From the IMG/VR virus record IMGVR_UViG_3300020166_000055, positions 1 through 35,953 of that record: a stretch of DNA of 35,953 bases, one strand, 5' to 3'. This document shows positions 1 to 35,953 of this stretch, piece by piece. This DNA comes from a virus. Positions within the stretch are counted from its first letter, which is position 1. Each line of letters starts with the position of its first letter. Both the position numbers and the translations under genes were made by a program. The notes beneath the pieces were generated by a model. It had not been told where the DNA came from, ran no database searches, and saw nothing but the letters and a program-made list of their open reading frames with translations.

Positions 1-1
1 A

Positions 2-3000
2 GACGCAACTACTAAAGCAGACCAAGCACTAGTAGACGCTAAAACATATGCAGATACAGCAGAAGCAGATGCAATTGCATCAGCAAATGCTTACACAGAT
101 GGTCGTGAAACAGCTATCACAACTGCTTATCAGTCATATTCAGATGTACAAAAAGCACGTGTCGATGCTATCCTATCAGCATCAAGTGCAGACAAAGATA
201 CGTTTGCAGAAATCGTTACATTTGTTAACTCAGTTGACACAACTAATGATACAGCACTAGGTACTGAAATTACTACACGTGCCGCAGCAGATACAGCACT
301 AAGTGGTCGTTTAGATACTATTGAAGGCTCAGGTACAGGTTCTGTAGCTAAAGCAGAAGCAGATGCAATTGCATCAGCAGAAGCTAAAGATGTAGTACGT
401 GCGGCAGCAGCAAATGCATATGCAGACCAAGCAGAAGCAGATGCAAACGCATATACTGATACACGTGAAACAGCTATCACAACTGCTTACCAATCATATG
501 CTGATACAGCAGAAGCAGATGCGGTAGCATCAGCAGAAGCAAAAGACGTAGTACGTGCAGCAGCAGCAAACGCATACGCAGACCAAGCAGAAGCAGATGC
601 AATCGCATCGGCAGAAGCTAAAGATGTAGTACGTGCGGCAGCAGCAAACGCATATACAGACCAAGCAGAAGCAGATGCAATCGCAGAGGCAGAAGCAAAA
701 GATGTAGTACGTGCAACAGCAGCAAACGCATATGCGGATCAAGCAGAAGCAGATGCGGTAGCATCAGCAGAAGCAAAAGACGTAGTACGTGCGACAGCAG
801 CGGCATTAGACGCAACTACTAAAGCAGACCAAGCAGAAGCAGATGCAATCGCAGAGGCAGAAGCTAAAGACGTGGTACGTGCAGCTGCAGCAAATGCATA
901 CGCAGACCAAGCAGAAGCGGATGCTAAAGCGTATACAGACACACGTGAAACAGCAATCACAACTGCATACCAAGCAGCAGACTCGTCACTATCGTCAGCA
1001 ATCAATACTGAAAAGTCACGTATTGATGCAATTATGTCAGCTTCAACAACAGATGCAGATACGTTCGCAGAAGTAGTATCTCTTGTTAACTCAGTAGATG
1101 CAACAAATGACTCAGTACTAGCCGGTGAAATTGCTAACCGTGCATCAGCAGATACAACACTACAAACAAATATCGACAATGAAGCATCAACACGTGCATC
1201 AGCAGATACAACACTACAAACAAATATCGACAATGAAGCATCAACACGTGCATCAGCAGATACAGCACTTGCTGGTCGTTTAGATACTGTTGAAGGTACT
1301 GGTACTGGTTCAGTAGCAAAAGCAGAAGCAGATGCAATCGCATCAGCGGAAGCAAAAGACGTAGTACGTGCGGCAGCAGCAAACGCATATGCGGATCAAG
1401 CAGAAGTAGACGCTAAAGCGTATACAGATACACGTGAAACAGCTATCACAACTGCTTACCAGTCATATGCGGACCAAGCAGAAGCAGATGCGGTAGCATC
1501 AGCAAATGCATACGCAGACCAAGCAGAAGTAGACGCAATCGCAGCGGCAGAAGCAAAAGATGTAGTACGTGCAACAGCAGCAAATGCATACGCAGACCAA
1601 GCAGAAGCAGATGCGGTAGCATCAGCAGAAGCAAAAGATGTAGTACGTGCAACAGCAGCAAATGCATACGCAGACCAAGCAGAAGCAGACGCAATCGCAT
1701 CGGCAGAAGCAAAAGACGTGGTACGTGCAGCTGCAGCAAATGCATACGCAGACCAAGCAGAAGCAGACGCTAAAGCGTATACAGATACACGTGAAACAGC
1801 TATCACAACTGCATACGAAGCGGCAGATAGCACACTTCAAACAAACATCAATACTGAAAAATCACGTATCGATGCGATTATGTCAGCATCAACATCAGAT
1901 GCCGATACGTTTGCAGAAATCGTTTCACTAGTAAACTCTGTAGATACGACAAATGATTCAGCACTAGGTACTGAAATTGCTAATCGTACATCAGCAGATA
2001 GTACACTGCAAACAAATATCAACAATGAAGCATCGACACGTGCATCAGCAGATACAGCACTTGGCAATCGTTTAAATACAATCGAAGGCACAGGTACTGG
2101 ATCAGTAGCAAAAGCACAAGCAGATGCACAATCATATGCAGACCAAGCAGAAGCAGATGCAATCGCATCAGCAGAAGCAAAAGATGTAGTACGTGCAACA
2201 GCAGCAAACGCATATGCGGATCAAGCAGAAGCAGATGCAATCGCATCAGCAGAAGCAAAAGACGTGGTACGTGCAGCATCAGCGGCATTAGACGCAACTA
2301 CTAAAGCAGACCAAGCACTAGTAGATGCGAAAGCATATGCTGATACAGCAGAAGCAGATGCAATTGCATCAGCAAACGCATATGCGGATCAAGCAGAAGT
2401 AGACGCTAAAGCGTATACAGATACACGTGAAACAGCTATCACAACTGCTTACCAGTCATATGCTGATACAGCAGAAGCAGATGCAATTGCATCAGCAAAT
2501 GCATACGCAGACCAAGCAGAAGTAGACGCTAAAGCATATACAGATACACGTGAAACAGCAATCACAACTGCTTACCAATCATATGCTGATACAGCAGAAG
2601 CAGATGCAATTGCATCAGCAAATGCATACGCAGACCAAGCGGAAGCAGATGCAAAAGCATATACAGATACACGTGAAACAGCTATCACAACTGCTTATCA
2701 GTCATATTCAGATGTACAAAAAGGTCGCGTTGACGCTATCTTATCTGCATCAAGTGCAGACAAAGATACATTTGCAGAAATCGTTACATTTATCAACTCA
2801 GTTGATACAACAAACGACACAGCACTGGGTACTGAAATCACAACACGTGCCGCAGCAGACACAGCACTAAGTGGTCGCTTAGATACTATTGAAGGCTCAG
2901 GTACTGGATCAGTAGCAAAAGCACAAGCAGATGCACAATCATACGCAGACCAAGCAGAAGCAGATGCAATCGCATCAGCAGAAGCAAAGGACGTGGTACG

Positions 3001-3931
3001 TGCGGCAGCAGCAAATGCATACGCAGACCAAGCAGAAGCAGATGCAATCGCAGCGGCAGAAGCAAAAGATGTAGTACGTGCAACAGCAGCAAACGCATAT
3101 GCGGATCAAGCAGAAGCAGATGCAATCGCATCAGCAGAAGCAAAAGACGTGGTACGTGCGGCAGCAGCAAATGCATACGCAGACCAAGCAGAAGCAGATG
3201 CGAAAACATATGCAGATGGTATTGTGTCAACAGAAGCATCATCAAGAGCAAGTGCTGATACAGCATTAGATGGTCGTTTAGACACTCTTGAAGGCGCAGA
3301 TACGGTAATAGGCTCAGTAGCAAAAGCAGAAAAAGATGCGAAGGCGTATACAGATACACGTGAAACAGCAATCACAACTGCTTACCAGTCATATGCGGAC
3401 CAAGCAGAAGTAGACGCTAAAGCGTATACAGATACACGTGAAACTGCAATTACATCAGCATATACATCAGCTATCTCAACAGCGGTAGCAGGTAAAGACA
3501 ATACTGATGAAATTACTGAAGGTACAACTAATCTATATTACACTGACGCAAGAGCAGACGCACGTGTTGCAAACGCAACTGGTACAAACCTAAACCTTTC
3601 AGCTAAATCAACATCTGATCTATCAGAAGGTTCAAACCAATACTTCACAGACGCACGTGCAGTAGCGGCAGTTGAAACAGCATTTACACACTCTCACTCA
3701 GCGACACAAACAGTAAACGCAACAGTAGCTACAAACAACGGCACTGGCGCAGTTACTTTTGACTTCAATGAGCTAGAAGGTGCAGTATCGTATACGGTTT
3801 ATCTAAACCGTCAGATGCTACGTCCAGGCGAGTTCTCAGTAAATACAGCATCAACAACTGCTAACCTAACAATTAGTACAGGTATCCTAGCAGAAGATGA
3901 TGAACTAGAAGTAGTAACAATTAAACTATAA
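2..3931 (+). CDS. Repetitive coiled-coil tail fibre protein (5' end outside window)
   Basis: The frame is open from base 2 to the TAA at 3929-3931, so about 1309 residues of a longer protein are visible and the start is missing. Most of it is built from 26-residue (78-base) units of two related kinds, one carrying KDVVRA (about 15 copies) and one carrying TDTRETAIT (about 10 copies). These are broken four times by longer modules with the pattern RIDAI..AS..DADTFAEIV..VNSVD followed by a GTGTGSVAKA linker. Alanine spacing and lack of Pro suggest a long trimeric coiled-coil shaft. Near the C-terminus (bases about 3510-3660) are two NLYYTDARADARV-type motifs, common in fibres of T4-like marine phages, then a beta-rich tip ending DDELEVVTIKL. 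Role inferred: distal or side tail fibre that contacts the host surface. The next gene is also fibre-like. Repeat copies are nearly identical at DNA level, so copy number could vary. Confidence 0.75.
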   Translation, partial: DATTKADQALVDAKTYADTAEADAIASANAYTDGRETAITTAYQSYSDVQKARVDAILSASSADKDTFAEIVTFVNSVDTTNDTALGTEITTRAAADTALSGRLDTIEGSGTGSVAKAEADAIASAEAKDVVRAAAANAYADQAEADANAYTDTRETAITTAYQSYADTAEADAVASAEAKDVVRAAAANAYADQAEADAIASAEAKDVVRAAAANAYTDQAEADAIAEAEAKDVVRATAANAYADQAEADAVASAEAKDVVRATAAALDATTKADQAEADAIAEAEAKDVVRAAAANAYADQAEADAKAYTDTRETAITTAYQAADSSLSSAINTEKSRIDAIMSASTTDADTFAEVVSLVNSVDATNDSVLAGEIANRASADTTLQTNIDNEASTRASADTTLQTNIDNEASTRASADTALAGRLDTVEGTGTGSVAKAEADAIASAEAKDVVRAAAANAYADQAEVDAKAYTDTRETAITTAYQSYADQAEADAVASANAYADQAEVDAIAAAEAKDVVRATAANAYADQAEADAVASAEAKDVVRATAANAYADQAEADAIASAEAKDVVRAAAANAYADQAEADAKAYTDTRETAITTAYEAADSTLQTNINTEKSRIDAIMSASTSDADTFAEIVSLVNSVDTTNDSALGTEIANRTSADSTLQTNINNEASTRASADTALGNRLNTIEGTGTGSVAKAQADAQSYADQAEADAIASAEAKDVVRATAANAYADQAEADAIASAEAKDVVRAASAALDATTKADQALVDAKAYADTAEADAIASANAYADQAEVDAKAYTDTRETAITTAYQSYADTAEADAIASANAYADQAEVDAKAYTDTRETAITTAYQSYADTAEADAIASANAYADQAEADAKAYTDTRETAITTAYQSYSDVQKGRVDAILSASSADKDTFAEIVTFINSVDTTNDTALGTEITTRAAADTALSGRLDTIEGSGTGSVAKAQADAQSYADQAEADAIASAEAKDVVRAAAANAYADQAEADAIAAAEAKDVVRATAANAYADQAEADAIASAEAKDVVRAAAANAYADQAEADAKTYADGIVSTEASSRASADTALDGRLDTLEGADTVIGSVAKAEKDAKAYTDTRETAITTAYQSYADQAEVDAKAYTDTRETAITSAYTSAISTAVAGKDNTDEITEGTTNLYYTDARADARVANATGTNLNLSAKSTSDLSEGSNQYFTDARAVAAVETAFTHSHSATQTVNATVATNNGTGAVTFDFNELEGAVSYTVYLNRQMLRPGEFSVNTASTTANLTISTGILAEDDELEVVTIKL
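381..3440. repeat. 78-base tandem coding repeats
   Basis: A 78-base unit recurs inside the fibre gene. For example, the block beginning gaccaagcagaagcagatgc starts at about 581 and 659, with a one-base variant at 737, exactly 78 bases apart. Copies differ mostly by silent changes (gat/gac, gca/gcg). They are in frame and coding, with no unique spacers, so this is not a CRISPR array. Boundaries are approximate, because the units are interrupted by longer modules near 964-1330, 1813-2110 and 2700-2940. Confidence 0.85.
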
Positions 3932-3940
3932 TCTAATCAA

Positions 3941-4001
3941 AGTTGGGGGGTTTGAACATTCCCCCCAACTGTCTTAACAAGACATGGGGATGAGAGATCC
4001 C
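3941..4001 (+). other. Three tandem stem-loops between two fibre genes
   Basis: The 103-base gap between the fibre genes holds three consecutive hairpins. Bases 3941-3950 (agttgggggg) pair perfectly with 3961-3970 across a 10-base loop. Bases 3971-3975 pair with 3979-3983. Bases 3987-3991 pair with 3997-4001. None is followed by a run of T, so a classical intrinsic terminator is not supported. RNA processing, mRNA stabilisation or a partial transcription block are possible. No late-promoter octamer lies between here and the next start, so the next gene probably depends on read-through. Confidence 0.6.
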
Positions 4002-4034
4002 TTCGAATTAGATAACCCTTAAAGGAGACAAAAA

Positions 4035-5504
4035 ATGTCACGTAAATTTAAAATTGGTGGTTCAAGTAAATCACTTAAAGACCTTTGGAAAGAAAAAAAA
4101 GCCGCAGCCGCTACCCTATCAACAAGTGATGGTAAATGGAACAATGTTTCAAACCTAGCATCAACGTCAGATGATGACTATAAAAACTTCAAGTTTAAAG
4201 TTAACACAAAAGGTGAGATGGAACCAATTCTTTCAGATGCAGATATTTCCGCAGATGACATCGTATTTGGCGCATCAAAATCAAACCTTCGCCGTATGGC
4301 AGACCTAGAACGTAACGTTTCAATTCTAGCAAACAAAATTTCAACAATCGATGGTGACGCAGAAGTTAACGATGCCTCATCAGACTTGTTTGATAACTGG
4401 ATCACAAAAGATACAGCGTTCACAAAAGACGTAACGCTTGGTCGTTCAGATACAACATCATGGTATTCCGGTACAACGGCATCACGTGTTGATGTAGACG
4501 GTCACCTATACCTAAATAACGGTTTAACACTTGGTTCAACAGCACAAGAAGTTTTCCGTGATCTAATGGGCGGCATGGCATCAACAGGTCTAACGTTCTC
4601 AGATTCAGGTAACACAATCAAAGTAGACGAAACACGTATCTCAACACGTTCATATGTTGATTCATCTATTGCGGCTCTAGCAGATTCAGCGCCGTCAACA
4701 CTAAACACACTAAACGAACTAGCAGCAGCACTAGGTGATGATGCAAACTTTGCTACAACTGTTAACAACAACATTGCAGGAAAAGTAGCAAAAACATCTT
4801 CACAAGCACTACGTGCAACAGATGCGATTACAGTTTCAAATGATACAATCACAATCCACAAAGGTGACGGTACATCAGAATCAGTAACAACATCAGATGC
4901 TAACTCAAACACATACCTAACAGGTGCGTCATTCGACACAGGCAATGGTGTTCTAACACTATCACGTAACAGTGGTTCAGTGACAGTTGACCTAGATGGT
5001 CGTTTCACAGACAACGGTTATGCAGATACAATGAATCAGCATGTTCGTACAAGTGATTCACCAACATGGTATAACGTAACAGCATCAGGAATGTTCAACG
5101 GTACAGCAACATACGCTAAGTATGCTGACCTTGCAGAACGTTATGCAGCAGATGCTCCATACGCAGAAGGTACAGTTGTAGTATTCGGCGGTGAAGCAGA
5201 AGTAACAGCGTCATCAGCATTCGCACAGCGTTCAGTTGCAGGTGTAGTATCACTACGTCCAGCGGTTGCTATGAATGCCGAAGCAGGTAACAATGAAACA
5301 CACCCATTCATTGCTCTACAAGGTCGTGTTCCAGTTAAAGTAACAGGTGACGTTAAGAAAGGCGACATCCTTGTTGCATCAGACGTTTCAGGTACAGCTA
5401 CAGCTTGGACAAACGAAGACGCAGACCCACGTATGACAGCATACGTTGGTATCGCTATTGCAGATGCAGTAGACGGTTTCGTAGAAGTAAAAGTAGGTAA
5501 GTAA
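4035..5504 (+). CDS. Tail fibre or virion structural protein
   Basis: 489 residues, with start ATG 4035 behind a good ribosome site (aaaggag). The N-terminal region is Ser/Asp-rich and has a likely coiled coil near residues 85-110. A middle segment contains TLNTLNELAAALGDDANFAT, a stretch typical of phage tail-fibre shafts. The last ~130 residues form a conserved-looking domain starting YADLAERYAADAPYAEGTVV and containing GRVPVKVTGDVKKGDILVAS, which I recognise from structural proteins of marine T4-like phages. Which fibre part this is cannot be told. It follows the repetitive fibre gene, suggesting one adhesion unit, and is closed by a strong terminator at 5527-5554. No enzymatic motif is visible. 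Confidence 0.65.
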   Translation: MSRKFKIGGSSKSLKDLWKEKKAAAATLSTSDGKWNNVSNLASTSDDDYKNFKFKVNTKGEMEPILSDADISADDIVFGASKSNLRRMADLERNVSILANKISTIDGDAEVNDASSDLFDNWITKDTAFTKDVTLGRSDTTSWYSGTTASRVDVDGHLYLNNGLTLGSTAQEVFRDLMGGMASTGLTFSDSGNTIKVDETRISTRSYVDSSIAALADSAPSTLNTLNELAAALGDDANFATTVNNNIAGKVAKTSSQALRATDAITVSNDTITIHKGDGTSESVTTSDANSNTYLTGASFDTGNGVLTLSRNSGSVTVDLDGRFTDNGYADTMNQHVRTSDSPTWYNVTASGMFNGTATYAKYADLAERYAADAPYAEGTVVVFGGEAEVTASSAFAQRSVAGVVSLRPAVAMNAEAGNNETHPFIALQGRVPVKVTGDVKKGDILVASDVSGTATAWTNEDADPRMTAYVGIAIADAVDGFVEVKVGK

Positions 5505-5526
5505 TTCTTATCAGAAACACTCAGAG

Positions 5527-5554
5527 AAAGGGAGCGGCAACGCTCCCTTTTTTT
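5527..5554 (+). terminator. Intrinsic terminator after fibre gene
   Basis: A 10-base-pair stem (aaagggagcg with cgctcccttt) is closed by a GCAA tetraloop and followed by further T residues. It ends the fibre unit. The next late-promoter box begins three bases later. Confidence 0.9.
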
Positions 5555-5557
5555 GTT

Positions 5558-5565
5558 TATAAATA
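5558..5565 (+). promoter_or_regulatory. T4-type late promoter box TATAAATA
   Basis: An exact match to the T4 late -10 element. In T4, transcription begins about six bases downstream of the octamer, here near 5571, which is also the best ATG of the following gene. That would leave almost no leader. Confidence 0.75.
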
Positions 5566-5570
5566 TGTTT

Positions 5571-6020
5571 ATGGAAATAAAATATTATAACAATCAAAAA
5601 ACAGTACAACTAAAAACTGAATCGTTCTTAGATAACCTAGAACGATATGACATAGCCCACACAACTAATCCATTAAATTTAAAGCATCGAATGGAATATG
5701 TTCCATGGGAAAAGTTAGTTATAACTGATAAGCAACGTGAAAGTTTTAATCCCGAACATGCAGTTGATATTATAGAATCATTTCATCCTGGAGTACACCA
5801 TCCAGTATGTGTTGCACTTTTTAACGGAGAGTATATAATTTGGGACGGACATCATAGTGCAGTAGTTGCATTTAAGACTGGCATGCCTAAGGCACCATGT
5901 GTTATATTTGAATGTGATACGATTGAAGATTTTCAAACATTACTTGACGCAGACACTCATATAAAATTCGATGAACAGCAGTTAATGATTATGTTTAGTG
6001 AATTTCTAGCAGAGGATTAA
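5571..6020 (+). CDS. ParB/sulfiredoxin-fold domain protein
   Basis: 149 residues from ATG 5571; an in-frame ATG at 5565 overlaps the late-promoter box and is less likely. The stretch VPWEKLVITDKQ followed by helices, HHPVCVALFNGEYIIWDGHH (residues about 76-95) and a further helix is the layout of ParB-type nuclease or partition N-terminal domains. DGHH stands where ParB proteins have their (D/N)G-(H/E)(R/H) nucleotide-binding motif. The whole protein is little more than this one domain, with no helix-turn-helix region, so plasmid-type partition is unlikely. An NTP-binding, kinase-like or nuclease activity is possible. There is no Shine-Dalgarno sequence. It ends converging on the minus-strand gene, sharing TTAA with it. 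Confidence 0.55.
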   Translation: MEIKYYNNQKTVQLKTESFLDNLERYDIAHTTNPLNLKHRMEYVPWEKLVITDKQRESFNPEHAVDIIESFHPGVHHPVCVALFNGEYIIWDGHHSAVVAFKTGMPKAPCVIFECDTIEDFQTLLDADTHIKFDEQQLMIMFSEFLAED

Positions 6021-6718
6021 TCGTTACTAAAGAATTTACTTAACGTAGATGACAGCCAAGACTTGTGTTCGTCTGACTTGTTTTCGACTACCCATTCGGG
6101 AAACTTTTTGAATAGTTTCTTCCACTGTTCCATCTCATTGTGTAAATCAATCACACGCCTGCTATACTCACTTGTGCCCGGTAGGCTATACTCATCTCGT
6201 ATATTTCTAAGATGATCTTTACATTTGCGCAAGTCTTCTATGTCTCTGTCAACCGCAAGTAATATTTCTTCGAAACTTTCACTAGTGTTAAACTTTTCGA
6301 TTAAGAACTTGTGATGATCTTTTTTTGCTTTACCATCATAAAGGAACATAATTTCTTGTAAGTCGTAGTATAATGCTTTTACTGGATTGATACTTTCTCT
6401 GTATCTTTCCATAACTTCTTTTATTTCAAATCTACTATCTATTGTGCTTAAATTTTCAAGAGCGGCCATAGCAACCATATTCATCTTTTGTCGGTTGTTT
6501 GTTATGTCACGCACGTATTTTTGTTTGATACGCTCTATAGCAGTATCAATTACTTTTTTCTCGTCTGATGTTAGTCCAGATTTAAGATATTCTAAGTGGC
6601 CAGGAGTTGTGTTATTGATACCAATACGAAGGCTATCCGCAATAACACCTGTCTTTAGGTATTCTTTGCAGTCACGGATGAACTTTTGCTTCTTGAAATC
6701 AATGATGCCTTTTGACAC
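6017..6718 (-). CDS. Uncharacterised helical protein
   Basis: 233 residues, not recognised. The predicted start is GTG at 6718, six bases after AGGAGG; an ATG two bases upstream (6720) is out of frame. The protein is highly charged and mostly helical, Lys/Glu/Arg-rich, with no membrane segment, signal peptide or Cys cluster. Residues about 125-200 (ALYYDLQEIMFLYDG, then FEEILLAVDRDIEDLRKCKD) look like a helical bundle. A perfect late box lies about 28 bases upstream on the same strand, so late expression and a virion or assembly role are likely, but function is unknown. Its stop codon overlaps the stop of the convergent ParB-like gene. Confidence 0.7.
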   Translation of the reverse strand: MSKGIIDFKKQKFIRDCKEYLKTGVIADSLRIGINNTTPGHLEYLKSGLTSDEKKVIDTAIERIKQKYVRDITNNRQKMNMVAMAALENLSTIDSRFEIKEVMERYRESINPVKALYYDLQEIMFLYDGKAKKDHHKFLIEKFNTSESFEEILLAVDRDIEDLRKCKDHLRNIRDEYSLPGTSEYSRRVIDLHNEMEQWKKLFKKFPEWVVENKSDEHKSWLSSTLSKFFSND

Positions 6719-6745
6719 ATGCTGCCTCCTTTATTCTCTCTATAG

Positions 6746-6753
6746 TATTTATA
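6746..6753 (-). promoter_or_regulatory. Late promoter box TATAAATA (minus strand)
   Basis: Read on the minus strand this is TATAAATACT, an exact late octamer, 28 bases before the GTG start of the 233-residue protein. It overlaps the end of the Nudix gene just upstream. Confidence 0.75.
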
Positions 6754-7174
6754 GGGATAATATAATATTTTTAATCTGCTTTAATTTGTTCTTTTTGAAT
6801 AGTGTGTCCCTGGTGCCTGGGTGCATGGGTTTTGGGAAATGTCCGCTATCAATCCATGCGTATCCTCCACTTTCTGTATTTAATTTTGGGAGAAACTCTG
6901 CATCTACAATTATAACAAATGTATAGTAGCTAAACTTCTTATCTCTCGAATGGTACTGGTCTAGTGGGTATATTTTTTCTACCCTATTTTCGATATCTAA
7001 ATCTATTTCTTCACGGAGTTCACGTAGCAATGCTTGCGAAACATTTTCATCTTGCTCTACTTTACCGCCCCAAAATCCCCAATGTCTAGCATATGATCCA
7101 GATGCGGCACGTTGTTGTAATAGTATTCTTTTCGTATCTTTTGCTACGATGCAACCACCTGCGGCTTTAATCAT
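6749..7174 (-). CDS. Nudix hydrolase
   Basis: About 141 residues from ATG 7174; GTG codons at 7189 and 7183 are alternative starts. The Nudix box is clear: GKVEQDE, then seven residues, then RELREEIDL. This matches G-x5-E-x7-R-E-U-x-E-E, with Asp where Gly is common. These enzymes hydrolyse nucleoside diphosphates linked to another group, such as oxidised dNTPs, NDP-sugars, ADP-ribose or capped RNA; the substrate cannot be read here. The likely start ATG overlaps the stop of the gp15-like gene (ATGATTAA), so the two are probably translated as a coupled pair from one late transcript. T4 also carries a Nudix enzyme (NudE), but not in this position. Confidence 0.85.
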   Translation of the reverse strand: MIKAAGGCIVAKDTKRILLQQRAASGSYARHWGFWGGKVEQDENVSQALLRELREEIDLDIENRVEKIYPLDQYHSRDKKFSYYTFVIIVDAEFLPKLNTESGGYAWIDSGHFPKPMHPGTRDTLFKKNKLKQIKNIILSL

Positions 7175-8564
7175 CAGTTTCACTTTCACTGATAAGTTCT
7201 AGCCTCCAGTAACCACCTTCGTAGATACCTTGATATGTATCACTCCAACTGCCATCTTCAAATTTGAATTGTTGCATAGTATATGTGTTGGTGACGTATG
7301 CTCTTTGTTCAAACTCACTTGCATCAAAACTAATAACCCATGATGAACCATTATATTCAATAATATCATTTTCTTCAATGTCAATTCCCCACACTGAATC
7401 AATATCAGCAGATCCCAAACATAGGTATCTTTGGCCAACATTTGGCGCTGGAAAGCTATTGAAACCTGGCTTAACTGTACTTGGATTAATTACTCTATCT
7501 ACGCTAGTTATAGTGTTGTTTGGTAGTGTATCACTGTCTAAGTCGAATAGAAGCGTTGTAGGGTCTCCTGTGCGCGATATAGAGCCTATTACATCAGCAT
7601 TTAAGTCTTCTAGTTCGCCATGATATTTAAGGCGCATTCTTGAAACCCCATCGTGTAAAGTACCATAATTAGATAGTACAGTGTCCCATTCTATTCCGTT
7701 TTCCCAATTGCCGTTCTCTAATGCTTTGATTAGTATAGTATCATCTTCTTTGTAAACGTTCACTGCATAGTTACCAGGAGTAACGACAACTGAATTATCT
7801 TTTTGTAAGTCAGCAAAGAATTCAAATGCGTTAGGATCATAATCGAGTGTATCTAAGTCAGAGTAATTATAAATGTTATGAATAATGTTTCTAATAACAT
7901 TTTGTTTTGTAACTTGTGCTGGTGGATTAATCCAAACTGGTATTTGGAAGAATAGACTTGCAATATCAATTTGATCCTCAATGCCTGCAGGGATACCACG
8001 ACTCGTCCATTGAATATCTGTAAGTTCTACTGTTGTAATCGTAGTCCAATCAATTGGGTTATCATTCTGTTGAATTTCAAGTGCTGGGTTGAATAGCACA
8101 AGCATCTGTTCTAACAGTTGTAATTTCTGGTCAGTATTAGATGTCCATACATCTACTTGCATGTTTAATAAGTATGGTACTGGCATCAATCTACCTACGC
8201 TGTACTTATTACCTTGTTCGTTTGTGTACTTACTTGTTTCTGGGTCCCAACGTCTTTCATTCACACCTACTGAATCTGTGAATAGTGGATCTTGTACTCT
8301 TGCTCTATCTGGTTGAAAACTCTGAACCCAACACGCAATAAATGGAGTTGAGTTAACAATGTTCTCTGAATTTCCTTTGACGATTGTGGCTGCCATACGA
8401 GATACGTCACCGTATCTTGCTGGTACACGCATGTAGTAATCACTTACACCATCATTCATCTTTTTACCTGTCTTAACAGAGAAGCCACTAAACATACGAA
8501 TGAACTGAAGGATATATCTTCTTATCTGTTCATCATAGAAATGCATTTGTCTTGTATCACTCAT
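7167..8564 (-). CDS. 15: Tail sheath stabiliser / tail completion protein (gp15-like)
   Basis: 465 residues. The N-terminal ~240 residues resemble T4 gp15 and its relatives: FYDEQIRRYILQFIRMF, then RVPARYGD, VGRLMPVPYLLNMQVDVWTS, LLEQMLVLFNPALEIQ and FFQIPVWINPPA. gp15 forms the hexameric ring that caps the top of the tail and joins it to the neck. T4 gp15 is about 270 residues; this protein has a ~200-residue C-terminal extension with Trp/Tyr-rich motifs (NDIIEYNGSSWVISFD and FEDGSWSD) that also occur in the sheath and gp14-like proteins here. It lies directly after the gp14-like gene with a TAATG overlap at 8562-8566, keeping the T4 order 14-15, but on the minus strand away from gene 13. 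Confidence 0.75.
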   Translation of the reverse strand: MSDTRQMHFYDEQIRRYILQFIRMFSGFSVKTGKKMNDGVSDYYMRVPARYGDVSRMAATIVKGNSENIVNSTPFIACWVQSFQPDRARVQDPLFTDSVGVNERRWDPETSKYTNEQGNKYSVGRLMPVPYLLNMQVDVWTSNTDQKLQLLEQMLVLFNPALEIQQNDNPIDWTTITTVELTDIQWTSRGIPAGIEDQIDIASLFFQIPVWINPPAQVTKQNVIRNIIHNIYNYSDLDTLDYDPNAFEFFADLQKDNSVVVTPGNYAVNVYKEDDTILIKALENGNWENGIEWDTVLSNYGTLHDGVSRMRLKYHGELEDLNADVIGSISRTGDPTTLLFDLDSDTLPNNTITSVDRVINPSTVKPGFNSFPAPNVGQRYLCLGSADIDSVWGIDIEENDIIEYNGSSWVISFDASEFEQRAYVTNTYTMQQFKFEDGSWSDTYQGIYEGGYWRLELISESETDD

Positions 8565-9562
8565 TATTCGTCTACCTTAGGTCTAACTGCTTTTGACAGA
8601 TTTACACGTGAATTGATTGTTGTCCCATCATCAAGTATTGATACCCCATCGTTGTTGATGAATTGATGATGTAGTCTGTGCCCGACTTCCCATCCGCCGT
8701 CATCGTCTTCAATCTTGAACCATTTATTATCACGATATTGAAATAGTCTTGCTGGTGTATAATCAACACGCAAGAAGTAAGAATTATCATCTGGCTCTTG
8801 TGGAAAATTGCGACCACTCTCTACAGTTGCATAATCGATATCGTCTGGGTGGTCGCCCTGAACTGCATACTCAAGGTTGTTCTTTCTGTAATCATAGTAT
8901 TTGCCAGGAACATTCTGTTGTGCTTCATCAACAATCGCATCATTGATTTGCAATTCAGTGTTGTATGTTGAGAGTAAATTCTTTAAGTCATCAGCTTCTT
9001 CTCCAGTGCCAAAAATATCTGAATACTCTTGTGAGTCTTGAAGTTGCTTACAGCGCACTCGCCAAATGTGTGGCCACCAACCCGGATCAAAACCTTCACT
9101 TGCTTTCGAACCTTCTTGAACAACCCAATATTGATTTACTGCGGCTGCATCTTCGTCAAGTAGTAAGTCATCTCTCATGTGAGGAAGCTCAATGACATCA
9201 CCTGTCATTAGCTTACGTCCCATTTGTTCTACCATCTGATTTAAGTGTACTGTGAATACGTTTTGGTCAGAACCTAAGAACATACCGAACTGTGACAAAT
9301 CAAAGTCTTGGTCGCTAACTGTATATGCACCGCGCAAATCATATAGCGTTGTCTCATATTTTCTATCACGATTTTCCATGAATAGAAGATCCTGGATAGG
9401 AGGATTTGCCGGGTCATAGTTTGGATCATTCTCATCCACTGAGCCGATATATTTGTGTACAAGCAATGACGTACCGCCATGATCGAAGTGCGCTTTCACC
9501 ATCTTATCAATGAACTTGTAGTCATTACCCTTACGAGGGTTCCATAAACTTAATCTTGGCAT
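8564..9562 (-). CDS. 14: Neck protein (gp14-like)
   Basis: 332 residues from ATG 9562; the frame extends further upstream but AAGGA stands just before this ATG and the late box lies beyond it. Features fitting gp14-like neck proteins are an N-terminal NPRKGNDYKFIDKMVKAHF segment, FGMFLGSDQNVFTVHLNQMV, TGDVIELPHMRDD and WRVRCKQLQDSQEY. In T4, gp13 and gp14 form the neck that seals the filled head and joins it to the tail. Placement immediately before the gp15-like gene supports this call more than similarity alone does. The C-terminus carries LFQYRDNKWFKIEDD, one of the Trp-containing motifs repeated in other tail proteins of this window. Confidence 0.6.
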   Translation of the reverse strand: MPRLSLWNPRKGNDYKFIDKMVKAHFDHGGTSLLVHKYIGSVDENDPNYDPANPPIQDLLFMENRDRKYETTLYDLRGAYTVSDQDFDLSQFGMFLGSDQNVFTVHLNQMVEQMGRKLMTGDVIELPHMRDDLLLDEDAAAVNQYWVVQEGSKASEGFDPGWWPHIWRVRCKQLQDSQEYSDIFGTGEEADDLKNLLSTYNTELQINDAIVDEAQQNVPGKYYDYRKNNLEYAVQGDHPDDIDYATVESGRNFPQEPDDNSYFLRVDYTPARLFQYRDNKWFKIEDDDGGWEVGHRLHHQFINNDGVSILDDGTTINSRVNLSKAVRPKVDE

Positions 9563-9573
9563 TGCTTTTTTCC

Positions 9574-9602
9574 TTGACTTATTAATGTATTTATCATATA
9601 GT
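9574..9602 (+). promoter_or_regulatory. Host sigma70-type promoter for the 2OG oxygenase
   Basis: TTGACT at 9574-9579, a 17-base spacer, then TATAGT at 9597-9602. The downstream gene begins at 9630 after GGAGA. It overlaps the oppositely oriented late box. Confidence 0.6.
9588..9595 (-). promoter_or_regulatory. Late promoter box GATAAATA (minus strand)
   Basis: Read on the minus strand it is GATAAATACATT, placed about 26 bases before the gp14-like ATG. It lies inside the spacer of a host-type promoter pointing the other way (9574-9602). Confidence 0.65.
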
Positions 9603-9629
9603 ATATGATAACACATGGAGAGAATCAAC

Positions 9630-10313
9630 ATGAATGACGGAACATTAATATCACGTGGTATTATTGCTGATACAGTAATCTCACAATTTAAGATGTGGGC
9701 AACCAATCCAGAACGATATCATCGTGGCAATGGAGTTGACGGTACATATTATGGCGAGCATGATGGCGAGCGAGAGTATGATGTGTGGTGGACTACTCAA
9801 CCACCAAAAGAAATGTGGATGCCACTAGTTGCACAGTTGTACGGCAAGGTAACACATATGTTTGGACATGAGAATTGGTCTATTCATGTTGTAGATTGTA
9901 TTACTACTCGTCCTGGATCAAGTAAAGTATATGCACACATTGATACCCCATATCGCTTTGCCGATTTTGCAGAAAGCGATGAAGTTCTTGGCGTGCAAAT
10001 TATTATACCATTAGACACATTCACAATAGAGAATGGTGCAACCGCATTGCTACCAGGATCAAATGCAGAACGAATCGATTACAAAGATTTAGAAACGAAT
10101 CGAGAGTATTACAATGACCGATTATTGTCAGAAGGTATGCAATTTCTTTCAGAACCCGGCGATGTTTTGATGTATGATAGTCGTACATTGCATAGCACAA
10201 TGCCTAACGGATCAAGCGAATTTCGTAGTGCATTGTTAATAAACGCTTTAAAAACTGACATTATTCCTCGAGTACAAGAACTTGATGGAAACACAGATTT
10301 CATTAAAAAGTAG
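9630..10313 (+). CDS. 2-oxoglutarate/Fe(II) dioxygenase, PhyH-like
   Basis: 227 residues from ATG 9630, chosen because GGAG lies eight bases before it; an in-frame ATG at 9615 has no ribosome site. The double-stranded beta-helix iron site is visible: HID (His103, Asp105), distal His188 in SRTLHST, and Arg199 as likely 2-oxoglutarate ligand. A central IIIPLDTFTIENGATALLPGS stretch (about residues 124-144) and PGD (176-178) are typical of phytanoyl-CoA-dioxygenase-like proteins. Such enzymes hydroxylate small molecules, proteins or nucleic-acid bases; the substrate is unknown. They are frequent in marine T4-like phages. Its own host-type promoter suggests early expression, unlike its neighbours. 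Confidence 0.75.
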   Translation: MNDGTLISRGIIADTVISQFKMWATNPERYHRGNGVDGTYYGEHDGEREYDVWWTTQPPKEMWMPLVAQLYGKVTHMFGHENWSIHVVDCITTRPGSSKVYAHIDTPYRFADFAESDEVLGVQIIIPLDTFTIENGATALLPGSNAERIDYKDLETNREYYNDRLLSEGMQFLSEPGDVLMYDSRTLHSTMPNGSSEFRSALLINALKTDIIPRVQELDGNTDFIKK

Positions 10314-10320
10314 AAAAAAC

Positions 10321-10348
10321 TTGACATTTCCTATAAACAATGTATTAT
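10321..10348 (+). promoter_or_regulatory. Host sigma70-type promoter
   Basis: TTGACA at 10321-10326, a 16-base spacer and TATTAT at 10343-10348, about 30 bases before the ATG of the 423-residue protein. A weak late-like GTTAAATA follows at 10352-10359. Confidence 0.7.
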
Positions 10349-10377
10349 ATAGTTAAATAGCAAATGAAGGAGGACCC

Positions 10378-11649
10378 ATGACAGTGGCAACTAAGAGAAA
10401 AATGGCGAGAGTGAAAGTTACTAAAAAAGCAAGTAAGCCTCGCACCCCTAGATTTGTAGATGAAAAATATACAGGACCTGAACCCGACTGGACTTATGCT
10501 GAGGACATGACTGGCGAAGAATATTATAAAGAGCGTTGTAGAGTAGGCTTTTACTATAATTATTTCTACACACCAAAAGATGGAAAGCCGTGGGTTCTCA
10601 AATGGATGAAGGATAACGGTTATAAGAACACTGACATTGCGGCAGTTAAAGCAGTTCCGGATAGTTGGATACCTATTATCGCATCTGGATATTGTCGTGC
10701 GTTAACTAAAGGCATGCCAGTCAACCATGAAGGATTGCCTGCGCATCTTGAAACTCTTCCGGGTATTACATCGACATGTATGAAAGATGCAGATGTTTAT
10801 GTGAAAGAGAAACTTACAGAAATCATTGAACGTGGTTCAACTATTAAGCACGAAAAGAAAGTTGAAGAAAAGAAAAAAGATATCCCTCGTCCTAGTATCC
10901 AACAATTACTACGTGAAAAAGCGGCTGAAATGTCAGAAGAAATTGACAACTTTGTAGATGATTTTGATTATAAACCTGCTACTCTTAAAAAGTTTGATCC
11001 TCTTAAACTCCTAAGAAAAGTAGAGGCTAAGGGAAATCATGCAAAAGCAATCAAGTCATTCTATGAAGGAGAGTATGCAGAGTTTTATGAACTTCTTAAT
11101 CCGCCAAAGCGTATGAACGAAGCGAAGAAAGATGATTATGAACAACTCAAAGAAGGCTACTCACACTTAAAGAAAGCAGAGCTTAAAGCCGCACACGATA
11201 TGTATCGCAATATCCTTGATGCATGTGATGCAGTTGTTCAAGAGAGCAAATTAACCCGTACCCCTCGTAAGAAGAAAGCAGTCAGCAAAGACAAGATTGT
11301 TGCTAAGGTTAAATATGCAAAGCAGGACCAAGTGACTACAAGTGTATCTATTAAGCCAATTGATTGCTTAGATGCAGCAGCGATTATGATTTACAATGTC
11401 AAGACACGTAAGCTAGGTATATATTATCCAGATACTCATAGTAGTCTTTCGTTCAAAGGAACAACATTAACTGGATTTGATGAAAGCAAGAGTGTACAAA
11501 AGACAATGCGTAAACCAGCAGAACAAGTTTCTAAGTTCAAAAAGGTTACTAAGCGTTCACTACAAAAGGCGTTCGATGAAATCAATAGTGTTGAAACAAA
11601 AATGAATGGTCGTTTTAATGAACAGACTTTAATTTTGAAGGTTTTTTGA
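10378..11649 (+). CDS. Uncharacterised basic protein
   Basis: 423 residues, not recognised. Start ATG 10378 follows a strong GGAGG. The N-terminus is very basic (repeated Lys/Arg, 1-25). Residues about 30-130 form a Trp/Tyr-rich globular region, with DWTYAEDMTGEEYYKERCRV and WVLKWMKDNGYKN. The middle (about 150-300) is charged and helical with EKKVEEKKK. The C-terminal third (about 315-423) looks beta-rich and contains LDAAAIMIYNVKTRKLGIYY. The basic termini and host-type promoter would fit a nucleic-acid-binding protein made early, but this is only inference. Its TGA stop overlaps the late box that drives the next gene. Confidence 0.75.
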   Translation: MTVATKRKMARVKVTKKASKPRTPRFVDEKYTGPEPDWTYAEDMTGEEYYKERCRVGFYYNYFYTPKDGKPWVLKWMKDNGYKNTDIAAVKAVPDSWIPIIASGYCRALTKGMPVNHEGLPAHLETLPGITSTCMKDADVYVKEKLTEIIERGSTIKHEKKVEEKKKDIPRPSIQQLLREKAAEMSEEIDNFVDDFDYKPATLKKFDPLKLLRKVEAKGNHAKAIKSFYEGEYAEFYELLNPPKRMNEAKKDDYEQLKEGYSHLKKAELKAAHDMYRNILDACDAVVQESKLTRTPRKKKAVSKDKIVAKVKYAKQDQVTTSVSIKPIDCLDAAAIMIYNVKTRKLGIYYPDTHSSLSFKGTTLTGFDESKSVQKTMRKPAEQVSKFKKVTKRSLQKAFDEINSVETKMNGRFNEQTLILKVF

Positions 11650-11655
11650 TAAATA
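11648..11655 (+). promoter_or_regulatory. Late promoter box GATAAATA
   Basis: Overlaps the stop codon of the 423-residue gene (ttTGATAAATAG). It lies about 50 bases before the ATG of the 143-residue gene. Confidence 0.65.
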
Positions 11656-11707
11656 GTATGTAGGCGACGGTCTACCTTAAATCATTATTCCCGGGAGAAA
11701 TAAAATA

Positions 11708-12139
11708 ATGTCACAAAGAATATTCTACTACATGGAAATTAAACTTCCAAATTATACAGGAACTGATGTTATTGGCAGTATGAAAAGTTTATTGGCTGAA
11801 CATATTGATGTAACAGATTCGAAAAAATCGAAGGTTGCATACGAAACTGTGTATACTTCTACTACACTACACGGTGTCGTTGATGATGTGCAAGCAGTCA
11901 CAATAGAATTTCAAAATGAACGTACTTATAACACATATATACAAGCAACTTCTGAATTTAGAGATTGGGTAGTATCAACACATAATGCTGAGTATACATT
12001 TGAGAAAGTAACATCTGCATCATATGATGCGCTTTCCGTTGAATTTACAAATACTGAGCATGGCGGCACAGAAACATACTATGAAAATATTAAAAAATAT
12101 ATGACAGTTGATCTGCCGACACAGCGTGGTTTCCTGTAA
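11708..12139 (+). CDS. Uncharacterised small protein
   Basis: 143 residues, not recognised. Start ATG 11708 after gggaga; the in-frame ATG at 11732 is a possible alternative. The protein is Thr/Tyr/Glu-rich with alternating polar and hydrophobic residues, suggesting a compact alpha/beta fold, and has no Cys, membrane segment or catalytic motif I can name. It forms a one-gene late unit: late box upstream at 11648-11655 and a UUCG-loop terminator downstream at 12166-12190. That arrangement suggests a virion or assembly protein made in quantity. Confidence 0.7.
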   Translation: MSQRIFYYMEIKLPNYTGTDVIGSMKSLLAEHIDVTDSKKSKVAYETVYTSTTLHGVVDDVQAVTIEFQNERTYNTYIQATSEFRDWVVSTHNAEYTFEKVTSASYDALSVEFTNTEHGGTETYYENIKKYMTVDLPTQRGFL

Positions 12140-12165
12140 AAATTATTAATTAATTAAAGATTATG

Positions 12166-12190
12166 AAACCCACGCTTCGGCGTGGGTTTT
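12166..12190 (+). terminator. Intrinsic terminator with TTCG tetraloop
   Basis: A ten-base-pair stem, aaacccacgc with gcgtgggttt, is closed by the very stable loop TTCG and ends in T residues. The next late box is 18 bases downstream. Confidence 0.9.
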
Positions 12191-12207
12191 CCATATCTAG
12201 TATATTT

Positions 12208-12215
12208 GATAAATA
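12208..12215 (+). promoter_or_regulatory. Late promoter box GATAAATA
   Basis: GATAAATACT placed 22 bases before ATG 12237, with TTGGAG as ribosome site between them. Confidence 0.75.
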
Positions 12216-12236
12216 CTGTATATTGGAGATTTATCA

Positions 12237-12989
12237 ATGCCTAAGAACCGTAATAAAATTAGAAACGATGTAATTAAAGAAATTAGACTATTGCTTGGCG
12301 ATGGTATGATTGACATCGAACTTGATCCTGAACACTATGACGTAGCACTTGATGTTGCGGTTTCAAAGATTCGACAACGCTCAGAAAATTCTGTAGAAGA
12401 GGATTTTTATGCACTTGAACTAAAGGAAGATGTGTCAGAATATTCCTTACCAGAAGAAATTATCGAAGTGAAACAGATTTGGAATCGTTCATTTGGTAAT
12501 GGTATCTCTGGCGGCAATGATATGGATCCTTTTGAATTGGCATATGCTAACTCTTACTTTATGACAAATAATCATATTGGCGGCGCGTCAACATACGACT
12601 TCTTTGCTCAGTATAGAGAAACAATCAATCGTGTAGCGGCAACTGACATTCAATTTATCTGGAATCCAGTGACAAAGAAGTTGAAACTTCTACGTAGAAT
12701 GAGAGCGGATACGACTGTGCTTGTACATGTACATTTAGAACGTAATGAAGACCAACTTATGGTTGATCCTTATATCAAAAGTTGGATTCGTGATTACGCA
12801 CTTGCATATTGTAAGCGTATGTTAGGTGAAGCACGTGGTAAGTTTTCATCACTTCCAGGCGCGCAGGGCGGCGTAACACTTAACGGTGCTGAAATGAAAG
12901 CAGAAGCAGATGCACTAATTGAAAAATTAGAATTCGAACTGACAAACTATAATGATGGTTCGGCGCCTCTTGGGTTTGTTATCGGCTAA
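12237..12989 (+). CDS. 13: Neck protein (gp13-like)
   Basis: 250 residues. The N-terminal ~100 residues have the gp13-like pattern of an initial helix pair (DVIKEIRLLLGDGMIDIEL), AVSKIRQRSENSVEEDFYAL and YSLPEEIIEVKQIW. The C-terminus has DPYIKSWIRDYALAYCKRML then GKFSSLPGAQGGVTLNGAEM, a stretch I associate with neck/adaptor proteins of T4-like marine phages. gp13 works with gp14 to close the DNA-filled capsid and form the tail-attachment site. The gene has its own late promoter and a terminator upstream. In T4, genes 13, 14 and 15 are adjacent; here gene 13 is separated by about 2.7 kb and on the opposite strand from 14-15. Confidence 0.65.
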   Translation: MPKNRNKIRNDVIKEIRLLLGDGMIDIELDPEHYDVALDVAVSKIRQRSENSVEEDFYALELKEDVSEYSLPEEIIEVKQIWNRSFGNGISGGNDMDPFELAYANSYFMTNNHIGGASTYDFFAQYRETINRVAATDIQFIWNPVTKKLKLLRRMRADTTVLVHVHLERNEDQLMVDPYIKSWIRDYALAYCKRMLGEARGKFSSLPGAQGGVTLNGAEMKAEADALIEKLEFELTNYNDGSAPLGFVIG

Positions 12990-12997
12990 ATAGCTGT

Positions 12998-13321
12998 ATG
13001 GAATTTCTACTCAAAGCAGTAATATCAGGTATACTCGTAGCTACAGTTAGTACGGTTGCACAACGTAATGCAACACTAGCCGCACTACTCATGGGTATAC
13101 CTTTTACTGCCTTTTTAGCAATGATATTCATGTGGTATGCGGGTGTAGATGTTGAAACTTTTTCTAAATTTAGTATGGAAACCGTATATTTTGTCTTGAC
13201 AAGTCTTGCATTTTTTGTTATATTTGCACTAACAGTTGGCTACATTGGATTCTGGTACAGTATGTTATTGGGGTCTGTTATAACCATAATCTTATATAAT
13301 ATAGTGTTGAGGTTCTTATGA
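12998..13321 (+). CDS. Small integral membrane protein, DUF3147-like
   Basis: 107 residues with about four membrane-spanning segments (roughly 3-20, 26-47, 63-81, 85-106). The pattern FLLKAVISGILVATVSTVAQ then LAALLMGIPFTAFLAMIFMW resembles the DUF3147 family of bacterial inner-membrane proteins, whose function is not established. It starts nine bases after the gp13 stop and its stop overlaps the next start (ATGA at 13318-13321), so it is cotranscribed and probably translationally coupled. A role in altering the host inner membrane late in infection is possible, but nothing shows it. It is not a recognisable holin (T4 holin is single-span with a large periplasmic domain). Confidence 0.6.
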   Translation: MEFLLKAVISGILVATVSTVAQRNATLAALLMGIPFTAFLAMIFMWYAGVDVETFSKFSMETVYFVLTSLAFFVIFALTVGYIGFWYSMLLGSVITIILYNIVLRFL

Positions 13322-13824
13322 ATAAAAAGAAGTTACTAGTAATTGGACATGGGCGTCACGGTAAAGACACAGTGTGTGAAATACTCCGAGATGAATATGA
13401 TTATAGTTTTGAAAGTAGCTCACAGTTTTGCTCAACCCTTTTCATTTATGATATGCTTAAAGACAAGTATGGATATGCAAATGAAAAAGAATGTTATGCA
13501 GATAGACATAATCACCGTTCAGAATGGTATGATGCAATCTGTGAGTATAACCTAAATGACCCTGCACGTTTGGGCAGAGAAATGTTTAAAGAATACGATA
13601 TCTATTGTGGATTACGTAATAAAAAAGAATTTAATGCAATGAAGAATACTGGAGTATTTGATTATTGTATTTGGGTAGATAGAAGTGATCACCTCCCCCC
13701 TGAATCTAAGAATAGTATGAGCCTAGAGCAATGGATGGCAGACTACACAATCGATAATAACGATAGTCTGGAAAACTTAGTAAAACAAACTCATAATCTT
13801 ATAGATTACATTTCCCATAGCTAA
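13318..13824 (+). CDS. P-loop kinase, deoxynucleoside monophosphate kinase-like
   Basis: 168 residues. The Walker A motif GHGRHGKDT sits at residues 10-18 right after the first beta strand, as in phage dNMP kinases and adenylate-kinase-like enzymes. Later, DPARLGREMFKEYDIYCGLR and FDYCIWVDRSDHLP match the usual order of substrate-binding Arg residues and a strand ending in V-D-R-S. It is shorter than T4 gp1 (about 240 residues), so the exact substrate is uncertain. The likely role is phosphorylating dNMPs to feed dNTP synthesis alongside the RNR encoded further on. It lies in a late unit with gp13 and the membrane protein, and overlaps the latter by four bases. Confidence 0.6.
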   Translation: MNKKKLLVIGHGRHGKDTVCEILRDEYDYSFESSSQFCSTLFIYDMLKDKYGYANEKECYADRHNHRSEWYDAICEYNLNDPARLGREMFKEYDIYCGLRNKKEFNAMKNTGVFDYCIWVDRSDHLPPESKNSMSLEQWMADYTIDNNDSLENLVKQTHNLIDYISHS

Positions 13825-13881
13825 GTATAGTAAACATTGTCTACGTAGTTAATTCAAAAACACTAGAAATAGCGTATTTTT

Positions 13882-13889
13882 CATAAATA
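13882..13889 (+). promoter_or_regulatory. Late promoter box CATAAATA
   Basis: CATAAATACT lies 37 bases before the sheath ATG, with AAGGAG directly upstream of the start. One base differs from the other late boxes. Confidence 0.65.
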
Positions 13890-13926
13890 CTACTAGCAAT
13901 TCGTATATTCAATAAGGAGAACAAGG

Positions 13927-16581
13927 ATGGCGACATTAGTATCCCCAGGTGTATCAGTAATGGTAGTTGACGAGTCACAGTACGCGGCAGCAACCCAAGG
14001 TACCCTACCGTTAGTTGTAGTAGCAACAGCGGCAAACAAAACAGACGCATCAGGCTCGACAATCGCAGCCGGAACAATCCCAGCAAACGCTGGCGTTGCG
14101 TATCTTGTTTCTTCACAGCGAGAACTAGTTGAAACTTTTGGTGAACCAAAGTTTTATGAAGTAGGTGGCTCAGTTGTGCAAGGATCAGAAACAAGTGAAT
14201 ACGGTCTATTAGCAGCATATCAGTATCTAGGTGTATCAAATAACGCTTATGTTATTCGTGCAGACATGGATCTATCACAACTAGAAGCATCATCAAATGA
14301 ACCAGCAGGTATTCTAACAGGCGGTACATATTGGCATGACACAGACTCATCAGTATTTGGTCTATTCAAACATGATGGCACAGATTGGGTAGCAGCAAAC
14401 CCAGTGATTCTAAACGATGAACCAGGCTCAGGTAACGTTGAAACAATCAGCATATCAGGCTACGCATCACCATCAAACACATTTGGTTCAACAGGTGACT
14501 TTGCAGTTGTAACATCAACCGCACGTATCTCATATTGGTCAAAAGTAGGTGTTAACTGGGTTCTACTAGGTGACATCGGATCACCTAACTTCTCATTTGC
14601 TAAATTCGCACCAACAGGCGCATCAGGCGATGTATATGTTCGTCTAACTCAACAGGGCGGCGGTCTTGACCTAGCAGTAGCGGCATACAATGCAGCATCA
14701 GGTCTATTCCAAGCGGTTGAAGCGCCAGTATATGGTTCAGATGATTTAGCGTTAGCAGACCTAATTACAGAAGGTGATGTATACACACATCACGATTCAT
14801 CACTGGGTATTATTCAACTACGCCGTCACACAGGCGCGACAACGAATGTACTAACAAGTGATGCAATTGCAAACACTTCATCAATCACAACAGTTTTCAA
14901 TATTGCAGGCGCAGGTTTCTCATTCTCAGGTGCAACACTTGACAATGTAATCTCAACAATGCAATCAGACACAACACTTAATAATGCGAATGTGCGTGTA
15001 GAAAAAATTGGCAATGACCGTGTACGTTTCACTAAAACAGATGGTAAATGGTTATCACTATCATTCACATCCGGTCAAACAGACTTGGGCTTCACAGCGG
15101 CAGATAACACTGCATCAGTATGGGAAGACCTATCATATGAAGCATCAGAAGAACAACCAAAAGGTGATATCGCTGAAGGTACACTATGGTTCGATGCAGA
15201 CCTAAAAATTGAAATTCTACGTAATGAATTCAATGGTTCGCAAATGGAATGGACAAAGTATGCATGGTCAGAAGACTCAAACGGTCTAAGCCAAGCAGAA
15301 CTACAACTACGTTCAGGTATGCCAACAAAGCGTAAAGACGGTACATCAGCACTAGTAACTGGTGATATCTGGGTAGACGGCGATGCAATGCCATACCCAA
15401 CAGTATATCGTTGGAACGGTTCAGAGTGGGTAAAACTAGACAATGCAGACCAATCATCAACTAACGGTCTTGTATTCGGTCACTACTCAAACGATGCACC
15501 ATTCGATGCTAACGGCGCAGCAAATGCACGTACATCACACGCAGATGCACCAAATGCAGAACTACACCCAGAGAACATCATGTTAGTAAACATGGACTAC
15601 TCAACATACAACGTTAAGCGTTGGGAAAATGGCGAGTGGGTATGGGCATCAGGTCTAAACCTAGATGGTTCAGGTCGCTTTGGTTCAGAAGCAACACGTG
15701 GTATGGTAGTAGAAGCAATGCAAGCGGCAGTAGCAGGCAACGAAGGTATTCGTTCAGAAGCAACTTACTTCAACCTAATCGCAGCACCTGGTTACCCAGA
15801 ACTAATGGACGAAATGATTTCTCTAAACAAAGATAAGAAAGAAATCGCATTCGTAATCGGTGATGCTCCACTAACATTGAAGTCAGATTCAACATCAATG
15901 AAAGCATGGGCAGATTCAAATCTTCCAGCAGATGCATACGCAGGTGTTTATTACCCACATGGTCTATCAACAGACTTATCAGGTAACGATGTTGTAATCC
16001 CAGCATCAGCAGTTGCACTACGCACATTTGCTTTCTCAGACCAAGTATCATTCCCATGGTTTGCACCAGCGGGTCTAACACGTGGCGTTGTATCAAATGC
16101 TTCACAAGTTGGTTATGTAACAGACGAAAACGAATTCTCACGTGTACGTCTAACAGAAGGCCAGCGTGACGTTCTATACATGAACAGAATGAACCCAATC
16201 GCAGATATGCCAGGCACAGGTCTAGTAGTATATGGTCAGAAGACACTTCAATCATATGCATCAGCAACAGACCGTGTTAACGTAGCACGTCTAATCAACT
16301 ACATGCGTTTCAATCTTGACCAGCTATCACGTGGTTTCTTATTCGAACAGAATGACAAAATCACACGTGATAACATGCGTGATGCAGTAGAACGTTTCTG
16401 TTCAGGTCTTGTTATTAATCGTGGCCTATACGACTTCCTAGTAGTATGTGACGAAACAAATAACACACCAGCACGTATTGATAGAAACGAACTATGGGTA
16501 GACGTTGCAATTCAGCCAGCGAAATCAGTTGAATTTATCTACATTCCACTACGTATTCGTAATACAGGTGAATCACTATAA
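13927..16581 (+). CDS. 18: Contractile tail sheath protein (gp18-like)
   Basis: 884 residues. The N-terminus (VSPGVSVMVVDESQYAAATQ) and the C-terminus (ARIDRNELWVDVAIQPAKSV followed by EFIYIPLRIRNTGE) are hallmark sheath sequences. The C-terminal ~300 residues also hold ATYFNLIAAPGYPELMDEM and the conserved NVARLINYMRFNLDQLSRGF region. Sheath subunits form the contractile cylinder around the tail tube. T4 gp18 has about 659 residues; the extra length here lies between about residues 125 and 580, a Ser/Thr/Asp-rich insertion with repeated GT(Y/L)W.D and W.G..W motifs, likely exposed domains on the sheath surface. Expressed from its own late box and closed by a terminator at 16615-16641. Confidence 0.92.
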   Translation: MATLVSPGVSVMVVDESQYAAATQGTLPLVVVATAANKTDASGSTIAAGTIPANAGVAYLVSSQRELVETFGEPKFYEVGGSVVQGSETSEYGLLAAYQYLGVSNNAYVIRADMDLSQLEASSNEPAGILTGGTYWHDTDSSVFGLFKHDGTDWVAANPVILNDEPGSGNVETISISGYASPSNTFGSTGDFAVVTSTARISYWSKVGVNWVLLGDIGSPNFSFAKFAPTGASGDVYVRLTQQGGGLDLAVAAYNAASGLFQAVEAPVYGSDDLALADLITEGDVYTHHDSSLGIIQLRRHTGATTNVLTSDAIANTSSITTVFNIAGAGFSFSGATLDNVISTMQSDTTLNNANVRVEKIGNDRVRFTKTDGKWLSLSFTSGQTDLGFTAADNTASVWEDLSYEASEEQPKGDIAEGTLWFDADLKIEILRNEFNGSQMEWTKYAWSEDSNGLSQAELQLRSGMPTKRKDGTSALVTGDIWVDGDAMPYPTVYRWNGSEWVKLDNADQSSTNGLVFGHYSNDAPFDANGAANARTSHADAPNAELHPENIMLVNMDYSTYNVKRWENGEWVWASGLNLDGSGRFGSEATRGMVVEAMQAAVAGNEGIRSEATYFNLIAAPGYPELMDEMISLNKDKKEIAFVIGDAPLTLKSDSTSMKAWADSNLPADAYAGVYYPHGLSTDLSGNDVVIPASAVALRTFAFSDQVSFPWFAPAGLTRGVVSNASQVGYVTDENEFSRVRLTEGQRDVLYMNRMNPIADMPGTGLVVYGQKTLQSYASATDRVNVARLINYMRFNLDQLSRGFLFEQNDKITRDNMRDAVERFCSGLVINRGLYDFLVVCDETNNTPARIDRNELWVDVAIQPAKSVEFIYIPLRIRNTGESL

Positions 16582-16594
16582 TATAGTTCTTTAA

Positions 16595-16613
16595 CAAACA
16601 AACAAACAAACAA
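16595..16613. repeat. CAAA microsatellite
   Basis: About five tandem CAAA units, the last incomplete, directly before the sheath terminator stem. Confidence 0.8.
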
Positions 16614-16614
16614 G

Positions 16615-16641
16615 AAACCCCGCTTTATGCGGGGTTTTTTA
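16615..16641 (+). terminator. Intrinsic terminator after sheath gene
   Basis: The stem aaaccccgc pairs with gcggggttt across a five-base loop and is followed by T residues. Confidence 0.9.
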
Positions 16642-16671
16642 TTAACTACAACTTTAATTTAGTACGTATTA

Positions 16672-16679
16672 GATAAATA
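16672..16679 (+). promoter_or_regulatory. Late promoter box GATAAATA
   Basis: GATAAATACTTG lies about 45 bases before the tail-tube ATG at 16725; the ribosome site is CAGGAG. Confidence 0.75.
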
Positions 16680-16724
16680 CTTGTATAACACTATAGTTTA
16701 TAACTATTTTCAGGAGATAAGAGA

Positions 16725-17330
16725 ATGTCAACACTAAACAAATTCGGTGTGCCACTAGATTCAACAGGCACAGGCACAGGTATCCTACAACCAAAACTAA
16801 ACTATCGTTTTCGTGTTGTAGTAACAGGTTTCGGTGGTACAACTAACCCAGCACCACAAGAATTCACACGTCAAGTAATGAATGTAACACGTCCAAAAGT
16901 TTCACACGAGTCAATCCCAATAGATTCATACAACTCACGTATGTACATGATGGGCAAGCACACATGGGAACCAGTAACAATTACACTACGTGATGATGTA
17001 GCAAACAATCTAACAAAGCTAGTTGGTCGTCAGCTACAGACACAGCTAAACCACAAAGAGCAGACTGGTCCAGCATCAGGTTCTAACTACAAGTTCGGTA
17101 TGTACATTGAAACACTAGATGGTAACTCAGGTGCACCAATCGAACAGTGGCAGCTAGAAGGCTGTTTCCTAACAAACACAGATTACTCACAGTCAGATTA
17201 CTCAGTATCAGATCCAGTAACTATTGCACTTACTCTACAGTACGATAACGCAACATTTACAGGCAATGAAATTATGCCAACAGATAACCAGTTCGCTGGT
17301 GGCATCGGTAGTGGCTCTCTAGGTCAATAA
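16725..17330 (+). CDS. 19: Tail tube protein (gp19-like)
   Basis: 201 residues, against about 163 in T4 gp19. The pattern is typical of the family: NYRFRVVVTGFGG, FTRQVMNVTRPKVSHESIPI, YNSRMYMMGKHTWEPVTITL and a C-terminal WQLEGCFLTNTDYSQSDY followed by a strand ending ALTLQYDN. gp19 hexamers stack to form the inner tube through which DNA leaves the head. The gene follows the sheath gene as in T4, but with its own late promoter and a terminator between, allowing separate levels. The Gly/Ser-rich last ~20 residues are probably flexible. Confidence 0.9.
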   Translation: MSTLNKFGVPLDSTGTGTGILQPKLNYRFRVVVTGFGGTTNPAPQEFTRQVMNVTRPKVSHESIPIDSYNSRMYMMGKHTWEPVTITLRDDVANNLTKLVGRQLQTQLNHKEQTGPASGSNYKFGMYIETLDGNSGAPIEQWQLEGCFLTNTDYSQSDYSVSDPVTIALTLQYDNATFTGNEIMPTDNQFAGGIGSGSLGQ

Positions 17331-17351
17331 TACTAACCTAAGGTTTAATTA

Positions 17352-18389
17352 ATGGCTGATATAATCAGAGATAGCAGCGGAGCTAGACAGAAATTTGGAT
17401 TTGGTGGAGAACCAGGATCTGCAATTTCGTCTGCTCCAAAGCTAACCAATCAATGGTTCTTAGAATTTAAGACAACAGACGGTAAGAATGCAGAAGAATA
17501 TTCTGCATATGCTAAATCTGTATCTCCGATTACTGTTCAGACACAAACACAACCAATTGACAAGTACGGTAGACGCATTTATGTCCCAACACGTGTTGAC
17601 TTCCCAGAAGTAAGTGTGTCTCTATATGATAAAGTAGACGGTTCTACTATGAGTTTCGTACAGGAACTATACAAGCGTTACTTTAAAAATCAAGACATGA
17701 ATGTTGATACCGGACTTGTAAATGAATTAGACTCTACTGCGAATTCTGGTAGAAAGCTAGTAGGGACAGATGACGCATTTAGAAGTTTCTCATCGATCAC
17801 ACTATATCATTGGTTTGGGGATCAGAAGAATGGCGGACACGCACAGCGTATTGTTCTTGTTAACCCAGTAATAACATCTATTACATTTTCTAACAGCGAC
17901 TATGCGGTTAGTGAGGCTAGAGTTATTGATATAAATCTACAACCAGAAAATGTAGTATTTGGTGCAATGGAAAGCGAAGCGGCAATTCCAAGTTGGATGA
18001 ATTTAGGTATTAGTTCTGAACAACAAGCAACTTCATTGGCTACTGACCCATTAGCAGGCGTGGATGATACACGAAATCAAGCACGAAATCAAGCAAGTGA
18101 TAACTCGTTAACAGATCCAACAGGTGGTACTGCTGGCGAAACAAGAAGACCTATGACAGAAGAAGAACAAGTTAGATTACGAGAGCTCCAACGTGCTAGA
18201 CGTAATTTAGATGCAACAAATGAAGATAATAATGCTGGTACAAATGAAATGCGCGCAGCACAGCAACGTTTTGATGCGGCAAAGTCCAATTCTCCATTGG
18301 AACCAGTCGCATCGGCAGTTAGAGATACTAAGCAACGAGCGATATCTAATATTAAAAGTAGATTACTAAATGGAATACGAGGATTTTAA
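17352..18389 (+). CDS. Second tail-tube-fold protein, candidate tube initiator or terminator
   Basis: 345 residues, starting 21 bases after the tube gene in the same transcript. Residues about 25-210 look like a tube-type domain: KLTNQWFLEFKTTDG, PITVQTQTQPIDKYGRRIYV, FPEVSVSLYDK and ITSITFSNSDYAVSEARVID parallel strands seen in the gp19-like protein. The remaining ~135 residues are hydrophilic and helical (REL, QRARRNLDA, MRAAQQRFDAAKS) and end SRLLNGIRGF. T4 has gp54 (tube initiator on the baseplate) with a gp19-like fold and gp3 (tube terminator). Length and the extra helical tail fit gp54 better, but I cannot settle it from sequence. Confidence 0.55.
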   Translation: MADIIRDSSGARQKFGFGGEPGSAISSAPKLTNQWFLEFKTTDGKNAEEYSAYAKSVSPITVQTQTQPIDKYGRRIYVPTRVDFPEVSVSLYDKVDGSTMSFVQELYKRYFKNQDMNVDTGLVNELDSTANSGRKLVGTDDAFRSFSSITLYHWFGDQKNGGHAQRIVLVNPVITSITFSNSDYAVSEARVIDINLQPENVVFGAMESEAAIPSWMNLGISSEQQATSLATDPLAGVDDTRNQARNQASDNSLTDPTGGTAGETRRPMTEEEQVRLRELQRARRNLDATNEDNNAGTNEMRAAQQRFDAAKSNSPLEPVASAVRDTKQRAISNIKSRLLNGIRGF

Positions 18390-18391
18390 CA

Positions 18392-18655
18392 ATGAACATT
18401 GATATTATCGTAGCTCAGTTAGTTAAAAAAGGTTTCACAGAAACACGTGCAAAGAAACATGCAGGTGAAATAGTAAGTGTAGCAAAACAATATAACGTTA
18501 CACCAGCATACTTGATAGAACAACTATCGGGCGAATTCAAATTGAACGATTTAGGTTCATTCTTAATTAATAGCGCATTGCGATTTGGTTATAAAACTGG
18601 CACAACGTCAGGATCTGAACCTAATAAATACATCGCAAGAGCTATTATTAAATGA
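18392..18655 (+). CDS. Uncharacterised small protein
   Basis: 87 residues, not recognised. It begins two bases after the stop of the tube-like gene and its TGA overlaps the gp4-like ATG (ATGA at 18652-18655), so it belongs to the same translationally coupled late unit. The first ~50 residues are helical and amphipathic (VAQLVKKGFTETRAKKHAGE, then AYLIEQLSGEF); the rest is basic with Gly. The position between a tube protein and a head-completion nuclease suggests a minor virion or assembly factor. Confidence 0.7.
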   Translation: MNIDIIVAQLVKKGFTETRAKKHAGEIVSVAKQYNVTPAYLIEQLSGEFKLNDLGSFLINSALRFGYKTGTTSGSEPNKYIARAIIK

Positions 18656-19113
18656 GTAAATATCACCAAGGTAAATATAAAGTAATGAACCCTGACAAAT
18701 ATGCAGGGGCAGGCGCTCCTACATTTAGAAGCAGTTGGGAACTAACCTTTATGCAGTTTTGTGATAACAACCCTAATGTATTAGCGTGGGCAAGCGAACC
18801 AGTAAGAATCACATACAAGCATCCTTTAACTGGCAAGCTAACTTCTTATGTACCAGATTTTATTATGACATACTTAGATAGCAGTGGTAAGAAACATGCA
18901 GAACTAATAGAAATTAAACCTGCATCACAGAGTAGACCTGACCTTGCAAGAAAGCGCGGCGAAGCACAGCAAGTAGTAGTAAACTATGCGAAGTGGGAAG
19001 CAGCAACAAAATGGGCAACAAAAAGAGGTATGCGGTTCAGAGTTATTAATGAAGGTGATATATATCAGAATACTAAAAAGCCCAAGCCAAAAACACCAAG
19101 AAAAAAGAAATAG
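18652..19113 (+). CDS. 4: Head completion nuclease (gp4-like)
   Basis: 153 residues, the usual length for T4 gp4 (also called gp50/65, about 150). The conserved start YHQGKYKVMNPDKYAG, then FRSSWELTFM (Glu30), YVPDFIM (Asp69) and ELIEIKP (Glu87, Lys89) gives an E...PD...ExK set typical of PD-(D/E)XK or TnsA-like nucleases. In T4 this protein acts at the end of head filling to allow head-tail joining. The C-terminus is Lys/Pro-rich (KKPKPKTPRKKK) and likely binds DNA. It overlaps the small upstream gene by four bases. Confidence 0.85.
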   Translation: MSKYHQGKYKVMNPDKYAGAGAPTFRSSWELTFMQFCDNNPNVLAWASEPVRITYKHPLTGKLTSYVPDFIMTYLDSSGKKHAELIEIKPASQSRPDLARKRGEAQQVVVNYAKWEAATKWATKRGMRFRVINEGDIYQNTKKPKPKTPRKKK

Positions 19114-19120
19114 TAATCTG

Positions 19121-19843
19121 ATGATAGAAGAATTTTTACAGCATATATCAGACAATACTATTGTTGTTATGTATGAACCTGGTGCCGGAGGAGACTTTGT
19201 TTGTGCGCAGATAGCACTTGCACATGAGATATATGGATTATCTGGGCACCAACGCAATATAAATGACGGCCGAGTAAAATCACATCCAGATAGGTTAGAA
19301 CACATAACGGTTAAATCGCAAAAGATTTTTGATGACTATGAGTTTACAGAAAAGCCAGACTTGAAGTTTGAAATCATTAATAAGTTATTAGATTTAGAAA
19401 ATTCATTACCGCAATTATCAAATAACTCTCGCTATATATCTAAGGTGCATCCATCAATATATGTTAACCATGATAATACACAAAAATTACATAGTGCTTT
19501 GGCTAATAAATACAACAATAGCAAAAAAGTACTCGTTACTAGGGATGAAACTTTATGTAAACAAAATCATGAACTAAAAAATCATTATAATTATGATATC
19601 AACAAACCAGAAATGTTGGCATACAGTAACGAATGGTATAAACATTTTAATTTCATAGATGAAAGTTTTGAGATATATCATATTAATTTCGGTGAGTTGA
19701 TGAAAAATCCTTTAAGGGCATATATAAAACTTATGAATTACTTAGAACTAACGATAGATAACAACATCATTGAAAAATTTAGAGAACACATAAGTAATTA
19801 TGTAGATAAACAAACTTTCATAGAACCGTTTAAAAGGTATTAA
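19121..19843 (+). CDS. P-loop protein, possibly sulfotransferase-like
   Basis: 240 residues from ATG 19121; the frame is open further upstream but overlaps the gp4-like gene. A first strand followed by EPGAGGDFVCAQIALA (about residues 18-33) resembles a P-loop with G-x-G-G. The C-terminal YHINFGELMKNPLRAYIKLM followed by a short Leu-rich segment resembles the end of sulfotransferases, where a residue pair after a strand precedes N/DP and a helix. No clear 3'-phosphate-binding motif is seen, so the assignment is weak. Phage sulfotransferase-like proteins are found in marine T4-like genomes. Lower GC than its neighbours and a weak ribosome site could mean it is an accessory insertion between gp4 and terminase. 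Confidence 0.4.
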   Translation: MIEEFLQHISDNTIVVMYEPGAGGDFVCAQIALAHEIYGLSGHQRNINDGRVKSHPDRLEHITVKSQKIFDDYEFTEKPDLKFEIINKLLDLENSLPQLSNNSRYISKVHPSIYVNHDNTQKLHSALANKYNNSKKVLVTRDETLCKQNHELKNHYNYDINKPEMLAYSNEWYKHFNFIDESFEIYHINFGELMKNPLRAYIKLMNYLELTIDNNIIEKFREHISNYVDKQTFIEPFKRY

Positions 19844-19844
19844 T

Positions 19845-20366
19845 ATGACGAAGAAACTAGAAGAAACATTTAATATTAACCCAGTTGAAGAAGATGATAA
19901 AGTTGAAGAAACTCCTACAATCGAAGAAAGTAGAGACTTAACTGAAATCTTGTCAACTGAAATTAGCACAACTGAAAAGATTGATGCTTCACTTCCATTG
20001 GTCCAAGGCTTGAACGAACATGACAAAGACATGGATGATATTCATCAGAAAGCTATCAATGCATTCGAAGAATTGATTTCATTAGGGATGAATGTAGAAG
20101 TACACGCAGGCGCAAAGTTAATGGAAACTGCAAACCAAATGCTAAAGACTGCAATGGAAGCGAAAGATTCAAAAGTTGACCGCAAGCTAAAGATGCTAAA
20201 TCTACAGCTACAGAAGGCAAAACTTGATTTAGCACAAGACAAAGAAGACAAGAAGTCTAAAATAGATGACGAAATCGAATCTGAAGGCTCAGTAGTGCTG
20301 GATCGTAATGAATTATTGAAGCGTCTAGACCGGGCACAGAATAAAATTGACAATTCTGATAAATAA
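19845..20366 (+). CDS. 16: Small terminase subunit (gp16-like)
   Basis: 173 residues (T4 gp16 has 164). An acidic N-terminal ~60 residues is followed by a long central coiled-coil pair (MDDIHQKAINAFEELISLGM, then AKLMETANQMLKTAMEAKDS) and a C-terminal SVVLDRNELLKRLDR motif, the same three-part layout as T4-type small terminases. These form rings that regulate DNA recognition and large-terminase activity in packaging. Low sequence conservation keeps this from being certain. Unlike T4, where 16 directly precedes 17, the large terminase is four genes downstream. The stop codon overlaps the late box of the next unit. Confidence 0.6.
   Translation: MTKKLEETFNINPVEEDDKVEETPTIEESRDLTEILSTEISTTEKIDASLPLVQGLNEHDKDMDDIHQKAINAFEELISLGMNVEVHAGAKLMETANQMLKTAMEAKDSKVDRKLKMLNLQLQKAKLDLAQDKEDKKSKIDDEIESEGSVVLDRNELLKRLDRAQNKIDNSDK
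20358..20365 (+). promoter_or_regulatory. Late promoter box GATAAATA
   Basis: Lies across the last codons of the small terminase gene (its TAA is partly within the octamer) and 27 bases before ATG 20393, which has TTGGAG as ribosome site. Confidence 0.65.
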
Positions 20367-20392
20367 GAATAGCACATATATTGGAGACACCA

Positions 20393-20974
20393 ATGAAAAG
20401 TTTTAAAGAATATTTAACAGAATCAGTTAATGAACACAAGATGACTCTACGTTTTGCATCAGAACTAGAAGACAACGATGTTAATCGTATTGAGCGTTTC
20501 TTAGGCAAGTATGACCTAAGAACTATCTCTAGCGTTTCGACAACACCAATTACAAAGAACCCAATGTTCTTTGATGATGTAGAAAATACAAAAGTTTCAA
20601 AAGTAGATATTACAACTGGCTATCCAATGTCAGCGGATGTTCTACGTCAGCAACTATCAGATTTACTTGAAATGAACATCACACATATCGTTGTACACCC
20701 AGAAGGTTGGGAACCAACAGAAGAAGTTGAAGAAGACGGTGATAAAAAAGCACTACTAGATACTCCAGAATATGGTGATGAGTCAGATAATGGCAAACAT
20801 TATGGTCGTACTTTTGTAGACAACTTTTTAAAGACACTTTCAAAGCGTGATGACCATGATAGTGTAGCAGTTGAAAATGAACTATCTGTTAAAGCAAAGC
20901 GTGATAAAGCAGGTGAAGTAATGACAACAGAAGAAGGTTCAAGTGACTCAGTTATCTCAGGAGATGAAAAATGA
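20393..20974 (+). CDS. Candidate internal head protein with capsid-targeting N-terminus
   Basis: 193 residues from ATG 20393 (GGAGA eight bases upstream). The N-terminus MKSFKEYLTES resembles the capsid-targeting sequence MKTYQEFIAEA of T4 internal proteins, which sends proteins into the prohead and is removed by the gp21 protease after I/L-x-E. Here LTE followed by Ser is a matching cleavage site. The rest is not recognised: a globular region (MTLRFASELEDNDVNRIERF through ITHIVVHPEGWEPTEEVEED) and an acidic C-terminus with Ser/Asp/Glu runs. If the signal is real, this protein is packaged and may be injected with the DNA. Expression is late. It overlaps the next gene by four bases. Confidence 0.6.
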   Translation: MKSFKEYLTESVNEHKMTLRFASELEDNDVNRIERFLGKYDLRTISSVSTTPITKNPMFFDDVENTKVSKVDITTGYPMSADVLRQQLSDLLEMNITHIVVHPEGWEPTEEVEEDGDKKALLDTPEYGDESDNGKHYGRTFVDNFLKTLSKRDDHDSVAVENELSVKAKRDKAGEVMTTEEGSSDSVISGDEK

Positions 20975-21384
20975 AAAAACATTACAATCTAACAACAACA
21001 GAAGATAATGGCAAATCACTTACTACGACAAATACAAGTACAGAGTATCCAGAAGAACTAGTTCGTATGCTTGCTCTTGCTGGTCAAGGTATGCCACAAG
21101 TAGCTCCTGCTCCAGTAGCAGATGATTGCGGCTGTGGTTGTGGACAATCACCATGTGGCTGTGATGAAGCTGTTGAAGAAGAAATGGAAACAGAATATAA
21201 GCCAACTCCAGCGAATGATGAACTAGACTTAGATGATTATTCAAAGAAGACAGCGAATTCTATTTCACGTCAAAAGAAAACACTAAAGCCAAGTGCAGGC
21301 GATAATCCACTTGAGTATTCAGTAAATGAAGACGATATCTATGAAGCACTAATGGCGGATTTTGATTCAAACGAAGATAATTAA
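20971..21384 (+). CDS. Small Cys-cluster protein
   Basis: 137 residues, not recognised. The start ATG overlaps the stop before it (ATGA). A tight cluster, DCGCGCGQSPCGCDE (about residues 51-65), holds five cysteines within eleven residues, flanked by Pro/Ala and Glu-rich linkers. It could bind metal (Zn or Fe-S) or form disulfides. The C-terminal half is acidic and contains NSISRQKKTLKPSAGDNPLE. Coupling to the candidate internal head protein suggests a related late role. A terminator follows at 21411-21437. Confidence 0.65.
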   Translation: MKKHYNLTTTEDNGKSLTTTNTSTEYPEELVRMLALAGQGMPQVAPAPVADDCGCGCGQSPCGCDEAVEEEMETEYKPTPANDELDLDDYSKKTANSISRQKKTLKPSAGDNPLEYSVNEDDIYEALMADFDSNEDN

Positions 21385-21386
21385 AC

Positions 21387-21402
21387 GCTCTACCGATTGA
21401 GC
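21387..21402 (-). other. tRNA D-arm-like hairpin
   Basis: Read on the minus strand, the bases are GCTCAATCGGTAGAGC, the same as the D-arm of many bacterial tRNAs (four-base stem, loop with GG). No anticodon stem, T-arm or acceptor stem follows, so it is not a tRNA gene. It may be a relic or coincidence. Confidence 0.35.
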
Positions 21403-21410
21403 GGCCCTAA

Positions 21411-21437
21411 AAGAGCGTCCCAATGGGGCGCTTTTTT
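21411..21437 (+). terminator. Intrinsic terminator
   Basis: agcgtccc pairs with ggggcgct (one G-T pair) across a three-base AAT loop and is followed by six T residues. The late box of the next gene starts six bases further on. Confidence 0.8.
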
Positions 21438-21442
21438 ATTTG

Positions 21443-21450
21443 TATAAATA
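21443..21450 (+). promoter_or_regulatory. Late promoter box TATAAATA
   Basis: An exact late octamer 23 bases before ATG 21474; ATGGAG serves as ribosome site. Confidence 0.78.
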
Positions 21451-21473
21451 TGTTCAGCAAATGGAGATTAACA

Positions 21474-22967
21474 ATGGCAAACAACTTCGTTAGGACGGAT
21501 GCTTCTAGTATCCCAACCGAAAATAATACATTTGATATAGGCAGTGCAGAATACCGTTTTAATGATGTTTATGCAGAAACGCTACAGGGTGTTGCTACAC
21601 TTTCAGATAACCTTACTATTTCAGGTGAAGCAGGGGATGTACTGACATATAATAATAATAGTTTAAAATGGACAGCTTCCAGTGCGTTTGCTACTAAGTC
21701 ATACGTCACTGAACTGATTTCACGTATTAATAACGATATTACTATAAACCTTGATGGTTATGTCACAGAACTAGAACTAGAAACTGCAATATCTAACTTT
21801 GGGGATTCAATCGTTATTGAGCCAGGACCTAAAGGTGATACTGGTGACACTGGCCCACAAGGATTACAAGGGATCAAAGGGGATACTGGAGAAACTGGAT
21901 TGCAGGGTCTACAAGGACCCAAAGGCGATAAGGGCGATATCGGCGAAACTGGACTTGCAGGATCAGATGGACAAGACGGCGCGACAGGACCGCAAGGGCC
22001 TAAAGGCGACACTGGGGAAACTGGCCCATCTGGGCCACAAGGACTACAGGGGCTACAAGGGCCTAAAGGTGACACGGGAGATAAGGGCGATACTGGTACT
22101 CCCGGATTAACTGGCCCACAAGGGGAACAGGGTATACCTGGAACTGCGGCAGAGCGTGGCGAACCGGGACCTAAAGGTGATACTGGTGATATAGGTCCAC
22201 AAGGCGAACAAGGCCCACAAGGACTACAGGGTCTACAAGGGCCTAAAGGTGATACTGGGGATCGCGGACTTCAAGGCTTGCAGGGATTACAAGGTATTCA
22301 AGGGGATACTGGAGAAACTGGACTAGCGGGACCAACAGGCCCTAAGGGAGACAAAGGTGACACTGGAGATCAAGGCTTGCAGGGACCAACAGGGCCTCAG
22401 GGATTATCAGGTGCAACAGGATCTAAAGGTGACAAAGGTGATACTGGTGATACAGGCCCACAAGGAGAACAAGGTGTTGCTGGTAGTGATGGGATCGACG
22501 GACAAAATGGCACAGCCGGCGCTGATGGTGCAAGTGCATATGAAGTAGCGGTCAGCAATGGCTTTGTCGGCACTGAAACAGAATGGCTAGATAGTTTAGT
22601 AGGACCAGCAGGACCAGCGGGACCAGCAGGCGCTGATGGTGTAGATGGATCAGGTGGAACGGGCGGCACGGCGTATGACCAATCACTTAATACAACAGAC
22701 AGCGTAGAGTTTTCAAGTTTGACTACATCTGAATTGACTATAACAGGAGTAGGAGATACAACGATTACTTCTGGAGCAGACGTAAAGTTGGATTCTACAA
22801 ATCGAGTTGGTGTAATTAATTCTCCGTTTAGATTAGCACACATGTCTAATGCAGAACGTGATGCAATAATTGCACAAGCAGGTGATATGATTTATAATGT
22901 AGAAGATATGAGTTTCCAAGTATACACAAACGGCTCATGGTATAAACTTAACTTAACCGCAGTATAG
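21474..22967 (+). CDS. Collagen-like tail fibre protein
   Basis: 497 residues from ATG 21474 (late box and GGAG upstream support this start over one 51 bases earlier). Residues 1-115 form an N-terminal attachment region with TNNTFDIG-type and [15 protein letters not shown] motifs. From about residue 117 to 345 runs an almost unbroken Gly-X-Y collagen-like tract rich in GPKGDTG, GLQG and GETG, with one imperfect triplet (AER). A globular insert, [20 protein letters not shown], common in phage fibres, is followed by a second short tract ([13 protein letters not shown]). The C-terminus has [19 protein letters not shown] and [12 protein letters not shown], a usual fibre tip. Collagen-like trimers make stiff rods, so a tail or neck fibre is likely. 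The next gene is a subtilisin-like protease in the same unit. Confidence 0.85.
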
Positions 22968-22977
22968 GGAGACTACG

Positions 22978-24558
22978 ATGAGAGAATGGATTGTAGTTTT
23001 AGAAAAAGACATCGACTATAACACATTTTGGGATGAAATTGAAAATGATAGTCCCGATGATGGATTCATTCCATCACGTAGAGTAGATATCGCAAATGAA
23101 CGTCCCGGTATGCGAAGAATGTGTCATTACTTGTTATCTGATATAGAAGCAGAAGAATTGAGAAATGATAATAGAGTATTATCAGTGGAACTTCCATTCG
23201 AAGATGATGACAACGATGAAGTTATGGTTCTCGGATTAGAACAAGATTATGACTTTGACAGAAGTGTAATAAGTAATAATGCCCAAGTTTCTAATTGGGG
23301 ACTAATCAGATGCAACAAACTAGACAAACCTGAGTCTAGTGCATATTCTGAAAATTATTCCTATACATTAGATGGCACTGGCGTAGATGTTGTTATTATA
23401 GATACTGGTATTGTAGCAGATCATCCTGAATGGGAAGATGTAGATGGTAATTCTAGATTGCAACAAATTGATTGGTTTGCAGAAAGCGGTGTCAGCGGGA
23501 CGCAGCATGAAAGACATTATGAAGATACTAACGGTCACGGGACTCATTGCGCCGGTATTGCGTCAGGCAAAACTTTTGGTTGGGCAAAAAATGCACGTAT
23601 ATATGCAATCTCTATGGGATCAGCTATACTAAATGGCGGTAATCCAAACGGTATTCAAAGTATTTCACAAGTTTTTGATGTTCTATTGGGTTGGCACAAT
23701 AACAAACCTATAGATCCTGCAACTGGATACAAGCGGCCTACAATTGTAAATGCTAGTTGGAATGTCGTCTCATTCAATGATTGGGATGACGCTAGGTACA
23801 TTACTTGGCGCGGCAACCGAATTCCGTATAGTGATTTCTCTAGTGCATCAGATGCATGGGAAAAGACGGGGCTTCGACCTAATTATAGTAACGGCAGGGA
23901 AGGCGGTACTTCTAGTAACTATGTCAATACATCAGTTGAAGAATTGATAGACGCTGGTATTCATATTTGTAATGCAGCGGGTAATAGTTTTAGAACATTA
24001 AATGGTCCCGGAGACATTGATTATAGTAATGTATTTGAATATTATGTCCCCCCTGCTGGACAGGTTATTTCCTCTAGTATGCAGTGGCGACCAGGCGCAC
24101 CATATGTGCAAGATAGAATGTTTTTAGTTGGAAATATAGATAATATACTGGATGTTGGAACACAGAAAGATAGAAAGAACGGATCGAGCAATAGTGGTCC
24201 GGCTGTAAACATTTTTGCTCCAGGTACTAACATCATGAGTTCATATGTTTCATCGGGCGAATATTATGCAGATGCTAATTACAATCAGGCAATATTAACT
24301 GGGACGAGTATGGCAGCGCCCCAAGTATGTGGAGTTGGCGCATTAGTATTACAAGCAAACCCATGGGCGACACCAGAACAATTGATTGCACATATATTAG
24401 GAAACGGTGGGAAAGAAAAAATTAAAAATCCAGACCATCCGTTTGACTCATGGACACAAGTAACTGCGGATTACACAGATAATACTACTACTCTGGGTGC
24501 GAATAATGTGATGTTATATAATATATTTAATAACCCTATACCCACCAATATAGGCTGA
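22978..24558 (+). CDS. Subtilisin-like serine protease (peptidase S8)
   Basis: 526 residues. The full catalytic set is present: Asp142 in VVIIDTGI, His187 in GHGTHCAGIASG, oxyanion Asn336 in CNAAGNS and Ser444 in GTSMAAPQV. The first ~75 residues, beginning REWIVVLEKDIDYNTFW and ending VLSVELPFED, have the size and pattern of an inhibitor-type propeptide. An acidic linker follows. There is no signal peptide, so it is made in the cytoplasm, and could be carried on the virion or act during assembly. It begins 10 bases after the collagen-like fibre gene, in the same late transcript, suggesting it matures a fibre or acts on host surface protein. The stop codon overlaps the late box of the large terminase. 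Confidence 0.9.
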   Translation: MREWIVVLEKDIDYNTFWDEIENDSPDDGFIPSRRVDIANERPGMRRMCHYLLSDIEAEELRNDNRVLSVELPFEDDDNDEVMVLGLEQDYDFDRSVISNNAQVSNWGLIRCNKLDKPESSAYSENYSYTLDGTGVDVVIIDTGIVADHPEWEDVDGNSRLQQIDWFAESGVSGTQHERHYEDTNGHGTHCAGIASGKTFGWAKNARIYAISMGSAILNGGNPNGIQSISQVFDVLLGWHNNKPIDPATGYKRPTIVNASWNVVSFNDWDDARYITWRGNRIPYSDFSSASDAWEKTGLRPNYSNGREGGTSSNYVNTSVEELIDAGIHICNAAGNSFRTLNGPGDIDYSNVFEYYVPPAGQVISSSMQWRPGAPYVQDRMFLVGNIDNILDVGTQKDRKNGSSNSGPAVNIFAPGTNIMSSYVSSGEYYADANYNQAILTGTSMAAPQVCGVGALVLQANPWATPEQLIAHILGNGGKEKIKNPDHPFDSWTQVTADYTDNTTTLGANNVMLYNIFNNPIPTNIG

Positions 24559-24564
24559 TAAATA
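24557..24564 (+). promoter_or_regulatory. Late promoter box GATAAATA
   Basis: Overlaps the TGA stop of the protease gene (ggcTGATAAATA), 28 bases before the terminase ATG. Confidence 0.7.
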
Positions 24565-24592
24565 TAGTTAACTTAGAACTTAATGAGGCTAC

Positions 24593-26152
24593 ATGGCAGA
24601 CTTAACAAAACGTGCATATCAGAAAACAGAATATACTAACGAACAGTTACTAGAACTTAGTAAGTGTATAGATGATCCTTACTATTTCCTCAATCAATAC
24701 TTTACAATTCAGCATCCTACTAAAGGTAGTATGATATACAAAGCATACTCGTACCAAGATGAACTTGTAAATTCATATCACAACTATCGCTATAGTATTT
24801 CAATGCTTGGTCGCCAGATGGGTAAGTCTACCACAGCGGCTGGCTACTTGTTATGGTATGGCATGTTTGTGCCTGACCAAACTATCCTTATTGCGGCTCA
24901 CAAATATAGCGGCGCACAAGAGATTATGCACAGAATTAGATATGCATATGAAATGTGCCCAGATTATATTCGATGTGGTGTCGTATCATATAACAAAGGA
25001 TCGATAGAGTTTGATAACGGTTCTCGTATTATTGCACAAGCTACTACAGAAAATACAGGTCGTGGTCTTTCTATCTCACTATTATACGCAGATGAGTTTG
25101 CATTCGTGCGCCCTACAATTGCGAAAGAATTCTGGACTTCAATCTCGCCTACACTAGCTACTGGTGGTAAAGCTATCATCACATCTACTCCAAACTTAGA
25201 TGATGACCAATTTGCTCTTATTTGGCACGGCGCATTAAAGACACTTGATGAATATGGTAATAAAACAGATGTCGGAGTCAATGGCTTTAGAGCATATAAA
25301 GCAGTATGGTCTCAGCATCCAGATAGAGACGATAAGTGGGCAGGGGAAGAAAAAGGACGTGTTGGCGTCGAGCGGTTCATGCGTGAACATGAATGTGAAT
25401 TCGTTGCATTTGATGAAACTCTTGTAGATAGTGTGAAGTTATCACAATTTAAAGGTATTGAACCACTGAAAAAGAGTGGACAAGTACGTTGGTATGAACC
25501 AATCAAACGAGACTCCACATATGTAGTAGGGCTTGATCCTAGTATGGGAACAGGCGGCGATAATGCGGCTATCCAAGTATGGAGCCTACCTGAAATGAAT
25601 CAAGTTGCTGAATGGATGCACAATAAAACAGATATGCGCGGACAGGTTAGAATACTACATGAGATGCTAACTGAAATCAGCGATGAAATGAGAGCATTGG
25701 GCAATAAATCACCAGATATATATTGGTCAGTTGAGAATAACTCATTAGGAGAAGCCACCCTTATTCTTATTGAAGAAATGGATGAAGATAAGTTTCCAGG
25801 AGAGTTCCTACATGAACCAGCAAAGCGCGGACAGTCACGTGCTATAAGAAAAGGCTTTACCACAACGCATAAAAGTAAAATCACAGGTTGCATGAAGATG
25901 AAATCTTGGATTGAGTCTGATAAGATGACGCCACAAAGTAAAAACTTAATCAGAGAGTTTAAGACATTCGTTGCTAAAGGTAGAAGCTATGAAGCTAAGT
26001 TGGGTGAGACGGATGACTTAGTATCAGCGACATTATTATGCGTTAGACAGATACAAGTTATATCTAGGTTTGATGAGCAATATGAAAGTTTGTTAGGGGA
26101 AAGTTTAGACGGCGATGAGGATTATGATCAACCCCTTCCTGTAGTATTTTGA
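24593..26152 (+). CDS. 17: Terminase large subunit (gp17-like)
   Basis: 519 residues (T4 gp17 has 610). The ATPase has Walker A GRQMGKST at about 73-80, Walker B LLYADEF with Asp167/Glu168, and coupling motif ITSTPN near 196-201. The RNase H-like nuclease has Asp315 in VVGLDPSMGTGGD, Glu in WSVENNS near 387 and the late Asp pair in GETDDLVSA. It powers DNA translocation into the head and cuts the concatemer. The gene is intact, with no intron or intein. It is expressed from a late box overlapping the protease stop, and its own stop overlaps the next late box. Confidence 0.96.
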   Translation: MADLTKRAYQKTEYTNEQLLELSKCIDDPYYFLNQYFTIQHPTKGSMIYKAYSYQDELVNSYHNYRYSISMLGRQMGKSTTAAGYLLWYGMFVPDQTILIAAHKYSGAQEIMHRIRYAYEMCPDYIRCGVVSYNKGSIEFDNGSRIIAQATTENTGRGLSISLLYADEFAFVRPTIAKEFWTSISPTLATGGKAIITSTPNLDDDQFALIWHGALKTLDEYGNKTDVGVNGFRAYKAVWSQHPDRDDKWAGEEKGRVGVERFMREHECEFVAFDETLVDSVKLSQFKGIEPLKKSGQVRWYEPIKRDSTYVVGLDPSMGTGGDNAAIQVWSLPEMNQVAEWMHNKTDMRGQVRILHEMLTEISDEMRALGNKSPDIYWSVENNSLGEATLILIEEMDEDKFPGEFLHEPAKRGQSRAIRKGFTTTHKSKITGCMKMKSWIESDKMTPQSKNLIREFKTFVAKGRSYEAKLGETDDLVSATLLCVRQIQVISRFDEQYESLLGESLDGDEDYDQPLPVVF

Positions 26153-26158
26153 TAAATA
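26151..26158 (+). promoter_or_regulatory. Late promoter box GATAAATA
   Basis: GATAAATACT overlaps the TGA stop of the terminase gene (tttTGATAAATACT), 19 bases before ATG 26178 and its AAGGA site. Confidence 0.7.
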
Positions 26159-26177
26159 CTAAAAAGGAAACATTACT

Positions 26178-27707
26178 ATGGCTATAAATTACAACAGCAT
26201 TGCTGAAAAAACAATGAAAATCATTCAAGGTCACGGCTTTCAAGTGAAGATGTTTGACTCCACGAATGGTAAAAGTGTTGCGGATCCTAGTGATGCGAGA
26301 TACTTTTATGTAGAGACACCAAATATGATGGTTCATTTAGATGACGATTCAGAAGAATTGAAGTTACATCTTGGTGAAACAACAGATATCAGTAAAGATA
26401 ATATCGACAAGCTAATCAAAACTATGCGAACTATCGCTAGAACAAATATGATTGACTTTGACATCAGAACATTCGGCAAGCATATCGAACCAAAAAACTA
26501 TGCATACAAAATAGAAAAGGAGCAGACTATGAGTGACGTATTCAACGAGGGTTTAAGCCCATTAGAAGGTTCATCACGCACAAGTCGCCAAACACTAGAA
26601 AATGTACGACTAATCGTTAAGCATCGTGCGCCAGTAAATGAAGAACAACGTGGTTCACGTTCACGTAATATCTCAGCAATCTTTATTGAGAATGCAGATG
26701 GCGAACGTTTCAAGTACCCACATAAACATTTAAACGGTGCAAGAGCTATGGCAAGACACGTTGCACATGGTGGTGTACCAAGTGATATGGTAGGCGAAGC
26801 GATTATTGAACAGTCAACAAATCTATCAAAACTAAAAGAATTTATGAACGTTGTAAACAAGCAAGGTCTTGTAAATGAAAACAATCGTTCTATTGTTGCT
26901 AACGTGAAGCAAAAGATGGAATCAATTAAAGAATCTATCAAGCGTATTCAAAGCGCGAAAGGTTATACGTCTTTCGTAGAATCAATGGCGCTGAATGAGA
27001 ACAAAGAAAAAATGGTATGCAAAGACTGCGGCGATGAGCCACATAAGCCTACTACAGATTGTAAACATGATTGTGATGATGAAAATGGATCACACTGGGT
27101 TAAGAAGTCTGAACTATCAGAAGACGGAATGAATGATTACGTATCAAAGTTTACAAAATCATCATTTGAAGAGTCACTGAAAGACATTATGCCACTTGTT
27201 CATCGTGTTAACGAAGAAGAAATGGAAAACAATCGTGCGAATCAAATCGAACGTGTTAAAGAAATTATCATGGGCGTTGACAAGAAAACTGGTGAGAAGA
27301 AAAACAAGATTTCATTCCCAGCAAAAGGCGAAGTGTTTAACATGGATAAAGTTAAGAAACAGTACGCAGAGCCTAGAAATGCAAAACAAGCATCCGAACA
27401 AAAAGCATTGATGATTGCTCTACAGTTTGATGACTTAGCAGACCGCGTAGACGTTGACACAATAGATGACAAAAAGCGTAAGAACAAAGGACACGATAGA
27501 GCGGCAGAACTATCTAACTTCCTGCGTGACTTCGGAGAAGATGTACGTAACAATATGAATGCAGTCAATAAAGAAAAAATTGCACTGGCGGGTCATCTTC
27601 TGAAAATGTCTAAACAAGCAACAGAATCAACAGAAGAAATTACAAGTATTGAAGAAAAGTTCGAGGTAATGGTTTCAGAATCATTCTCAAAGTTCGATAT
27701 TATGTAA
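26178..27707 (+). CDS. Large uncharacterised late protein with Cys motif
   Basis: 509 residues, function not recognised. The N-terminal ~115 residues look like a small alpha/beta domain (MKIIQGHGFQVKMFD, ARYFYVETPNMMVHLDDD). Residues ~125-220 contain NISAIFIENADGERFKYPHK and GARAMARHVAHGGVPSDM, a conserved-looking globular part. A middle cluster CKDCG...DCKHDC (C-x2-C-x10-C-x3-C) may bind zinc. The C-terminal half is long, charged and helical, ending ESFSKFDIM. A late box overlapping the terminase stop and a strong terminator at 27729-27757 make it a single-gene late unit. A structural, scaffold or internal-head role is possible; position after gene 17 alone does not decide it. Confidence 0.7.
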   Translation: MAINYNSIAEKTMKIIQGHGFQVKMFDSTNGKSVADPSDARYFYVETPNMMVHLDDDSEELKLHLGETTDISKDNIDKLIKTMRTIARTNMIDFDIRTFGKHIEPKNYAYKIEKEQTMSDVFNEGLSPLEGSSRTSRQTLENVRLIVKHRAPVNEEQRGSRSRNISAIFIENADGERFKYPHKHLNGARAMARHVAHGGVPSDMVGEAIIEQSTNLSKLKEFMNVVNKQGLVNENNRSIVANVKQKMESIKESIKRIQSAKGYTSFVESMALNENKEKMVCKDCGDEPHKPTTDCKHDCDDENGSHWVKKSELSEDGMNDYVSKFTKSSFEESLKDIMPLVHRVNEEEMENNRANQIERVKEIIMGVDKKTGEKKNKISFPAKGEVFNMDKVKKQYAEPRNAKQASEQKALMIALQFDDLADRVDVDTIDDKKRKNKGHDRAAELSNFLRDFGEDVRNNMNAVNKEKIALAGHLLKMSKQATESTEEITSIEEKFEVMVSESFSKFDIM

Positions 27708-27728
27708 CTTGCTATACTAAAGTATAAG

Positions 27729-27757
27729 AAAAAAGGGGGCGGAAGCTCCCTTTTTTT
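27729..27757 (+). terminator. Intrinsic terminator before gene 32
   Basis: gggggc pairs with gctccc (one G-T pair) across a GGAA tetraloop. The stem is extended by A-T pairs and ends in seven T residues. It isolates late read-through from the gp32 promoter 14 bases on. Confidence 0.9.
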
Positions 27758-27770
27758 ATGCAAAAAACGC

Positions 27771-27799
27771 TTGACAATGCTAAATAGATGTAGTAATAT
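27771..27799 (+). promoter_or_regulatory. Host sigma70-type promoter of gene 32
   Basis: TTGACA at 27771-27776, a 17-base spacer and TAATAT at 27794-27799. The transcript would carry a leader of about 100 bases. Confidence 0.75.
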
Positions 27800-27848
27800 A
27801 AGTACATGCTCTAGAGAGGATGTGTTGATATTCATTAAGGCACAAAAA

Positions 27849-27912
27849 CTAAAGCTAATATAAATCTAACATGGCTAACATAGGCTAATATAAAGGAAAA
27901 CTAACATGGCTA
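27849..27912 (+). promoter_or_regulatory. Duplicated CTAA-rich leader of gene 32, candidate translational operator
   Basis: The leader has six CTAA units at 27849, 27855, 27866, 27875, 27885 and 27901. An 11-base repeat gctaatataaa occurs at 27854 and 27884, and a 12-base repeat ctaacatggcta at 27866 and 27901; the second contains the real ATG. The first copy contains ATG 27871 with a five-codon frame (MANIG, stop at 27886-27888) but no ribosome site. The stretch is AT-rich and appears unstructured. T4 gp32 represses its own translation by binding an unstructured AU-rich leader, so the same is inferred here. Confidence 0.5.
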
Positions 27913-28934
27913 CACTAGCAGAAATCCGTGCAAAACTGCTTGCACAAGAAAACAAAGCAGAAACTAATTCAAATCAATCACGCGGCTCAGATGCACTATA
28001 CCCGTTCTGGAATATGGACAACGATAGTACAGCAACAATCCGCTTTCTACCAGACTCATCAGCAGATAACGTATTCTTTTGGCGTGAGCGCCAAGTGATT
28101 AAGATGCCATTTGCAGGTGTTGTAGGCGGAGAACAAAAACCAATCCAAGTACAAGTTCCGTGCATTGAAATGTGGGGCGATACATGTCCTGTACATGCAG
28201 AAATTCGTCCATGGTTTAAAGATCCATCTATGGAAGACCTGGCACGTAAGTACTGGAAGAAGCGTTCTTATATCTTCCAAGGTTTTGTAGTACAAGATCC
28301 AATGAATGAAGAAACGCCAGATAATCCAATCCGTCGTTTCGTAATCGGTCCACAAATCTTTAAGTTGTTGAAATCAGCACTTATGGATCCGGACATGGAA
28401 AATCTTCCAACTGATTACGATGCAGGTACAGACTTCCGTTTGACAAAAACACAAAAAGGTCAGTATGCAGATTATTCAACATCTAATTGGGCTCGTAAAG
28501 AGCGTTCTCTAAATGAAGAAGAACGTTCAGCTATCGAAGCACATGGTCTTTCAGACTTGAACGACTTCATGCCAAAGCGTCCTACACAAGATGAAGTGAA
28601 TGTTATCATGGAGATGTTCGAAGCATCAGTCGATGGTGAACTATATGATCCAATGCGTTGGGGTAACTTCTTCAAACCATATGGTTTGGATGTACCAGAA
28701 GGTGCAGAACCCAATAATTCATCAGGTTCATCTGCTCCTAAAGCAGCATCTGCGCCTCGCCCCGCTCCAGTAGCGGCGGCACCTGCTCCAGTGGCAGCTC
28801 CAGTAGATGACATCCCATTCAAATCGAATGAGGAAGTAGCGGCAGAGGCAGCTCCAGCGGCAACAGCAGATAGTGGTGCAGGCAAAGACGCATCAGACAT
28901 TCTTGCAATGATCCGTTCACGTAAATCAGACTAA
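27906..28934 (+). CDS. 32: Single-stranded DNA-binding protein (gp32-like)
   Basis: 342 residues (T4 gp32 has 301). The N-terminus (MATLAEIRAKLLAQENK) corresponds to the cooperativity segment. The OB-fold core holds NDSTATIRFLPD, VPCIEMWGDTCPVH, RKYWKKRSYIFQGFVVQDP and RRFVIGPQIFKLLKSAL, all recognisable in gp32 relatives. After residue ~265 comes a Pro/Ala-rich linker and an acidic segment with a short helix (SDILAMIRSRKSD) for partner binding. The Cys positions suggest one pair of zinc ligands rather than the clear T4 HCCC set. It coats ssDNA and works with UvsX and UvsY, encoded just downstream. Start ATG 27906 has AAAGGA upstream. Confidence 0.9.
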   Translation: MATLAEIRAKLLAQENKAETNSNQSRGSDALYPFWNMDNDSTATIRFLPDSSADNVFFWRERQVIKMPFAGVVGGEQKPIQVQVPCIEMWGDTCPVHAEIRPWFKDPSMEDLARKYWKKRSYIFQGFVVQDPMNEETPDNPIRRFVIGPQIFKLLKSALMDPDMENLPTDYDAGTDFRLTKTQKGQYADYSTSNWARKERSLNEEERSAIEAHGLSDLNDFMPKRPTQDEVNVIMEMFEASVDGELYDPMRWGNFFKPYGLDVPEGAEPNNSSGSSAPKAASAPRPAPVAAAPAPVAAPVDDIPFKSNEEVAAEAAPAATADSGAGKDASDILAMIRSRKSD

Positions 28935-28950
28935 TTATACTAGTCAACTT

Positions 28951-28978
28951 GGGAGGGCGTGGCCGTCCTCCCCTTTTT
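28951..28978 (+). terminator. Intrinsic terminator between gp32 and UvsX genes
   Basis: A nine-base-pair stem (gggagggcg with cgtcctccc, one G-T pair) across a four-base loop, followed by five T residues. As no new promoter is obvious before uvsX, this is probably a partial terminator that keeps gp32 levels higher than UvsX. Confidence 0.85.
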
Positions 28979-29002
28979 CACAAAATTTAATGGAGTTAGA
29001 CT

Positions 29003-30115
29003 ATGGCAAAAGCATTTGATGCGTCAAAGTTTCGTAAAAGTATTACAAAAGCAGTCCCAGGAATGTCTGTGGGCTTTCGTGATCCGGATACATGGATCTC
29101 AACAGGTAACTACTGTCTAAACAAGTTAATCTCAAATGACTTCTATAAAGGTATTCCACTTGGTAAAGTGACAGTACTAGCAGGAGAGTCTGGTGCAGGT
29201 AAATCATATATTGCATCTGGTAACATTATTAAGAATGCACAGGATCAAGGTATCTTTGTTGTTCTTATCGATAGTGAAAACGCACTGGACGAAAGCTGGC
29301 TACATGCACTAAACGTAAGTACAGAAGATGATAAGCTACTAAAATTGAACGTAGCTATGATTGATGATGTTGCTAAAATCATTTCAGACTTTATGACAGA
29401 CTATCGTAAGGAGTACACAGATACACCTGACGAAGAACGTCCTAAGGTCCTGTTCGTACTTGACAGTTTGGGTATGATGTTGACACCAACAGATGTTAAT
29501 CAGTTCGAAAAAGGTGAAATGAAAGGTGATATGGGTCGTAAGCCTAAAGCACTGTCAGCACTTGTTCGTAACTGTGTAAACATGTTCGGCGACTTCAATG
29601 TGGGTATGATTGCAACAAATCACACGTATGCATCACAAGATATGTTTGATCCAGATGATAAGATTTCAGGTGGACAAGGCTTTATCTATGCGTCTTCAAT
29701 TGTTATCGCTATGCGTAAATTGAAATTGAAAACAGATGCAGAAGGTAACAAAACATCACAAGTACATGGTATTCGTGCCGCATGTAAAGTTGTTAAGACA
29801 CGTTATTCAAAGCCATTTGAGAGTGTACAAGTAGAAATTCCGTATGAAACAGGTATGTCTCCTTATTCAGGACTACTTGAATTCTTTGAAGCTAAAGGTC
29901 TTCTAACTAAGCAAGGTAATCGTCTAAAGTATGTTACCAAGTCTGGTGAAGAAATCCTAGAGTTTCGTAAGAAGTGGACAGATGATAAACTAGATATTGT
30001 TATTGCAGATTGGAATAATGAAGATTTAGATGCAGAAGTACATGGTTTGGAAGCACTTGATGTTGATGCAAACGGAGATATTGTTGACGAAAACTCTGAA
30101 CTTAATGAGGCATAA
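29003..30115 (+). CDS. uvsX: RecA-like recombinase (UvsX-like)
   Basis: 370 residues (T4 UvsX has 391). Walker A GESGAGKS lies at 61-68 after GIPLGKVTVLA, the usual UvsX lead-in. Walker B is RPKVLFVLDSLGMM. The DNA-binding loop region is MKGDMGRKPKALSALVRNCV, and IATNHTYASQDMFDPDDKIS follows with the conserved Asn-His. It forms filaments on ssDNA and drives strand exchange for recombination-dependent replication. Start ATG 29003 has TGGAG upstream. The next gene starts two bases after its stop. Together with gp32 and UvsY this is the complete T4-type presynaptic trio. Confidence 0.95.
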   Translation: MAKAFDASKFRKSITKAVPGMSVGFRDPDTWISTGNYCLNKLISNDFYKGIPLGKVTVLAGESGAGKSYIASGNIIKNAQDQGIFVVLIDSENALDESWLHALNVSTEDDKLLKLNVAMIDDVAKIISDFMTDYRKEYTDTPDEERPKVLFVLDSLGMMLTPTDVNQFEKGEMKGDMGRKPKALSALVRNCVNMFGDFNVGMIATNHTYASQDMFDPDDKISGGQGFIYASSIVIAMRKLKLKTDAEGNKTSQVHGIRAACKVVKTRYSKPFESVQVEIPYETGMSPYSGLLEFFEAKGLLTKQGNRLKYVTKSGEEILEFRKKWTDDKLDIVIADWNNEDLDAEVHGLEALDVDANGDIVDENSELNEA

Positions 30116-30117
30116 AA

Positions 30118-30564
30118 ATGACTAAGTACTATTCGACAAAGACTTATGGTCATAACATTGGACTATCGGCTGTTTTCAGACAGCCGTTAGCACACTCTCA
30201 TTGTAAGTTCTTGCATGGGTATAGTTTACAGTTTAAGTTTATTTTCGGTTGCGAAGAACTAGATGAACGCAATTGGGTAGTAGACTTTGGTGGTCTTAAA
30301 CCGCTAAAGAAATGGTTAGAAGATAGCTTTGACCATAAAGTAGTAGTTGACAGGGAAGACCCAATGTTGTATAAGTTAAGTGAACTAGAATCATGTGGGC
30401 TTGCTGAACTTACACTATTTGATGGTGTAGGGGTTGAGAAGTTCGCAGAACATGCACATAAGTTTGCAGACCAACTAGTTCGTGAAATGACAGATAACCG
30501 ATGTTACTGTGTAAGCGCAGAGTGTGCTGAACATGGAAGTAACTCAGCAATTTTTGAGGCATAA
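30118..30564 (+). CDS. 6-carboxytetrahydropterin synthase-like protein (QueD family, divergent)
   Basis: 148 residues. The family pattern is visible: VFRQPLAHSHCKFLHGYSLQ with Cys29, NWVVDFGGLKPLKKWLEDSF followed by DHKVVV, and a late Glu (SAECAEHGSNS). Canonical QueD/PTPS enzymes bind zinc with three His, two of them in HGH; here that segment reads HGY (His33, Tyr35), although His26/His28 add possible ligands. QueD makes the pterin precursor on the way to preQ0 and 7-deazaguanine bases in tRNA or phage DNA. No queC/E/F or other partner is in this window, so whether it modifies DNA is open. It lies in the uvsX-uvsY operon, two bases after uvsX. Confidence 0.75.
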   Translation: MTKYYSTKTYGHNIGLSAVFRQPLAHSHCKFLHGYSLQFKFIFGCEELDERNWVVDFGGLKPLKKWLEDSFDHKVVVDREDPMLYKLSELESCGLAELTLFDGVGVEKFAEHAHKFADQLVREMTDNRCYCVSAECAEHGSNSAIFEA

Positions 30565-30569
30565 AAACA

Positions 30570-30812
30570 ATGGCAGCAGTAGACGCAGAAGTAATTTTTG
30601 ATATTTGGGAAGCATTTAAGCCTCTTGTTCCAGCTAAAGAACGTATGGCTGCGGCGGAACGTTTGATTAAACTATGTGATGATGTAGGCTTTCAAAAGAC
30701 AGATATTGCAGAACTAACAGAGAACGACAAGATTCTTGAAACTGCGTTTGACATTTATTTTCAAGACGATGAAGATGAATATGATGAAGACGAAATGGAT
30801 GAATACGAATAA
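30570..30812 (+). CDS. Small acidic protein
   Basis: 80 residues, not recognised. An N-terminal helix-rich domain (EVIFDIWEAFKPLVPAKERM followed by a Leu/Ile-rich helix) precedes a nearly pure Asp/Glu tail of about 16 residues (residues ~64-80). The last A of its TAA stop is the first base of the uvsY-like ATG (TAATG), so they are coupled. The acidic tail could mimic DNA or bind basic partners; position between QueD and UvsY genes suggests a role in replication or recombination. Confidence 0.7.
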   Translation: MAAVDAEVIFDIWEAFKPLVPAKERMAAAERLIKLCDDVGFQKTDIAELTENDKILETAFDIYFQDDEDEYDEDEMDEYE

Positions 30813-31279
30813 TGAGTTGGTATCGCAAAATTGTTGCTAACTGGAACTCTATACCAGCTTGCCTAGATCACTTTGAAAAAGAACTAGCAGAAGCACGGTA
30901 TGAAGTGAAAGTTCAGGGCAATATTGAAAAGAACGCTACAGAACTCCCAGCATTTGTAGAATTCCGTTTCGGTCAGTTACAGGAAATAGAAGCAATTCTA
31001 GAACATCTAAATATACAGTTACGTAAAAAGAGAAGTGAATATTTGCGTAAGTATTTAGAAAATTACAATAAAGCACTTAGTAGTAGGGATGCTGAAAAGT
31101 ATGCAGATGGCGAAGCAGAAGTCGTTGCTATTTCAGAACTTATTAACCAAGTTGCACTAATGCGCAATCAGTATCAAGGTATTACTAAGGGATTTGAAAT
31201 TAAGCATTTCCAATTAAGTAATATTATTAAGCTACGAGTAGCTGGTATGGAAGACGCAGACATAAACAATAGATATTAA
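30812..31279 (+). CDS. uvsY: Recombination mediator (UvsY-like)
   Basis: 155 residues (T4 UvsY has 137). It is helical and basic, with LQEIEAILEHLNIQLRKKR, a helix including RDAEKYADGEAEVVAIS, and the C-terminal GFEIKHFQLSNIIKLRVAGM, which parallels the end of T4 UvsY (GFAIKHIQ). UvsY loads UvsX on gp32-covered ssDNA, and the nearby uvsX and gp32 genes support the call. No enzymatic motif is expected. It overlaps the acidic-protein gene by one base. Divergence is considerable, so the call rests on pattern and context. Confidence 0.65.
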   Translation: MSWYRKIVANWNSIPACLDHFEKELAEARYEVKVQGNIEKNATELPAFVEFRFGQLQEIEAILEHLNIQLRKKRSEYLRKYLENYNKALSSRDAEKYADGEAEVVAISELINQVALMRNQYQGITKGFEIKHFQLSNIIKLRVAGMEDADINNRY

Positions 31280-31285
31280 GCTAGG

Positions 31286-31310
31286 CGCAATGTTGTTAAA
31301 TACATTGCAA
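31286..31310 (+). promoter_or_regulatory. Small hairpin with late-like box before nrdA
   Basis: gcaatg near 31287 pairs with cattgc near 31303 around a loop containing GTTAAATA (31295-31302), one or two bases off the late octamer. It may be a weak late promoter or an mRNA hairpin; neither is proven. Confidence 0.35.
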
Positions 31311-31328
31311 TTTCGGAGAAGAGTATAA

Positions 31329-33620
31329 ATGGGAATTCAAGTAGTCAAACGTGACGGTGACAGAGAAGAACTAGACCTAGAAAAAATGCACAAGGTCGTG
31401 TTCTTTGCATGTGACGGTATCGCTGGCGTATCACCAAGTGAGGTAGAGATTAAATCTCACATTCAGTTTTACGACGGTATTACTAGTTCAGAGATTCAAG
31501 AAACACTGATTAAGTCTGCCGCAGATTTGATTAGTGAGGACACGCCTAACTATCAGTGGGTAGCAGGCAATCTAGTTAACTATCATCTTCGAAAGATGGT
31601 ATACAATAGTTTTGAACCAGTACATATTTTAGACTTAGTAAAGAATAATGTAGAACGAGGATTCTACGATTCATCATTACTTGAAGACTATTCAAAAGAA
31701 CAATGGGAAACACTAAACAGCTATATCAAACATGACCGTGACTTCAACATTTCATATGTTGGTATGGAACAATTCCGTGGCAAGTATCTAGTTCAGAACC
31801 GTGTAACAAAAGAAGTGTTTGAGACACCTCAGATGGCTTACATGTTGATTGCCGCAACTCTATTCTCTAACTATCCAAATGAAACAAGAATGAAGTGGAT
31901 AAAAGATTACTATGATGCGATTAGTAATTTTGATATCTCACTCCCAACTCCAGTAATGGCAGGCGTTCGCACGCCACAGAGACAATTTTCCTCCTGTGTT
32001 CTAATTGAGACTGGTGACTCGCTTGATTCAATCAATGCGACATCTAGTTCGATTGTTAAGTATGTCTCACAGAAAGCTGGCATAGGTGTTAATGCTGGCG
32101 CTATTCGTGCGATTAATTCTCCAATTCGTAATGGAGATGCGTCCCATACTGGCGTTATCCCTTTTTATAAAATGTTCCAAGCGGCTGTTAAGTCATGTTC
32201 GCAAGGTGGTGTTCGTGGCGGAGCAGCAACTCTATACTATCCTATTTGGCATTTAGAAGTAGAAGACTTACTTGTTCTAAAGAACAACAAAGGCACAGAA
32301 GACAATCGTGTTCGTCACTTAGATTACGGCGTACAGTTCAACAAGCTAATGTATGAACGTCTAATGACTGGTGGAGATATCACTCTATTCTCGCCACAGG
32401 ACGTCCCAGGACTATACGAAGCATTTTTTGCAGACCAAGATAAGTTCCGTGAACTATATGAGAAAGCAGAACGTAAGACATCTATTCGTAAGAAATCTAT
32501 TACTGCAATCGATCTGTTCTCTGCATTCATGAATGAACGTAAGAACACTGGTCGCATCTATCTAATGAACGTAGACCATGCAAACGACCATGGATCGTTT
32601 AAACCAGATGTAGCACCAATTCGACAATCAAATCTTTGCTGTGAAATTAATCTTCCTACAAAGCCACTGAATGATTTGAACGATCCTGAGGGTGAGATTT
32701 CATTGTGTACGCTTAGTGCTATTAATTGGGGTAATATTAAAACTCCAGCAGACTTTGCTAAACCATGTGAACTATCAATTCGTGGACTAGATGCACTACT
32801 TGATTATCAAAAGTATCCAGTACTTGCGGCACAATTGTCAACAGAAAAACGCCGACCACTAGGTATCGGTATCATCAACTTCGCTTATTGGTTAGCTAAG
32901 AATGACACAAACTATTCGAACCCAAATCTTGAACTAGTAGATGAATGGGCAGAAGCGTGGAGCTACTACCTAATTAAAGCATCTAATACTCTTGCTAAAG
33001 AGCAAGGTAAATGTTCTGGTACAGATGAAACACGTTATGGTGACGGTGTTGTCCCAATGGATACTCGCAAACGTGATGTAGATGAACTTGCACCATATGT
33101 AGAACGTCAAGACTGGGACACACTACGTGCAGACTTGAAAGAGTATGGCATTCGTAACTCAACTGTTATGGCACTTATGCCAGCAGAAACATCAGCACAG
33201 ATTTCAAACTCTACAAACGGAATTGAGCCACCGCGCTCACTTGTATCTGTTAAGCAATCCAAGCATGGTGTTCTAAAGCAAGTTGTGCCAGGTATTCATA
33301 AACTGAAAAATAAATATGAACTACTATGGGATCAACAATCACCAGAAGGCTACATTAAGATTATGGCGATCCTACAGAAATATATCGACCAAGGTATCTC
33401 AGTAAACACAAGCTACAATCCTGTATTCTTTGATGATGAAAAGATTCCTATGTCAGTAATGTTGCAACATCTAATTATGTTCTATAAATATGGTGGGAAG
33501 CAACTTTACTATTTTAATACATTCGACGGTCAAGGAGAGATTGACGTATCGAAACTAATGGAAGAACCACTAGCACAATCAGAAATCGATGATGACGATT
33601 GTGATGCGTGTGTAATTTAA
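31329..33620 (+). CDS. nrdA: Ribonucleotide reductase class Ia large subunit
   Basis: 763 residues, close to E. coli NrdA (761). The catalytic residues align with a constant offset of two: Cys223 in SSCVLIETGD, Asn435/Cys437/Glu439 in NLCCEI and Cys460 in ISLCTLSA. The C-terminal redox pair is present but spaced Cys758-x2-Cys761 (DCDACVI) instead of four residues apart. An ATP-cone-like N-terminus (VVKRDGDREELDLEKMHKVV) is retained. It reduces NDPs to dNDPs with NrdB. The gene is intact, with no intron, intein or homing endonuclease, which are common in phage nrd genes. Start ATG follows CGGAGAAG. Confidence 0.97.
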   Translation: MGIQVVKRDGDREELDLEKMHKVVFFACDGIAGVSPSEVEIKSHIQFYDGITSSEIQETLIKSAADLISEDTPNYQWVAGNLVNYHLRKMVYNSFEPVHILDLVKNNVERGFYDSSLLEDYSKEQWETLNSYIKHDRDFNISYVGMEQFRGKYLVQNRVTKEVFETPQMAYMLIAATLFSNYPNETRMKWIKDYYDAISNFDISLPTPVMAGVRTPQRQFSSCVLIETGDSLDSINATSSSIVKYVSQKAGIGVNAGAIRAINSPIRNGDASHTGVIPFYKMFQAAVKSCSQGGVRGGAATLYYPIWHLEVEDLLVLKNNKGTEDNRVRHLDYGVQFNKLMYERLMTGGDITLFSPQDVPGLYEAFFADQDKFRELYEKAERKTSIRKKSITAIDLFSAFMNERKNTGRIYLMNVDHANDHGSFKPDVAPIRQSNLCCEINLPTKPLNDLNDPEGEISLCTLSAINWGNIKTPADFAKPCELSIRGLDALLDYQKYPVLAAQLSTEKRRPLGIGIINFAYWLAKNDTNYSNPNLELVDEWAEAWSYYLIKASNTLAKEQGKCSGTDETRYGDGVVPMDTRKRDVDELAPYVERQDWDTLRADLKEYGIRNSTVMALMPAETSAQISNSTNGIEPPRSLVSVKQSKHGVLKQVVPGIHKLKNKYELLWDQQSPEGYIKIMAILQKYIDQGISVNTSYNPVFFDDEKIPMSVMLQHLIMFYKYGGKQLYYFNTFDGQGEIDVSKLMEEPLAQSEIDDDDCDACVI

Positions 33621-33636
33621 TAAACGAGAGAAATAA

Positions 33637-34767
33637 ATGTCAGTATTCAATTCAAAAAACAAAGCAGACCATACAAAAGCACTAGCGTTTCTAGACCCAA
33701 ATGGCGGTGTAGCAATTCAACGTTTCGATATGCTAAAGTATAAGCAGTTTGACAAACTAACAGACAAGCAACTTGGTTTCTTCTGGCGCCCAGAAGAAGT
33801 AGATGTAACTAAAGATTCAAATGATTTCAAAAATCTTACAGACCATGAGCGTCACATCTTTACGTCAAATCTAAAGCGTCAGATTCTACTAGACAGTGTA
33901 CAAGGACGTGCGCCAGTAGAAGCATTCGGTCCACTAGTATCTATTCCAGAACTAGAAGCATGGATCCAAACTTGGACATTTAGTGAAACAATTCACAGTC
34001 GTTCATATACACATATTATTCGTAACGTATATTCTGACCCATCAAAAGTGTTTGACGGCATGATGGACATTGAAGAAATTATGGATTGTGCAGATGATAT
34101 CTCAGAATGTTATGACCAGCTAATCGATATGACTTCATACTTCAATCTATTGGGCGAAGGTACGCATAATGTCAATGGGAATGAAGTAGTTGTAGACAAA
34201 TACGAAATTAAAAAGTTGCTTTATAAAACTCTTATGAGCGTAAATATTCTTGAAGGAGTTCGTTTCTATGTCTCATTTGCTTGTTCATGGGCATTTGCAG
34301 AATTGAAGAAGATGGAAGGCAATGCTAAAATCATCAAGCTAATTGCACGTGATGAAAATCTACACTTGGCATCTACACAAACACTACTAAAACTTCTACC
34401 AAAAGATGATCCTGACTTTATTCAGATTGCTAAAGAGACAGAAGCAGAATGTATTCAAATGTTTGTAGACGCAGTAGAACAAGAAAAAGAATGGGCTCGG
34501 TATCTATTTAAAGACGGTTCAATGATCGGTCTGAACACTCAACTGTTAGCAGATTATATTGAATGGATTTGTTGTAAGCGTATGACCGCTGTTGGTCTTA
34601 AATGCCCTTACGCTACGCCGCAAGCCAATCCACTACCGTGGACAGCTAAGTGGATCTCGGGCGCAGATGTACAAGTAGCACCACAAGAAACAGAAATTTC
34701 ATCATATGTTATCGGTGGGGTTAAGCAAGACGTTGACAATAACACATTCGGAGGCATGTCACTATAA
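33637..34767 (+). CDS. nrdB: Ribonucleotide reductase class Ia small subunit
   Basis: 376 residues, exactly the length of E. coli NrdB and very similar throughout. Di-iron ligands and the radical Tyr are in place: Asp86 (LLDSVQGR), Glu117 and His120 (FSETIHSRSYTHIIRN), Tyr124, then ARDENLH for the later Glu/His ligands. It makes the tyrosyl radical used by NrdA. The C-terminus (DNNTFGGMSL) should dock on NrdA. It starts 16 bases after nrdA; its TAA shares an A with the methyltransferase ATG. Strong similarity to gammaproteobacterial-type NrdB may reflect old transfer or shared ancestry with T4-type enzymes. Confidence 0.97.
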   Translation: MSVFNSKNKADHTKALAFLDPNGGVAIQRFDMLKYKQFDKLTDKQLGFFWRPEEVDVTKDSNDFKNLTDHERHIFTSNLKRQILLDSVQGRAPVEAFGPLVSIPELEAWIQTWTFSETIHSRSYTHIIRNVYSDPSKVFDGMMDIEEIMDCADDISECYDQLIDMTSYFNLLGEGTHNVNGNEVVVDKYEIKKLLYKTLMSVNILEGVRFYVSFACSWAFAELKKMEGNAKIIKLIARDENLHLASTQTLLKLLPKDDPDFIQIAKETEAECIQMFVDAVEQEKEWARYLFKDGSMIGLNTQLLADYIEWICCKRMTAVGLKCPYATPQANPLPWTAKWISGADVQVAPQETEISSYVIGGVKQDVDNNTFGGMSL

Positions 34768-35414
34768 TGGAACACGTATTTGATGAACAATGGATTAGAC
34801 AAAAGAAGTTTAAAGTCGCTATGGAAAATGAAGTTATCCATATCCCTTCAAACGGTATTGACCATAAAGTAATTGATGCACAGTTACCTGGGTTCATTAC
34901 AGGTGCAACTGGTGATGATAAGAAGCAGTTTATCTTAGACGTTGGTTGCGGCGATGGGTATGCAATGCAAAAGATGGTTGACATGGAGTATGAAAATGTA
35001 CAAGGTATTACGCTACACCGCGAAGACCATCTTATGTGTAAAGAAAAAGGATTGACTTCTCATGTGATGAACTATAACTTTTCAGAGTTGATGAAGGGTT
35101 TCTTTCACGTAATTTGGATGCGTCAATCATTGCAGTTTTCATTCCAACCATTCTTTACAATGCTGGAACTTAATCGAATTATGCGTTTAAACGGTTGGGC
35201 ATATATTGAAGTTCCTGATACATCTAATGACGGTGTTCCTCTTGGCACTCTGCATCGTGAGACATACGAGCGACTATTTAAATCAGCAGGGTTCAATATT
35301 ATTCAGAGTGATAATATTACATTAACTCTAGGTGAAGTAAGCGAATCACATAACTTCTTTGCACTAGTAAAACGAGCAAATGTGTCACTTCCGGAACTCC
35401 CAGAAGAAGAATAA
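34767..35414 (+). CDS. SAM-dependent methyltransferase (class I)
   Basis: 215 residues. Motif I ILDVGCGDG at about 57-64 follows a strand and binds S-adenosylmethionine. MMVDMEYENVQGITL-type spacing gives motif II, and VIWMRQSLQFSFQPF is close to motif IV, where an aromatic N/D-PP-Y signature of DNA methylases is absent. LNRIMRLNGWAYIEVPDTSN matches the strand 5 region of small-molecule or sugar methyltransferases. So methylation of DNA bases is not indicated; the substrate may be a glycan, lipid or small molecule. It shares a base with the nrdB stop (TAATG), so it is cotranslated with RNR. A terminator follows at 35441-35470. Confidence 0.75.
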   Translation: MEHVFDEQWIRQKKFKVAMENEVIHIPSNGIDHKVIDAQLPGFITGATGDDKKQFILDVGCGDGYAMQKMVDMEYENVQGITLHREDHLMCKEKGLTSHVMNYNFSELMKGFFHVIWMRQSLQFSFQPFFTMLELNRIMRLNGWAYIEVPDTSNDGVPLGTLHRETYERLFKSAGFNIIQSDNITLTLGEVSESHNFFALVKRANVSLPELPEEE

Positions 35415-35440
35415 AAGTTAAAAAAAATTGTAAGTCATTG

Positions 35441-35470
35441 AAGCGCAAGGGTTTTCTCTTGCGCTTTTTT
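35441..35470 (+). terminator. Intrinsic terminator after methyltransferase
   Basis: aagcgcaag pairs with cttgcgctt across an eight-base loop and is followed by T residues. It ends the replication/RNR unit. Confidence 0.92.
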
Positions 35471-35471
35471 G

Positions 35472-35499
35472 TTGACATTCCTGCGAGACATGCTATATT
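35472..35499 (+). promoter_or_regulatory. Host sigma70-type promoter with extended -10
   Basis: TTGACA at 35472-35477, a 16-base spacer and TATATT at 35494-35499 with TGC directly before it, giving an extended -10. It lies immediately after the terminator. Confidence 0.75.
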
Positions 35500-35531
35500 A
35501 ATTAAGTAATCAGAGAGAAAGAGAATCAACA

Positions 35532-35627
35532 ATGAAAAAAGTAATCATCAACGCAGCAATCGACGGTACTTCTGCTCTTATGTCTGCAATCGCCTTTGCA
35601 GGAACTTTTTATTTCTTCGTGTCATAA
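35532..35627 (+). CDS. Hydrophobic 31-residue miniprotein
   Basis: A short frame from ATG 35532 to TAA 35627. The product begins MKKVIINAAIDG and ends in a hydrophobic stretch (about residues 13-31) able to span a membrane. It has its own strong promoter, a purine-rich ribosome site (AGAGAGAAAGAG) and is followed by another promoter, so it looks like a deliberately expressed small membrane protein made early. No family is recognised. Short length keeps confidence moderate. Confidence 0.5.
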   Translation: MKKVIINAAIDGTSALMSAIAFAGTFYFFVS

Positions 35628-35632
35628 AAAGG

Positions 35633-35661
35633 TTGACAATACTAACGAATCACTATATAAA
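35633..35661 (+). promoter_or_regulatory. Host sigma70-type promoter
   Basis: TTGACA at 35633-35638, a 17-base spacer and TATAAA at 35656-35661, about 37 bases before ATG 35698. Confidence 0.7.
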
Positions 35662-35697
35662 GTAAGTATAGATTGATTAAACAGAAAGAGAACCTCT

Positions 35698-35953
35698 ATG
35701 TCTATTCAGAAACTTATCGATGAAACGTACAGCTATTATGTAGAAGCACAAGGTACTGATCTTTCTGATCTATATAAAGATGATTTAAATGATTTTGAAT
35801 CAGTACAATGGTTGATTAATGCGGACCTCACTGATGATGCTGCAGCAAAGATTGACAATATGGATACTGAACCACGTGAGCAGATCGTATTGGCTATTGC
35901 TGGTGAGTATGGCAATGGATATGTAGAAACTGTACTAGGTTATGAGGTATCAT
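35698..35953 (+). CDS. Uncharacterised acidic protein (3' end outside window)
   Basis: 85 residues are visible from ATG 35698 and the frame is still open at the window end. The fragment is acidic, helical and Asp-rich (DLSDLYKDDLNDFESVQWLI, then DDAAAKIDNMDTEPREQIVL). No motif is recognised. It has its own host-type promoter and an AGAAAGAGA ribosome site, so it is probably an early accessory gene, possibly one of a run of small early genes continuing beyond the window. Confidence 0.6.
   Translation, partial: MSIQKLIDETYSYYVEAQGTDLSDLYKDDLNDFESVQWLINADLTDDAAAKIDNMDTEPREQIVLAIAGEYGNGYVETVLGYEVS

Follow-up and report, generated by a model that had tools for sequence, protein, structure and literature searches.

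Analysis of the window, that is the whole stretch of 35,953 bases studied here (virus record IMGVR_UViG_3300020166_000055), revealed T4-type tail genes coding for a tail sheath stabiliser (7167-8564, minus strand) and a sheath (13927-16581), and a T4-type terminase gene (24593-26152) whose product shows 54% identity to the terminase of PA5oct-like jumbo phages. A tail fibre gene and an S8 protease gene sit between the tail genes and the terminase, which comes after the protease (Table 1). Both genes were found where the first-pass annotation had placed them, and the gap between them is, as it had stated, exactly 10 bases. A gene for a PhyH-like 2-oxoglutarate oxygenase is also present among the structural genes (9615-10313).

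Table 1. Features of the fibre-protease locus, in coordinates of the window.
Feature	Position	Strand	Basis
Intrinsic-terminator-like hairpin closing the upstream unit	21408..21438	+	14-pair stem, T run
TATAAATA, T4 late-promoter-like motif	21443..21450	+	24 bases 5' of the fibre ATG
Collagen-like tail fibre, 497 aa	21474..22967	+	ORF, Gly-X-Y runs, Pfam Collagen, PHROG tail fibre families
Gly-X-Y collagen-like shaft, residues 118-400, interrupted	21825..22673	+	Gly-X-Y runs
C-terminal module of the fibre (final 100 aa), conserved	22665..22964	+	Shared with relatives; the part that stays constant beside the protease
Intergenic gap with GGAG ribosome-binding sequence	22968..22977	+	10 bases; GGAG opens the gap
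S8 subtilase, 526 aa; Asp142, His187, Asn336, Ser444	22978..24558	+	Pfam, alignment, structure model
N-terminal propeptide-like domain, residues 1-98	22978..23271	+	Structure model, alignment to pro-forms, conserved Arg/Asp/Glu positions
GATAAATA, late-promoter-like motif	24557..24564	+	At the protease stop codon, before the terminase gene

The two genes had been assigned to one late unit. The terminator-like hairpin and the flanking motifs fit such a two-gene unit of fibre and S8 protease, and neither TATAAATA nor GATAAATA occurs between the fibre and protease genes; the assignment is motif-based, however, and the count of TATAAATA across the window is not above chance, so that the copy at 21443 is backed by its position and not by frequency. 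T/GATAAATA motifs stand shortly 5' of several gene starts, at 6753(-), 9595(-), 12208, 16672, 20358, 21443, 24557 and 26151, and these positions are likely the late-promoter set of the window phage. A tRNA D-arm-like hairpin, GCTCAATCGGTAGAGCG, lies at 21386-21403 (minus strand), right past the stop of the gene at 21384 (20971-21384); ARAGORN detected no tRNA at this hairpin.

The fibre ORF starts at the ATG at 21474, and a longer ORF from 21423 is also present. The shaft contains Gly-X-Y runs of 36, 42 and 8 triplets, the protein matches Pfam Collagen with an E value of 5e-41, and it has the Gly-X-Y repeats and fibre-like ends of collagen-like phage tail fibres. Comparison with the fibres encoded next to S8 genes in other viruses indicated that the shafts are not common to them and that the shared part is a module of ~75-100 C-terminal amino acids (..NGDMIYNTTTNKFQGYANGAWVDLH). 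Collagen runs were found in only 5 of the 81 distinct complete S8-partner fibres, and collagen was rejected as the conserved partner of the protease. The pairing of a collagen-like fibre with a subtilisin, as proposed in the first-pass annotation, is thus conserved far beyond the window phage, but its constant element is the C-terminal module and not the collagen.

The module is conserved through the final residue in most members. It has a small beta fold, whose C-terminal half is weakly matched (Z about 5) by trimerisation or knob domains of small size (collagen XV, Mtd, CBA120 TSP3), and on this structural comparison the module is probably trimerising. No PDB entry proved to be closely related to the module in sequence, and the Peptidase S74 intramolecular chaperone profile was absent from the fibre C-terminus in the 45 modules scanned. 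A single-sequence search with the window module returned no relatives, which were recovered when the module alignment was used as query. A bacterial origin of the module was also considered and set aside: only eight weak genome loci were obtained, and S8 lay beside none of them.

The protease matched Pfam Peptidase_S8 (PF00082) with an E value of 8e-30 and 104.6 bits (cut-off 21.8). Asp142, His187 and Ser444 form the triad in subtilase order, with Asn336 as the oxyanion residue, and the four residues are intact in 122 of 123 distinct complete S8 relatives, the exception being a truncated ORF; triad losses suggested by a regular-expression count proved to be artefacts once the sequences were aligned. 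The window protease looks catalytically competent. The structure model (27 relatives in the alignment; mean pLDDT 82, pTM 0.87) superposed on the keratinase/aqualysin/proteinase K group with Z 33-36 and 2.4-2.5 A over ~275 residues, with keratinase 5wsl at Z 36.3, and the group also including aqualysin I (4dzt) and proteinase K (1ic6). In the model, the N-terminal domain and the propeptides present in two unprocessed forms, pro-subtilisin E and ProN-Tk-SP, superpose from residue 1, and residues 1-98 were therefore assigned to a propeptide-like domain, which is retained among the S8 relatives. At an E value of 0.01 the Pfam search did not detect the Inhibitor_I9 profile, although the pro-forms align structurally from residue 1. 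A low-confidence linker covers residues 86-101 of the model, where the pro/mature junction would be expected. Inspection of the protease N-terminus revealed no hydrophobic signal peptide. These results agree with the first-pass description of a protease with all catalytic residues, an N-terminal propeptide-like domain and no secretion signal, and its placement outside the standard T4 set was likewise supported. Identity with the T4 gp21 prohead protease (S77) was rejected, PF00082 being the sole profile match and the gene lying between fibre and terminase, not among head genes.

S8 relatives were encoded on fifty-eight viral contigs, and as a rule the gene upstream of S8 either overlaps the protease gene or stops no more than about 20 bases short of it. 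A search with the module alone found S8 directly downstream in 79 of the best 80 loci. Since these are the nearest matches, the test was repeated on an unranked sample of fibres found by the DNA motif for NGDMIYN, a motif of the module. S8 was directly downstream in 61 of 73 testable fibres; beyond these, one motif fibre lay upstream of another in the same locus and seven ended at a contig edge. Among the control fibres, which were found by a motif from a different common fibre repeat, S8 came next in 0 of 28 (Fisher p 8e-16, a value that overstates independence because the sampled sequences are partly related). The 12 motif fibres devoid of an S8 neighbour had no obvious replacement enzyme downstream, their neighbours being other fibres and small structural or unrelated genes. 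When S8 proteins were clustered at 60% identity, the module stood upstream in 23 of 29 clusters, which include loci chosen through the module. Module and protease are thus tightly linked, and in many uncultured, mainly aquatic T4-like bacterial viruses the fibre end piece is almost always directly followed by an intact, predicted subtilisin gene, and the survey proposed in the first-pass annotation found the pair conserved. One contig (L134, 4235-7841) carries tandem S8 genes after a single fibre, one close to and one distant from the window protease.

A cytoplasmic protease whose targets during infection are proteins of the host or the phage, and which adjoins the fibre merely through late-gene clustering, would fit the late-gene position and the missing secretion signal. 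Linkage to one fibre module, with none of the 28 control fibres followed by S8, and the virion-associated homologue gp228 of S-SCSM1 described below make this reading highly improbable.

The extent of fibre homology was compared with S8 divergence. Among 2426 pairs with S8 identity of 30-60%, the fibres aligned only over C-terminal residues, with a median of ~117 and amounting to roughly 20-25% of the protein; in pairs with closer S8 proteins the fibre was alignable over its whole length. Since the alignment is confined to the last ~117 amino acids, the homologous block starts inside the fibre and extends through the protease, and the two, module plus protease, form a cassette that is exchanged as a unit. 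The window and locus L002, for instance, share 58% identity over the last 97 amino acids of the fibre and 59% over S8, while their shafts differ. Module and S8 also co-diversify, with a Spearman coefficient of ~0.6 for both the propeptide and the catalytic parts. A comparable pattern, with other modules, was seen in cultured cyanophages: the proteins before S8 in S-H38, S-CREM1 and S-WAM2 have their last ~125 residues in common (50-58% between S-WAM2 and the other two), and the N-terminus of the S-WAM2 protein is unlike its counterparts in S-H38 and S-CREM1. Another common C-terminal part is found in P-SSM2 gp296 and S-SCSM1 gp227, each followed by S8. Transfer of the pair beyond T4-like phages received no support, since the contig examined (G013) carries T4-type sheath and gp15 genes.

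Two further loci are recorded here. Two genes of the window (31329-34767) are ~76% identical to genes at 3982-7443 of L005, where they stand just upstream of a fibre-S8 pair whose protease is only 42% identical to that of the window. The T4-like contig L273, which has a fibre-S8 pair, also carries genes for a tryptophan halogenase, a luciferase-like monooxygenase and a carbamoyltransferase (1966-8580).

The first-pass annotation had suggested that the protease might be carried on the virion to digest host surface proteins, and two homologues lend support to the carriage. S-SCSM1 gp228, 30% identical to the window protease, has two C-terminal Laminin_G_3 lectin domains, a fused architecture different from that of the window, and was labelled '(virion protein)' by its depositors. 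The S-SCSM1 paper gives 45 virion proteins by mass spectrometry, ORF91, ORF213 and ORF214 among them (PMC9602691). These three carry the label in the S-SCSM1 record, while evident structural genes (hub proteins, short fibre, tail lysozyme) do not, and we infer from the record that the label marks mass-spectrometry detection, with 48 labels against the 45 proteins of the paper. The second homologue, the uncultured S8 relative L024, has a C-terminal part that matches a portion of Syn33_094, a baseplate wedge protein of cyanophages. C-terminal extensions of 300-400 amino acids occur in the S8 proteins of L024, the one searched, and of L018, L029, L035, L037, L039 and L051, and a small gene lies between fibre and protease in all of these loci but L039. 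In S-CAM1, the homologue bears a tail-fibre protein annotation; the S8 gene was not named in the virion proteomics texts of S-CREM1 and S-SM1.

The label on gp228 and its fused lectin domains would also suit an S8 protein whose main role is that of a structural or adhesive subunit at the tip, with proteolysis serving only to process its own propeptide, as autoprocessing is normal for propeptide subtilases. The retention of the triad and oxyanion Asn in 122 of 123 relatives, with no lineage showing visible loss, argues against it, and we regard a mainly structural or adhesive role as improbable.

Fibre chaperones usually lie directly after the fibre gene, and other phages remove fibre chaperone parts. 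The S8 protein might accordingly be an assembly enzyme that cleaves the fibre at the module or close to it once the module has nucleated the trimer, releasing or exposing the mature tip. Its obligate place right behind the fibre is the usual chaperone place, the module looks, by the weak match, like a trimerisation domain, and a fibre-processing enzyme would also fit the tight module-S8 linkage and their co-diversification. Such an enzyme has, however, no need of the lectin or baseplate-type fusions or of the virion label seen in homologues; the module is conserved to its last residue in most members, and S8 also adjoins fibres with other C-terminal modules. We consider this role rather unlikely, yet the most serious of the three alternatives.

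We favour, as somewhat more likely than not, a protease that is carried on the virion, linked to the fibre and directed at proteins of the host surface; docking, presence in the virion of the window phage, activity and substrate are all part of what we infer. T4-like phages would have in this pair a mobile adhesin cassette, made up of a fibre of any shaft (here collagen-like), the module and a subtilisin-type protease. The protease would be made as a propeptide-bearing zymogen, held in check by the propeptide in the cytoplasm until assembly or release, and incorporated in the virion at the end of the fibre or close by; on the mature particle the protease would digest proteins of the host surface during adsorption or entry. 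Depolymerase tailspikes, which digest polysaccharide, offer an analogy. Against this proposal stand the absence of any ORF fusing module and S8 among those found, the 12 of 73 motif fibres lacking an S8 neighbour, and a virion label that belongs to a 30%-identical homologue of different, fused architecture. The wider proposal, that a large aquatic group of T4-like phages docks a subtilisin-class protease at the fibre end through a two-part module-protease cassette swapped between shafts, is plausible but held more tentatively. If true, the digestion of host surface proteins would be a widespread but overlooked part of how phages adsorb in water, and the module would serve both as a sequence tag predicting a virion protease and as a natural docking element for enzymes on fibres.

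S8 genes in cyanophages are already annotated, and an S8 peptidase cluster in P-HM1/P-HM2 has been mentioned (PMC3037559); our literature search, of incomplete coverage, found no description of a fibre-module/subtilase cassette. The cyanophage S8 genes (P-SSM2 gp297, S-WAM2 gp058, S-H38, S-CREM1 gp165 and S-SCSM1 gp228) are homologous to the window gene over most of their length at 27-33% identity and are likewise preceded by fibre or tail-pin proteins, but these partners carry other C-terminal modules, and gp228 is fused to lectin domains. With the proteinase K/aqualysin-like S8 subtilases the window protease shares the fold, triad, oxyanion Asn and N-terminal propeptide-like domain; it differs in being a phage late gene product without signal peptide, in carrying insertions within its catalytic domain and in being constantly paired with a fibre module. 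T4 gp38-type and Tfa chaperones or adhesins are also encoded directly downstream of the fibre and linked to its C-terminal part, whereas the window gene is unrelated to them in sequence and encodes a catalytic subtilase. The proposed logic, a receptor-contacting fibre with an enzyme degrading the host surface layer, is common to the enzyme-bearing tailspikes (depolymerases), except that here a protease is involved, and it is encoded by a gene of its own rather than forming a beta-helix domain within the spike.
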